Of a stretch of 44,138 bases of DNA, positions 1-44,138 are shown one piece after another. How positions within the stretch are numbered: position 1 is the first letter of the stretch; the number at the start of each line of letters is the position of its first letter. A model generated the notes under the pieces. That model was not told the origin of the DNA. It ran no database searches and saw only the letters and a program-made list of their open reading frames with translations. Both the position numbers and the translations under genes were made by a program. Location of the stretch: assembly GCA_937919825.1 (NCBI GenBank), contig CALFPA010000015.1:1-44138 (forward strand), in the 5' to 3' direction. The stretch comes from an uncultured Spartobacteria bacterium (GTDB lineage: Bacteria; Verrucomicrobiota; Verrucomicrobiia; Chthoniobacterales; Terrimicrobiaceae).

Positions 1-17
1 AGTAAAGGAATACTAAA
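1..17 (+). promoter_or_regulatory. Flagellin leader with ribosome binding site, copy 1
   Basis: The 17 bases before the first flagellin start contain AAAGGA eight bases upstream of ATG and are identical to the 17 bases before the second flagellin (1266-1282). Identity of both leaders, running into the first codons, points to recent duplication or to selection on the translation start. The GGA in the Shine-Dalgarno could also be a CsrA contact, as in flagellin leaders elsewhere. The rest of the leader lies outside the window. Confidence 0.7.
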
Positions 18-836
18 ATGATCAGTATCAATACAAATACGGCCTCCAGTCTGGCAGCGTATAATCTCGGAAGCACCAATGTGAACCTGCAAAGGAGCCT
101 GCAAAGACTCTCGAGCGGAACGCGAATCAACTCCTCAATTGACGATGCCGGTGGGTTGGCGGTGTCGATGAAGCTCTCGGCGTCAATCCGTCGCACCGAG
201 GCTACCCAGGCGAATGTGAACAACGCGCTGTCGTTTTTGCAGACGCAAGATGGAGTGATGAAAAATGCGCAACAAATTCTGTTGCGTTTGTCTGAATTGG
301 GCCAATTGGCAGCGGATGTTACAAAATCCACAACGGATACCTCGTTGTATCAAACAGAATTCAGTTCACTGACATCGGCATTGAGCGCGATGACATCGGA
401 GGAGTTCAATGGAGTAGGAATGTTTGATACGACTACTGCAACAAGTCTGACAGTCGTAACATCCGAAAACGGAGGACAAACCAACGGGATTACGATCTCC
501 GATCTGAACGCGATTGTTACCAGTCTGAATAGCTTGGATGTTAGCGACACAACCGCAGCAATCACAACGACTATTTCGACATTGGAAACAGCGATTCAGG
601 ATCTTGCAGGGCTCCGCGCCACGAATGGATCGGAACAACAGAGGCTAACCTTCGCAGCCGACATGCTGGCGATCAACAAGGTGAATCTGGAATCGGCCAA
701 TGGGCGGATCGCGGATGTGGATATCGCAAGCGAAAGCGCGAACCTGGCCCGGTTGAATATCTTGCAACAGGCTGGGACGGCAATGCTGGCGCAGGCGAAC
801 ATGTCCACGCAATCGGTTCTACGACTGTTAGCATAA
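18..836 (+). CDS. Flagellin (copy 1)
   Basis: A 272-residue flagellin, the filament subunit exported through the flagellar type III apparatus. Residues 1-105 carry the conserved N-terminal D0/D1 helices (RLSSGTRINSSIDDAGGLAV, then FLQTQDGV) and about residues 195-272 the C-terminal helices (ADVDIASESANLARLNILQQ, MLAQANMSTQ, ending LRLLA). The central surface domain is only about 90 residues and Ser/Thr-rich, so this is a short flagellin with many possible O-glycosylation sites. There is no signal peptide and no cysteine. The start is fixed by the AAAGGA site. It heads a run of four flagellin genes; paralogues follow at 1283, 2122, 3058 and 21266. Confidence 0.95.
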   Translation: MISINTNTASSLAAYNLGSTNVNLQRSLQRLSSGTRINSSIDDAGGLAVSMKLSASIRRTEATQANVNNALSFLQTQDGVMKNAQQILLRLSELGQLAADVTKSTTDTSLYQTEFSSLTSALSAMTSEEFNGVGMFDTTTATSLTVVTSENGGQTNGITISDLNAIVTSLNSLDVSDTTAAITTTISTLETAIQDLAGLRATNGSEQQRLTFAADMLAINKVNLESANGRIADVDIASESANLARLNILQQAGTAMLAQANMSTQSVLRLLA

Positions 837-864
837 TCATATCGTCGAAGAGACAAGAAACTTG

Positions 865-903
865 AGCCTTCCCTGGATGGTTGAAAAGCCATCCGGGGAG
901 GCT
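865..903 (+). other. Long hairpin downstream of flagellin 1
   Basis: An imperfect inverted repeat with arms AGCCTTCCCTGGATGG and CCATCCGGGGAGGCT around an 8-base loop. It lies 29 bases after the stop of flagellin 1. It is followed by GGAGATCAAAAACCC and not by a T run, so it is not a classical intrinsic terminator. It may instead protect the flagellin 1 mRNA 3' end or mark the processed start of the next leader. Confidence 0.55.
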
Positions 904-934
904 GGAGATCAAAAACCCAAGGAAGAAAGATAAG

Positions 935-948
935 CGGCAAGGAAGCCG
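935..948 (+). promoter_or_regulatory. CGGC-AAGGAA-GCCG hairpin, candidate CsrA site
   Basis: A 4-bp stem with the hexaloop AAGGAA. It belongs to a set of three hairpins with A(A/C)GGA(A/C) loops in flagellin leaders (see 1234-1249 and 21232-21247). GGA in an apical loop is the established CsrA recognition element. This copy stands before the flagellin remnant at 1082-1165 and may be the leader of a lost flagellin gene. An open reading frame of 36 codons (1008-1118) follows it, starting ATG just after AAAAGG; whether it is translated cannot be decided here. Confidence 0.4.
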
Positions 949-1081
949 GAGAAACAAAAAAACCAGATGAACTAACCGCAAGCGATTAACCGAAAGGACA
1001 AAAGGTTATGAAGCCGGAAGGCGACATATTGGAGAAGAAATCGGAAACCGAAAGCATTCTGCTAAGGTCTGCTGCTGCTGG

Positions 1082-1165
1082 ATTGATCAAGACAGCGGGG
1101 CTGAAACTGCGATTCTAGCCCAGGCAAACCTTTATGTAAATGCAACGCTGACTTTATTAACATGA
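1082..1165 (+). pseudogene. Relic of a flagellin 3' end
   Basis: In one frame this stretch reads IDQDSGAETAILAQANL and then ten more residues ending TLLT before TGA. It matches the flagellin C-terminus (LQQAGTAMLAQANM, then SVLRLLA, then stop). The number of residues from the TA pair to the stop is the same as in flagellin 1, and DNA similarity is clear over the AQAN block. No flagellin N-terminus precedes it. It is best read as the surviving tail of a deleted flagellin gene between copies 1 and 2. The alternative reading is the overlapping 36-codon frame 1008-1118 in another phase. Confidence 0.5.
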
Positions 1166-1181
1166 TATTAAATTTTAACAA

Positions 1182-1201
1182 TTTTGAGATATATCTCAAA
1201 A
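1182..1201 (+). promoter_or_regulatory. Perfect 20-bp palindrome upstream of flagellin 2
   Basis: TTTTGAGATATATCTCAAAA is its own exact reverse complement. It lies about 80 bases before the flagellin 2 start, in A+T-rich DNA, and is followed directly by a second small inverted repeat (GGGTT-N6-AACCC, 1202-1217). A perfect, A+T-rich palindrome of this length fits a dimeric regulator's operator. As RNA it would form a 9-10 bp stem with almost no loop, which makes the DNA-site reading more likely. No sigma-28 box is obvious in this interval. Confidence 0.55.
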
Positions 1202-1233
1202 GGGTTGGTCGTAACCCAGTAATCCGACCCGGA

Positions 1234-1249
1234 GCGGCACGGAAGCCGC
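1234..1249 (+). promoter_or_regulatory. GCGGC-ACGGAA-GCCGC hairpin, candidate CsrA site
   Basis: A perfect 5-bp stem closes the hexaloop ACGGAA, 33 bases before the flagellin 2 ATG. The flagellin 5 leader has the same hairpin with one pair changed on both sides (GCGGA-ACGGAC-TCCGC), which is a compensatory change. In Bacillus the flagellin (hag) leader carries such a hairpin with GGA in the loop, bound by CsrA, plus a second GGA in the Shine-Dalgarno; the same arrangement is seen here (AAAGGA at 1269-1274). Confidence 0.5.
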
Positions 1250-1282
1250 AAATAAATAAATACAAAGTAAAGGAATACTAAA

Positions 1283-2092
1283 ATGATTAGCATCAATACT
1301 AATGTGGCCTCCATGTCGGCGGCATACAACTCAACCAATACGAATCGTGAGCTTCAGAAAAGCCTCCAACGCCTATCCAGTGGATTGCGAATCAATTCAT
1401 CATCGGATGATGCCGGCGGTTTGGCGGTTTCCATGCGATTATCCGCCGCAGTGAGGAGAACAGAGGCAACTGGCAGAAATGTCAATAATGCAATCTCGTT
1501 CCTTGCAACTCAAGATGGCGTTTTGGATGCCGCTGGAAAAGTGCTCACCCGCTTGGCTGAACTAGCTCAACTCAATGCAGATAATACAAAATCAACAAAC
1601 GATAAGGCACTCTATGAAACCGAGTTTGATGAATTAGTTTCAAGCATTGATAGCTCTGGGGATGAGACTTTCAATGATCAGGTGTTATTTTCCGCAGGGG
1701 GCAACACTCTGGAGGTAATTTACTCGGAGGATGGTTCTAGGACCACAGGTATAACACAAGCAGATTTGGCGGCAATCCACACGGATCTTGCGGGAATTGA
1801 TTTCCTCGCTGATGCCGTGACGGATACGATCGATGCCATTGATACAGCAATTAATGATCTCGCTCAGATGCGGGCACAAAATGGAGCCGAGCAAACAATG
1901 CTTACGCATGCCTCGGATCTTCTAAAGATAAATCAAATCAATCTCGAGGCGGCAAATAGCCGCATCATGGATTTAGATATCGCCAACGAGAGTTCCAACC
2001 TCGCTAGGTTAAATATTATGCAGCAGGCAGGCATGGCAATGCTTGCCCAAGCCAATCAAAGCCAAGATGCAGTTCTGCGACTGCTCTATTAA
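1283..2092 (+). CDS. Flagellin (copy 2)
   Basis: A 269-residue flagellin with the same layout as copy 1. It has N-terminal D0/D1 (MISINTNVASMSAAYN, RLSSGLRINSSSDDAGGLAV, FLATQDGV), a short acidic central domain of about 90 residues, and a C-terminal D1/D0 (MDLDIANESSNLARLNIMQQ, MLAQANQSQDAVLRLLY). The leader is identical to that of copy 1 over the last 17 bases. It shares the operon direction with copies 3 and 4; only 29 bases separate it from copy 3, so co-transcription is likely. Divergence among copies in the central domain suggests a mixed-subunit filament. Confidence 0.95.
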   Translation: MISINTNVASMSAAYNSTNTNRELQKSLQRLSSGLRINSSSDDAGGLAVSMRLSAAVRRTEATGRNVNNAISFLATQDGVLDAAGKVLTRLAELAQLNADNTKSTNDKALYETEFDELVSSIDSSGDETFNDQVLFSAGGNTLEVIYSEDGSRTTGITQADLAAIHTDLAGIDFLADAVTDTIDAIDTAINDLAQMRAQNGAEQTMLTHASDLLKINQINLEAANSRIMDLDIANESSNLARLNIMQQAGMAMLAQANQSQDAVLRLLY

Positions 2093-2121
2093 TAAATAAT
2101 TTAAAATAGAAAGCTAATATT

Positions 2122-2922
2122 ATGATTAATGTAAATACAAATATTGCAGCATTAAAAGTGATGACGGCTTTTAATGACTCCCAAGGCAACCTCTCGAAAG
2201 CCTTGCAAAGGCTTTCCAGCGGATTGCGCGTTAATTCTTCTCAAGATGATCCCAGTGGATTGGGGGTTTCGATGAGGCTGAATGCACAAATCGCACGGAA
2301 AAGTGTGGTTTATGATGAAGTCAATAATGCGGTATCTTTTTTAGATACTCAAGACGGCGTGATGGATGCCGCCAATTCTGTGCTGCAACGCATGGCTGAA
2401 CTCACGCAACTTGGTGTCGGTAGTTTGAACACAAGCGCTCAAGCAATTTACCAAGTTGAATACGATGAACTTGAGGATGAGTTGGAGGGCCTCTTGAGTG
2501 AGGAGTTCAATGGTAAAAGTTTGTTTGCCGATGGTGGCGGATCGCTCACGGTCTTCACCTCGGACAACACGTCGCAAACGGCATCCATGACTCAAGCGAA
2601 CATGGAGGATCTAGTCTATGATGTCGTTAATGGAGGAAGTGTAACAAATACAGCTACATACTCTGCGATAACAACGGCAATCAATAACCTTGCTGAACTG
2701 CGTGCAACCAATGGCGCCGAGCAGAATCGCTTTGAGCGGGCGGCAAGCGTTTTGGATGCAGGAATTATCAATCTGACTGCGGCAAATAGCCGAATCATGG
2801 ATGCAGATGTTGCTCAGGAGTCCGTGAATATGACAAAGTATGATATTCTCCAGCAATCAAGCCTCGCCATGTTGGTTCAAGCCAACCAGAACAAAGAAAA
2901 TATCCTGCGGTTGCTGGAATAG
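2122..2922 (+). CDS. Flagellin (copy 3)
   Basis: A 266-residue flagellin. The N-terminal block is more diverged (RLSSGLRVNSSQDDPSGLGV, where copies 1 and 2 have DDAGGLAV), and the C-terminal block reads MDADVAQESVNMTKYDILQQ, then MLVQANQNKENILRLLE. This substitution pattern sets it apart from copies 1, 2 and 5 and may mark a minor or specialised subunit. No good Shine-Dalgarno precedes the ATG (ATAGAAAGCTAATATT), so its translation may be coupled to copy 2 or weak. It is followed by a long inverted repeat and then by the lectin-domain flagellin. Confidence 0.93.
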   Translation: MINVNTNIAALKVMTAFNDSQGNLSKALQRLSSGLRVNSSQDDPSGLGVSMRLNAQIARKSVVYDEVNNAVSFLDTQDGVMDAANSVLQRMAELTQLGVGSLNTSAQAIYQVEYDELEDELEGLLSEEFNGKSLFADGGGSLTVFTSDNTSQTASMTQANMEDLVYDVVNGGSVTNTATYSAITTAINNLAELRATNGAEQNRFERAASVLDAGIINLTAANSRIMDADVAQESVNMTKYDILQQSSLAMLVQANQNKENILRLLE

Positions 2923-2942
2923 CGCTTGGAGTTGATATCGGG

Positions 2943-3009
2943 AAAGGAGTTAAGAGTTTTCTCATAGAAATGAGTTGTCCCATGATGGATGTAAAAACTC
3001 TCCTCCTTT
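2943..3009 (+). promoter_or_regulatory. Long inverted repeat in the leader of the lectin flagellin
   Basis: AAAGGAG-TTA-AGAGTTTT pairs with AAAACTCT-C-CTCCTTT across 33 bases, and the loop itself holds a smaller stem (CTCAT-AGAA-ATGAG). The paired arm includes AGGAG-like sequence but lies 50-115 bases before the ATG at 3058. There is no T run after it, so it is not a standard terminator. It sits between copies 3 and 4 and could set a different expression level for the lectin flagellin by attenuation, processing or mRNA protection. Confidence 0.5.
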
Positions 3010-3057
3010 GCCGGTAAATCCTGCGCAGGCTTCAATTTAGCATCAACAAAAAAGACT

Positions 3058-4353
3058 ATGAATATCAAAAATATGTTTTCGCAGTTGCTTCTCGTAGACT
3101 CATATCAGGTCGTTAATAGGAATCATGCAACGACAGTCGAAAGGATTTCGAGTGGGTTGCGGATCAACTCCTCCAAGGATGATGCCTCACAAATCGGTGC
3201 GCTCTCGCAGGTTGATGCGAACATCATGGAACAGAGCGTGTTCGCGCGGGCAACAAGCGAGGCGATGTCGTTTTTAAAAACGCAAGAAGAAGCCATGAAT
3301 TCGATGGCAGAAATCTTGACCGAGATGAAAGTTCTGAAGGCATCCGCCGATGCAGCTCTTGCCCTGGGGGGGGACATTACTGCAATAGAAGAGAATTACC
3401 AAAAACTCCAGAGCGAGTTTGTTGAGATCACAGAAGAATATTTTAATGGAGTCACATTATTTTCTGCAGGAGTGAGCAACACTGTGCGTGAATTCTCCTT
3501 TGTGAAGGGGAGTCGATCGTTTCAGACTACCCAATACGCAGTCTCCAACATGAAGCTGGGAAATACATTTAAGGTTGGGGAAACATACAGCGTGTATTCT
3601 CGTATTGATCACTCCGCAAGTCTTATAACTTGGCAGGATGCAAAGACCGAGGCTGAGTCCCTAGGCGGGTATTTGGCAGTAATTACGAGTGCGCAAGAAA
3701 ACAATGCCGTGAGAACCGCTATCAGTGGGGCTTGGGGGGGATGGTTGGGCATCCATAAGCCTGCAGGAGGAAACTGGGTTTCGCTAACAGGCGAATCAGT
3801 GACCTATACGAATTGGTTTAATGAGGGCGTTAATTCTGGAGTCCACTATGCGGCCGTGTTCCGGGGTGATGGTCTTTGGAATGGCTATAATTGGACTGTC
3901 TCAACGCAAAAAGCGCCCTACTATGTCCTCGAAGTGGAAAACACATATTCTCTTGCAGATGTCGATGCCTCAGACATTCAAGCAAACCTCCAAAACTTAT
4001 CTCAAGCTATTGCTCAAAATGGCGTTGAGCAGCGTAGAATCTCACGACTTCAATCGATTGCTCATGAAAATGCTCAAAATCTCTCGGGAATTGCTGGCCG
4101 AATGGAAGATGCGGATTACGCCCAAGAAACTATAAACAATTCCAAACAAATCCTTAGTTCTGAATCCACATTGGCTTTGCTGTCTCAGGCGAATATTCGC
4201 TCACAATCCATGCTCAGGCTTTTGTATGCGCGAATAGACAGGGAGTGGGATTTTACTCCGAAAAATAATGAAGAGAACTCCGATGACAAAAGATTTTCAC
4301 CGCTTCAGCAATCGCTGATTGATGTGGATGACGATAATAGCCTGAGAACTTAG
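3058..4353 (+). CDS. Flagellin with an inserted C-type-lectin-like domain
   Basis: 431 residues. Residues 1-150 are flagellin D0/D1 (VERISSGLRINSSKDDASQI, FLKTQEEAMNSM) and about 300-389 are the returning D1/D0 helices (EDADYAQETINNSKQILSSE, LLSQANIRSQSMLRLL). Between them, about residues 178-296 form a C-type lectin-like domain: TWQDAKTEAESLGGYLAVIT, GWLGI, YTNWFNEG, GLWNGYNW and YYVLEVE follow the family order. It has no cysteines, and the calcium motif EPN/QPD is not recognisable, so sugar binding is unproven. A further 42-residue charged tail follows the point where flagellins normally end. The stop overlaps the stop of the opposite glycosyltransferase gene. Insertion in the variable domain would display the lectin fold on the filament surface. 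Confidence 0.9.
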   Translation: MNIKNMFSQLLLVDSYQVVNRNHATTVERISSGLRINSSKDDASQIGALSQVDANIMEQSVFARATSEAMSFLKTQEEAMNSMAEILTEMKVLKASADAALALGGDITAIEENYQKLQSEFVEITEEYFNGVTLFSAGVSNTVREFSFVKGSRSFQTTQYAVSNMKLGNTFKVGETYSVYSRIDHSASLITWQDAKTEAESLGGYLAVITSAQENNAVRTAISGAWGGWLGIHKPAGGNWVSLTGESVTYTNWFNEGVNSGVHYAAVFRGDGLWNGYNWTVSTQKAPYYVLEVENTYSLADVDASDIQANLQNLSQAIAQNGVEQRRISRLQSIAHENAQNLSGIAGRMEDADYAQETINNSKQILSSESTLALLSQANIRSQSMLRLLYARIDREWDFTPKNNEENSDDKRFSPLQQSLIDVDDDNSLRT

Positions 4354-6329
4354 GAGTTTTTTTGCTGAGCACACCACTCGCACCAAGCTTGGCGGAGGGA
4401 GGACTCGAATTGAGCGGCTTGCCCAGCGTGGTCGAGAAGCGGGCTTTTTGAGACATCTTCACGAAGGCTGTGGCGGAGGGATTCTCGAAGCGGTCGATCC
4501 TGGGCCAGAGCGACGGCTTTTTCGATGTAGGCTTCGGCGTTTTCGGTTGCCCAGTCCGCATGGCCGACTGCCGATAGCAGAGACAACCCCACGCGCGAGG
4601 CGTGGCGGTCGCCGGCAAGCGTGACCACGGGAACGCCCATCCAGAGGGCCTCGCAGGTCGTCGTGGTGCCGTTGTAGGGAAAGGTGTCGAGGGCAACATC
4701 CACGCGGGAGTAGGCGGCGAGGTGTTCGGCGGGGCTTGCAAAGAAGCCGAGGAGTTCGACTCGGTCGTTGGGAATTCCAGAGGTGGCGAGTTTTTCGCGG
4801 ACGCTGGTTTGCACATCGGCGTCTTCGAGATAGGGGCTTTTGATCAGAAGGCGTGAGTCGGGAACACGCTCCAGAATCCGCGCCCAGACAGCCAAAGTCT
4901 CGCTCGTGACTTTTAAAAAATTGTTGAAGGAGCCAAAGGTAATCGGCGTTGCCTCATCGGGCATCGCTTGCTCCGGGGCATTGGTGGGTGGTTCGTAGGC
5001 CCAGGCGCAGGAGGAAAAACGAACGAGTTTTTCAGTCGCGAAGGCATCGGCTTCTCCTTCAGGGTCGGTGATGCCATCGACAAGACGGTGGCCAATCGCT
5101 GGCAGTCCGGTCGTGTTGGGGTAACCGAGATAGGTCATCAAAACCGGCGCAGGATTTTTTGCAAAAAGCGTCAAGCGGTTCATCGAAGAATGCCCGGCAA
5201 GATCGATCAAAATATCCGGGGCGTCCTTGCGGATCATCTCGAGCGCGGCCTCATCATCGAGGCCGTTGAGATTGATCCATTTTTTGGAAAGAGCGCGGAG
5301 CTCGGAGCTCGTCGAATCCTCGGTGTGATGGCAATGATAGAGAATCGTCTCCACCTGCTCTGGATCAAGGTTTGCAAGGATCGGCTTGAGAAAAAACGCG
5401 ACCGAGTGATAACGAAAATCAGGAGAGACAAAACCGACGCGCAGTTTTTTTTCCGGGTCGGGTGGATTGAAAAAAACTTGAAACTCGTCGGTGGGAAATT
5501 GGGAGCCGAACTCCTTGTGGGCCTCGAAGACGGCTAGTCGGTCTTGGCCGGGGAGATAATTCAGAAGCATATTCCGCGCGCTGAGCACCCGGGCGTTCTG
5601 TGGCTCCATCCAGAGGATCGAATTGTGCAGGTCGAGCGACTCCTCGGTTTTGTAAAGCCGCATGAGGCCGAGCGCTCGTGCCGACGAGGCGCTGGTGAGG
5701 AAGGGGTCGGCCTGCAGTGCCTTGTCGAAACACTCCATGCCCTCGCCCACACGGCCGGACTGCTCGATGAGTGACAGGCCGAGATTGCTCCAAGCCACCG
5801 CCATGGAGGGATCGATTTCCGTGGCCTTCTGAAAGTGCGGCTCGGCCGCCGGAAAGCCCATCACGCGAGCCGTAACTTCGCCTAGTTGCTCGTGCGCCGC
5901 GGCATTCGCGGGTTGAAGCGAAACAAATTTCTCCAGCGCCGCCACGGCCTCCTTCGCCTGGCCAGTGGCCCGAAGGCAGCGCGCGAGGTTTTCCCAAGCC
6001 TCGGCTTGGTGGGGAGCTTTCTTCAGTGCTCGCGACAAATGCGGTTCCGCTTCGGCGAAGCGACCAAGATCCGCCAAGGCCATCCCGAGGAACATCCGAC
6101 ATTCGATGGAGTCCGGCTTAATCTTCCGAGCCTTCTCAAGCAGCTCCGCCGCCTTTTCCAAATGCCCACCGCGCTGGAACGCCATTGCTCCTGAGAGAAA
6201 CCACGCATCAAAATCTCTCGGGCACTCGGCCCTCACCCGCGCGTAAATTTTCTCTGCCTCGTCATGGCGGAGAGCCCTGTGAAGCGCCAGCGCCTCCTCG
6301 AGTTGATTGGTGCGTTGCTTTTGATTCAT
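4350..6329 (-). CDS. TPR protein with GT41 (SPINDLY/OGT-like) glycosyltransferase domain
   Basis: 659 residues. Residues 1-290 are tandem tetratricopeptide repeats (for example AVAWSNLGLSLIEQSGRVGE). From about 294 to 650 follows a GT41 catalytic domain: LRVGFVSPDFRYHSVAFF, LIDLAGHSSMNRL, YLGYPNTTGLP, FGSFNNFLKVTSETLAVWA and DTFPYNGTTTTCEALWMGVP. The HSVAFF motif is closer to SPINDLY-type fucosyltransferases than to the HPxxH of OGT, and the lysine of FNNFLK aligns with the nucleotide-sugar-binding lysine of OGT. Such soluble enzymes glycosylate Ser/Thr of proteins. Its tail-to-tail position with the lectin flagellin makes flagellin the likely acceptor; the donor sugar is unknown. Confidence 0.9.
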   Translation of the reverse strand: MNQKQRTNQLEEALALHRALRHDEAEKIYARVRAECPRDFDAWFLSGAMAFQRGGHLEKAAELLEKARKIKPDSIECRMFLGMALADLGRFAEAEPHLSRALKKAPHQAEAWENLARCLRATGQAKEAVAALEKFVSLQPANAAAHEQLGEVTARVMGFPAAEPHFQKATEIDPSMAVAWSNLGLSLIEQSGRVGEGMECFDKALQADPFLTSASSARALGLMRLYKTEESLDLHNSILWMEPQNARVLSARNMLLNYLPGQDRLAVFEAHKEFGSQFPTDEFQVFFNPPDPEKKLRVGFVSPDFRYHSVAFFLKPILANLDPEQVETILYHCHHTEDSTSSELRALSKKWINLNGLDDEAALEMIRKDAPDILIDLAGHSSMNRLTLFAKNPAPVLMTYLGYPNTTGLPAIGHRLVDGITDPEGEADAFATEKLVRFSSCAWAYEPPTNAPEQAMPDEATPITFGSFNNFLKVTSETLAVWARILERVPDSRLLIKSPYLEDADVQTSVREKLATSGIPNDRVELLGFFASPAEHLAAYSRVDVALDTFPYNGTTTTCEALWMGVPVVTLAGDRHASRVGLSLLSAVGHADWATENAEAYIEKAVALAQDRPLRESLRHSLREDVSKSPLLDHAGQAAQFESSLRQAWCEWCAQQKNS

Positions 6330-6383
6330 CAGTCAAACGCATCGAAGCATGAAATCCCCGAAAGGCAAAAGCGAAAGCTTGAG

Positions 6384-6441
6384 CGCTTATTAATTCGGCT
6401 CACGAACGCGGGACGATTTACAGGGCGGAGAGATCAACCTT
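6384..6441 (+). pseudogene. Relic of an MNT-type nucleotidyltransferase
   Basis: This stretch is about 47/58 identical, without gaps, to 8092-8149, the active-site region of the intact MNT gene at 8021-8317. A core of 25 bases differs at one position only. In the matching frame it reads FGSRTRDDLQGGEINL, but a TAA stands just before FGS where the intact gene has the codon for Leu. No complete frame surrounds it. It is the remains of an earlier MNT cassette at the edge of the toxin-antitoxin insert. Confidence 0.75.
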
Positions 6442-6488
6442 CATAAAATTTCCCTTGATCAAACCAAAAAAAGAACCACTATGGTCAC

Positions 6489-6734
6489 ATGATTGCCAGC
6501 CTTCGTGAATCCAAGACCCGATTGAGCGAGTTGGTGAGCCTTGCCAATTCCGGCGAGGAGATTTTAATCACGGTTCATGGCCAACCCAAGGCCCGCCTTC
6601 TGCCTGTTTCGGAGCCTCGTTCCGATACCGTGGATTGGTTGCGCGAGTTAAGCGATCTTCGTTCAAGTTTGGTTCAACCCTCGAACGAGCAAAAAACGAG
6701 CGCGCTGGATGAAGTGCGGGAGGATCGTTGGTGA
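6489..6734 (+). CDS. Phd/YefM-family antitoxin
   Basis: 81 residues. The N-terminus (IASLRESKTRLSELVSLANS, EEILITVHGQPKARLLP) is the DNA-binding Phd/YefM fold, which represses its own promoter; the C-terminal 35 residues would wrap the toxin. It overlaps the PIN toxin gene by the sequence GTGA, the usual antitoxin-then-toxin order with translational coupling. First complete gene of the toxin-antitoxin insert. Confidence 0.88.
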   Translation: MIASLRESKTRLSELVSLANSGEEILITVHGQPKARLLPVSEPRSDTVDWLRELSDLRSSLVQPSNEQKTSALDEVREDRW

Positions 6735-7195
6735 AAGCCCCTTACTGGGACACCTCCTGCGTGCTGGCACTCTATGTGCCGGAACAGATCTCATCGCAAG
6801 CTTCCGATTTGGCCTCTGCGGAAAAGGGGCCAATACATTCCAGCGCCATTCTGGAATTTGAAATGACCTTTGCTATTCACGCGAAGGAAGCCATAGGCGA
6901 GATTCCAAGTGGGAGTTCCAAGAGACTTCTGTCCCGGTTCCAAACCGATCTCCAGCGGGGGCGCTACCTGCTTGTGCCCTTGGGCATTGATATCAAGGCC
7001 AGCGGCAACGAGATCGCTTCCAGAATCCTCCAAACAGAGCCTCCTGTTTTTTTGCGCACGCTCGACGGGATTCATATCGCCACAGCTCTGAAGCTGGGCT
7101 CCCCAGAGTTGGTCACTGCAGACAAGAAAATGGCTGACGCGGCAAATCTACTTGGTATAAAGACCAAACTCCTTAAAATAATCACTTCCGATTAA
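6731..7195 (+). CDS. PIN-domain ribonuclease toxin (VapC-like)
   Basis: About 154 residues from a GTG start that overlaps the antitoxin stop (GTGA); a TTG one codon earlier is the alternative. The PIN acidic residues are visible: Asp7 (YWDTSCVLALY), Glu42 (SAILEFEMTFA), Asp112 (RTLDGIHIATAL) and Asp131 (LVTADKKM). These coordinate the metal ions that cleave RNA, in known VapC toxins tRNA or rRNA. Length is slightly above the usual 130-150. Paired with the Phd-type antitoxin upstream. Confidence 0.88.
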   Translation: MKAPYWDTSCVLALYVPEQISSQASDLASAEKGPIHSSAILEFEMTFAIHAKEAIGEIPSGSSKRLLSRFQTDLQRGRYLLVPLGIDIKASGNEIASRILQTEPPVFLRTLDGIHIATALKLGSPELVTADKKMADAANLLGIKTKLLKIITSD

Positions 7196-7214
7196 ATTAA
7201 AGAAATTTTGCCCT

Positions 7215-7523
7215 ATGAGTCGAGACATGCCATTCAATTTCGATCGGGAAGCTCTTGCGGATTTTTGCCGCCCCCGCGGCATTCGAAAATTGAGTTTGTT
7301 CGGTTCCGCGCTTCGCGATGATTTTCGCCCCGGCGAAAGCGATTTTGATGTTTTGGCTGAATTCGAACCCGGCGCTTTAAGGGGCATTGGATTGGATTTT
7401 TTCTCTTATGGTCCCGACCTAGAGAAAATTCTGGGAGGCAAGGTAGACTTTTGCTCCAAGCTCAACCGATATATTAGACCAATCGTGGAGAAAGAATGCC
7501 TTCTGCTTTATGAGCAAGTTTGA
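7215..7523 (+). CDS. mntA: MNT-type minimal nucleotidyltransferase (MntA antitoxin)
   Basis: 102 residues with the minimal nucleotidyltransferase signature: LSLFGSALRDDF, then ESDFDVL, giving Gly30-Ser31 and Asp43/Asp45 as catalytic residues. MntA-family proteins inactivate the HEPN toxin HepT by transferring AMP to its tyrosine. The HEPN gene follows with a 14-base overlap, so the pair is an MntA/HepT type VII toxin-antitoxin module. An ATG four codons downstream is an alternative start. Confidence 0.88.
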   Translation: MSRDMPFNFDREALADFCRPRGIRKLSLFGSALRDDFRPGESDFDVLAEFEPGALRGIGLDFFSYGPDLEKILGGKVDFCSKLNRYIRPIVEKECLLLYEQV

Positions 7524-7842
7524 TCCTGCTGTCACCCTGCCGCAAACTATTGAATTTATTAAAGAAGCTCAAGCATTGCTCGCTGGGCTTACTATGGAGC
7601 AACTGTTAGCGGACCCTATCAAATTGCGGGCCTTCGAACGGGTGCTGGAGCTTGTCGGAGAGTCGGTTAAAAGAGTTCCTCAGGATTTTCGCGATGAGCA
7701 CTCGCAAATACCCTGGAAAAAAATTGCGGGCATGAGGGATGTCATTAGCCATGCCTACGAGGATTTGGCTTACGAAGTTCTTTGGGATGCTGTTGAGATG
7801 CATTTTCCTAAACTTCTTACAGATCTAAAACAACTTTTATGA
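7510..7842 (+). CDS. hepT: HEPN ribonuclease toxin (HepT, DUF86)
   Basis: 110 residues, all helical in character. The HEPN active motif Rx4HxY is complete: Arg76, His81 and Tyr83 in MRDVISHAYEDL. In characterised pairs the Arg/His cut RNA and the Tyr is AMPylated by MntA. The start overlaps the mntA stop by 14 bases and the stop shares ATGA with the next small gene, so expression is coupled on both sides. Confidence 0.9.
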   Translation: MSKFDPAVTLPQTIEFIKEAQALLAGLTMEQLLADPIKLRAFERVLELVGESVKRVPQDFRDEHSQIPWKKIAGMRDVISHAYEDLAYEVLWDAVEMHFPKLLTDLKQLL

Positions 7843-8024
7843 GTCCTTGTGGCAAATATCCTGTCTACAAAGATATTGCTCGATTTGAGTATAGTCGCTT
7901 GCTATGGAAAAATCCCGCCGCGAGTCAACGACTTCTTGCCCACCGGAGCAACCCTAAGCATCCCCACGAGCAACGATTTCTTGCGAACCAAAGACAGCTG
8001 TTAAACTTCTTCCCGGCCCAATGA
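7839..8024 (+). CDS. Uncharacterised 61-residue protein in the TA chain
   Basis: The gene is framed by ATGA overlaps on both sides (with hepT and with the next MNT gene), which favours real translation. Residues 29-53 (QRLLAHRSNPKHPHEQRFLA) resemble residues 32-55 of the 94-residue product at 9904-10188 (QRLLAW, HPYMQRFL), and the two stretches are also similar as DNA over about 70 bases. No family is recognised. It may be an accessory component or a fragment of a once longer gene that came with the nucleotidyltransferases. Confidence 0.5.
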   Translation: MSPCGKYPVYKDIARFEYSRLLWKNPAASQRLLAHRSNPKHPHEQRFLANQRQLLNFFPAQ

Positions 8025-8317
8025 GAATCACACCCTTCGAACGACGAAGCATCCGCGAGAGCGCCCGCAGGCATTTCGGGGAAGATTGCGCCGCTTATTT
8101 GTTCGGTTCACGAACGCGGGACGATTGGCGTGGCGGAGACATTGATCTTCTCATCGAGACGGAATCCAATGCACCCGTTGAATATGCAAAGAAACTTGCC
8201 TTCCGCAGCGATCTGAAGTCTCGGATCGGCGATCAAAAAATCGATGTGCTTTTCACCCGACCAGGCGATAACCGCCCGATCATCCTCGAGGCCAAGAGTG
8301 AAATGGTAAGACTATGA
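8021..8317 (+). CDS. MNT-type nucleotidyltransferase (second copy)
   Basis: 98 residues with a textbook motif: YLFGSRTRDDWRGGDIDLLI, giving Gly29-Ser30-Arg31 and Asp40/Asp42. The sequence differs from the MntA at 7215, so it is a separate module. It overlaps its neighbours by ATGA at both ends. The downstream partner, expected to be a HEPN-like helical protein, seems truncated (8314-8499), so this antitoxin-type enzyme may now be an orphan. A relic of a close relative lies at 6384-6441. Confidence 0.88.
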   Translation: MRITPFERRSIRESARRHFGEDCAAYLFGSRTRDDWRGGDIDLLIETESNAPVEYAKKLAFRSDLKSRIGDQKIDVLFTRPGDNRPIILEAKSEMVRL

Positions 8318-8499
8318 TTTCCCTCATCCGAAAAAAGTGGGAAGCGGCTCTCGACGAATGCGATTCGCACATTCTTCGGATTCAGCATGCCATAGACCAT
8401 CTGGCAGATAAACTCCCTCTTTCAATTTCCATGGAGACGACTGGATCGATATTCAAAGATTCGATACCGCACACGGTTGCCCGCATCTGGACATATTAG
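8314..8499 (+). pseudogene. Truncated or frameshifted partner of the MNT gene
   Basis: The frame opens in ATGA overlap with the MNT gene and encodes ECDSHILRIQHAIDHLADKL near its start, the helical CxxHxxR pattern of the partner proteins that follow such MNT genes. These are normally well over 100 residues, but this frame stops after 61. After about residue 40 the sequence loses that character, while another frame (8412-8627) takes up a different coding pattern. The junction near 8431-8440 is therefore a frameshift or a recombination joint. Confidence 0.45.
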
Positions 8500-8627
8500 G
8501 AAAAAAAGGCGGACTGCTCCAAAAAATATGGTATGATGACCTCAGTTCAAAACAAGTTTTCTCGTTGGCTATTATCACATTCAAATCCAACCATGACCAA
8601 ATCAAAGAACAATTTCTCGCCCACTGA
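8412..8627 (+). pseudogene. Frame without start codon, TA-like fragment
   Basis: An open stretch reading GDDWIDIQRFDTAHGCPHLD, ILGKKGGLLQKIWYDD and on to EQFLAH before TGA. The FDTAHGxPHxD pattern recalls a small family found with toxin-antitoxin genes (DUF7718-like, from memory). There is no ATG, GTG or TTG near its beginning; a TAA lies just upstream at 8409. It could only be made by a frameshift from 8314-8499 or be a relic. Its end overlaps the start of the 71-residue gene at 8593, the usual arrangement of toxin and partner. Confidence 0.35.
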
Positions 8628-8808
8628 AGATTCCAACAAGCTTGCTGGGTTCATTCCGTTTCTTGTCGCCAATCCTACGGTCGAAGAGCTCGACCAGTGG
8701 ATCATAGCCATGGGCGGCAGGGAGCTGACCCCAAAAGAAGCCAAAGAGTGGAATCGGAAAGTGCACTGGAGTCCGGTTCCCGGAGAAAAAATGCCGCTCG
8801 AAACATGA
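8593..8808 (+). CDS. Uncharacterised 71-residue protein
   Basis: Encodes a small soluble protein (PFLVANPTVEELDQWIIAMG, LTPKEAKEWNRKVHW). The ATG at 8593 is preferred over one at 8533 because it fits the overlap with the upstream frame 8412-8627, whose stop lies at 8625-8627. No family is recognised. Position directly after a TA-like fragment suggests an antitoxin or DNA-binding partner, but this is inference only. Confidence 0.45.
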   Translation: MTKSKNNFSPTEDSNKLAGFIPFLVANPTVEELDQWIIAMGGRELTPKEAKEWNRKVHWSPVPGEKMPLET

Positions 8809-8854
8809 TATTTCGGAATAAACAAAAGAACTGACATTTTTCTCTGATCTTAAA

Positions 8855-8956
8855 ATGAGGCTTGATTCCCAAAAAATTCAAACCGTGCGGACTGCGGTGG
8901 AGACGATTGTTGGCAACGGTTCCGAAATCCGGGTTTTTGGTTTGGGGAGATTATGA
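8855..8956 (+). pseudogene. Relic of a nucleotidyltransferase N-terminus
   Basis: Thirty-three codons from ATG to TGA read like the N-terminal helix and first strand of an MNT protein (IQTVRTAVETIVGNG, then EIRVFGLG where the family has VRLFGSR). The frame then stops, and the catalytic GSR and DxD residues are absent. This would be the third MNT-derived sequence in the insert besides the two intact copies. The match is short, so confidence is modest. Confidence 0.4.
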
Positions 8957-8959
8957 ATT

Positions 8960-9166
8960 GTGTTTTCCTGTGAAGGATCTTTACGCAAATCAGATTTCGC
9001 ACAGCAGGGCGGATTTGATAGCGGCTTACCAGGTTCGCCAAGAACGGATCGCGAATTACTGATGACTATGAAACAAATGCTGCTGGATATGAGATTCCAA
9101 CCCATCACAGAGGAGATGCGAAACCGCTTGATCGCTGCAGGACTTTATGGAATTCCTAAAGAATGA
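8960..9166 (+). CDS. Small open frame of unknown function
   Basis: A 68-codon frame whose stop overlaps the next gene as ATGA. Only the last 34 residues, from an ATG at 9062 (MKQMLLDMRFQPITEEMRNR, then LIAAGLYGIPKE), look protein-like; the first half is low in typical features and lies over another open frame. It may be a short gene starting at 9062 or the tail of a decayed one. The ATGA overlap is the main support for translation. Confidence 0.3.
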   Translation: MFSCEGSLRKSDFAQQGGFDSGLPGSPRTDRELLMTMKQMLLDMRFQPITEEMRNRLIAAGLYGIPKE

Positions 9167-9363
9167 CTTTAGAACCTTTGCACCCCATCCAACTGCAGCG
9201 CTTCCGGGAAATGACATTTGCCGAAAAGTGGGCTGTTGCCAAGGGGCTTTGGAAAATCGCTTGGGAAGCCAGGGTTAGGGCCATGCGCAGATTACACCCC
9301 CATCTTTCTGACGAAGAATGCCGCCAACTGGCAGCCAGAGAAATCGCCCGTGCAAGAACCTGA
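9163..9363 (+). CDS. Small partner protein of a nucleotidyltransferase gene
   Basis: 66 residues with the pattern EMTFAEKWAVAKGLWKIAWE, then RLHPHLSDEECRQLAAREI. Small proteins with this RarHPxxSxEExxR ending commonly precede nucleotidyltransferase-fold genes in many bacteria. It starts in ATGA overlap with the frame upstream and overlaps the nucleotidyltransferase by 14 bases, so the two are translationally coupled. Function is unknown; an antitoxin-like role is a guess from layout. Confidence 0.6.
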   Translation: MTLEPLHPIQLQRFREMTFAEKWAVAKGLWKIAWEARVRAMRRLHPHLSDEECRQLAAREIARART

Positions 9364-9907
9364 CCTGATTTCCCTCTTCGTTCGACCTCTTGAAAAAGCC
9401 AGAATGCGCTATCTGGTAGCAGGTTCTGTAGGTGCCATGCATTACAGCGAACCGCGGCTCACGCTGGATGTGGACATTCCAATTCTGGTCATGCCCAAAG
9501 AAATTCAGACATTGACATCCCTTTTTCCAGACCCCGAATATTATTGTCCGCCCGCCGACCTCATCGCTTCTGAAATCGCCAGAGACTGCCGAGGGCACTT
9601 CAATGTCATCCACATCCCCACCGGCCTCAAAGCCGACTTCTACCCCGGAAACCGGGACGCCACTCTGTCTTGGGGGTGGAGGCACAAACTCATCGAACAA
9701 ACCTCAGAGGGGCCAATCAACATCGCTTCCCCAGAATACATTATCCTGTGGAAGTTGATTTTTTACAAAGAAGGCCGCAGCGAAAAACACCTCCGCGACA
9801 TCCAAAGAATGCTTGAAACCCAGACTGAGTTGAAGAACATCAAGGAGCTCGAGGAGTTCATCAGAGACCATTCCCTGAATGACATCTGGAAAGGCTTTGC
9901 AAAATGA
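9350..9907 (+). CDS. Nucleotidyltransferase-fold protein (DUF6036/AbiEii-like)
   Basis: 185 residues from a GTG at 9350. The start is chosen because the preceding 44 in-frame codons overlap the upstream gene out of phase and look non-coding. MRYLVAGSVGAMHYSEPRLT followed by LDVDI is the nucleotidyltransferase entry motif (gGxA, then the acidic pair in strand 3), as in AbiEii-like and DUF6036 proteins. The C-terminus is helical (EYIILWKLIFYKEGRSEKHL). The Ser in place of the usual Gly in the GG motif is slightly unusual. Coupled to the small genes on both sides. Confidence 0.65.
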   Translation: MQEPDLISLFVRPLEKARMRYLVAGSVGAMHYSEPRLTLDVDIPILVMPKEIQTLTSLFPDPEYYCPPADLIASEIARDCRGHFNVIHIPTGLKADFYPGNRDATLSWGWRHKLIEQTSEGPINIASPEYIILWKLIFYKEGRSEKHLRDIQRMLETQTELKNIKELEEFIRDHSLNDIWKGFAK

Positions 9908-10188
9908 AAGCCGTCATTCTCGCCAGCGGAGTCTCGAGGCCTCGCAAACCGGAAAAATCGAGTATGGGATTCGCTGAAAATTTTGAAGTTTTGCAGATTA
10001 GGCAACGACTTCTTGCCTGGAACAACCGTGAGCATCCCTACATGCAACGATTTCTCACGAGCCAGAAACTGATCGAAGGAGTTCCTGTTCAGCAAATAAA
10101 TGATTATGAGTTTGATAAAACATTTCGAAAACGAAACCTCAGCCTGCGGGCCGTTACAAGGAAATCTCCTAGTCCCCTGATGCATTAA
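9904..10188 (+). CDS. Uncharacterised 94-residue protein at the end of the TA chain
   Basis: Starts in ATGA overlap with the nucleotidyltransferase. Residues 32-55 (RQRLLAWNNREHPYMQRFLT) share a motif with the 61-residue protein at 7839-8024, also as DNA, so a related element follows two different nucleotidyltransferase modules. The N-terminus (MKAVILASGVSRPRKPEKSS) recalls the start of a nucleotidyltransferase but is too short for one. No function can be assigned. Confidence 0.45.
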   Translation: MKAVILASGVSRPRKPEKSSMGFAENFEVLQIRQRLLAWNNREHPYMQRFLTSQKLIEGVPVQQINDYEFDKTFRKRNLSLRAVTRKSPSPLMH

Positions 10189-10268
10189 ATGAAATAATAA
10201 GACGATAAACTAATTATTGTAAATAATTTATATATAAAACTAAAACTTAATTTAAATTCAAATAATCC
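10189..10268 (+). other. A+T-rich leader before the sugar-modification operon
   Basis: Eighty bases of almost pure A/T with TATATATAA-like runs separate the TA insert from the FkbM gene. This is the only non-overlapping gap before five closely spaced genes and is the likely promoter region, but no clear -35/-10 pair or sigma-28 box is visible, and no Shine-Dalgarno precedes ATG 10269. Confidence 0.4.
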
Positions 10269-10952
10269 ATGCTTCCTAACCTTGCTCCTTATCTCCAAGC
10301 TCAATTTTTTCAGTGCATAAAAAACCTTGGATTCAATCCTCAACACATTGTCGATGTCGGAGCGAATCGGGGAACTTGGACGCGTAATGCATTCCAGTAT
10401 TTTCCGGATGCTTATTTCTCGATGTTTGAGCCTCAAGCTTATCTATCGGCGAGTTTCTCCGATTTACTCAAAAATCCAAAAATTAAGTTCTATGCCAAGG
10501 GAGCTGGCCCGTGCTCGGGAATGATGAATCTCACCACATCCGACCGGAACGATAGTTTCAGTTTTTCATTTTCCAAGGAAGAGGCGCAGGCTCGAGGAAG
10601 AACACAAGTTAAAGCCCCAGTTGTTGCGCTTGATGAGTTTATGCCATCATTGGCCCTGCCTACACCCGATCTTGTCAAAATTGATGCAGAGGGTTGGGAT
10701 TTGGAGGTTCTAAAAGGTGCTAAGAACACTATTGGCAATGCGCAAGTAGTTTTATTAGAGGCTGCAGTTATGTCCAAAGCCTTCAAGAATACGGTGGATA
10801 AAACAACTGGAGCTATGGCTGAATTAGGATTCAGTGTTTTTGATATCACGGATCTTAACCGAACGCAAAAACACAACGCCCTCTGGCTTATAGAATTGGC
10901 TTTCGTAAAAACTGACGGGCTGCTGGATTGCAAGGTGGATTCGTTTGCGTGA
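10269..10952 (+). CDS. FkbM-family SAM-dependent methyltransferase
   Basis: 227 residues. Residues 28-35 are the SAM-binding motif VDVGANRG; the family's second block, LVKIDAEGWDLEVLKGA, is near residue 137. FkbM proteins O-methylate sugars and polyketides. It opens the sugar-modification cluster (WbqC-like, sulfotransferase, aminotransferase, glycosyltransferase) and lies between flagellin genes, so methylation of a flagellin glycan is the simplest role. The A+T-rich composition matches the next two genes and differs from the housekeeping part of the window. Confidence 0.9.
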   Translation: MLPNLAPYLQAQFFQCIKNLGFNPQHIVDVGANRGTWTRNAFQYFPDAYFSMFEPQAYLSASFSDLLKNPKIKFYAKGAGPCSGMMNLTTSDRNDSFSFSFSKEEAQARGRTQVKAPVVALDEFMPSLALPTPDLVKIDAEGWDLEVLKGAKNTIGNAQVVLLEAAVMSKAFKNTVDKTTGAMAELGFSVFDITDLNRTQKHNALWLIELAFVKTDGLLDCKVDSFA

Positions 10953-11010
10953 TTGCATTATCGATTTGTTATGTTCATTTCCGCCTGAATTTTGGTAGCG
11001 GTGCACTCCG

Positions 11011-11700
11011 ATGAAAATCGCCATCATGCAACCTTATTTCCTGCCATATATAGGCTATTTTCAGCTCATGGCAGCAGTGGATGTTTTTGTCATTTTGGAT
11101 GAGGTCAATTTCATAAAAGGTGGTTGGATCAACCGAAATCGAATTTGGAATGGCAGGGAAGCGATGTGGTTGACATTGCCGCTGGTCGGCGCGAGTTCGA
11201 ACAAACTGATCAGTCAGGTGCAAATTCAAAACGATAATGGCTGGAAGCGAAAAATGCTTCAAACTGTGAGTCAAAGTTATGCCAAAGCACCGGAGGCGAA
11301 ACAAACTGTTGCCTTTTTTTCGAGAATCTTGTCCTACTCAAATGGCGATTTAGTCTCTTGCATCACAAAATCCCTTTGTGAACTACAAAGCCTCTTGCAT
11401 TTACCTTGTAGAATCATTCCTACAAGCAAAGGGTTGTCCAAAACCGACAGCACTGGAGTTGACCGAGTAATTGATATTTGCAGAAATCTTGGCGCTGATG
11501 AATATTGGAACCTACCAGGAGGAAAAGATTTATATCTAGTTGATGATTTCAATGCTCATGATATCTCTCTCAAGTTTTTAGAATGCCAAATGCCTTCCTT
11601 GGGAGTGGCATTGTCAGGAACCGAAAAATTGTCGATCCTTCACCTCATGATGAATTTGCCAATCGAAGAGTTGCAAAAAGTAATAGCTTGTTGCCGATGA
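11011..11700 (+). CDS. WbqC-like protein
   Basis: 229 residues with the family opening MKIAIMQPYFLPYIGYFQLM, then DEVNFIKGGWINRNRI. WbqC proteins occur in O-antigen and flagellar sugar clusters and are thought to act in aminosugar N-acylation, though the chemistry is not firmly established. The stop overlaps the sulfotransferase start as ATGA, and an aminotransferase follows, so a role on an amino sugar fits the context. Confidence 0.88.
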   Translation: MKIAIMQPYFLPYIGYFQLMAAVDVFVILDEVNFIKGGWINRNRIWNGREAMWLTLPLVGASSNKLISQVQIQNDNGWKRKMLQTVSQSYAKAPEAKQTVAFFSRILSYSNGDLVSCITKSLCELQSLLHLPCRIIPTSKGLSKTDSTGVDRVIDICRNLGADEYWNLPGGKDLYLVDDFNAHDISLKFLECQMPSLGVALSGTEKLSILHLMMNLPIEELQKVIACCR

Positions 11701-12509
11701 GAAGAATCGCTCTTCATGGCGCCCCGCGATCCGGGACAACTTGGCTTGGTGAAATTATCAATAGCTCACCACATGTTGTCTATAAATTTCAGCCACTCTT
11801 TTCTTATAGTCTTAAAAACTTTCTTGGAACCAACTCCTCAACTCAACGAGTCGATGAATTTTTTAAACTCCTGATACAAAGCAATGATCCATTTTGCGAT
11901 CAATCAGAAACCCGGCAGAGCGGTGAGTTGCCTCATTTCAACAAAGTTGCAGACCCATCTATTGTTGCCTACAAAGAAGTTCGCTATCACAATATTCTGC
12001 ATAACTTGGCCAGAACAGACCCTTCGCTCAAATTCATCTTTTTGATCCGAGACCCCGCTGAAGTCTTGGCATCTTGGTATCATGCGCCCAGGGAGTTTCG
12101 CAGAGATCTTGGATGGAACTTTATAGACGAGTGGCGGTATGCCCTGAAGAAAAATCAAAATCTGCCTGAAAATTATTTTGGTTTTGAAAAATGGAAAGAA
12201 AGCGCTCTTATATTTCTTGAATTGCAATCAACAATACCTCAAAGAGTTAAAGTTCTGCATTACGCAGAGTTCAGGAGAAATCTTTGCTCCCAGACCCAAA
12301 ATCTCTTTGATTTTATGGATATTGCTCTTGGGCAACAAACGCTTGATTTTCTGGATGCATCAACAAATAAGGATGCCAAATCGGAATATGGTGTTTATCG
12401 GATTCAAACAAGCCGGTCAAATTTTTTGAGAGAAAATTTCCCCTCCGTCTGGAAAGAAATACATAATGAACTCAAGGGGACTCCACTGGAGAGATTTCTA
12501 AAACCATGA
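11697..12509 (+). CDS. Sulfotransferase (PAPS-dependent)
   Basis: 270 residues from the ATG at 11697, which overlaps the WbqC-like stop as ATGA; a longer in-frame opening to 11583 lies over WbqC coding sequence and is not used. Residues 7-16 (HGAPRSGTTW) are the 5'-phosphosulfate loop for PAPS, and FLIRDPAEVLASWYH near residue 115 is the 3'-phosphate-binding block. The enzyme would sulfate a sugar or protein hydroxyl. It overlaps the aminotransferase gene by ATGA. Sulfation of a flagellin glycan is inferred from the location. Confidence 0.88.
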   Translation: MRRIALHGAPRSGTTWLGEIINSSPHVVYKFQPLFSYSLKNFLGTNSSTQRVDEFFKLLIQSNDPFCDQSETRQSGELPHFNKVADPSIVAYKEVRYHNILHNLARTDPSLKFIFLIRDPAEVLASWYHAPREFRRDLGWNFIDEWRYALKKNQNLPENYFGFEKWKESALIFLELQSTIPQRVKVLHYAEFRRNLCSQTQNLFDFMDIALGQQTLDFLDASTNKDAKSEYGVYRIQTSRSNFLRENFPSVWKEIHNELKGTPLERFLKP

Positions 12510-13630
12510 TGACCTCAAATCCGATTTATGTTGGCAGTCCCAATATTGGCAATCGAGCGGCATTTATAAATCGAGTCACTGAAATTCTTGATAATAGAAG
12601 GTTTTCTAACAATGGTCCTCTGGTTCAACATTTTGAAAAACGAATCGCCGAATTTCTCGGTGTCAATCACTGCGTGGCGATGTGCAATGCGACGGTGGCT
12701 TTGGAAATCGCGAGCCGGGCGTTGAATTTGCACGGCGAGGTTATCGTGCCAAGCTACACCTTTGTGGCAACGGCACACGCCTTGCAATGGCAGGAAATCA
12801 CGCCGGTTTTTTGCGATATGGATCCGGCGACGCACAACATCGATCCGGCCAAGATCGAGAGACTCATTACGCCTAAAACGACAGGAATTCTCGGCGTTCA
12901 CGTATGGGGGAGGGGCTGCGACACGGAAGCAATCGACGAGATTGCGTCGCGTCGAAACCTGAAGGTCATGTATGACGCCTCGCACGGCTTCGCGTGTTCG
13001 AAGGGCGGAAAAATGCTGGGAACTTTTGGCGAATGCGAGGTCTTCAGCTTCCATGCCACGAAGTTCCTGAATTGCTTTGAGGGCGGCGCGGTGGTGACGA
13101 ACAATGACGAATTGGCCGAAAAAATGCGGCTCATGCGGAATTTTGGGTTCCAAGGATTCGACAATGTCATTTATCTCGGAGTGAACGGCAAGATGAGCGA
13201 GGTGCACGCAGCCATGGGACTTACGAATTTGGAGGCGGTTGAAGAAATCATCACGGTGAACCGCCGCAACTATGAGTCGTATCGTGCCGGATTGGCCGAT
13301 GTGCCGGGAATTTCCGTGATCGACTATGATCCCGCCGAGCGGAATAATTATCAATATGTTGTGATCGAGGTGAATTCCGAATCCTGCCCTCGCAATCGCG
13401 ATGAAATCGTGGAGGCTCTCCATGCGGAAAACATTATTGCCAGAAAATACTTCTGGCCCGGTTGCCACAAAATGGAGCCTTACAGGTCGCTACAGCCAAA
13501 TGCAGGATTGCTTCTGAAAGAAACCGAGAAAATCTCGTCAAGGGTTATCGTTTTACCAACTGGTCAAACGGTTGAAGTTGAAACAGTCAACTTAATATGT
13601 AATCTCATTCGCCGGTTTTTAAAAAATTGA
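12506..13630 (+). CDS. DegT/DnrJ/EryC1-family sugar aminotransferase
   Basis: 374 residues. PLP-dependent: Lys186 (SFHATKFLNCFEGGA) is the Schiff-base lysine and Asp157 (MYDASHGF) binds the pyridine nitrogen. These enzymes aminate 4-keto (or 3-keto) nucleotide-6-deoxyhexoses to give donors for surface glycans. Partner enzymes that make the keto sugar are not in the window. The middle of the gene (about 12650-13470) is G+C-rich while both ends are A+T-rich, so the gene looks mosaic. It overlaps both neighbours by four bases. Confidence 0.92.
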   Translation: MMTSNPIYVGSPNIGNRAAFINRVTEILDNRRFSNNGPLVQHFEKRIAEFLGVNHCVAMCNATVALEIASRALNLHGEVIVPSYTFVATAHALQWQEITPVFCDMDPATHNIDPAKIERLITPKTTGILGVHVWGRGCDTEAIDEIASRRNLKVMYDASHGFACSKGGKMLGTFGECEVFSFHATKFLNCFEGGAVVTNNDELAEKMRLMRNFGFQGFDNVIYLGVNGKMSEVHAAMGLTNLEAVEEIITVNRRNYESYRAGLADVPGISVIDYDPAERNNYQYVVIEVNSESCPRNRDEIVEALHAENIIARKYFWPGCHKMEPYRSLQPNAGLLLKETEKISSRVIVLPTGQTVEVETVNLICNLIRRFLKN

Positions 13631-16600
13631 CTATAAATCTAATGGAGAAAGACAAGGATAGAAAATCCGCCTCTAAACTGCCGATACCAGTTAGAATTTC
13701 TGAGCAGGTTTGGGATGATGAAGCGCCTCCTTTTTTGAGTATATGCTGCATAACATATAACCATTCAAAATTTATTAATAAATCGATTGACAGTTTTCTC
13801 ATGCAGGAAACTTCATTTCCTGTTGAAATTATCATAAGAGATGATGCATCCACCGATGGAACCCAAAATATAATTAAGGATTACGCTAAAAAGTATCCGC
13901 ATTTAATTAAAACAATTCTCCATTCCGAAAATCAGTTCAAAAAATCAAAAAGGGCATTCCCCGAAACTTATTCGGTTGCCCGGGGCTATTATATAGCATT
14001 GTGTGAGGGGGATGACTGCTGGACAGATATATCAAAGCTACAGAAACAAGTTTATTTATTGCAACAAAACCCAACAGCCAGTTTTTGCTTCCACAACACG
14101 CTAATAGTAAATGAAAAAATGGAGGTATCCGGGCAACTTCGTCCTCAAAATCCATCCTTAATACATTTCATTGAGGAGTTGCTTGGTAATAATTTCATTC
14201 ATACCTCTTCGATTGTTTTTAGAAAATCCATGCTGCCTCAATTCCCCGAGTGGTATTCCAAGGCACCAATGGGGGATTGGCCGCTTTGCATTCTATTGGC
14301 GGAGAGGGGTCAGTTTCTCTATATCAACGAAGTCATGTCGCATTATAGGTTGCACGGGCAAAGTAGTTGGAGCACCCAGGGTCAAGCAACTCGATGTGCA
14401 AAGACGGCTCATTTGTTTGATTTGCTGAAGGACCACTTTGCAAAAAAGCCAGAGCTTTTGGCCAAGGTGCATAATGGATTTATCATGCATTGCATGAATA
14501 CCGCCAAGGAATTCAAGATTCTAAATGATGTGGAGAGCGCTAATTTCTTTCACGAAAAAGTAATTGAGGCGCTTGCTGGCGTTAAGATTTCTGAAAGAGT
14601 CCAAGAGAGATATGCGAATAAAACTCCCCAGGATTCAGAAAATGTCTCCCTCATAAATTCCGATCCTAAGGTTAAAAACAATACAAATCAGGATGATCCA
14701 CTAGTTAGTATTTGTATTCCGACTTACAATGGTGAACTCTTTATAAAAAACACGCTCCTGTCTGCCATATCACAAACTTTTGCGAATTTAGAAATCATTG
14801 TTTCAGATGATTCCTCAACGGATAGGACTTGTGAGATTGCCGAAGATATCTTACGGGATTGCAAGTTTCCTTTCCGTGTCCTCAAACATGCCCGCTTGGG
14901 ATTGGTAGAAAATTGGAATTTCTGCATCGAAGAAGCAAAAGGGAAGTATATTAAATTTCTCTTTCAAGATGACCACTTGGAGCCCTTTTGTGTTCAGAAA
15001 TTAGTGGAAGTTTCCGAGAGGGAGTCCAATATCGGCATGGTTTTTTCGTGCCGCGGGGTGGAGTCTGTTGGTGGAACCATGATACCAGCGGACTCGATTG
15101 ACCTTCATAAAGGTTGGTCAAGGCTTCAAAGAATTCAAAAAGGAAGCGATTTGCTTCGTGACCCCAAACTTCTAGCCAATCCAATCAATAAAGTTGGGGA
15201 ACCAACAACCGTCCTTCTCAATAAAGAATTATTGAAGTCCTTGGGCGGGTTCGATTCTAAGTTACGACAGCTTGTGGATGTGGATATGTGGCTTAGGATT
15301 ATGATGGCATCCAACATTGGATTTGTGGATGAACAATTATCCACCTTCCGGTTGCACCAAGGTCAAGCCACTCGCGATAATGTAAAAACCGGCATCATTC
15401 AAAGGGACTGGGAAACTTTTTACAGGAAGCTTGCGGAATCCAGTGATTTCAAAAATCTCCCGACATTCCATAAGCGGTTGGCCGCGCAAATGCTGGAGAA
15501 AATTTCTGCAAAATCACCTTCTCAGCTTTCCGATCTTGGGGTGATTGGGGCGTGGCGAGCTAACCCCACTGATCCAGAGAATTTTGAAAAAGTAAAAAGT
15601 TTGCGGTTGCGATTAGCAAAGTCTATATACCAAGTGGATAAGGGGCAATTGGATAGGTTGCTCCAAGACAAATCTGCAGATTCCTACTCGGCGCTTTTAT
15701 TAAGCGGAATCCAATCCGAGTTTATTTCTGCTGAGGATAAGGATTTTTTGCAGAGTATAAAATCCACCGAGGATGCAAGCAAAAAAAACGCTTTCTTTGC
15801 TACAGCCTTATTTAAACCCGCGCATCTCATTCCAGCATTTGATGATTTATCAAAACTGCCCAAAGAATTTCGCAAAACCTTTTTTGAATATCTTTTCAAG
15901 TCGCTTGAGGTTTTCCTGCATCCTGGCGAAGCGGAGTTTTACTGCGCGCATTTGCTGGATTGGCTGGGCGAGGCGGTGAGGAGGATCGAGAAGGAGCCAG
16001 GTGCGGAGTTGACCAGGGCATTGGCAACGGTGGCGATGCAGTTGGCCAATCAAATTCCGTCTTATTGCTCGCCGGAAAGCAACCGGGAACTTACGGGGCT
16101 TCGTGCGAGGGTGATCGAGCATTCCCTGGAAAAACTCGGTGGCGACTTGGCGATACCGGCTAAGGCGAGGCCCGCCCAGCGAGGAAATAGGAAAATCCGG
16201 GTGGGGATTTTGAATGCCCATTTTGGTTTGCAGACGGAGACTTTCGTAACGATGCCGGCGATGCATTTGGACAGGTCGCGGTTTGAGCTTCATTTGTTCC
16301 ATTGCGTGAAAAATCCCGGTGCGATCGAGGATCGTTGCCGGGCGATGGCGGATGGGATGCATCTTTTGCCCGAGGCGATTGGCGAGCGGGTGAAGATGAT
16401 TCGCAATGCGAATTTAGATGTGATCATCATCGGGACGAATATTTCGGCGGTGACGAACCAGATTGCGTTGTTGGCAGCGTTCCGGTTGGCACCGCTTCAG
16501 ATCGTCTCGCATTGCTCACCGATGACGGTGGGATTCAAGAGCTGCGATGCGTTTCTCTCGGGGTATCTGGCCTATAGCCCGGGACTGAGCGAGAAGGAAT

Positions 16601-19600
16601 TCCATGAGAAGTTGATCCTTCTGGATGGGCCACCGGTTTGTTTGGATTACTCCTGCGAGCCGCGTGCGGCGGCGGACGTGGTGCCGGATCGTGCACAACT
16701 TGGAATACCTGCCGAGGCGCCGATTTTCTTCAATGCGGCTAGTTGCTTCAAGATGCCACTGGAGTTGTTGCAGGCCTGGGTGCGGCTTTTGAAGGAGGTT
16801 CCTGAGGCGTATTTGTGCCTGTTGCCGTTTAATCCAAATTGGACGAACAGACTGCCGGAGGTTTCTTTCCGTCGGGTGCTGGAAGGGGTGCTCCAGGAGG
16901 CGGGGGTGGAGTCCAATCGGGTAGTGATCGGGCCTTCGCTGCCAAATCGCGCGGCCGTGATGGAGTTCGAACGGATCGCCGATGTTTATCTGGATACCTT
17001 TCCATTTGCCGGAAGCATTTCGACTGTAGATCCGCTGCAGTTGGGGATTCCCGTGGTGGCCTGCGATGGAAAAACGACGCGATCGAGGTGTTCCGGCGCC
17101 CAACTCAGGGAGATCGGGATGGAGGAACTTGTGGCGAGGAGTAAGGAGGAATATTTACAAAAAGCGGTCCGCCTCGCTCGGGATGTGGAGTATCGCAATG
17201 ATGTTTCTTTGCGGATTCAGGAGGCGATGTCCCAGAAGCCGAGGTTCCTAGACCCAGCCTCGTATGGTCGCTCGCTTGGGAATGCTCTGGAAATTCTGGT
17301 CGACGAGGGGATCGGGGCGATTTCGGATCCAGTTGCCTTTCATGAGAAGCTGAAGCAGAAAATTACTATGCAATCCCCTGATCCACAACCAGCCTTCCAG
17401 CCAACCTCAGCCACGCTGGAGGCGGCAGTTTCGGCATTCCAAGTGGGGCAGTTGGCGGAGGCAGAGGATATCTGCAGGGCATTGCTGGGCGCGGATGAGA
17501 AGTGCGCGGGGGCTTGGAATCTCATGGCGCGGATGGCGGCGCTGAATGGGGATCTGGAGACGGCGGGGGATTTCGGTGCGGTGGCTTGTGAGTTGGAGCC
17601 GGAGAATGCGGGGTTTGTTCGGTTTTTGGCGGAGGTGTTTTTGAGGCGGAAGGAAATCGAGCAGGCGGAGCAGTTGGCTCGCCGGGCGATGGAGTTGGAG
17701 CCGGAGTCTTCGGAGGGCTTGGTGATGCAGGGTCGCGTGCTGGCGGAGAAAGGGGAGCAGGGGAATGCGCTAGGGGCTTTTGAGAAGGCGCTGCGCCTGA
17801 AGAAGGATGATGCGGAGGCGATCACGCATTACGCAATGGCTCTGCAGAAATTTGAACGGGGCAAGGATGCGATTTCGCAGATTCGCAAGGCGTGTGCGCT
17901 GGAACCGGATTCCGTGGAGCATCAGACCAATTTTGCCTCTCTGCTGGAGCAGAACAAACGCTATGTCGATGCGCTGGCAGCCTACGGCAAGGCGGCGCGG
18001 ATGAATCCCGATGTGGGCTACATTTGGTTTCGACAGGGCAAACTTCTGAACGGCCTGAAGCGTTACGCCGAGTCGATTCCGATGTTGGAAAAAGCGGTTT
18101 CGCTCCCGGGCCGGTTGGGCGAATTCCATTACGAGCTGGGCCTGGCGCTTCATATGTCCAAACGATTTCCCGAGGCCCTCGACCAATATGGTCAGGCGCT
18201 CGCGGCGGGCTACAACACCGCCGCCCTGCAGTGCAACCGGGGTGTGATTTTCAAGGAGCTCCGGCGCGGAGGCGATTCGATCATGGCCTTCCACAACGCC
18301 GTGAAAATGGATCCCTCAAATCTCTCGTATCTCAACAATCTCGGCGCGGCGGCTCTGGAGATTGGCTTGAACAGCGAGGCGTTGGACTGCTTCGAGGAGG
18401 CGGTGCGCCAGAACCCGAAGATCGCCACGGCACAAAACAACATCGGCAACCTGCTCAAAGACCGCGCGCGGGGCATGGATGCCCTCCCGCACTACCGCAA
18501 GTCGATGGAGTTGGATCCATCAAGTTCGGACACGCAAAGCAACTATCTCCTCTGCCACATGTATCTCTCGGAAATGGATCCGAAGACAGTCTTTGAGGAG
18601 CACCGGAAATGGGGCCTCGAAAAGGCGAAAAAAACGCCGCCGGCATTCAAATTCAAGCCGAGGTCGCCAGGCTCGAAGCTCCGCGTGGGTTTTCTATCCG
18701 GCGACCTCTGTCACCACCCCGTGGCGCATTTCATCGAACCGCTTTTCCGCGAATATAATAAGGAGAGTTTTGAATTTGTGGCGTATGGCGACCAGCGGAA
18801 ATCGGACGAGTTTTCGGAGCGTTTCGCCAAGCAAGTCGATCTCTGGCGCGAGACCTGCAGCCTCACCGATGAGGCGCTGGCGAAAAAAATCCATGAGGAC
18901 CGCGTGGATATTCTTTTCGAGTTGTCCGGCCACACGGCCTACAACCGAATGGGTGTCCTCGCATTGAAGCCCGCGCCGCTTCAGGCGAGCTATCTGGGCT
19001 ACCCTGGAACGACCGGCCTGCCGACGATGGATTTCCGCATCACCGATGAGTTGGTGGACCCCGCAGGCATGACGGAAAAATTCCACACCGAGCGGCTCAT
19101 ACGGTTGTCGCGTTGCGCCTGGTGCTATGAACCCGATGCCGTGGCACCCGAGGTGGGGACATTGCCATTCCAGCGAAACGGCCACATTACTTTCGGTTGT
19201 TTCAACAATATGGCGAAACTCAACCCCGCGCTTTTTGACATGTGGGCGGAGATTTTGATCAAGGTTCCCGACTCGCACCTGCGCTTGAAGGCCAGAACAC
19301 TCACCGACGATCGCGTGAAAAACGAGCTGAAGGACTATTTCATCGCGAAAGGCATCGCCGCAGAGCGCCTCGATTTTTTTGGTCACACTAGAAAAATCCA
19401 CGAGCATTTGAACCATTACCACGAGGTGGATATCGCTCTAGACAGCTTCCCCTACCACGGCACCACCACCACCTGCGAGGCGATGTGGATGGGCTGTCCC
19501 GTTGTGACTTGCGCTGGCGCGGCCCATGTCTCGCGCGTGGGAGTGAGCCTGCTCTCGGCCGTGGGCCTGGAGGAATTCATTGGCCAAAATCGGGAAGATT

Positions 19601-19758
19601 ACATCGGCAAGGCCGCCGCGCTGGCGGGCGACATCGATCGGCTTGTGGAGCTTCGTGCAGGCATGCGCGACCGGCTGAAGTCCTCGCCGCTCATGAACGC
19701 GCCGGATTTCGCCAGAGAATTTGAGGTGGCGCTTCTGCAAATGGCCGAGGCGCGCTGA
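13627..19758 (+). CDS. Giant multidomain glycosyltransferase (GT2-GT2-GT41-TPR-GT41)
   Basis: 2,043 residues. About 37-240: GT2 domain (LSICCITYNH, DDASTDGT, EGDDCWTD). About 359-560: a second GT2 (VSICIPTYNGE, DDSSTDRT, FQDDHLEP). About 856-1225: a GT41-like domain without the HPxxH motif (KIRVGILNAHFGLQ, DTFPFAGSISTVDPLQLGIP). About 1262-1660: tetratricopeptide repeats. About 1683-2043: a complete GT41 domain (LSGDLCHHPVAHFIEP, FNNMAKLNP, DSFPYHGTTTTCEAMWMGCP). It could start a glycan on Ser/Thr and extend it on one polypeptide. The start is TTG 13627, overlapping the aminotransferase stop, or ATG 13642. The first 2.2 kb is A+T-rich and the rest G+C-rich, which suggests the gene was assembled by fusion. 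Confidence 0.9.
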   Translation: MTINLMEKDKDRKSASKLPIPVRISEQVWDDEAPPFLSICCITYNHSKFINKSIDSFLMQETSFPVEIIIRDDASTDGTQNIIKDYAKKYPHLIKTILHSENQFKKSKRAFPETYSVARGYYIALCEGDDCWTDISKLQKQVYLLQQNPTASFCFHNTLIVNEKMEVSGQLRPQNPSLIHFIEELLGNNFIHTSSIVFRKSMLPQFPEWYSKAPMGDWPLCILLAERGQFLYINEVMSHYRLHGQSSWSTQGQATRCAKTAHLFDLLKDHFAKKPELLAKVHNGFIMHCMNTAKEFKILNDVESANFFHEKVIEALAGVKISERVQERYANKTPQDSENVSLINSDPKVKNNTNQDDPLVSICIPTYNGELFIKNTLLSAISQTFANLEIIVSDDSSTDRTCEIAEDILRDCKFPFRVLKHARLGLVENWNFCIEEAKGKYIKFLFQDDHLEPFCVQKLVEVSERESNIGMVFSCRGVESVGGTMIPADSIDLHKGWSRLQRIQKGSDLLRDPKLLANPINKVGEPTTVLLNKELLKSLGGFDSKLRQLVDVDMWLRIMMASNIGFVDEQLSTFRLHQGQATRDNVKTGIIQRDWETFYRKLAESSDFKNLPTFHKRLAAQMLEKISAKSPSQLSDLGVIGAWRANPTDPENFEKVKSLRLRLAKSIYQVDKGQLDRLLQDKSADSYSALLLSGIQSEFISAEDKDFLQSIKSTEDASKKNAFFATALFKPAHLIPAFDDLSKLPKEFRKTFFEYLFKSLEVFLHPGEAEFYCAHLLDWLGEAVRRIEKEPGAELTRALATVAMQLANQIPSYCSPESNRELTGLRARVIEHSLEKLGGDLAIPAKARPAQRGNRKIRVGILNAHFGLQTETFVTMPAMHLDRSRFELHLFHCVKNPGAIEDRCRAMADGMHLLPEAIGERVKMIRNANLDVIIIGTNISAVTNQIALLAAFRLAPLQIVSHCSPMTVGFKSCDAFLSGYLAYSPGLSEKEFHEKLILLDGPPVCLDYSCEPRAAADVVPDRAQLGIPAEAPIFFNAASCFKMPLELLQAWVRLLKEVPEAYLCLLPFNPNWTNRLPEVSFRRVLEGVLQEAGVESNRVVIGPSLPNRAAVMEFERIADVYLDTFPFAGSISTVDPLQLGIPVVACDGKTTRSRCSGAQLREIGMEELVARSKEEYLQKAVRLARDVEYRNDVSLRIQEAMSQKPRFLDPASYGRSLGNALEILVDEGIGAISDPVAFHEKLKQKITMQSPDPQPAFQPTSATLEAAVSAFQVGQLAEAEDICRALLGADEKCAGAWNLMARMAALNGDLETAGDFGAVACELEPENAGFVRFLAEVFLRRKEIEQAEQLARRAMELEPESSEGLVMQGRVLAEKGEQGNALGAFEKALRLKKDDAEAITHYAMALQKFERGKDAISQIRKACALEPDSVEHQTNFASLLEQNKRYVDALAAYGKAARMNPDVGYIWFRQGKLLNGLKRYAESIPMLEKAVSLPGRLGEFHYELGLALHMSKRFPEALDQYGQALAAGYNTAALQCNRGVIFKELRRGGDSIMAFHNAVKMDPSNLSYLNNLGAAALEIGLNSEALDCFEEAVRQNPKIATAQNNIGNLLKDRARGMDALPHYRKSMELDPSSSDTQSNYLLCHMYLSEMDPKTVFEEHRKWGLEKAKKTPPAFKFKPRSPGSKLRVGFLSGDLCHHPVAHFIEPLFREYNKESFEFVAYGDQRKSDEFSERFAKQVDLWRETCSLTDEALAKKIHEDRVDILFELSGHTAYNRMGVLALKPAPLQASYLGYPGTTGLPTMDFRITDELVDPAGMTEKFHTERLIRLSRCAWCYEPDAVAPEVGTLPFQRNGHITFGCFNNMAKLNPALFDMWAEILIKVPDSHLRLKARTLTDDRVKNELKDYFIAKGIAAERLDFFGHTRKIHEHLNHYHEVDIALDSFPYHGTTTTCEAMWMGCPVVTCAGAAHVSRVGVSLLSAVGLEEFIGQNREDYIGKAAALAGDIDRLVELRAGMRDRLKSSPLMNAPDFAREFEVALLQMAEAR

Positions 19759-19985
19759 CCTCAAATTCAGAAGACAATTAACCACAACCGGAAAGGTGGG
19801 AATCTTGGAGGAAGAGCAACCGAAGGTTGGCCCGAAGGGCGAGGGAGTGGGAACGACCGAGTCAAAGACCACAGAGAGCGCAGAGGATGAATGGTCTGTA
19901 GTTCAGTCTGATGAGCACAGGGCGTGTTATCAAAAAATGCACGAGGCCTTCCTGCCCTCCTCTCAAAATTCGTTTCCGGGAGAAA
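19759..19985 (+). other. Gap with a short dispersed-repeat-like motif
   Basis: No gene is seen in these 227 bases between two convergent glycosyltransferase genes. At 19868-19886 stands ACCACAGAGAGCGCAGAGG, which resembles the ACCACAGAGAACACAGAG motif scattered through intergenic DNA of many bacterial genomes; a partial TTAACCACAA lies near 19779. There is no clear terminator. Confidence 0.35.
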
Positions 19986-21086
19986 TCAAGCCGGGCCCAG
20001 GAGGGCCTCCAGGTCGGCGGGAGTGATTTCTCTTCCTTGCTGGATCGATGCCGCCGCGAGTTTCAGCAGGCCAACGGCGAGTTGGATGTTGGATTTTTCA
20101 AACGCGCCCGCCATCGCCATCGCGCACCGAGCTTTCACCCTGACGGGATCGTAAGCCGGAATCAGGGCGCAATTTTCGGAGGCCAATCCGAGGTTGAGAA
20201 AATTTACCCCTTCCTCGGCGCGGCCTGTTTGGATCAAGGACTCGCCGACATGAAGAAGCATTTCCGGGTGCCAGTGGGCGGGAGGTTCTGGCGGAAGCAA
20301 GGCGAGAATGTCCGCCGGTCTTTGGAGTGCAGCGAGACAGGTGGCCATTCGAACGCGGGCGCCATTCGCCACTCCACCTGCCGCCGCCGGGGAATCCGCG
20401 CAGCGCCTGTAAAAATCCAAAGCCTCGGAAATGCGACCGAGGTCGAGCAGCGCTCCGCCTTGGAGGAATAGCGCCATCGGATGCGGGTTAAGGTCGCTCG
20501 CAGTGGTTTTTTCGAGGATGCGAAGATTGCGCTCCTGCTTGGCGGCGTTGATCTCGGGACTGGAATAGCCGGTGTGGATGATCTCGACCGAGGTGTCCTG
20601 AATCGGGATTCCTGCGCGGTTCAGGCTCGTGACGACTTGCTCGTGGACAGACCATTCAAAGCGGATCTCCGGGCGGTTTGGAAAAAGCCGGACGATTTTT
20701 CCAACCATGCCGGTCTTGCCGCCATCCGAGCTACTTTTATTCAGCAAGTGGTAGGCACGATCGGCAGGGCCATCGATCAAGGCTTGCAGCGCTGCAATGC
20801 TCGCTTCGGGCAGGTATTCATCGGCATCGAGAACCAGAATCCACCGGCCTCTGGCGGCCTCGAGACCCACATTCCGTGCGGCGCTGAAGTCGTCGCACCA
20901 TTTGAAATTCAAAACACGCGCCCCGCAGCTTTGAGCGATGTCAGAGGTATCGTCCGTGGAGCCTGTATCCACCACGATCATTTCGCTGGCGATGCTGCTG
21001 GCGCAATCCAGGCATCGAGCAATAACCGAAGCTTCATTTTTCGCGATTAAGACGAGCGACAATGAGAGATCAGGAGGCTTGGACAT
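19986..21086 (-). CDS. GT2 glycosyltransferase with C-terminal TPRs
   Basis: 366 residues. Residues 10-95 hold the GT2 nucleotide-sugar fold (LVLIAKNEASVIARCLDCAS, VVDTGSTDDT, DDFSAARNVGLEAARGRWIL, LDADEY with the metal-binding DxD). The second half is tetratricopeptide-like. This arrangement resembles cytoplasmic glycosyltransferases that modify peptides or proteins. It is transcribed away from flagellin 5, with the sigma-28-like promoter region between them. A role in flagellin glycosylation follows from position. Confidence 0.88.
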   Translation of the reverse strand: MSKPPDLSLSLVLIAKNEASVIARCLDCASSIASEMIVVDTGSTDDTSDIAQSCGARVLNFKWCDDFSAARNVGLEAARGRWILVLDADEYLPEASIAALQALIDGPADRAYHLLNKSSSDGGKTGMVGKIVRLFPNRPEIRFEWSVHEQVVTSLNRAGIPIQDTSVEIIHTGYSSPEINAAKQERNLRILEKTTASDLNPHPMALFLQGGALLDLGRISEALDFYRRCADSPAAAGGVANGARVRMATCLAALQRPADILALLPPEPPAHWHPEMLLHVGESLIQTGRAEEGVNFLNLGLASENCALIPAYDPVRVKARCAMAMAGAFEKSNIQLAVGLLKLAAASIQQGREITPADLEALLGPA

Positions 21087-21140
21087 GGAATAAGAGGGGG
21101 GTGCTTTTGAAAAAAATTATAAGAGCACACAAAATTTCTC

Positions 21141-21168
21141 TAAAGGCCGAATGATTTCATACCGATAA
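21141..21168 (+). promoter_or_regulatory. Sigma-28 (FliA) type promoter for flagellin 5
   Basis: TAAAGG at 21141 and ACCGATAA at 21161-21168 match the flagellar consensus TAAA-N15-GCCGATAA, with seven of eight bases in the -10 box; the spacing is one base longer than the usual. It lies about 98 bases before the flagellin 5 ATG, which leaves a structured leader. Confidence 0.75.
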
Positions 21169-21231
21169 AACTGGGTAAGGAGAAGAATCTCCAAACACTG
21201 AGGTCGAACAGTGAACCAAAACGGCCCGACA

Positions 21232-21247
21232 GCGGAACGGACTCCGC
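21232..21247 (+). promoter_or_regulatory. GCGGA-ACGGAC-TCCGC hairpin, candidate CsrA site
   Basis: A 5-bp stem with hexaloop ACGGAC, 18 bases before the flagellin 5 ATG. It equals the flagellin 2 hairpin except for a double, pair-preserving change and the last loop base. A second ACGGA lies in the Shine-Dalgarno region (21260-21264). The same leader holds two more small stems upstream (GGAGA-AGAA-TCTCC and CACTG-N8-CAGTG). Confidence 0.5.
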
Positions 21248-21265
21248 AATAGAAAGACAACGGAT

Positions 21266-22132
21266 ATGTCAGTAGTAATCAACACCAATACAAGCGCCTC
21301 CTTGGCGTCTTACAACCTCAGCAGCACCAACGTTAACCTCCAGAGAAGCCTTAATCGTCTCTCCAGCGGTTCCCGTATCAATTCCTCCTTCGACGACGCC
21401 GGCGGCACCGCCGTGTCGATGAAGATGAGCGCCTCGATCCGCCGGACCGAAGCCACCCTCGCCAATGTGAACAACTCGGTGGCGTTCCTGCAGACCCAAG
21501 ACGGCGTTCTCAAGAATGCCGACAAGGTTCTCAACCGCATGTCGGAGCTGGCGATGCTGGCCACCGATGTGACCAAGTCCACGAATGATTTGGCACTCTA
21601 CAGCACGGAACTAACCCAACTCAAAGGTCAGCTACAGCTCATGCTCAGCGAGAAGTTCAATGGAATTACATTGTTCGACACTGGCACCACCGCTGGCTTT
21701 GATCAAGGAACAGATGCCGCCACCTTGACGGTAGTGACATCACATGATGGAGATCAATACTTCGATATTACTCGGGCGGACTTGAACTTTATCAGTAGCA
21801 GCAATGGCGTAGGACAAACTGCCGCTACTGGTATGGATATAACTACAACTGCACTAGCAACAACTGCAGTAAATACAATCCAAACTGCCATCCAAAACTT
21901 GGCCACACTCCGCGCCAATAACGGAGCCGAGCAGAGCCGGTTGAGCTTCGCGGCGGACATGCTGTCCATCAACAAGATCAACCTCGAGGCAGCCAACAGC
22001 CGCATCGTCGATGTGGATGTGGCCGCAGAAAGCTCGCAACTCGCCCGCTTCAACATCCTGCAGCAAGCAGGCACGGCGATGCTGGCCCAGGCCAACATGT
22101 CGACCCAGTCGATCCTTCGACTCATCAGCTAA
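21266..22132 (+). CDS. Flagellin (copy 5)
   Basis: 288 residues, the longest plain flagellin here. The N-terminus has RLSSGSRINSSFDDAGGTAV and FLQTQDGVLKNADK; the C-terminus has IVDVDVAAESSQLARFNILQ and MLAQANMSTQSILRLIS. The central region of about 100 residues is Thr/Ser/Asp-rich. It is closest to copy 1. The G+C-rich codons at both ends contrast with the A+T-richer centre. It has its own sigma-28 promoter and a strong terminator, so it is a single-gene unit and probably a main filament subunit. Confidence 0.95.
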   Translation: MSVVINTNTSASLASYNLSSTNVNLQRSLNRLSSGSRINSSFDDAGGTAVSMKMSASIRRTEATLANVNNSVAFLQTQDGVLKNADKVLNRMSELAMLATDVTKSTNDLALYSTELTQLKGQLQLMLSEKFNGITLFDTGTTAGFDQGTDAATLTVVTSHDGDQYFDITRADLNFISSSNGVGQTAATGMDITTTALATTAVNTIQTAIQNLATLRANNGAEQSRLSFAADMLSINKINLEAANSRIVDVDVAAESSQLARFNILQQAGTAMLAQANMSTQSILRLIS

Positions 22133-22161
22133 GCTGGGGCTTCGATCGATATCAGATAAAA

Positions 22162-22198
22162 AGAGGCTCTCCCGCGAGGGAGGGCCTCTTGTTTTTTT
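22162..22198 (+). terminator. Intrinsic terminator of flagellin 5
   Basis: A G+C-rich hairpin (AGAGGCTCTCCC, GCGA, GGGAGGGCCTCT) followed by TTGTTTTTTT, 29 bases after the flagellin stop. Confidence 0.9.
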
Positions 22199-22206
22199 AC
22201 GAATAA

Positions 22207-22293
22207 TGGATCGCGGTTCAGGACTTGGGGGCGGGTGCAGCCCGATTCAAGCTGCACCCGCTAGCGATCGAAGATGTCCTCAATACCGCGCAA
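22207..22293 (+). pseudogene. Relic of a corA-type magnesium transporter gene
   Basis: One frame reads WIAVQDLGAGAARFKLHPLA followed by IEDVLNTAQ. LHPLAIEDVLNT is the hallmark of the CorA cytoplasmic domain, and WI.VQDL also fits the block before it, although the spacing between them is shortened. An in-frame TAA lies just before it, and the similarity ends after NTAQ, six bases short of the opposite asd stop. It looks like the last piece of a deleted corA gene. Confidence 0.5.
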
Positions 22294-22298
22294 GGCGT

Positions 22299-23285
22299 CT
22301 ACAAAAGCTCGGCGATTTGGACGGCGTTGAGGGCGGCGCCTTTGAGGAGTTGGTCTCCGCAAACCCAGAGGGCGAGGCCGTTTTCCATGGCGCAATCGCG
22401 GCGGAGGCGTCCGGCGAAGCAGTCGTCTTGGCCGGCGCTGTCGAGCGGCATCGGGTAGCCGTCCGAGACATATTGCAGGCCGGGCGCGGCTTGTAGGGCT
22501 TTGAGGGCGGCGTCGATCGTGACAGGGCTCTCGAACTCCGCGCTGAGCGCGACGGAGTGGGCACGGTAAACCGGCACGCGAACGCAGGTGACGGAGGCTT
22601 GGAACGACGGAAGGTGCATGATGCGCCGGCCCTCGTTTTCCATTTTCATCTCCTCCTTGGTGTAGCCGGTATCGAGGAAGGCATCGACTTGGGGAATCAC
22701 ATTGAAAGCGATCTGGTGCGGGAAGATTTCCTTCTCGATGGGTTTGTGGTGGGCCACGGCTTCGCTTTGTTCGCGGAGTTCATTGATCGCGCGGGCACCT
22801 GCTCCGGAGACGGCTTGGTAGGTCGAGGCGAAGACTCGCTTCACGCCAAAAGCCCGGTGCAATGGATGCAGGGCCATGAGGGTGATCGCGGTCGTGCAAT
22901 TCGGGTTGGCGATGATGCCACGGTGGTTTTTCACATCCTCGCCGTTGATTTCGGGAACGACGAGTGGCACCTCGGGCACCATGCGGAAGGCCGAGGAGTT
23001 GTCGACCACAACCGCGCCACTATCGACAGCGGCCTTGGCGTAGTCGCGGGAAATTCCGCCGCCGGCGCTGAAAAGAGCGATGTCGATGTCGCGAAAGGCG
23101 TCGAGAGTGAGGGGTTCAATCTGATGGGTCTCTCCTCGGAACTCGAGCGACTTGCCTGCCGAACGGGGTGAGGCGAGGAGGCGGAGGCTGGCGACGGGAA
23201 AGTTGCGGCGCTCCATGACGCGGAGCATTTCCACTCCGACCGCTCCGGACGCGCCGACGATTGCGACTCGATACGATTTCGACAT
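22299..23285 (-). CDS. asd: Aspartate-semialdehyde dehydrogenase
   Basis: 328 residues. It reduces aspartyl phosphate to aspartate semialdehyde with NADPH, the branch point to lysine/diaminopimelate, threonine and methionine. Visible are the Rossmann motif GASGAVG, the catalytic Cys130 in NPNCTTAIT, SSAFRM, and QAVSGAGARAINEL. Length is normal for the family. The start lies only 11 bases from the divergent L,D-transpeptidase start. A link to peptidoglycan (diaminopimelate supply and cross-linking) may explain the pairing. Confidence 0.96.
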   Translation of the reverse strand: MSKSYRVAIVGASGAVGVEMLRVMERRNFPVASLRLLASPRSAGKSLEFRGETHQIEPLTLDAFRDIDIALFSAGGGISRDYAKAAVDSGAVVVDNSSAFRMVPEVPLVVPEINGEDVKNHRGIIANPNCTTAITLMALHPLHRAFGVKRVFASTYQAVSGAGARAINELREQSEAVAHHKPIEKEIFPHQIAFNVIPQVDAFLDTGYTKEEMKMENEGRRIMHLPSFQASVTCVRVPVYRAHSVALSAEFESPVTIDAALKALQAAPGLQYVSDGYPMPLDSAGQDDCFAGRLRRDCAMENGLALWVCGDQLLKGAALNAVQIAELL

Positions 23286-23296
23286 AATCGGGAACT

Positions 23297-23779
23297 ATGA
23301 CAGGGAACGCCGCCTCGCCGCAATATCGGGAGAATTACGAATTGCGCGTGGATGTCGCCACGCAGACGGCCAGCTTGGTTCAAAATGGTGAAACGCTGAA
23401 AACCTGGCCGGTTTCGACCTCGCGGTTCGGTCTGGGATTTGAGCCTGGGAGTTTCAAGACGCCGACGGGTAGGTTTGCGGTGACTGAGAAAATCGGGGCG
23501 GGGGCGCCGCTGTGGGCGGAGTTCAAAAGCCGTCAACCGACCGGACGACTCGCAGAGCCTGGAGGCGAGAGCGATGGGGTGCTGACGCGGATTCTGTGGC
23601 TTGAGGGGCTCGATCCCGAAAACGCGAACACGCGCGAGCGCTACATTTATTTCCATGGCACGAACCGTGAGGATTTGGTCGGAACGCCTGCGAGCCACGG
23701 ATGCGTGCGCTTGCGCAACGAGGACATGGTCGAACTTTTCGATCTCGTGCCGGAGGGAACACCGGTGGTGATCGCCTAG
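23297..23779 (+). CDS. L,D-transpeptidase (YkuD domain)
   Basis: 160 residues that are almost entirely YkuD domain: LVQNGETLKTWPVSTS at the front, and HGTNREDLVGTPASHGCVRL with the catalytic cysteine of SHGCVR and its histidine. These enzymes make 3-3 cross-links in peptidoglycan or attach proteins to it. No signal peptide or membrane anchor is encoded from this start, which is odd for a periplasmic enzyme; no earlier start is available without overlapping asd. GGGA five bases upstream supports the start. Its stop shares CTAG with comEC on the other strand. Confidence 0.9.
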   Translation: MTGNAASPQYRENYELRVDVATQTASLVQNGETLKTWPVSTSRFGLGFEPGSFKTPTGRFAVTEKIGAGAPLWAEFKSRQPTGRLAEPGGESDGVLTRILWLEGLDPENANTRERYIYFHGTNREDLVGTPASHGCVRLRNEDMVELFDLVPEGTPVVIA

Positions 23780-26049
23780 CGCGGAGGGGAGTATTTCTTG
23801 CCATCAAGAAATCCCTCGATTTCCAAGCCGCCTGGAGAACCGAGGATTTGGACGGCACCGGACTCGTCCATACGGAAAAGTTCAATCCCGCGCTCGCGTA
23901 GCATGGTTGCCCAGTTTTCATCCATTGGCTCGTTGTCTGGAAAGCCCGCAGCGGAAGAGATGACGACGCGGATGTTGTTTTTTTGAAGAAACTCAGCGCC
24001 GGGCAAAATCCCGGAATGGTGTCGGCCGACGACAGCGATATCGGCAGGAGCGGGGCCAAGGGATTCCCAGGCGGCCGGCCCCGAATCCGAGAGGAAGAGG
24101 ATTCGGGCAGACGGGCTCGCCAGCAGCGCGATGATCGCCTTGTTGTTGGACCGGGTCTCAAGTAGCGACGCGGGTGGATAGAGGATTTCGATCGTTTCGG
24201 TTTCTGAAATCCGGATGCTGTCGCCTGCTTGGTGGATTGATCTTGGGATGGAGCGGGCAGCGAGTTCGTTTTGGAGGCGTTGCCGAAAGGGCGATCGGTC
24301 GGAAAGTGGAGAGTCGATGAATCGCGTTCGCGAGTTTGTTGCGGCGATGGAGGCCGCGCCGCCAATGTGCTCCGCATCGCCATGGGTGAGGATCAGCGTG
24401 TCGGGCGCGAGTTTTCCAATCCCACGCATCCAGGACTGAATGGTATTTTGATAATCCCAAGCGTTGCCACAATCCAGCAGGGTTAATTTGCCACCGCCTC
24501 GGATCGCCGAGGCGCCGCCGGCACCAAAATCGAAAACAACAACTTCGAGCGGCGCCCTCGGGGGCAGGCCCAGAATGACGAACGAACCCGGCAATGGAGC
24601 GATCATTTGAATGATGGCGAGCATGATTTGGGTGAGGGCGAGATTGGCGTTGTTAAAGACCGCCGCGAGGAACGAGCTGAAAATCCCGCAGCCCAAGGAC
24701 AGAAGGGCCGTGGACATGATCACAAAGGTCAGCGGAACGATGACGGGGTTCGTGACAAGAGCTGAAAAAGAAACGAGCTGAAAATACCAGAGCATGAGAG
24801 GGAGCGATCCGAGCCATGCGGCGATCGAGACGGCAAGCAGGCCCGAGACGGCCCCGGCCAGCAGGTGGCGGGCTTTTTGAAGGGAATTCCAGAGTTCGGT
24901 GGGGATGAATGGATCGGGCAGGAGTCCCGCGCGGAGGCGCTTTTGAATCGGGGCAGAGAAAACCAGAATGGCTGCCACGACCGTGACGGAAAGCTGAAAG
25001 CCGGGGTTGAAGAGTTCGTTGGTGGATTGGGCAAGAATGAGGAATGCCGCCGCACATAGCGAATTCAGCGGCACGGGTTGACGCGAGGAAATCATGCCCA
25101 GCAGGAAAATGGCGGTCATCGTTGCGGCCCGGACGCTGGAGGGTTTCCAGCCTGTGACGAGTGAGTAGAAAAACAGCGCTGGGATGATGATAAGGACGCA
25201 CGCACGGCGGTCCACCGCGAAGGCGCGCAGCAGTTGCCAGAGGATCACGGCGATCATGCCGACATGCAGGCCGGACACGGAAAAAATATGGAAAGTTCCT
25301 GTTTGGCGGAATTGGTCTTGGAGGGGCTCGGGAATCTCGGAGGTCGCGCCCAGCACCAGGCCGGCGAGGAGTTCGCAAACGAGTGGATCTCCTGAAATTC
25401 CTTCGCGCAAGGTCGCCTCCATCCAGCGGCGGCAGGTCGAGGCGAAGCGGGGAATGGAAAATCCGGTGGCGGCTTCTAGATGGATGTCGGCCGGGGAGGG
25501 GACGATCAACTCGCAAGTCACCCCCTGCCTAGCCAAGTAGGCGCGCATGTCGAATTGCCCCGGATTGCGCGCGCTGGGCAGGAGCCGGAGGTTGCCCGAG
25601 GCTGTTACACGGTCATTCCACAGCGGAGGTTTCACGGCGGCGTAAACTAAAATCCGGCAGGCTGGCTGGAGGGTTTCGCCTCGGAGTTCCAATTCCTCGA
25701 CCTCGATGAGAAACCGGATTTTTGCTCCGGGGTTCCCGTCGCTGTGTCCAATCACGCGGCCTTGCACCGTAGCTACGGCCGGTTCGTTGCCGACTAATTC
25801 AGCCAAGCATGCCGAGGGCGATTCGCGTGTTTGCCAGACTTGCAGAGCGGCAAAGGCGCATCCGGCCGCGAGATAAATCCAAACAGATTTCCGGCGGATC
25901 ACCCAGACGAGAAGAGAAATTCCAAGCCCCGCAAGCCATGGCCGAGGGTCGATCGGAAGGAAGGCGGCCAGCAAGATGCCGCCGATGGCTGAAAACAGAA
26001 GGCCTGCGAACGGCAGGCGCTGTTGCCACGGGAATGCGCGATCCGTCAC
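23776..26049 (-). CDS. comEC: ComEC/Rec2 DNA-uptake channel protein
   Basis: 757 residues. It forms the inner-membrane channel for single-stranded DNA in natural transformation. Several hydrophobic N-terminal segments come first, then an OB-like extracellular domain (AVATVQGRVIGHS), the Competence domain (FHIFSVSGLHVGMIAVILWQ, SSVRAATMTAIFLLG), and a C-terminal metallo-beta-lactamase domain (LLDCGN, LTHGDAEHIGGAAS, keeping the HxDxxH metal ligands). It is full length. A secreted nuclease with a ComEA-like DNA-binding domain lies two genes away. Confidence 0.94.
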   Translation of the reverse strand: MTDRAFPWQQRLPFAGLLFSAIGGILLAAFLPIDPRPWLAGLGISLLVWVIRRKSVWIYLAAGCAFAALQVWQTRESPSACLAELVGNEPAVATVQGRVIGHSDGNPGAKIRFLIEVEELELRGETLQPACRILVYAAVKPPLWNDRVTASGNLRLLPSARNPGQFDMRAYLARQGVTCELIVPSPADIHLEAATGFSIPRFASTCRRWMEATLREGISGDPLVCELLAGLVLGATSEIPEPLQDQFRQTGTFHIFSVSGLHVGMIAVILWQLLRAFAVDRRACVLIIIPALFFYSLVTGWKPSSVRAATMTAIFLLGMISSRQPVPLNSLCAAAFLILAQSTNELFNPGFQLSVTVVAAILVFSAPIQKRLRAGLLPDPFIPTELWNSLQKARHLLAGAVSGLLAVSIAAWLGSLPLMLWYFQLVSFSALVTNPVIVPLTFVIMSTALLSLGCGIFSSFLAAVFNNANLALTQIMLAIIQMIAPLPGSFVILGLPPRAPLEVVVFDFGAGGASAIRGGGKLTLLDCGNAWDYQNTIQSWMRGIGKLAPDTLILTHGDAEHIGGAASIAATNSRTRFIDSPLSDRSPFRQRLQNELAARSIPRSIHQAGDSIRISETETIEILYPPASLLETRSNNKAIIALLASPSARILFLSDSGPAAWESLGPAPADIAVVGRHHSGILPGAEFLQKNNIRVVISSAAGFPDNEPMDENWATMLRERGIELFRMDESGAVQILGSPGGLEIEGFLDGKKYSPPR

Positions 26050-26073
26050 CCCGAGGCGTCCTTGGTTAACCGA

Positions 26074-26586
26074 TTAGTTGAAGGAAAACGGGCTGTAGAG
26101 CGACTCCTCGTAGGCGGAATCGTAGAAGCCGTCGACGGCCGGTTCGTTGTAGGCAAAAGGTTGCTCGTTTTGATAACCGCGCGAGTTCGTGTATTGGCCG
26201 GCGGGTTCCTGCGAGTGACTCGCTGTGCGGGCTGGTGAGGAGGAATTGTAAAAGCCACCGGTTTCGCGCAGGAAGGCGAGGAGTTGCTGATCGGCACCGA
26301 CGGATTGCAGGTCGGCCAGTTGCTCCGCCGAGTAGCGGAAGGTTTGGCGAATGCTGGTGAGGTAGGCAATGATCGTTGGTGACGGGACGCCTTTGGAAAC
26401 GAGATTTTCCAAGTCGGCCAAATTCAGCGGTCGGGCATTTGACATTTTTTCCTCAGTGCTTTGAGCTACTCCCCGGGAGGTCGCGGCCGAGAGCACGGCG
26501 GAATTCACTTGCGGGCCGCTGGAACAGGCCGCGAGGAGCAGGACGGTGGCACCAAGAGCGAGGCGGAGTGACATGGGAAATTTCAT
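26074..26586 (-). CDS. Small lipoprotein of unknown function
   Basis: 170 residues from the ATG at 26586; a longer frame upstream would bury the signal sequence. MKFPMSLRLALGATVLLLAA followed by Cys21 is a lipoprotein signal with lipobox LAAC. About residues 50-110 form a helical domain (LADLENLVSKGVPSPTIIAY, then FRYSAEQLADLQSVGADQQL); the tail is rich in Ser, Tyr and Asn and probably disordered. No family function is known. Confidence 0.82.
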   Translation of the reverse strand: MKFPMSLRLALGATVLLLAACSSGPQVNSAVLSAATSRGVAQSTEEKMSNARPLNLADLENLVSKGVPSPTIIAYLTSIRQTFRYSAEQLADLQSVGADQQLLAFLRETGGFYNSSSPARTASHSQEPAGQYTNSRGYQNEQPFAYNEPAVDGFYDSAYEESLYSPFSFN

Positions 26587-26741
26587 GGCGGGAAGTGTTG
26601 ATCTGGCTGAGGGACCGTGACTACTACTCCCGGCACAGGGGGGATGGCAAACCAAAGATCGCGAAGAATTCTCATCCCGGGACGAGAACAAAAGGTTGGC
26701 CAGCGTTTTTTGGAACAGATAAAAACCGCGACTTCTTCCAT

Positions 26742-27464
26742 ATGAGCACTCCGACTGCCCAATCACCTGGCGAAGCCAAGAAAACCTCACCCTTTGTCAA
26801 TAGCCTCGGCATGCCGTTTGTTCCGGTGCCGCATTTTGAAACGCTCTTTTGCATCTGGCCGACACGGGTTCAGGACTATGCCGTCTTTGCAAAAGAGAAA
26901 GGCATGGAGGTTCCCTCGCAGACCCCGGCTTCCGGCTCTGACCATCCCGTCGTGAATATCATCTGGAAAGAGGCGGTCGACTTCTGTGATTGGCTGACGG
27001 AGCGTGAACGGGCCAACGGGAAACTCCCCGAGGGCCTCGTTTACCGACTACCTTCCGATCTCGAGTGGAGTGCCGCGGTGGGACTTCCCGCAGAGGAAGG
27101 GGCCCGGCCCGACCAACGCAGCGGACAACTCGATGGATATCCATGGGGAACCCAGTGGCCACCGCCAAAAGATGTGGGCAACTACTCTCAGGAACTCGGC
27201 ATCGACAGCTTTGAATTCACCTCTCCGGTCGGAAGTTTCCCAGCGAATGCATTTGGGATTTTCGATCTTGGCGGCAATGTCTGGGAGTGGTGTCTCGACT
27301 ACCACGACCGGGCGAATGAATGCCGCGTTCTTCGCGGCGCGTCGTGGTTCAACGGCTACGCCGACCGAATGAAATCCTCGTTCCGCAATGACCTCGGCTA
27401 CCCGACCTCGCGTTTCACGAGCTTCGGCTTCCGCGTCGTGCTCGGCGTGCCTGCGAAGCGCTAG
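26742..27464 (+). CDS. SUMF1/FGE-like protein, probably not an FGE
   Basis: 240 residues from ATG 26742. The fold markers of the formylglycine-generating-enzyme family are present: [63 protein letters not shown] and FGFRVVL. The cysteine pair that binds copper in true FGE is missing from the last third ([20 protein letters not shown]). This is therefore likely a binding or structural homologue with the C-type-lectin-like FGE fold. Its stop shares CTAG with the nuclease gene on the other strand. Confidence 0.85.
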
Positions 27465-28330
27465 GGAGATTTTTTCTTGGCGGCGTTGACATGAACGCTG
27501 CCGGAAATTTTCGAAATCAAGCCGGGCCCGAGGCCATTGACGCGTTCGAGATCCTTCACGGAGCCGAAAGGTCGGGCTGCGATGATTCTCTGTGCGAGAG
27601 CGGGTCCGATTCCGTTCAGGGCTTCGAGTTGCTCCGAGCTTGCGGTGTTCAGGTCGATGCCTTCTGAGGGAACCCGGGGTTGAAGAACCTTGAGAAGCTC
27701 GGCGGCTTCGCGGCGAGCCTCGGCGCGGCTGGAAGAAATTTTCTGCCAGTCTGTGGAGGCCCAAATGCCCTTGCTGGAGGCCGCCGCGACGAGTTCGGCA
27801 TCGCGCAATAGGTCACGGTAATCATTTGCAGAAATTTTGGCGGGAGTCTCGCGGGTTACGCCAAAAGCGCGGGCCAAGCCGGCCTCAACAAGAAGCTCTG
27901 CGAGATCTCGCCCGTCGTGGGTTTTGACAAAAACATAGATTCGGTTCGAGGATTCGCCGCCTCGGGCGTCGGAGTTGGCTGTATGAATCGTGAAAGGCTT
28001 GGCGAGAGCCTTCACGGTAAAGTCGGCGGCATGGCGTCCATAGTCGCGAGCGAGGCTGGAGGCCTTTGCGGCATCTTCTCCGCCGATGCCGAAGTAGCGC
28101 TGCTGGTCGCGGAGGCGCCGGGCAACAGATTCGGTTTTCACATGTCGTTCGATGCAATCGACGCCGTAGAGGCGGGCGGTGATCTCGCGGCCATCAGGGA
28201 GGCGCACCGGGAAGCTGTCGCCATCAGCCCACTCGGCGGAAACCAATTCGCATTTTTGAAATTCCTCCAGCGGCTTTTCGGCTCGCAAGAGGGCCGCGGC
28301 GCAGAGCAGGGCCGCAACGAGGAGCTTCAT
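27461..28330 (-). CDS. Secreted thermonuclease-like protein with ComEA-type HhH domain
   Basis: 289 residues from ATG 28330. Residues 1-18 are a signal peptide ([17 protein letters not shown]). About 20-185 are an SNase-like nuclease fold ([44 protein letters not shown]). About 228-283 are a helix-hairpin-helix pair as in ComEA ([20 protein letters not shown], then [12 protein letters not shown]). ComEA HhH binds incoming DNA in transformation, so this may bind and trim DNA at the cell surface. It overlaps the upstream gene by ATGA. Confidence 0.88.
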
Positions 28331-29870
28331 GGCAGGGCGGAAGTCGCCGAATCCAATCTCTCCGTCGCCGGGAGCGCGTAGTGTTTTATCAACTCCGCGC
28401 GGTTTGCTTCGATGGAGGCGGCGTCGAGGAAGAGCCATTTGGGGTCTTCCTCGAGTTCGATTTTCTGGAAGCCTTCGACCGGATGCTTCGCGGCCTCAGC
28501 GAGGTCGGCGATGCTTTTAATAGGTCGGCCGTTGAGTTCCTTCACCACCACATTGTCGATGTGGTCGTAGCCGAGCGTATCGGGCGAGGGGAGGATTTGG
28601 GCGAGGACGATGATTTTTCCGCGATCGGTGGGAAGTTCGTCCTGAAAGGCGTCGTAGTTCACTAAGCGCTGCGGGGCGTTTTTGGTCCACTCCACTCCCC
28701 ACTCTTGGAGGTAGGGGCGGGAGAGTTCCACAAAGACCATCCCTCCTAGAATAAAATAGGGCGGCGCGGCATCGGCGATGAACGATGGACTGATGGTGTT
28801 GGAGCGATCCATCGGCTCGATCTTAACAGTGATCTCCTCGATTTTTGTGTTGCGAAGGATTTTCAAAACCACTTTGCCGCCCGGAGCTGTGAGGGTGCTG
28901 CTGATGTGGCTGAAGAGAATCCGGCCGTATTCGGCATCCTCGTAGTTTCCGTCTTGATCGAGCGGGAGGCCGTTCACGGCAAGAATCACATCGCCCTCGC
29001 GGAGTCCTGCTGAAGCAGCGGAACTTTTCGGGGAGATCTTCGTGACATAAATCCCGCCGGGTTCTTTCAACCCGATGTAGCGGCGGAGTTGGGGATCGCG
29101 CAGGGGAGAGTAGGAAACTCCGAGGCGCGGGAATTTCACGGAATCAAGGAATCGCGAGATCACCGGCATGGGAATGATGTCGGCGGTTTGGTTTCGCGCG
29201 TCGTAGCGCATGAGGAGGCCGACGAGCTTGTCATCTCGCACGGCGGGAAGGGTGAAGCTGCCGTCGCGCTGTTGGAGTGGGATGCTGAGCTTGAAGGCGA
29301 GCAGGCCGAGATTTTCAAGCGGGTAGGGGGCAACGGAAATCGAGGAGATGCGGCCAGGGGTGCGCGCGAGTTCGCCGTTCGGCTCGATTTGAAGAACGGT
29401 CGCGGAGTCACCAATCGAAACCTTGCCCTCGAGGGGCAGGGGAATCATGCCGTAGAGGAATATCGGATTCGTGGCGCGCAGGATCGCAAGATTGCACTCG
29501 TAGCTGATGCGTTCGATGGTCGCTGTGGATTTTTCGCCGGTGGCGGCCTTTTCGAGTTCGATGAAATTGGAATTCGCCACGAGATCAGCCGTTACAAGGA
29601 TGCGGTTCTCACCGATCAACACACCGAGGCCGCGGCGGCTGTAAGATGGTTTTTTCTGCCACGGCGATTGATAGTCGTAGGCTTGGTTCGTGGAATTCAC
29701 ACGAATTATGGAGCGGGTCGTGACTTGTGTGGGAGTTTCGATACTCGTCGCTGGAGAAGGGCTGGGGACCGGGGTCGGCTGGGATTGCTGCTGAAAGCGT
29801 GGCTGAAATGCTCCTCCAAGGACGGCGGCTTGCGCCAAAATGCAAAAGGCTATGAGGCGAAGGAGGGGGT

Positions 29871-29874
<4 letters not shown>
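28327..29874 (-). CDS. HtrA-like pseudoprotease with PDZ domain
   Basis: 515 residues with a signal peptide and a Pro/Ser-rich linker. It aligns with the downstream-strand neighbour at 29871-31319 through the chymotrypsin-like fold and the PDZ domain ([30 protein letters not shown]), but the catalytic residues are gone: [11 protein letters not shown] replaces the TNAHVV histidine motif, and [13 protein letters not shown] replaces GNSGG. The Asp region (SYECNLAIL) has Asn for Asp. A second PDZ-like segment lies near the C-terminus. It is probably a non-catalytic partner or regulator of the active protease, with which it overlaps by ATGA. Confidence 0.85.
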
Positions 29875-31318
<1,444 letters not shown>

Positions 31319-31319
<1 letters not shown>

Positions 31320-33853
31320 TATTTTACCACAATATTCACGAGCTTCCCGGGCACAACGATGACCTTGGTGATCTGGAGCCCGACCGTCGATTCGGCGACC
31401 TTGGGACTCTCGAGCGCAGCCTTTTCGATTTGCTCTTTCGAAGAATCCTTCGGCACGCGCAGGCGCTCGCGGACCTTGCCATTCACTTGCACGACCAGTT
31501 CGATTTCGTTTTCGACCAAATGGGCCTCGTCGTGGATGGGCCAAGACTGCTGCGAGGCCAGGCCAGAAAAACCAAGCCTGCACCAGAGTTCCTCGGCGAG
31601 GTGAGGCGCGAAGGGGCTGAGAAGCGGAAGTAGAATGCGCAAAGCCTCAAGCGGTCGCGGCGTGGCGTTCACGAATTCGTTGGTGAAAACCATCATCTGC
31701 GAGATCGCGGTGTTGAAGGCAAGTTCGCCAATGTCGGAGGTGACTTTTTTGATCGTCGCATGAGCTAGGCGGAGTTGCTGCGAGGTCAGCGGGATTTCCT
31801 GAAGGTCCTTGGACAAAACCCAGTCGCCCTCTTGATTCTCCTCCATCGCGAGCCGCCAGACGCGGCCGAGGAAACGGTAAACGCCCTCGACGCCCTTCAT
31901 GCTCCAGGGCTTCATCTGCTCGAGCGGGCCCATGAACATTTCGTAGAGACGCAGCGAGTCGGCGCCGTATTCGGCGATGACGCTGTCAGGCGTGACGACA
32001 TTGCCTCGGCTCTTGGACATTTTTTGTCCGTCGGGGCCGAGGATCATGCCTTGATTCACGAGGCGTTGGAACGGCTCCGGCGTGGTGAGATGGCTGAGGT
32101 CGAAGAGGACTTTGTGCCAAAACCTCGCGTAAAGCAGATGCAGCACCGCGTGCTCCGTGCCTCCGATGTAGAGATCCACGCCGCCGGGCTTGGCGTTTTT
32201 GCCCATCCAATATTCATCCGCTGGCTTGCCAATGAATCGTTCCGAATTTCTCGCGTCGCAGAAGCGCAGGTAATACCAGCACGAGCCGGCCCATTGCGGC
32301 ATGGTGTTCGTCTCGCGTTTGGCGGTTTCAGAGTAACGCACCCACTCGTGGGCCTTCGAGAGGGGAGGCTCGGGCGTTCCTGTCGGCTTGAAATCCTCCA
32401 TGTCCGGCTGGACGAGCGGGAGTTCGCTCTCGGAAATCGCGCGGTGTTTGCCGTTCTCCCACACGATCGGGAATGGCTCGCCCCAATAGCGCTGACGGGA
32501 AAAAAGCCAGTCGCGGAGTTTGAAATTCACGGTGCCGCGACCGAGGGATTTTTCCTCCAGCCATGCAGTGATCTGGCGCTTCGCCTCGGCAGTCGGGAGC
32601 CCATCGAGGAACGAGGAATTCACCGCCACGCCCTCGCCGGAGAAGCAGCCTTCACAAGGCTCTGCAGGACGCACGACTTCACGAACGGGCAGCGAGAATT
32701 TCTGGGCAAACTCGAAATCGCGCTCGTCATGCGCAGGAACGGCCATGATCGCGCCGGTGCCGTAGCCCATGAGCACATAGTCGGCGATCCAGATCGGAAT
32801 GCGCTCGCCGTTGACCGGATTGATCGCGTGCGCGCCGGTGAAGACGCCGGTTTTTTCTTTGTTGAGTTCTGTGCGATCGAGGTCGCTCTTCGAGGCGACA
32901 GCGGCGCGGTATTTTTCGACGGCTTCCTTTTGCTCGGCGGTTGTGATTGTTGAAACCAGCGGATGCTCGGGAGAGAGGATCATGTAAGTCGCGCCGAAAA
33001 GCGTGTCGGGCCGGGTGGTGAAAACCTCGATCTCAGCGCCGGATTTTTCCTCTCGGAATTTCACCGAGGCACCTTCGCTGCGGCCGATCCAATTTCTCTG
33101 GAGAAGTTTGATTCCCTCGGGCCAGTCGAGGCCGTCGAGTCCTTCAATCAAGCGGTCGGCGAATGCCGTGATGCGGAGCATCCACTGGCGGAGCGGGCGG
33201 CGTTCGACGGGAAATCCTCCCACCTCGCTCTTGCCGTCCACCACCTCCTCGTTCGCGAGCACGGTGCCGAGTTGCGGACACCAATTCACTGGCATCTCGG
33301 CGACATACGCGAGGCGCACCGAGTCGGGGTCCGCGCCGGTGTAGCTCGAAATCGGCTCGGCTTTTTTCGAGGCCGGATTGAACCACGAATTGTAGAGCTG
33401 GAGGAAAATCCACTGCGTCCATCGGAAGTATTCGGGGTCTGTGGTGCTGACCTCGCGGTCCCAATCATAGCTGAAGCCGACCGATTGGAGTTGGCGGCGG
33501 AAATTCTCGATGTTGCGGGCGGTGGTGACGCGCGGATGCTGGCCGGTTTTGATCGCGTATTGTTCCGCCGGTAGGCCGAAGGCATCCCAACCCATTGGGT
33601 GGAGCACATTGAATCCGCGCATGCGGTGAAAGCGCGCGAGAATATCCGTCGCGGTGTAGCCCTCGACATGGCCGACATGGAGGCCGTCGCCGCTCGGGTA
33701 GGGGAACATGTCGAGGATGTAGAATTTCGGCTTGGTGGCGTCGAAACGGGCGTCGCCCGGGTTTTTGGCGCGGAAGGCACCGCCCTCGATCCACTGTTGT
33801 TGCCACTTGGGTTCGAACTCCGAGAAGGGAAATTGCTTGCGCTGCGTAGACAT
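31319..33853 (-). CDS. leuS: Leucyl-tRNA synthetase
   Basis: 844 residues from ATG 33853; the longer open frame upstream lies over rdgB and has no similarity to the family. It charges tRNA-Leu. The class I signatures are present: HVGH at residues 59-62 ([19 protein letters not shown]) and KMSKS at 611-615 ([12 protein letters not shown]). The editing domain ([20 protein letters not shown]) and anticodon-binding C-terminus are also present. Length is typical. It leads an operon of at least four genes through ATGA or TAATG overlaps (leuS, HtrA, pseudoprotease, nuclease). Confidence 0.97.
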
Positions 33854-33872
33854 CGTAAAAGGGGCGAAGCCT

Positions 33873-34490
33873 ATGCTGGAACCACACGCCCCTGCAAATC
33901 CATACGCGGTGCTCGTCTCGACTCGGAACGCCCACAAACTCGTCGAGATCCGCCAAATCCTCGGCCTCGCCTTCGAGTTGCTCGATCTCTCGTGCGTGCC
34001 CGCGCTCGGCGAGGTGGAGGAGACCGGTGAGACTTTCGAGGAAAACGCCGCGCTCAAAGCCCTCGCGGCTTCCGCGCATTTCGGCGGTTGGGTGCTGGCG
34101 GACGACTCGGGGCTCGAGGTCGATGCATTGGGCGGTGCCCCCGGGGTGCGCTCGGCGAGGTTTTCCGGCGAGGGTGCAACCGATGCCTCAAACCGTGCCC
34201 TGCTTTTGGAAAAACTTGCAGGCGTTCCCTCCAATCAACGCGCCGCGCGGTTTCGCTGCGTCATCGCGCTGGCGCGGGGTGGCGAGGTTTTGGCGCACTT
34301 CAGTGGGTCGGTGGAAGGCGCGATCATCGGGAGTGAAAAAGGTGCGGGAGGATTTGGTTATGATCCGCTTTTTGTGCCTGAGGGATTTTCCGAGACATTC
34401 GCCGAACTTTCCGCAGACACCAAAAACAGCCTCAGCCATCGCGGGCGGGCGTTGGCGGCTATGAAGGTTTGGCCCGGCTGGGTGCGGTAG
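33873..34490 (+). CDS. rdgB: Non-canonical purine NTP pyrophosphatase (RdgB/HAM1)
   Basis: 205 residues. It hydrolyses dITP, XTP and dHAPTP to monophosphates to keep them out of DNA and RNA. Conserved blocks: [56 protein letters not shown] and LSHRGRAL. The ATG at 33873 gives the normal length. Only 19 bases separate it from the divergent leuS start. Confidence 0.95.
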
Positions 34491-34543
34491 GGTTCTGCGC
34501 GCTTGTCGCGGACCCTGCCTCGTCGTAAGTCTTTTCCCCGTTT

Positions 34544-36124
34544 ATGCGCCAAGGTTCGCTTGCCCTCCTCCTCCACGCCCATCTCCCTTGGGTGCGCCAT
34601 CCCGAGCACGAGGAGTTTCTCGAAGAGGACTGGCTCTTCGAGGCCATCACAGAGTGCTACATCCCCCTGCTAAAAATCCTGCGCCGCATGGTCGCGGACA
34701 AGGTTCCCGCGAAGATCACTTTCACGCTCACGCCCACTCTTTGCGCGATGCTGCGCGATCCCCTCCTGCAAAGCCGCGCCGAGCGATACCTCGAGCGGGG
34801 ATGCGAACTCGCCGCGATGGAAGTGGACCGCACCTCCCGCGACGAGGCACTCCAGCACATCGCCCGGCATTACCAAGCTTCATTCAGCGAGGCGCTGCGT
34901 TTCTACCGCGACGAAATCCGCCGCGACATCGTCGGCACTTTTGCCCAGCTCCAAAAAGACGGCATCCTCGAGATTATCACCTGCGCCGCCACGCATGGCT
35001 TTCTGCCCTTGATGGAAGTCGTGCCCGAGGCGATGCGCGCCCAAATTCTCATGGGCCGCGATTCGCACCGCGAGTGCTTCGGAGTCGATCCCGCCGGAAT
35101 CTGGCTGCCGGAGTGCGGGTATGTGCCGCAAATCGACGCGATTTTACAGGAGGCAAACATCCGGTGGTTCGTGGTCGATGCGCACGGCCTCATGTATGGC
35201 GAGCCGAGGCCGCGCTTCGCGATTTACGCGCCGTATTTCACGCCCTCCGGGCCGGCGGTTTTTGGTCGCGACCGCGAGTCGAGCAAGCAGGTCTGGAGTG
35301 CGCGAGAGGGTTATCCGGGCGATCCCGCCTACCGGGATTTCTACCGCGATATCGGCATGGATTTGCCCGAGGACTACCTCCGCACGGTCCTTCCCGCCAC
35401 CGGCCACCGCCGAAATACCGGAATCAAATACCACCGCATCACTGGCTCGCCCCACAAGGAGATCTACAACCGCGCCTGGGCTATGGCTGCCGCAGACCAC
35501 CACGCGGGGGATTTCCTGAATGCCCGCATCGGCCAAATCGACCACCTCCGCCAAAATCTCCCCGTCGAACCCATCGTGCTCAGCCCGTTCGACGCTGAGC
35601 TGTTCGGCCACTGGTGGTATGAAGGCCCGGAGTTTCTCGACCTCTTTCTGCGCAAGGCGGCCTATGACCAGAAGACATTTCGCCTCACCACTCCCAGCAT
35701 TTACCTTCACGAAAATCCCACGCAGCAGATGCTCTGCCCGTCTCCATCGAGTTGGGGAAACAAAGGCTACTCCGAAGTCTGGCTCGACCACTGCAATTCC
35801 TGGATCTATCCGCACCTCCACACGGCCGCGCGCCGCATGACCGAAGCCGCCCGCCAGCACGCCAAGACGCGCTCGGCATTTATCGACCGGACGCTGAAAC
35901 AACTCGCGCGCGAACTCCTCCTCGCCCAATCCAGCGACTGGGCTTTCCTGATGAAAACCGGCACGGCAGTCGACTACGCCACGCGCCGCACAAACGATCA
36001 TCTACTGCGCTTCACTCGGCTCTGGGAAATGCTCCAATCCGGCCCGCCAGACGAGGACCTGCTCACCGCCTGCGAGGAGCGCGACAACCTCTTCCCGAAT
36101 GTGAACTGGAAGCACTACCTGTGA
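34544..36124 (+). CDS. GH57 1,4-alpha-glucan branching enzyme
   Basis: 526 residues. It cuts an alpha-1,4-glucan and rejoins it as an alpha-1,6 branch in glycogen. The start motif LHAHLPWVRHPE (residues 10-21), the nucleophile Glu190 (GIWLPECGY) and the acid/base Asp350 (SPFDAELFGHWWYEG) are the GH57 branching-enzyme residues; the C-terminal helical region (DUF1957) has LYDHCNSW-type aromatic patches (WLDHCNSWIYPHLHTAARRM). No other glycogen gene is in the window. It overlaps the next gene by GTGA. Confidence 0.93.
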   Translation: MRQGSLALLLHAHLPWVRHPEHEEFLEEDWLFEAITECYIPLLKILRRMVADKVPAKITFTLTPTLCAMLRDPLLQSRAERYLERGCELAAMEVDRTSRDEALQHIARHYQASFSEALRFYRDEIRRDIVGTFAQLQKDGILEIITCAATHGFLPLMEVVPEAMRAQILMGRDSHRECFGVDPAGIWLPECGYVPQIDAILQEANIRWFVVDAHGLMYGEPRPRFAIYAPYFTPSGPAVFGRDRESSKQVWSAREGYPGDPAYRDFYRDIGMDLPEDYLRTVLPATGHRRNTGIKYHRITGSPHKEIYNRAWAMAAADHHAGDFLNARIGQIDHLRQNLPVEPIVLSPFDAELFGHWWYEGPEFLDLFLRKAAYDQKTFRLTTPSIYLHENPTQQMLCPSPSSWGNKGYSEVWLDHCNSWIYPHLHTAARRMTEAARQHAKTRSAFIDRTLKQLARELLLAQSSDWAFLMKTGTAVDYATRRTNDHLLRFTRLWEMLQSGPPDEDLLTACEERDNLFPNVNWKHYL

Positions 36125-37395
36125 GGCTCCTTTCGATTTTTCTCTTTCTGCTCTCACTCGGCCTGGCCTTTGGTGCACCGGCGCAGAACGAGTTTGTCTT
36201 TGCGGTTCCTGCAACCGGCCGGATCACGCTCGGCGTCTTCGACAAAAACGGCCACCTCGTTCGGACCCTTCACGCGCTCTACGACGAGGAGAAATTCCAA
36301 GTCGGCCTCAACGGCTTTATCTCGCACTGGGATGGCCTCGACGACTCCGGGAAAAAAGTTTCGCCCGGCATCTACCACATCCGCGGCTACCAGATTGGCG
36401 AGGTCGCGGTTTCAGGCGAGGCGTTCCACTTCAACGACTGGATTTCCGAATCCGGCATGCCGCCCATTTCGAAGATCGAAGACTTCGAGGTTTTGGACGG
36501 CGGCGACATCCTGCTCACCGCAAAAACTCCCACCGACTCCGTCTTCATTCGCGCCTCCATCCAAGACGGCACGCTCGCGGTAGAAAAATCTCCACCCGTT
36601 GACCAAACCGGACCCGCCCGACAAAAGCTCACCGAGCTTTCTGGCCAACCGGCTGAGGCTTTCCATTCGATCGACGCGTTTGGCGACACGATTCTCGGGG
36701 CGAGCGCCGACGGAGTTTGGATTTCGCAAAATGGCACGACCCCCCGAAAAATCGACCTGCCCGCGCGTGTGGAATCGGTCTCTCTCGTCAATGGCGAGTC
36801 CTTCTGGTTTGTCGGCAACAGTTCGGATTCCACCCAACCGCCAGTGGTCGGCGAGGCGGATTTTAATGGCGAAATCCTCCGTGCGCTCCCCTACGAATCC
36901 GGCGATCCCGCGCCCAAAAAAATCCGCGCTACCCAGTCGGGCTTTGTCGTTCTCGAGGAACTCCCCGGCACTCAACGCCTCCGCTCTCTCACCCGCGACG
37001 AGTCGGGCGAATGGGTGGTCGATTGGGAAAAAACCATCCGCCAATCCGAGCGGTTTGGTTTTTCAAACGGCGAAGTGACCGCCGATGCCGGCACCGCCCC
37101 CCAACTCGACTCGCTCCGCTTCCGACTTGAGGAAAATCCTCTTACCGGCGAGCGCGAAACGATCACGATCCGCGCAGCAATTGATGCCAACGGAACGCGT
37201 CTCGTGACTGAGGACGGTCTGCCATTGCTCCTCGTGAGTGACCAACCCGGCGTCCAGCGCGCCGTCATTCACCGAGGAAAATCCCCCGACTCCATCCGTC
37301 TCCTTCAAAGCAACGGTGCCGCCGTCGAGGAATTCCTCATCGAAGGCCTCCGCCACATCCTCCCCCTCAACGCTGGCCAAATCGAAATCCACTGA
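36121..37395 (+). CDS. Secreted protein with FlgD-type Ig-like domain
   Basis: 424 residues from GTG 36121, which overlaps the branching-enzyme stop; a longer frame upstream is antisense-like noise inside that gene. A signal peptide (RLLSIFLFLLSLGLAFGAPA) leads into an Ig-like domain of the FlgD C-terminal type, residues 25-95 (GRITLGVFDKNGHLVRTL, SHWDGLDDSGKKVSPGIYHI). The rest looks like repeated beta-propeller-like strands (VDGTILGASADGVWISQNGT-type blocks). Function unknown; a surface or periplasmic sugar-related role is possible from the coupling. Confidence 0.78.
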   Translation: MRLLSIFLFLLSLGLAFGAPAQNEFVFAVPATGRITLGVFDKNGHLVRTLHALYDEEKFQVGLNGFISHWDGLDDSGKKVSPGIYHIRGYQIGEVAVSGEAFHFNDWISESGMPPISKIEDFEVLDGGDILLTAKTPTDSVFIRASIQDGTLAVEKSPPVDQTGPARQKLTELSGQPAEAFHSIDAFGDTILGASADGVWISQNGTTPRKIDLPARVESVSLVNGESFWFVGNSSDSTQPPVVGEADFNGEILRALPYESGDPAPKKIRATQSGFVVLEELPGTQRLRSLTRDESGEWVVDWEKTIRQSERFGFSNGEVTADAGTAPQLDSLRFRLEENPLTGERETITIRAAIDANGTRLVTEDGLPLLLVSDQPGVQRAVIHRGKSPDSIRLLQSNGAAVEEFLIEGLRHILPLNAGQIEIH

Positions 37396-37401
37396 GGATC
37401 T

Positions 37402-38970
37402 CTACTCCCACTCAATCGTGGCAGGCGGCTTGCTGGAGATGTCGTAGCAGACGCGGTTGGCGCCTTTGACTTCGTTGATGATGCGGGTCGAGATTTTGGC
37501 GAGGAGTTCGTGTGGGAGGCGCACCCAGTCGGCGGTCATGCCGTCGTGGCTGTTCACCATTCGCAGCGCAATCGTGTAGTCGTAAGTGCGCTCATCGCCC
37601 ATTACGCCGACGCTGCGCACGGGGAGCAGGACGGCGAAGGATTGCCAGACTTTGTAATACCAGCCCGAGGCTTTCATTTCTTCGAGCACGATGGCATCGG
37701 CCTCACGCACGATGCGGAGGCGCTCAGCGGTGATCTCGCCAATCACGCGGACGGCGAGGCCGGGTCCGGGGAACGGCTGGCGGTGGACGATTTCTTTCGA
37801 GAGCCCGAGTTCTTCACCGACTTGGCGGACTTCGTCTTTGAAAAGTTGGCGGAGCGGCTCGACGAGTTCGAATTTCATGCGCTCGGGCAGGCCGCCGACA
37901 TTGTGGTGGCTCTTGATGAGCGCGGCTGGGTTGCCGGAGATGGAAACGCTCTCGATCACATCGGGGTAAAGCGTGCCTTGAGCAAGGAAGCGGTAGTTGC
38001 CCGGGTCAGATTTTTTGAGGTCGCGCGCGGCGGCTTCGAAAACCTTGATGAACTCGTTCCCGATAATCTTGCGCTTGCGTTCGGGGTCGGTGACGCCTTT
38101 GAGTTTTTTGAGGAACTGCTCGGACGCGTTCACCGTTTTCATCCGGATGCGGAACTCTCGTGAGAAAAGTTTTTCCACCGCTGCCGCTTCGTTGGCGCGG
38201 AGGAGTCCGTTGTTTACAAAAATGCAGGTAAGGCGGTCGCCGATGGCTTTGTGCAGGAGGACAGCGGCGACGGAGGAATCGACACCGCCGCTGAGGCCGA
38301 GGATCACGCGGCCGTCGCCGACTTGCTCGCGAATCTCGCGGCAGGTGCGGTCGATGAAAGATTCCATCGTCCAGTTCGATTTGCAGCCGCAGATGCGGTG
38401 CACGAAATTCGCGAGGATTTCCTTGCCGCGAGGGGTGTGGACGACTTCGGGATGGAATTGCAGCCCGTAGATGTGGCGCTTGGTGTCGCCGATCACGGCG
38501 TGCGGGGAGTTCTCAGTTTTGCCGAGAGGGCGGAAGCCGGCGGGGAGTTTGGTGATCTTGTCGCCATGGCTGTTCCAGACTTCGAGGGTCGCAGGAAGTT
38601 TGTCGAACAGCGCGCACTTGGGATCGCCCTTGAGTTTTCCAGGGCCGTATTCGCGGGCGGTGGAGCGCTCGACCTTGCCGCCTAGGCCGTGCGCGATGAG
38701 TTGCATGCCGTAGCAAATTCCGAGAACGGGGATGCCAAGGTCGTAGATTTTTTTATCCACCTGCGGAGCTTTGGCCGCATAAACGCTGGCCGGGCCGCCC
38801 GAGAGAATGATGCCGGAGGGTTTCAGCTTGGCGACTTGTGAGGCTTTGGTCCGGAAGGGGAGGATTTCGGAGTAGACGCGGCACTCGCGAACGCGGCGGG
38901 CAATGACCTGGGTGTATTGGGAACCGAAATCGAGAATGAGGATTTTTTCCTCAGCGGGCTGTGATGGCAT
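37402..38970 (-). CDS. guaA: GMP synthase (glutamine-hydrolysing)
   Basis: 522 residues. It aminates XMP to GMP. The class I amidotransferase domain has Cys86 (GICYGMQ), His173 and Glu175 (FHPEVVHT); the ATP pyrophosphatase P-loop is at 227-233 (SGGVDSS). The C-terminus ends in the family pattern KPPATIEWE. Complete and of typical length. Convergent with the FlgD-Ig gene, with six bases between stops. Confidence 0.97.
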
Positions 38971-38982
38971 GATGGGCGGCGC

Positions 38983-39159
38983 TTAGTTGAAGTCTGGGCC
39001 GAAGTCGTCGGAGAGCGGGTTGTTCGGGACGATCTGGCCGCGGCCTTGGATTCCCTCCTCGAACCGAGTGCCGACATCTTCGACCGATTGCTCGGAAATT
39101 GCGCATCCCGAAAGAAGCCCGAGAAGCCCTAACATACAAAAAAAGATCACGCCTTTCAT
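38983..39159 (-). CDS. Small lipoprotein
   Basis: 58 residues from ATG 39159. The first 19 (MKGVIFFCMLGLLGLLSGC) are a lipoprotein signal with the lipobox LLSGC; the mature part is short and polar (EEGIQGRGQIVPNNPLSDDF). Twelve bases upstream of guaA and probably co-transcribed with it. The divergent aat start is 14 bases away. Function unknown. Confidence 0.75.
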   Translation of the reverse strand: MKGVIFFCMLGLLGLLSGCAISEQSVEDVGTRFEEGIQGRGQIVPNNPLSDDFGPDFN

Positions 39160-39173
39160 CGCGGCGGAGAATA

Positions 39174-39767
39174 ATGAATCGAGTCGCCATGGCAACCATC
39201 ATTCCGCCCGATATCCTGCTGGATTTCTATCGTCGCGGGGTTTTCCCGATGGCGATGGATGGCGAGCTGCGGCTCTTCTCGCCCGACCCGCGCGGAGTGA
39301 TTCCACTTGAGAAATTCCGCGTTCCCCATGGCTCCCGAAAAACCCTGAGCGACCCCGCTTGGAAGGTGACGGTGAATGCGGCGTTTGAGGAGGTGGTTCT
39401 TGGGTGCGCGGAGCGGGACGAAACCTGGATCGACGAAACCATTTTTGGGAGTTACGCGGAACTTCACCACCTCGGCCATGCCCATTCGGTCGAGGTCTGG
39501 CGGGATGGCGAGTTGGCTGGTGGGCTTTATGGTGTGGCGATCGGGGCGGCGTTTTGCGGCGAGTCGATGTTCAGTCGCATGCCCGGGGCATCGAAAGTGG
39601 CCCTGGCGAGTTTGGTCGAGCGCCTGCGCGGGCGGAGCTTCACGCTTCTTGATACGCAATGGGTCACGCCCCACCTCGAAAAATTTGGGGCCTGCGAAAT
39701 CCCTCGCAGCGAGTATTTGGAAAAACTCGCGAAAGCGGTGGAGATGAAGACGAGCTTTTGGGAGTGA
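39174..39767 (+). CDS. aat: Leucyl/phenylalanyl-tRNA-protein transferase
   Basis: 197 residues. It adds Leu or Phe to N-terminal Arg/Lys of proteins and marks them for ClpS/ClpAP. Typical blocks: ILLDFYRRGVFPMAMDG, FSPDPRGVIPLEKF, DETWIDETIFGSYAELHHLG, HSVEVWRDGELAGGLYGVAI and ESMFSRMPGASKVAL. ATG 39174 is chosen because GGAGA stands about five bases before it; ATG 39189 would give the shorter protein. Confidence 0.94.
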   Translation: MNRVAMATIIPPDILLDFYRRGVFPMAMDGELRLFSPDPRGVIPLEKFRVPHGSRKTLSDPAWKVTVNAAFEEVVLGCAERDETWIDETIFGSYAELHHLGHAHSVEVWRDGELAGGLYGVAIGAAFCGESMFSRMPGASKVALASLVERLRGRSFTLLDTQWVTPHLEKFGACEIPRSEYLEKLAKAVEMKTSFWE

Positions 39768-39853
39768 GGATTTCCTGGAAAGAGTCGGGCGGGTGTCGGC
39801 CTGCAAACAGAAACGCCTTGCAGCCCCGTTCGGCTTCTGATTTTTAAAAAATC

Positions 39854-39994
39854 ATGATGATAAAAATCACCCTTCTTTTTCTCGCATTGGTTGGACTCTC
39901 TCTGTCCGGATGCGGCACGGTCGGCGGCGCGCTTTCCGGCGCGGGCAGCGATCTGACCTCGGCTGGGAATTGGGTTAAAGAAATCGGCCAGTAA
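39854..39994 (+). CDS. Entericidin-like small lipoprotein
   Basis: 46 residues. MMIKITLLFLALVGLSLS followed by GCGTVGG gives a lipoprotein signal cleaved before Cys20; the mature part (ALSGAGSDLTSAGNWVKEIG) has the short amphipathic pattern of the entericidin EcnA/EcnB family, outer-membrane lipoproteins of the stress response. The ATG at 39857 is an equivalent start. No good Shine-Dalgarno is visible. A bidirectional terminator follows at 40081. Confidence 0.7.
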   Translation: MMIKITLLFLALVGLSLSGCGTVGGALSGAGSDLTSAGNWVKEIGQ

Positions 39995-40080
39995 GGGCAT
40001 CCAGAATAACGAATCCAAACCGCCGCTTTGTTGCGCTCGAGCGGGGTTGCTCGTAGCTCCGCCGAAGTATTTCGAAATAA

Positions 40081-40113
40081 AAAAACGCCGTCCGGGTCTC
40101 GGACGGCGTTTTT
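40081..40113. terminator. Bidirectional terminator after glnA
   Basis: AAAAACGCCGTCC, loop GGGTCTC, then GGACGGCGTTTTT. The A run before and T run after allow termination on both strands: of glnA (minus) and of the lipoprotein gene at 39854 (plus). Confidence 0.92.
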
Positions 40114-40130
40114 GTTGAGTGAATGGTTGG

Positions 40131-41171
40131 TTATTTGCCCTTCTTGGCGGGCGCCTTGCCGGTCGGAACCGAGGTGATCGTCTGAAGGATGCGGCTGGCG
40201 ATTTGGTAGGGGTTTCCTTGGGAGTTCGGACGGCGATCCTCCAAGTAGCCTTTCCAGCCGTTGTTCTTGAAGCTGTGCGGAACACGGATCGAGGCACCTC
40301 GGTCTGCGACGCCCCAGGAGAATTTGTCGATGCTCTGGGTTTCGTGGAGACCGGTCAGGCGCATGTGGTTGTCGGGACCATACACGGCGATGTGTTCGTT
40401 TTTGTATTTGTCGAACGCCGCCATGAGCTTGTCGAAGTAGTCCTTGCCGCCGACTTCGCGCATGTATTTCGTGGAGAAATTGGCGTGCATGCCCGAGCCA
40501 TTCCAGTCGGTATTGCCGAGCGGTTTGCAGTGGTATTCGATATCAATGCCGTATTTTTCACAAAGGCGCTGGAGGATGTAGCGGGCGACCCAGACCTCGT
40601 CAGCGGCGCGCTTGGAACCTTTGCCGAAGATTTGAAATTCCCATTGGCCCTTGGCGACCTCGGCGTTGATGCCTTCATGGTTGATGCCGGCGTCGAGGCA
40701 GATGTCGAGGTGCTCCTCAACGATCTGGCGGGCGATGTCGCCAACATTTTTGTAACCGACTCCAGTGTAGTAAGATCCTTGTGGAGCGGGGTATCCATTT
40801 TCCGGGAAGCCGAGGGGGCGTCCGTCTTGATAAAAGAAATACTCCTGCTCGAAGCCGAACCAGGCATTGGGATCATCCAAAATGGTGGCGCGGTCATTCG
40901 ATGGGTGGGGTGTGCCGTCGGGATTGTAAACTTCGCACATGACGAGCGCGCCATTTTTGCGGGTGCTGTCAGGGTAGACGGCCACGGGCACGAGCACGCA
41001 ATCAGAGCTGCCGCCGGGGGCTTGTTGAGTGGAGCTGCCGTCAAATCCCCACTTAGGAAGGGCTTCAAGCTTGGGGAACGAAGCGAAGTCTTTGAGCTGG
41101 GTCTTGCTGCGAAGGTTGCGGACGGGCTCGTAGCCGTCGAGCCAGATGTATTCGAGTTTGTATTTAGCCAT
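40131..41171 (-). CDS. glnA: Glutamine synthetase type II (eukaryote-like)
   Basis: 346 residues, the short GSII form common in eukaryotes and found in some bacteria such as Verrucomicrobiota, Bacteroidota and Streptomyces. It joins ammonia and glutamate with ATP. Blocks: WGFDGSSTQQAPGGSSDCVL, WFGFEQEYFFY (metal-binding Glu in residues 107-110), GINAEVAKGQWEFQI (167-181), NGSGMHANFS and ASIRVPHSF. The C-terminal adenylylation tyrosine loop of the long GSI form is absent, so control is probably transcriptional, through the sigma-54 site upstream. Confidence 0.96.
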   Translation of the reverse strand: MAKYKLEYIWLDGYEPVRNLRSKTQLKDFASFPKLEALPKWGFDGSSTQQAPGGSSDCVLVPVAVYPDSTRKNGALVMCEVYNPDGTPHPSNDRATILDDPNAWFGFEQEYFFYQDGRPLGFPENGYPAPQGSYYTGVGYKNVGDIARQIVEEHLDICLDAGINHEGINAEVAKGQWEFQIFGKGSKRAADEVWVARYILQRLCEKYGIDIEYHCKPLGNTDWNGSGMHANFSTKYMREVGGKDYFDKLMAAFDKYKNEHIAVYGPDNHMRLTGLHETQSIDKFSWGVADRGASIRVPHSFKNNGWKGYLEDRRPNSQGNPYQIASRILQTITSVPTGKAPAKKGK

Positions 41172-41195
41172 TCTGTGTTTGGTGTGTTTTTTTGA

Positions 41196-41220
41196 GCACC
41201 CTCAAGCCGCTCGAGGGTGC
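41196..41220 (-). promoter_or_regulatory. Stem-loop in the glnA leader
   Basis: GCACCCTC and GAGGGTGC pair perfectly (8 bp) around a 9-base loop, 24 bases before the glnA start. On the plus strand a T-rich stretch follows, so it may stop transcription coming toward the array; on the glnA strand no T run follows and it would be a leader hairpin. Confidence 0.6.
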
Positions 41221-41265
41221 GATTTGTTTCTTTTTTAGCATTTTTCCATGCGGCGAGGGGTATAC

Positions 41266-41281
41266 TGCAGTTCTCGTGCCA
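41266..41281 (-). promoter_or_regulatory. glnA: Sigma-54 promoter of glnA
   Basis: On the minus strand, TGGCACG-AGAA-CTGCA gives the -24 (GG) and -12 (GC) elements with the exact sigma-54 spacing; only the first T of TTGC differs. It lies about 95 bases before the glnA start. Sigma-54 control of glnA is a classical nitrogen-starvation arrangement. Confidence 0.8.
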
Positions 41282-41302
41282 ATTTTTTCATAGAGGGAAA
41301 AA

Positions 41303-41371
41303 CTGAAACATCCACCGACTGGAAGGTAGGTTGTGGCACGGGTAAGCGTTCGGTGGATCGCATTGTTCGTC
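41303..41371 (-). other. attC-like site after the ParE cassette (degenerate)
   Basis: Starting at the base after the ParE stop, the minus strand reads R'' GACGAAC, an arm ATCCACCGAAC, a 24-base loop, an arm GTCGGTGGAT (one extra A stays unpaired) and GTTTCAG. The R'' core differs at one base from the complement of GTTCGAC, the end of the upstream attC, as expected for this cassette. The R' core is poor and lacks the normal spacer, so this may be a decayed last site. Confidence 0.4.
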
Positions 41372-41671
41372 TTATCTTTGGTTCAGTCGACTGGTTATCC
41401 AGTCAGGGTTTCGTCGGAGATCGCTTACTGCCAAGATTGTATCTTCCTCGGCTTGCGAGGTGTAGAAAATTCCATGAGGAAATACTCTGCTCAAAAGCCT
41501 GTGAAATCCATGAATCTCTCTGTGAAGGCCTGCTGTAACTTTCAGTCCTTCAATGTCAGCACGCAGACACGCGGTAAAGTAATCGCCAAGTCCGAAATCT
41601 TGAGCCTCGTAAAATAGGAAACCGTCATTGAGGTCGCCGATGGCATCCTCTGAAATGAGGATTTTCTTCAT
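41372..41671 (-). CDS. ParE/RelE-family toxin
   Basis: 99 residues from ATG 41671, in ATGA overlap with the antitoxin. KILISEDAIGDLNDGFLFYE, then FTACLRADIEGL, FPHGIFYTSQAEEDTILAVS and DLRRNPDWITSRL follow the ParE fold. ParE-type toxins poison gyrase or cut mRNA on the ribosome. Toxin-antitoxin genes are the typical stabilising cargo of chromosomal cassette arrays. Confidence 0.88.
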   Translation of the reverse strand: MKKILISEDAIGDLNDGFLFYEAQDFGLGDYFTACLRADIEGLKVTAGLHREIHGFHRLLSRVFPHGIFYTSQAEEDTILAVSDLRRNPDWITSRLNQR

Positions 41672-41877
41672 CCGCGTCCGATTGCGAACTTCACTTTGTC
41701 CCAATCGAGAAGTTGGGCTTCGCCACGGTTAATCCGTGATCGGCGCTCCTTCAATAAATCGATGACATCTTGGGAAATTGGCGCGTCCTCATAGTGATCA
41801 CGCATATCTTCCCAAATCGCCGCCATAATCCGAACTTTCTCGTCGATCGGTAGGGTCCTGATCTCTTGAGTGGTCAT
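41668..41877 (-). CDS. Addiction-module antitoxin component
   Basis: 69 residues: IRTLPIDEKVRIMAAIWEDM, then DVIDLLKERRSRINRGEAQL and LDWDKVKFAI. This is the putative addiction-module component family that pairs with ParE/RelE toxins. It lies 50 bases after the R' end of an attC site, as the first gene of a cassette would. Confidence 0.88.
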   Translation of the reverse strand: MTTQEIRTLPIDEKVRIMAAIWEDMRDHYEDAPISQDVIDLLKERRSRINRGEAQLLDWDKVKFAIGRG

Positions 41878-41920
41878 GTAGGAATTTTACCCTGAAATTG
41901 CGGGAAGGCGATTTTTTTTT

Positions 41921-41979
41921 GTCGAACGTCAAAGGTGACTCACGCGCGGTAGCGCGTTGAGTCCACTGCCTTGTTATGC
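41921..41979 (-). other. Integron attC recombination site
   Basis: 59 bases. On the minus strand: R'' GCATAAC, then AAGGCAGTGGACTCA and ACGCG, a CTAC loop, CGCGTGAGTCAC, CTTTGAC and R' GTTCGAC. The arms pair as CGCG and GACTCA/TGAGTC, with single unpaired bases on one side, the extrahelical bases that attC uses for strand choice. R'' is the exact complement of GTTATGC, the start of this cassette at 44086. It overlaps the end of the MFS gene, whose last codons (HNKAVDSTRYRA) come from the site. Confidence 0.7.
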
Positions 41980-43253
41980 ATTCTGATTTTGCGGGTGATA
42001 TGGCTAAAAAGCATGCTCGCTCCCAAACCAATAATTGCGAATCCAAAGACCACTAGAAATACGTGTTGATGGCCCAACGGCCCGGGAGAGCTATCCAGCA
42101 AATACCCCATGACAGGCCCCATAAAGACATCGGGAGTGTAGCCTATGACGGATACAAGACCGACTGCGCTGCCGGTAAACGCGACAGGAACATTCCCTTC
42201 CTTCATGATAGCAAAGTAGAGACCGCGCAACGCGAATATCCCAAGACTCGCACAGATGATTGTCATGAGGTAGAATCCAAGCATTCCAGATTGAATCGTG
42301 CCCAAGCCGAGCACGAGGCTTCCGGTCGCAAGGAGCGCAAAACTCACGATCGTCATCAATCCCGCGCTCGTCCGGTCGGCAAGGTATCCGGCAGCGATTG
42401 CGGCAGCGGGCCGCACCCACAAGGAGACCGTGCCAACCTTGGCAGCTTCGACCTCGTCCAAACCCAGAACTTCGCTGGCATACAAGGAAAAGTCATCGGT
42501 AGCTTTAAACCCGACATAGGCGCATATGATAATTAATGACTGAAGCCATACCGTTGGCATTTTAAAAACATGCAGCACGCCTCGGACATTAAAGCTTGAA
42601 AAGCTCGACTGCTCTCTTCGCTCGCGCTTTGGCAAGACAAACCAGACCAGAACTGCCGACGCGCAGGTCATGCCAGCAAACCAGAAAATGACCTGGCGAA
42701 TGGCTGCTGTTCGTTGTTCAAGAGTAGCATTCCCAACATCCTCAGGAATAAGCGCCGCGTAGAGCGCGACCATCACGGTGCCGGTCACGGCCGTGAGCAA
42801 CCCCCTCCCTCCATCCAAGAGTCCAAAGGCAGCGCCTTGTTTCAACTCACCGCCCCACTCGCGAGTCGCTCGCATCAACGCCGCCCAAAACAACGCAATC
42901 GTGGTAAATCCCCAATAGGCATACAGCAATTTCAACGAGGAGAGCGATGGGATCGTTGCCAGAACAAGGCCTCCCAATGCGGTCGTGATCAGCGCCGTGG
43001 CGATGAGTTTGCGCGGCCTAAAAATGTCTGCAATCGGGCCCCCGGGCAAATACACAATCATGGCCACGATCCCATAAAGCGCAAAAGCCGTCCCCAACTC
43101 GAGATTGGTGAGATCAAAGACCTCGAGAAGCGTCGGTCTGAACACCCTGGCCAATACGAAGGGAAGAAAGAAGATCGTCTCTCCTGCTGCGATCAAGCTC
43201 AGCAGGACCAACGATCTGCGGACCCCCGCGCTTCCACGGCTTGGTTTGGTCAC
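41940..43253 (-). CDS. MFS transporter
   Basis: 437 residues with about twelve hydrophobic segments and the MFS loop 2-3 motif (GGPIADIFRPRKLIATALIT). A soluble N-terminal turn precedes the first helix (SLVLLSLIAAGETIFFLPFV). The substrate is unknown. The last dozen residues (MHNKAVDSTRYRA) are encoded by the attC site, so the native C-terminus ends near SHITRKIR. It lies 15 bases after the methyltransferase gene in the same cassette, and they may act together. Confidence 0.9.
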   Translation of the reverse strand: MTKPSRGSAGVRRSLVLLSLIAAGETIFFLPFVLARVFRPTLLEVFDLTNLELGTAFALYGIVAMIVYLPGGPIADIFRPRKLIATALITTALGGLVLATIPSLSSLKLLYAYWGFTTIALFWAALMRATREWGGELKQGAAFGLLDGGRGLLTAVTGTVMVALYAALIPEDVGNATLEQRTAAIRQVIFWFAGMTCASAVLVWFVLPKRERREQSSFSSFNVRGVLHVFKMPTVWLQSLIIICAYVGFKATDDFSLYASEVLGLDEVEAAKVGTVSLWVRPAAAIAAGYLADRTSAGLMTIVSFALLATGSLVLGLGTIQSGMLGFYLMTIICASLGIFALRGLYFAIMKEGNVPVAFTGSAVGLVSVIGYTPDVFMGPVMGYLLDSSPGPLGHQHVFLVVFGFAIIGLGASMLFSHITRKIRMHNKAVDSTRYRA

Positions 43254-43268
43254 CAGAAAGTCCCTCTC

Positions 43269-44042
43269 CTACATATCCAAGGATTTCAGGAAATCATCAG
43301 GAATCGGAGCCACAACCCGGCCGACTAACGCATAATACTTCAACCGAACACCCTCCATCGATAGGCGATGAGTGTAACGCTCAAGCTGATAGATATCGAG
43401 ATACTCCGAAAAAATCAGTTCGCGCACGAATCGCGCAAACCCAGTTTGATCCGACTTGTCTAAAAAAGTCTCCTTGATATTGAAAGCGACCCAGCCGTTG
43501 ACGGCAACCAGGCTCAATGCTTGAAAAAAAGCCGAGGGCGGTATGTCACCAAAGCCGAGCGCTGCGACCGAGGTCAGGCAGTTGAATTTCCAATCCTTGA
43601 GCTCTTCAAGTTGGCCTGCGGACATACTGGTAAAATCAGCCACCAAATAATCGTCATAAACAAAAGGACGATCCCTGTAGGCCGCCTCATGCGCTTCTGG
43701 AAGAATGTCCGCACCCACGATTCGAGACACGCCAATCCTACGCAACTCTTCTGCCATCATGCCATTGCCCGCACCAAGATCCAGCACGCGGAGTTCGCTG
43801 CAAGACTCCAACTCCGAGGATACGCTTCGCTGCAGGAGCTCCACGACTTTTTGCGGCGATTTGCACTTGAGACGATCGTAAAAGAGTTGCTCATACAGCC
43901 CGGGCCTCGAAAAAATCTCGTCGTAATCGTGAAATCGCAGCCTAACAGGCTCGCCATTCTCGAATAAGTAAAAATACGCTTCAGCTTGTGAAAGATCGTG
44001 CTCCTGTTTTGGCGGAAATTGAATGCGATGTAGTTTAGTCAT
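43269..44042 (-). CDS. Class I SAM-dependent methyltransferase
   Basis: 257 residues. LRVLDLGAGNGMMAEELRRI is the SAM-binding motif I, near residue 85; VGADILPEAHEAA is motif II-like and FNCLTSVAALGFGDIPPSAF follows. The N-terminus (FPPKQEHDLSQAEAYFYLFE) and C-terminus do not point to a specific substrate. It starts 44 bases after the R' core of the attC at the window edge, the normal place for the first gene of a cassette. Confidence 0.85.
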   Translation of the reverse strand: MTKLHRIQFPPKQEHDLSQAEAYFYLFENGEPVRLRFHDYDEIFSRPGLYEQLFYDRLKCKSPQKVVELLQRSVSSELESCSELRVLDLGAGNGMMAEELRRIGVSRIVGADILPEAHEAAYRDRPFVYDDYLVADFTSMSAGQLEELKDWKFNCLTSVAALGFGDIPPSAFFQALSLVAVNGWVAFNIKETFLDKSDQTGFARFVRELIFSEYLDIYQLERYTHRLSMEGVRLKYYALVGRVVAPIPDDFLKSLDM

Positions 44043-44079
44043 GAAGTTTTATTGATTCGGCCTGAGGTGGATTCTTTTT

Positions 44080-44138
44080 GCATAACGTAAAAGGTGTGGC
44101 ACGGCGGAGGCTGGACGTCCAGAGCGAAGCGAACGAGA
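44080..44138 (-). other. Right half of an attC site at the window edge
   Basis: On the minus strand the window begins inside a palindromic stretch (TCTGGACGTCCAG), runs through CCTCCGCCGTGCCACACCTT and TTAC, and ends in the core GTTATGC at 44086-44080. This is the same CACCTTTxAC-GTT arrangement as the site at 41921. The left half would lie beyond the window. Confidence 0.55.

Follow-up and report, generated by a model that had tools for sequence, protein, structure and literature searches.

A flagellin leader RNA of Verrucomicrobiota with two candidate CsrA sites and a covarying pseudoknot

The window, a 44,138-nt stretch of DNA from an uncultured Spartobacteria bacterium (contig CALFPA010000015.1), contained five of the seven PF00669 matches of the 2.7-Mb source draft genome; the others were a flagellin of sigma-54 type on contig C59 and flgL on C108. 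An open reading frame as long as 2043 aa (13627–19758) lay between both flagellin loci. A first-pass annotation had reported three hairpins with A[AC]GGA[AC] loops (at 935, 1234 and 21232). Their coordinates were exact, and the C-G to A-T change that it described was correct and concerned the loop-closing pair of helix P2 (Table 1). Scanning both strands for such loops on Watson-Crick stems of at least 4 bp detected five hairpins in all, the two further ones (AGTA-AAGGAA-TACT, at 1–14 and 1266–1279) being located on the Shine-Dalgarno (SD) sequence itself, against a mean of 0.39 and a maximum of 3 in 100 dinucleotide shuffles.

The hairpins at 1234–1249 and 21232–21247 were one helix (P2) of a ~100-nt leader RNA preceding flagellin genes. 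From the 5′ end, this leader comprised a hairpin P0, a hairpin P1, P2 with its GGA loop, and an SD GGA that was often enclosed in a short hairpin P3; a pseudoknot joined the loop of P1 to the segment immediately preceding P2. P0, P1, P2 and the SD hairpin P3 were all present in the minimum-energy fold of the leader at 21174.

Table 1. Flagellin genes, leader parts and related elements of the window (both leaders also belong to alignment A1, on which model R1 was trained)
Feature	Position	Strand	Evidence or remark
SD hairpin before flagellin 1, same as in leader 2	1..14	+	remaining leader lost at contig start
Flagellin 1	18..836	+	PF00669
Hairpin CGGC-AAGGAA-GCCG	935..948	+	separate intergenic element between flagellin 1 and leader of flagellin 2
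Flagellin C-terminus remnant (GAETAILAQANLYVNATLTLL)	1088..1159	+	score 47; maximum of 30 over 2000 randomly drawn window pieces
Leader RNA of flagellin 2 (P0, P1, pseudoknot, P2, SD, start codon)	1181..1285	+	covariance model R1, 54.3 bits, E 6.8e-10
P0 of leader 2, GAGA-TATA-TCTC, weak	1186..1197	+	sequence, model alignment; P0 helix covaries in alignment A1
P1 of leader 2, GGGTT-GGTCGT-AACCC	1202..1217	+	structure parse
Pseudoknot of leader 2, GGTCG 1207–1211 with CGACC 1225–1229	1207..1229	+	structure parse; swap test, 125 leaders
P2 of leader 2, GCGGC-ACGGAA-GCCGC, candidate high-affinity CsrA site	1234..1249	+	scan, covariation
P3 of leader 2, SD GGA in AGTA-AAGGAA-TACT, candidate second CsrA site	1266..1279	+	
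Flagellin 2	1283..2092	+	PF00669
Flagellin 3	2122..2922	+	starts 29 nt past flagellin 2; without leader of the described type
Sigma-28-like promoter, TAAAGGCC-N-ACCGATAA	21141..21168	+	pattern match
Leader RNA of flagellin 5	21174..21273	+	model R1, 55.5 bits, E 3.7e-10
P0 of leader 5, GGAGA-AGAA-TCTCC	21179..21192	+	model alignment, minimum-energy fold
P1 of leader 5, CACTG-AGGTCGAA-CAGTG	21196..21213	+	model alignment, minimum-energy fold
Pseudoknot of leader 5, GGTCG 21202–21206 with CGGCC 21222–21226	21202..21226	+	joint helix search; swap test
P2 of leader 5, GCGGA-ACGGAC-TCCGC	21232..21247	+	scan, covariation
P3 of leader 5, GACA-ACGGATA-TGTC, contains SD GGA and start codon	21256..21270	+	minimum-energy fold
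Flagellin 5	21266..22132	+	PF00669

All three hairpins had been taken for parts of flagellin leaders, which was right for those at 1234 and 21232 and wrong for that at 935. On the latter the leader model gave 6.9 bits for the P2 part alone, without P1, pseudoknot or SD, as compared with 54 and 55 bits for the real leaders. Copies ~71% identical to the stretch around it (~907–998) were found between the flagellin genes of G007, with CGGC-AAGGAA-GCCG unchanged in one of them and almost unchanged in the second. A third flagellin leader at 935 was rejected, since the model finds P2 only and the copies of the other species lie between flagellin genes. Hairpin 935 is part of a real, conserved element of its own beside a decayed flagellin remnant. 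The element, with its hairpin and a short open frame starting MKP, was seen between tandem flagellins in the window (905–1000) and in L159 (1263–1358 and 2478–2559).

Leaders were collected from genus relatives and from named Verrucomicrobiota, mostly via flagellin similarity, and were mutually related. Among 145 unique leaders, 131 had a GGA-loop hairpin of at least 4 bp between −75 and −14, where 8 were expected and shuffles gave 13 at most. As the shuffles of the window and of the leader set were both far below the observed counts, a chance origin of the hairpins was rejected. Across 51 aligned non-redundant leaders, the P2 loop had an invariant GGA and most of the SD AAGGA was nearly invariant, whereas the stems were variable. 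In this alignment P0, P1, the pseudoknot and P2 together gave 176 double-changed cells, compared with 65 for shuffles, none of which was as high. Over 136 distinct leaders, in which the GGA was near-invariant and the SD AAGGA changed little, P2 was paired at 99.0%; each of its five pairs showed compensatory changes, and double-changed cells numbered 133 against 21 expected from column shuffles. The hairpin was thus kept in related leaders with abundant compensatory change, and the conserved structure was larger than the first-pass annotation had seen, extending to P0, P1 and the pseudoknot.

The P1 and pseudoknot helices were parsed by a joint search for both. Because the pseudoknot runs in two registers, between which column counts are split, a register-free swap test was employed. 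In 125 leaders, mean complementarity was 5.44 with a leader's own linker and 3.78 with linkers swapped between leaders (maximum 4.00 in 200 swaps), and a score of 5 was reached by 72% of own but only 17% of swapped linkers. The paired strands included GGTCG/CGGCC, ATCCGG/CCGGAT, ATTCGG/CCGAAT, AACCGA/TCGGTT and GGCTTG/CAAGCC.

A GGA was located at most 22 nt from the start codon in 136 of 136 parsed leaders, 17–34 nt (median 21) from the GGA of P2. This agrees with the CsrA layout suggested for the locus beforehand, a GGA in a hairpin loop plus a second in the SD region, both being predicted sites. Flanks able to pair over 3 bp or more (e.g. ATC/GAT, AAC/GTT, GTA/TAC and GACA/TGTC) enclosed the SD GGA in 93 of 107 distinct contexts. 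The P3 stems were short, mostly 3 bp, and since swapped flanks also gave at least 3 bp in 60% (shuffled flanks, 17%), P3 is a likely hairpin but a weaker one. RsmE is known to bind ANGGAN hexaloops, and the SELEX consensus of CsrA is RUACARGGAUGU (PMC7652899). P2 resembles these high-affinity hairpins, its loop being a strict ANGGAN hexaloop in 75 of the 136 leaders and mostly one or two bases longer in the remainder; ACANGGANGU was present in 22.

Whole genomes of the genus and 145 genomes of the phylum were searched with a covariance model built on helices P0, P1 and P2, and both searches gave strong hits. Of the 27 hits in the phylum, all immediately preceded a flagellin gene or a flagellin-like one, save two at contig ends. 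The P0 and P1-pseudoknot domain was found in the genus and in one further family (f7) of the phylum sample. A weaker class of leader, at most one per genome, preceded a divergent flagellin-like gene (MSFIIKTN...AHEAVLRLF) and retained P2 and the SD while lacking the usual P1. This gene, of 231–242 aa and missed by PF00669, was seen with the same P2 and SD in several genomes of the genus (L148, L152–L155, L157 and L158). An orphan leader (L156, G005:C49:17655–17720) had P1, the pseudoknot strands and P2 with no flagellin downstream. A weak hit at C24:20654 of the source genome, in repetitive sequence, looked like a false positive. Neither the window nor 20 related loci matched any Rfam 15 family above its gathering score; the covarying pseudoknot RNA is new relative to Rfam.

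Strict sigma-28-like promoters were found just upstream of 31 of 135 leaders, against 2 at a control position. Their location just upstream of P0 puts the RNA's 5′ end close to that helix.

Both of the regulators proposed for the locus were present in the source genome. The csrA and fliW genes each occurred once, side by side in a flgL-fliW-csrA arrangement with fliW directly upstream of csrA. CsrA, a protein of 103 aa encoded on C108, matched PF02599 (77 bits) and FliW matched PF02623 (96.7 bits). Residues 1–54 of CsrA aligned to the solved chains of RsmE (2jpp) and E. coli CsrA, with L4, R6 and R44 present, of which we take L4 and R6 to be important for RNA binding. In entry 5dmb, FliW matched the FliW chain and CsrA matched the CsrA chain. 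Among the 145 phylum genomes, flagellin was found in 17, and fliW and csrA in 16 each. The csrA and fliW genomes were the same 16, all within the 17 with flagellin, and each had a fliW copy beside csrA. The restriction of csrA to flagellated genomes of this sample points to flagellin control as its main role in the phylum. Six csrA-positive genomes beyond the reach of the model had GGA-loop hairpins before their flagellins on unrelated stems (e.g. AAGCAACAC-AAGGAC-GTGTTGCTT and AAAATGAC-AAGGAT-GTCATTTT). In G132 the SD itself was placed in a GGA-loop hairpin.

The sole flagellated genome of the phylum sample without csrA belonged to a family in which flagellin was found in 7 of 16 genomes and csrA and fliW in none. 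A GGA-loop hairpin of at least 4 bp was absent from 19 leaders of those 7 genomes, and the SD of their flagellins was often AGAAAGGTA, without GGA. Missing candidate sites where csrA is missing is the outcome that control by CsrA predicts, and this related flagellated family provides a natural control. As the csrA-negative genomes form one family and their flagellins are divergent, the contrast amounts to about one independent event in evolution.

These results suggest, with a probability of about 0.88, that the leader is a switch for flagellin translation, repressed by CsrA and relieved by FliW, like those of Bacillus hag and Campylobacter flaA. By analogy with these two systems, a CsrA dimer would bind with high affinity to the GGA of the P2 loop and extend to the SD GGA ~21 nt downstream, blocking the ribosome. 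While flagellin is being exported, FliW would be free to bind CsrA and the block would be lifted; once unexported flagellin accumulates, FliW would be bound by it and CsrA would shut off translation. Given a leader with two candidate CsrA sites, and CsrA and FliW in the same genomes, flagellin is probably made only when it can be exported. The function of P0, P1 and the pseudoknot is most likely to shape and protect the 5′ end and to leave P2 free for CsrA, although this is a guess.

P2 and the SD site have the layout of hag and flaA; the new addition is P0 and the P1-pseudoknot domain. In Campylobacter jejuni flaA, two ANGGA stem-loops have been described, the second over the ribosome-binding site, and CsrA binding and FliW antagonism have been measured (PMC4894983). 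The Verrucomicrobiota leader resembles flaA in its two ANGGA-loop sites, one at the ribosome-binding site, in compensatory changes across species, in the antagonist FliW and in a sigma-28 promoter. It differs in that the flaA leader is 45 nt long and described with two stem-loops only, P0, P1 and the pseudoknot belonging to the Verrucomicrobiota leader. Moreover, fliW is apart from csrA in Campylobacter, and repression was measured there, whereas the Verrucomicrobiota leader is known from sequence comparison. In Bacillus, hag is under CsrA-FliW-Hag control that works like flaA (PMC6529632). Shared with B. subtilis hag are two CsrA sites, one of them over the SD, fliW beside csrA, and flagellin homeostasis; in contrast, the excerpts of PMC6529632 and PMC7652899 do not mention a pseudoknot domain for hag, and the Verrucomicrobiota genome has many flagellin paralogues. 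E. coli glgC (PMC7652899) likewise has a high-affinity hairpin-loop site that tethers CsrA and lets it bridge to the SD, but it is another gene, with four sites and no FliW. In the open-access literature we found no paper describing the P0/P1-pseudoknot leader and no report of CsrA-FliW flagellin control in Verrucomicrobiota, to which such control would now be extended.

P1 and the pseudoknot covary strongly and independently, as would be expected if this domain were a separate sensor (of a metabolite, an ion, FliW or another protein) that integrates its signal with that of CsrA, the CsrA sites being the output. Precedents include a reportedly weak binding of FliW to the hag leader (PMC6529632) and moaA, with CsrA sites inside a riboswitch-like leader (PMC7652899). 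However, the bases of loops and joining segments that lie outside the helices were little conserved in alignment A2, unlike those of ligand-binding aptamers, and the CsrA part alone seems to be enough in other families, so that we regard such a sensor as unlikely. That the P1-pseudoknot domain acts independently as a sensor or as a protein-binding element (e.g. for FliW), gating the access of CsrA to P2, with two signals acting on one leader, seems rather doubtful as well.

The many strong leaders per genome might instead serve chiefly as a sponge that sets the level of free CsrA for other targets. Titration of CsrA by flaA mRNA in Campylobacter (PMC4894983), a number of PF00669 matches that reaches 15 in a single genome of this genus, and extra GGA hairpins such as 935 and that of the orphan leader L156 would fit such a role. 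On the other hand, csrA was restricted to flagellated genomes of the phylum sample, so that its other targets may be few, and GGA enrichment around 935 was not clearly significant (P 0.03–0.23), for which reason a GGA-rich sponge there was dropped. We consider this explanation improbable.

Flagellin is expressed at a very high level, the probable 5′ end falls at P0, which directly follows sigma-28-like promoters, and the P1-pseudoknot domain is retained in two families, but a leader acting mainly as an enhancer of stability or translation, which protects an abundant mRNA and keeps the SD open with an incidental GGA in P2, is very improbable, as it accounts neither for that invariant GGA amid freely varying stems, nor for GGA-loop hairpins persisting in families without the pseudoknot, nor for their loss where csrA is missing.

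A second type of flagellin, with a sigma-54-like promoter (TTGGCAC-N5-TTGCT), was seen in the source genome (G000:C59:14764, which is L115 from 1265 onward) and in L007, L021, L028 and L030. It had no GGA near the start codon and had its own GGA-loop hairpins on changing stems (e.g. TGACCC-AGGATA-GGGTCA and GATCC-ATGGATT-GGATC). In six genomes, a gene with a flagellin N-domain followed directly after csrA, beside fliW and flgL (G114:C1:469579, G075:C3:39712, G103:C1:2269718, G157:C11:1106966, G100:C14:5452 and G025:C25:387937).

Follow-up and report, generated by a model that had tools for sequence, protein, structure and literature searches.

In flagellinolysin, a metallopeptidase domain occupies the hypervariable region of a flagellin, and in C. 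haemolyticum the metallopeptidase-flagellin is present in the filament (Eckhard et al. 2017, PMC5595980). The survey in that paper of 26,587 flagellins distinguished 61 types of domain, vWFA domains and peptidases among them; its top ten domains include vWFA and sialidase and no lectin-type domain. Sphingomonas sp. A1 has a flagellin homologue, P5 (PDB 3k8v), that binds the polysaccharide alginate (PMC8286568), and Campylobacter jejuni has a non-structural, secreted flagellin, FlaC (PMC5466977), for which no lectin-fold domain is described. We found no published lectin-fold flagellin in the open-access literature (the Eckhard et al. 2017 domain survey being available in part), in line with an initial annotation of this DNA, to which no described example was known. 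The gene reported here is apparently an undescribed variant of the known outer-domain-swapped flagellins, and with flagellins of its kind that group comprises a recognition fold as well as enzymes.

The gene lies in a stretch of 44,138 nucleotides (the window), which is an entire contig of a 2.7 Mb, 99% complete MAG from the family Terrimicrobiaceae (Verrucomicrobiota, Terrimicrobiales in the NCBI taxonomy). The source genome encodes FlgK, FlgL, FliW, FliD and FlhA, and besides FlgL it has six flagellin genes, five of them inside the window. The gene and its parts have the following window coordinates:

3058..4353, + strand: flagellin gene with a C-type lectin-like domain (CTLD-flagellin), 431 amino acids plus stop, frame uninterrupted over 431 codons
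3100..3468, + strand: Flagellin_N (N-terminal D0/D1), residues 15-137; Pfam 7.2e-15, helices in the model
3553..3957, + strand: C-type lectin-like domain (CTLD), residues about 166-300; Pfam, fold comparison and domain model
3823..3831, + strand: slot of the EPN/QPD motif, reading E256-G257-V258 (EGV) in alignments
3877..3885, + strand: slot of the WND motif, reading W274-N275-G276 (WNG) in alignments
3967..4227, + strand: C-terminal D1/D0, residues 304-390; Flagellin_C at 307-389, model helices 304-351 and 354-396
4228..4350, + strand: C-terminal tail present in this gene alone, residues 391-431 (42 residues when 390 is included), with disorder predicted

All three domains of the 3058-4353 protein score above their curated Pfam cut-offs: Flagellin_N with 55.7 bits (cut-off 26.6), Lectin_C at residues 190-277 with 28.0 bits (cut-off 22.6; 3.9e-6) and Flagellin_C at residues 307-389 with 26.0 bits (cut-off 23.0; 1.1e-5). 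The Lectin_C match is the only one in the whole source genome. An AlphaFold2 model, built from an alignment of the window flagellins and of CTLDs from the other loci examined, places a CTLD (about residues 166-300) between long D0/D1 helices, with pLDDT mostly 75-95. This one model matches two unrelated groups of solved structures. The D0/D1 part matches flagellin filaments in Foldseek (E about 1e-9) and, in VIA-align, 7sn4 and 7sn7 (Z 17.7 over 175-183 residues). The CTLD part, whose fold is best known from animals, matches the mouse SRCL CRD (2ox9; Z 17.2, 124 residues at 2.0 A), and CD23, mannose-binding protein (MBP) and tetranectin follow closely; modelled alone, it gives TM values of 0.7-0.8 against MBP and CD23. 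The protein is thus a flagellin by both of its end domains and its D0/D1 helical filament fold, and it contains a CTLD by the Lectin_C cut-off and by fold. Pfam, AlphaFold2 and the PDB fold comparison agree, and by fold the presence of a C-type lectin domain inside this flagellin is as certain as a prediction can make it. The initial annotation had claimed this fold in place of the flagellin variable domain and had named structure prediction as the check on which the claim could fall; Pfam, AlphaFold2, Foldseek and VIA-align concur, and the predicted structure has the CTLD fold.

Two other identities were considered. The protein is not FlgL/HAP3, for it reaches 44.5 bits with TIGR02550 (cut-off 127.2), where the separate FlgL of the source genome has 134.6, and its best family matches are flagellins, at 71 bits. 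The NCBIfam flagellin equivalog is non-discriminating here, since both this protein (71.3 bits) and the ordinary flagellin at 1283 (145.5 bits) fall below its cut-off of 332. Nor is it a flagellinolysin: HExxH is absent from the translation and the insert is a CTLD.

Compared with flagellinolysin, the 3058-4353 gene is alike in carrying a foreign domain in the hypervariable region with ordinary flagellins alongside; it differs in having a CTLD, no HExxH and no enzyme. With the C-type lectin-like domains of PF00059 (MBP, CD23, tetranectin, SRCL) it shares core motifs and fold (Z 16-17, about 1.6-2.8 A), but it has no cysteines, reads EGV and WNG for EPN/QPD and WND, and sits in a flagellin. From ordinary flagellin (FliC/Hag) it takes the D0/D1 architecture, end lengths and gene context, whereas its core has diverged, the CTLD replaces a short variable region and a 42-residue tail has been added. 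The 3k8v structure of Sphingomonas P5 matches the D0/D1 part, and P5, which lacks a CTLD, is a precedent for a polysaccharide binder in the flagellin family.

We found eight further CTLD-flagellins, with single or tandem CTLDs, in five other species of the same order, which with the source gene makes nine in six species of one order. The search for homologues that the initial annotation had suggested therefore shows the same fusion recurring, and the CTLD insertion is not a one-off. The relatives are as follows:

L050 (genome G011, same genus as the source): CTLD-flagellin with Pfam Lectin_C, gene split by an apparent frameshift
L051 (G005, same genus): CTLD-flagellin, cut by the contig end
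L052, L053 and L054 (G073, second family): three flagellins with two tandem CTLDs each, Pfam Lectin_C in L053
L055 (G078, second family): one flagellin with two tandem CTLDs, called from the alignment alone
L068 and L079 (G103, second family): one CTLD each, Pfam Lectin_C in L068
G106: C-terminal fragment of the tandem-CTLD type

Several other flagellins of the G011 assembly are also split. The tandem-CTLD flagellins L052-L055 are about 580-655 amino acids long. With the entire protein as query, 84,980 genomes yielded no relative. A scan with a reduced CTLD alignment found CTLDs in many phyla, and among the 80 loci kept just two CTLD genes are flagellins, L147 and L166, both of the source order. 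We found no CTLD-flagellin outside the order in a 388-genome sample of the phylum, with three candidates scored per genome, and no CTLD-flagellin fusion in viral contigs, which yielded two CTLDs and one flagellin fragment.

The CTLD-flagellins have divergent cores. We scored 59 flagellins with a leave-one-genome-out profile of the core, for which plain flagellins were the source. The 3058-4353 protein has the lowest score of the 59 (123 bits, compared with a median of 338 for the 49 plain flagellins), and the eight scorable CTLD-flagellins range from 123 to 234; the difference between CTLD and plain flagellins has p = 7e-6, which is indicative only because the sequences are interrelated. Low scores in CTLD-flagellins fit specialised subunits and not an effect of insert size, because plain flagellins of 330-600 amino acids, which have long unrelated inserts, keep core scores of 289-355. 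The end branch of the 3058-4353 gene, at 3.5 changes per column, is the longest in the tree. The initial description of the D0/D1 ends as intact therefore stands for architecture and length, which are complete, but not for sequence, which is poorly conserved. Because the cores of CTLD-flagellins are so much more divergent than plain ones, the protein is probably a minor specialised subunit and not the main filament protein.

The sugar-binding site has also changed. Common features of the CTLD alignment are the long-loop motif [EQ]P[ND], an acidic position just ahead of the following aromatic, and W[ND]D; in the 3058-4353 CTLD the slot of the acidic residue reads VHY, and the domain thus lacks both the EPN or QPD and the WND that mark Ca2+-dependent C-type lectins. 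The whole protein has zero cysteines. Because the three slots (EGV, VHY and WNG) correspond to the Ca2+ and sugar ligands established for mannose-binding protein, canonical Ca2+-dependent sugar binding by this CTLD is unlikely, and binding of a ligand in a non-canonical manner is possible. Alignment shows that the congener's L051 retains QPD and WND, and that the tandem-CTLD flagellins retain QPD or EPD, with W-x-D also in the second domain; on these motifs, relatives with both QPD and WND could genuinely bind sugar. Since the CTLDs are small enough for separate expression, and since the full sugar-site motif is kept in some relatives and lost here, their function is directly comparable. If the domains bind, flagella in these bacteria serve selective attachment as well as propulsion.

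The surroundings of the gene in the window include the following:

18..836, + strand: ordinary flagellin, 272 amino acids (Pfam)
1283..2092, + strand: ordinary flagellin, 269 amino acids (Pfam)
2122..2922, + strand: ordinary flagellin, 266 amino acids (Pfam)
2992..3017, + strand: putative sigma-28-like promoter TAAA-N14-GCCGGTAA, 40 nt before the ATG of the CTLD-flagellin
4350..6329, - strand: TPR plus GT41 (OGT-type) glycosyltransferase (Pfam), convergent, a neighbour conserved in congeners G003 and G014
21266..22132, + strand: ordinary flagellin, 288 amino acids (Flagellin_N match; core score)

The three ordinary flagellins just upstream of the CTLD-flagellin are better conserved than it is. 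The pattern TAAA-N14-GCCGGTAA has one match in the window, against 0.04 expected, the site having been spotted by eye before the count was made; no sigma-28-like site was found before the other flagellins. Between the flagellin genes, at 4350-6329 and 10269-21086, are genes for GT41/TPR, a GT2 glycosyltransferase, FkbM, WbqC, a sulfotransferase and DegT, and this set of sugar genes suggests a likely flagellin glycosylation island and a glycosylated filament. Adjoining the flagellin array, at 6728-8317, are a PIN-domain protein (Pfam) and short ORFs that resemble nucleotidyltransferase/HEPN-type toxin-antitoxin pairs, a putative assignment.

The final conserved flagellin residue of the protein is L389, and the 42 residues beyond it (390-431) confirm that the tail noted past the normal flagellin end is real; it is private to this gene. 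Its pLDDT is mostly under 55, other CTLD-flagellins stop at the equivalent of L389 or within about seven residues of it in the alignment, and no homologue of the tail was found in the other loci searched. In G003 and G014 an ordinary flagellin occupies the same slot beside the convergent GT41 gene, and a terminator-like hairpin with a T-run comes after it. Because the tail spans the position of that spacer and terminator in the source contig, and because its stop overlaps the GT41 stop, it looks like the run-on product of a lost stop codon, which is the simplest account. Codon signal matches the coding frame in the N and C parts of the gene; the 41 codons of the tail are too few to decide. Placed within the filament core, the tail might hinder export or polymerisation.

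In the phylogenetic tree, which involves long branches, the source gene groups with that of G011 (support 80/93), and the CTLD-flagellins of the second family lie elsewhere, a topology that requires two changes for the CTLD insertion. By AU test, the data are compatible both with a single CTLD-flagellin clade (p 0.13) and with a grouping of the source gene with the ordinary flagellins that share its slot (p 0.34). Within the source genus, the three CTLD-flagellins occupy different gene neighbourhoods. Diversification of the domain by a diversity-generating retroelement (DGR) was rejected because the 99% complete source genome has no reverse transcriptase (no RVT_1 match).

We give an even chance to the explanation that the protein is an accessory flagellin with a captured recognition domain, co-assembled as a minor subunit. 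A C-type lectin-like domain would have been captured into the outer (D2/D3) position of such a flagellin; the flagellar secretion apparatus would export the product, which by its divergent D0/D1 would join the ordinary flagellins in the filament as a minor and probably localised subunit, and the CTLD would project outwards and serve in recognition or attachment. With the canonical Ca2+-dependent sugar site lost in the source species, binding of any ligand would have to take some other form. The observations behind this explanation are the architecture, the fold, the order-wide recurrence, the motif loss, the divergent core and the flagellar gene context; against it we count the lost sugar site, the tail in the filament core and the end branch of 3.5. 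The initially proposed mechanism has partial support, and the filament probably does not carry a coat of thousands of binding domains on its outside. Fold and position are correct for a dense coat of functional C-type lectins, but the canonical motifs are gone, the core is the most divergent of 59, and better-conserved ordinary flagellins adjoin the gene, with others elsewhere, which makes such a coat very improbable.

A divergent core, a long end branch and better-conserved neighbours are what one would see with a specialised minor subunit, with a secreted flagellin or with a decaying gene. In an exported non-structural flagellin, D0/D1 would serve as a secretion signal and the CTLD would be soluble or surface-attached, outside the filament; the divergent core, the tail that would occupy the filament core and the precedent of C. 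jejuni FlaC (reported as non-structural and secreted, PMC5466977) speak for this, but the D0/D1 regions are full length, have a filament-type fold (Z 17.7) and conserve their terminal motifs, and we consider it unlikely. Decay of a once-functional CTLD-flagellin, now drifting after loss of its sugar site and stop codon, would account for the longest branch in the tree (3.5), the lowest of the 59 core scores, the missing Ca2+/sugar motifs and the run-on tail. We nevertheless rate decay as rather doubtful: 431 codons are free of stops and frameshifts, the structural core of both domains is predicted with good confidence, the N and C parts keep coding-frame codon signal, and a promoter-like site lies upstream. 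The contig of this MAG begins within a repetitive flagellin array, as an assembly chimera might, or the gene could be an annotation artefact; the same architecture in five other species and a right flank collinear with congeners leave this hardly credible. Bacteria of one verrucomicrobial order may repeatedly build adhesive flagella by equipping specialised accessory flagellins with modules of extracellular-matrix type (CTLD, single or in tandem, NIDO, VWA), with the filament acting as a modular adhesin too; we offer this tentatively, as less likely than not.

NIDO and VWA-like versions were found in one congener, G012. A flagellin at L042:5231-6922 (+) has a nidogen-like NIDO domain in the outer position (Pfam 5.3e-27), and another, at L040:1441-2823 (-) within an array of ordinary flagellins, has a VWA-like domain with a MIDAS-like DYSNS (Pfam 5e-5, below the cut-off). 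In G003, two consecutive flagellin genes (L058:1674-3692) are near-identical over their first 150 bases and both lose frame at the same point, after RINNSS, by gene conversion, switching or assembly error. In Verrucomicrobia bacterium TMED44, a flagellin with an outer domain and a separate CTLD protein (L117:1-1059 and 3041-4633) lie about 2 kb apart. In G104, a divergent flagellin lies immediately downstream of a long protein (L081:2-5803) that has a CTLD and Ig-like repeats, a layout that is a possible donor arrangement for domain capture.

What the first reader, a model, noticed from the sequence alone, without database searches (positions are those of the whole stretch)
41303..44138. Integron cassette array (possibly without integrase) next to glnA
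The attC at 41921-41979 has short arms, unpaired bases and core sites. The rule of cassette exchange holds: the cassette with methyltransferase and MFS begins with GTTATGC (44086-44080) and its own attC has the exact complement GCATAAC; the ParE cassette begins GTTCGAC and its candidate attC has GACGAAC, one base off. TA genes are typical array cargo. Integrons outside Proteobacteria are little described, and the two-gene cassette is large.
Basis: partly seen in the sequence, partly recalled or inferred. Interest (0 to 1): 0.82.

Follow-up and report, generated by a model that had tools for sequence, protein, structure and literature searches.

The report
Tail of a complete chromosomal integron
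The end of this stretch of a lake verrucomicrobial genome is the far end of a working-type integron, a known bacterial device for collecting and swapping gene cassettes; its integrase gene lies on another fragment of the same genome, so it is ordinary in kind, though one two-gene cassette also occurs as a plain gene pair in a related species and may show how cassettes are born.

Summary
A covariance model built only from attC sites of relatives scores 41979-41921(-) at 29.5 bits, the best hit in the whole 2.7-Mb genome. The R''-L'' half of the terminal attC (41371-41297) is the best such match in the window. Cassette-end complementarity holds (7/7 and 6/7 bases). The window is a whole contig that ends inside the next attC. 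The same genome encodes an integron integrase (355 bits; cut-off 265), cut off at another contig's end. A sister species (GlnA 99%, IntI 97%) has intI, attI, about eight cassettes and glnA on one contig, in the predicted order. The two species' arrays diverge at the G|TT crossover of the window's attC. This is therefore the distal end of a complete sedentary chromosomal integron, ending about 15 bp upstream of a sigma-54-like glnA promoter. Integrons in Verrucomicrobiota are already recorded. The least expected point is the 2.16-kb methyltransferase-MFS cassette: the same gene pair sits without attC in a congener, 95.6% identical over exactly start codon to R'', possibly a snapshot of cassette birth.

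The parts
44080..44138 (-). 3' half (L' side and R' GTTATGC) of an upstream attC, cut by the contig end
   Evidence: Contig C15 is 44138 bases; CACACCTTTTACGTTATGC parallels GTCACCTTTGACGTTCGAC of the next attC
41927..44085 (-). Gene cassette 1 (2159 bp): methyltransferase + MFS transporter + attC
   Evidence: Starts TTATGC after G at 44086; own R'' GCATAAC pairs 7/7
43269..44042 (-). SAM-dependent methyltransferase, 257 aa
   Evidence: Pfam Methyltransf_23 1.8e-9; found in only 4 of 213 genomes of the order
41940..43253 (-). MFS transporter, 437 aa; stop codon lies inside the attC
   Evidence: Pfam MFS_1 1e-23; ORF end 41940 within 41921-41979
41921..41979 (-). attC of cassette 1 (59 nt), R'' GCATAAC, R' GTTCGAC; crossover between 41927 and 41926
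   Evidence: Covariance model 29.5 bits, best hit of the whole genome; bottom strand folds at z -3.0; arrays of two species diverge here
41303..41926 (-). Gene cassette 2 (624 bp): antitoxin + ParE-like toxin + terminal attC
   Evidence: R'' GACGAAC pairs 6/7 with GTTCGAC; antitoxin part shared with sister species
41668..41877 (-). Antitoxin, 69 aa, Unstab_antitox family
   Evidence: PF09720 1.5e-10
41372..41671 (-). ParE/RelE-like toxin, 99 aa (family not reached by HMM; by partner, position and similarity)
   Evidence: No direct Pfam/NCBIfam hit; 29% identity, E 2e-6 in a single comparison, with a ParE-like protein of contig C42 that itself scores just below the ParE_toxin cut-off
41297..41371 (-). 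Terminal attC (75 nt), degenerate R' GTTTTTC joined to the glnA flank
   Evidence: R''-L'' half is the best profile hit of the window, 23.2 bits; 9-bp perfect L''/L'
41265..41282 (-). Sigma-54-like -24/-12 promoter element of glnA (TTGGCACGAGAACTGCAG), first chromosomal feature after the array
   Evidence: Similar TTGGCA-N-TGCT/TGC element upstream of glnA in most of the relatives compared; by consensus only
40131..41171 (-). glnA, GlnII-type glutamine synthetase, chromosomal flank
   Evidence: NCBIfam GlnII 1.8e-112, below that model's cut-off

Best explanation
The feature is the distal end of a complete sedentary chromosomal integron of a Verrucomicrobiota species. IntI recombines the folded bottom strand of attC with attI (or another attC), so cassettes enter and leave between G and TT. 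The array runs from intI-attI beside yqeY to glnA; in this draft assembly its middle is missing and the two ends lie on contigs C91 and C15. The window holds the last two cassettes: a methyltransferase-MFS pair and a toxin-antitoxin pair that probably stabilises the array end. Shown: the attC sites, cassette-end complementarity, an integrase gene in the genome, the complete layout in a sister species, and cassette exchange at G|TT. Inferred: physical continuity C91-array-C15, present-day recombination activity, and toxin-antitoxin function.
For: attC model trained only on relatives: 29.5 bits, top hit of 2.7 Mb. R''-L'' profile: the two proposed sites rank 1 and 2 in the window. Cassette-end complementarity 7/7 and 6/7, as in relatives. 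Own integrase: TIGR02249 355 bits, cut-off 265, aligned along V. cholerae IntI4 (2a3v, 6e-67) through the insert and the catalytic R/H/Y region. Sister species G003 (JAPLTG010000003.1, Lake Pavin MAG): intI, attI, about 8 attC and glnA on one contig, matching both contig ends of this genome. Arrays of G000 and G003 are 97% identical in the antitoxin cassette and unrelated upstream of G|TT. attI ...GTGTGACCAAACAAC|GTT shared by four species, divergence right after GTT.
Against: No read or graph evidence joins C91 to C15. Only 250 codons of intI are on the contig, so its integrity is unknown. The full attC model does not detect the terminal attC. The toxin is not recognised by any HMM library. 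intI is partial or disrupted in some congeners (G011, G014), so activity here is not assured.
Confidence: 0.95

Rival explanations
1. A CALIN: a cassette array that has lost its integrase and no longer moves.
For: No intI on the window; intI is partial or disrupted in some congeners; a partly decayed array really exists elsewhere in the genome, on C42.
Against: An intI over the family cut-off is in the same genome at a contig end in the right orientation, and the sister species shows the intact layout.
Confidence: 0.04
2. Ordinary neighbouring genes with terminator-like hairpins that look like attC.
For: Hairpins with AAC/GTT ends are common: a simple motif finder gives dozens of equal hits in the window.
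Against: The trained model singles out 41921-41979 in the whole genome; cassette-end complementarity and the species breakpoint fall on the core sites.
Confidence: 0.01

Closest known systems
Sedentary chromosomal integrons (Vibrio superintegron type; recorded in Verrucomicrobiota, PMC8618304)
   Same: Divergent intI, attI, tandem cassettes with attC, toxin-antitoxin cassettes, exchange at G|TT
   Different: Short array (about 7 kb in the sister species); integrases of the clade have an extra N-terminal part of about 150 aa; array ends at a glnA promoter
CALIN (cluster of attC lacking integrase)
   Same: What this contig alone would be called
   Different: Integrase is in the genome; the appearance comes from the assembly break, as described for draft genomes in PMC9024848
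Two-ORF gene cassettes
   Same: Two same-strand genes before one attC
   Different: At 2.16 kb slightly above the roughly 2 kb implied for the largest annotated cassette in PMC8352920

Membership tests
Integron | Integron integrase gene with the IntI-specific insert | tested here: met
   TIGR02249 355 bits over cut-off; aligns with IntI4 2a3v through the insert and catalytic residues; on another contig, 5' end cut
Integron | attI next to intI with G|TT insertion point | tested here: met
   Conserved up to GTT in G002, G003, G005, G014, divergent after it where sequence continues; in this genome that stretch is not assembled
Integron | attC sites with R''-L''-L'-R', stronger bottom-strand fold | tested here: met
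   41921-41979; terminal site only in its R''-L'' half
Integron | Cassette start complementary to its own attC R'' | tested here: met
   7/7 and 6/7
Integron | Cassette turnover between close relatives at the core site | tested here: met
   G000 versus G003 diverge at G|TT of the attC at 41921
Integron | Recombination of attC by IntI in vivo | not testable with these tools
   Needs a cassette excision or insertion assay
CALIN | No integrase associated with the array | tested here: not met
   Integrase present in the genome; sister species shows linkage

The most novel reading that the evidence does not exclude
The methyltransferase-MFS cassette is a recently born cassette: a plain chromosomal gene pair was joined to an attC at its 3' end, and the attC-less homologue in the congener G011 (95.6% nucleotide identity over window 41977-44042, i.e. 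start codon to R'') shows both junctions. Capture from start codon to R'' would narrow the possible routes of cassette genesis, which is listed as an open problem (PMC12901181). The reverse (a cassette that lost its attC on moving into the G011 chromosome) is not excluded.
Probability: 0.3. Interest if true: 0.6.

Novelty: new member of a known kind. Interest (0 to 1): 0.34.

Why it matters
It turns an apparent integrase-less array into a complete integron in a genus of freshwater Verrucomicrobiota, with attI, attC and exchange point located by comparison between species. Its two-gene cassette has a close attC-less twin in a related species, which makes the origin of a cassette directly examinable.

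Tried and rejected
A plain R''/L''/L'/R' motif finder gave dozens of equal hits in the window and was dropped as evidence. An exact RYYYAAC/GTTRRRY pattern search was written in the wrong order and is uninformative. The 20.4-bit model hit on C87 was set aside as coding noise by my reading, not by a database hit. In the whole-genome model search only 150 of about 1150 candidates were scored, and in G003 only 2 of 8 attC were recovered, so it cannot show that no further attC exist; indeed a DNA query found the C42 array. AlphaFold of the toxin had pLDDT 39 and was not used. Plasmid searches for the methyltransferase and the antitoxin found nothing. The toxin query found nothing in viral contigs.

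Full report
What the window is. The window is the complete contig C15 (44138 bases) of a 2.71-Mb, 143-contig genome that is 99% complete. Its close relative G003 is a Verrucomicrobia MAG from Lake Pavin (JAPLTG010000003.1). The feature therefore runs into a contig end, which matters for the question of the integrase.

The sites. I collected 22 attC from arrays of six related genomes (G002, G003, G025, G048, G051, G056), none from this genome, cut their variable loops to 60 nt and built a covariance model. The named structure has 72% of cells paired against 63% in shuffles and 33-54% when slid. The window site 41979-41921(-) scores 29.5 bits, E 2e-5; the next window hit has 13.5 bits. In the whole genome it is again the top hit, E 0.0013; the second, 20.4 bits, lies in what reads as carB coding sequence (my reading, no database hit). 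Its bottom strand folds at -14.3 kcal/mol, better than all 200 shuffles, and better than the top strand. The terminal site was not found by the model, but a profile of the R''-L'' half alone ranks 41371(-) first (23.2) and 41979(-) second (19.9) of all positions on both strands; the third has 11.8. Its best geometry is 41297-41371: R'' GACGAAC, perfect 9-bp L''/L', R' GTTTTTC. The degenerate R' is what the outer end of an array is expected to look like (general knowledge).

Cassette ends. Cassette 1 starts GTTATGC and its attC starts GCATAAC (7/7 complementary); cassette 2 starts GTTCGAC and its attC GACGAAC (6/7). Successive sites in G003 give 7,7,7,6,7,6,7, and adjacent collected sites in G048 give 7,7,7,7 (its first value, 4, skips an intervening attC).

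The integrase. The genome has a gene scoring 355 bits against the integron integrase model TIGR02249 (cut-off 265) on contig C91, cut off by the contig end, with its 5' end pointing outwards. It aligns with V. cholerae IntI4 through the IntI-specific insert and the catalytic region. In G003 (GlnA 99%, IntI 97% identical) intI is at C29:8090-9634(-) and glnA at C29:16582(+), with about eight attC between. The ends of C91 and C15 align with the two sides of that integron at 92% and 97%. The C91-array-C15 layout in this genome is an inference from that synteny; no reads were available.

attI and exchange. Upstream of intI, four species share ...GTGTGACCAAACAAC|GTT and those with further sequence differ right after GTT, which defines attI. 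The arrays of this genome and G003 are 97% identical through the antitoxin cassette and become unrelated upstream of the core site of the attC at 41921: here the methyltransferase-MFS cassette, there another cassette with a 114-nt attC. That is cassette exchange seen between species. In G003 most of the toxin gene and half of the last attC are deleted, leaving the antitoxin.

Surroundings. Array end and glnA are joined about 15 bp upstream of TTGGCACGAGAACTGCAG, a sigma-54-like element; similar elements precede glnA in most of the relatives compared, while none of those outside the G000/G003 pair shows the array there. The yqeY-intI junction was found only in the G000/G003 pair. intI is partial or disrupted in G011 and G014.

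The cassettes. The methyltransferase occurs in 4 of 213 genomes of the order and in no other of a 387-genome sample of the phylum. In G011 the pair is 95.6% identical over exactly window 41977-44042, start codon to R'', but sits beside a duplicated dinB-yjbQ stretch with no attC detected; GlnA of the two species is only 83% identical, so the pair moved between species. In G005 and G097 no attC was detected near the pair either. In this genome the MFS frame runs into the attC and stops inside it. Either a plain gene pair acquired an attC, or a cassette lost it. The second cassette holds an Unstab_antitox antitoxin (PF09720) and a toxin that no profile library recognises but that resembles (29%, E 2e-6 for one comparison) a protein of the genome's second array which scores just under the ParE_toxin cut-off.

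Second array. Contig C42:47200-51587 carries about five attC-like sequences, 68-82% identical to an attC of the sister species. One scores 26 bits; in one the R' GTT has become ATT, others keep GTT but have changed or shortened ends; the stretch ends in another antitoxin and a toxin frame with an internal stop. By its flank, read as glmS from the sequence, it is a separate, partly decayed array.

Known context. Integrons are recorded in 14 phyla including Verrucomicrobiota, two-ORF and toxin-antitoxin cassettes are standard (PMC8618304), and draft genomes are known to split integrons into apparent integrase-less arrays (PMC9024848). The finding is therefore a new member of a known kind. The one point that bears on an open question, the molecular genesis of cassettes (named as a gap in PMC12901181), is the methyltransferase-MFS pair.

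Noticed in passing
Contig C42:47200-51587 of the same genome (L196 about 9200-13588): A second, partly decayed cassette array: about five attC-like sequences with altered core sites, ending in an antitoxin and a ParE-like toxin frame with an internal stop.
   Followed up: partly
L063:8090-9634 and L022, L026, L029, L031-L034: Integrases of this and related verrucomicrobial integrons are 450-520 aa, with about 150 extra N-terminal residues; in one case this part weakly matches a second SAM-like core-binding domain. Similar long matches appear in Thiocapsa, Nitrospira and gammaproteobacterial records.
   Followed up: partly
L197 (G011 C4) 4767-5403 and 8641-9277: A 637-bp direct repeat (dinB end-yjbQ, 97.6%) flanks the attC-less methyltransferase-MFS pair together with a hydrolase-like remnant, suggesting an insertion with large duplication.
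   Followed up: partly
window 41940: The MFS stop codon lies inside the attC, so the last residues (NKAVDSTRYRA) are read from the recombination site.
   Followed up: yes
window 41265-41282: Sigma-54-like promoter element of glnA immediately beyond the array end.
   Followed up: partly
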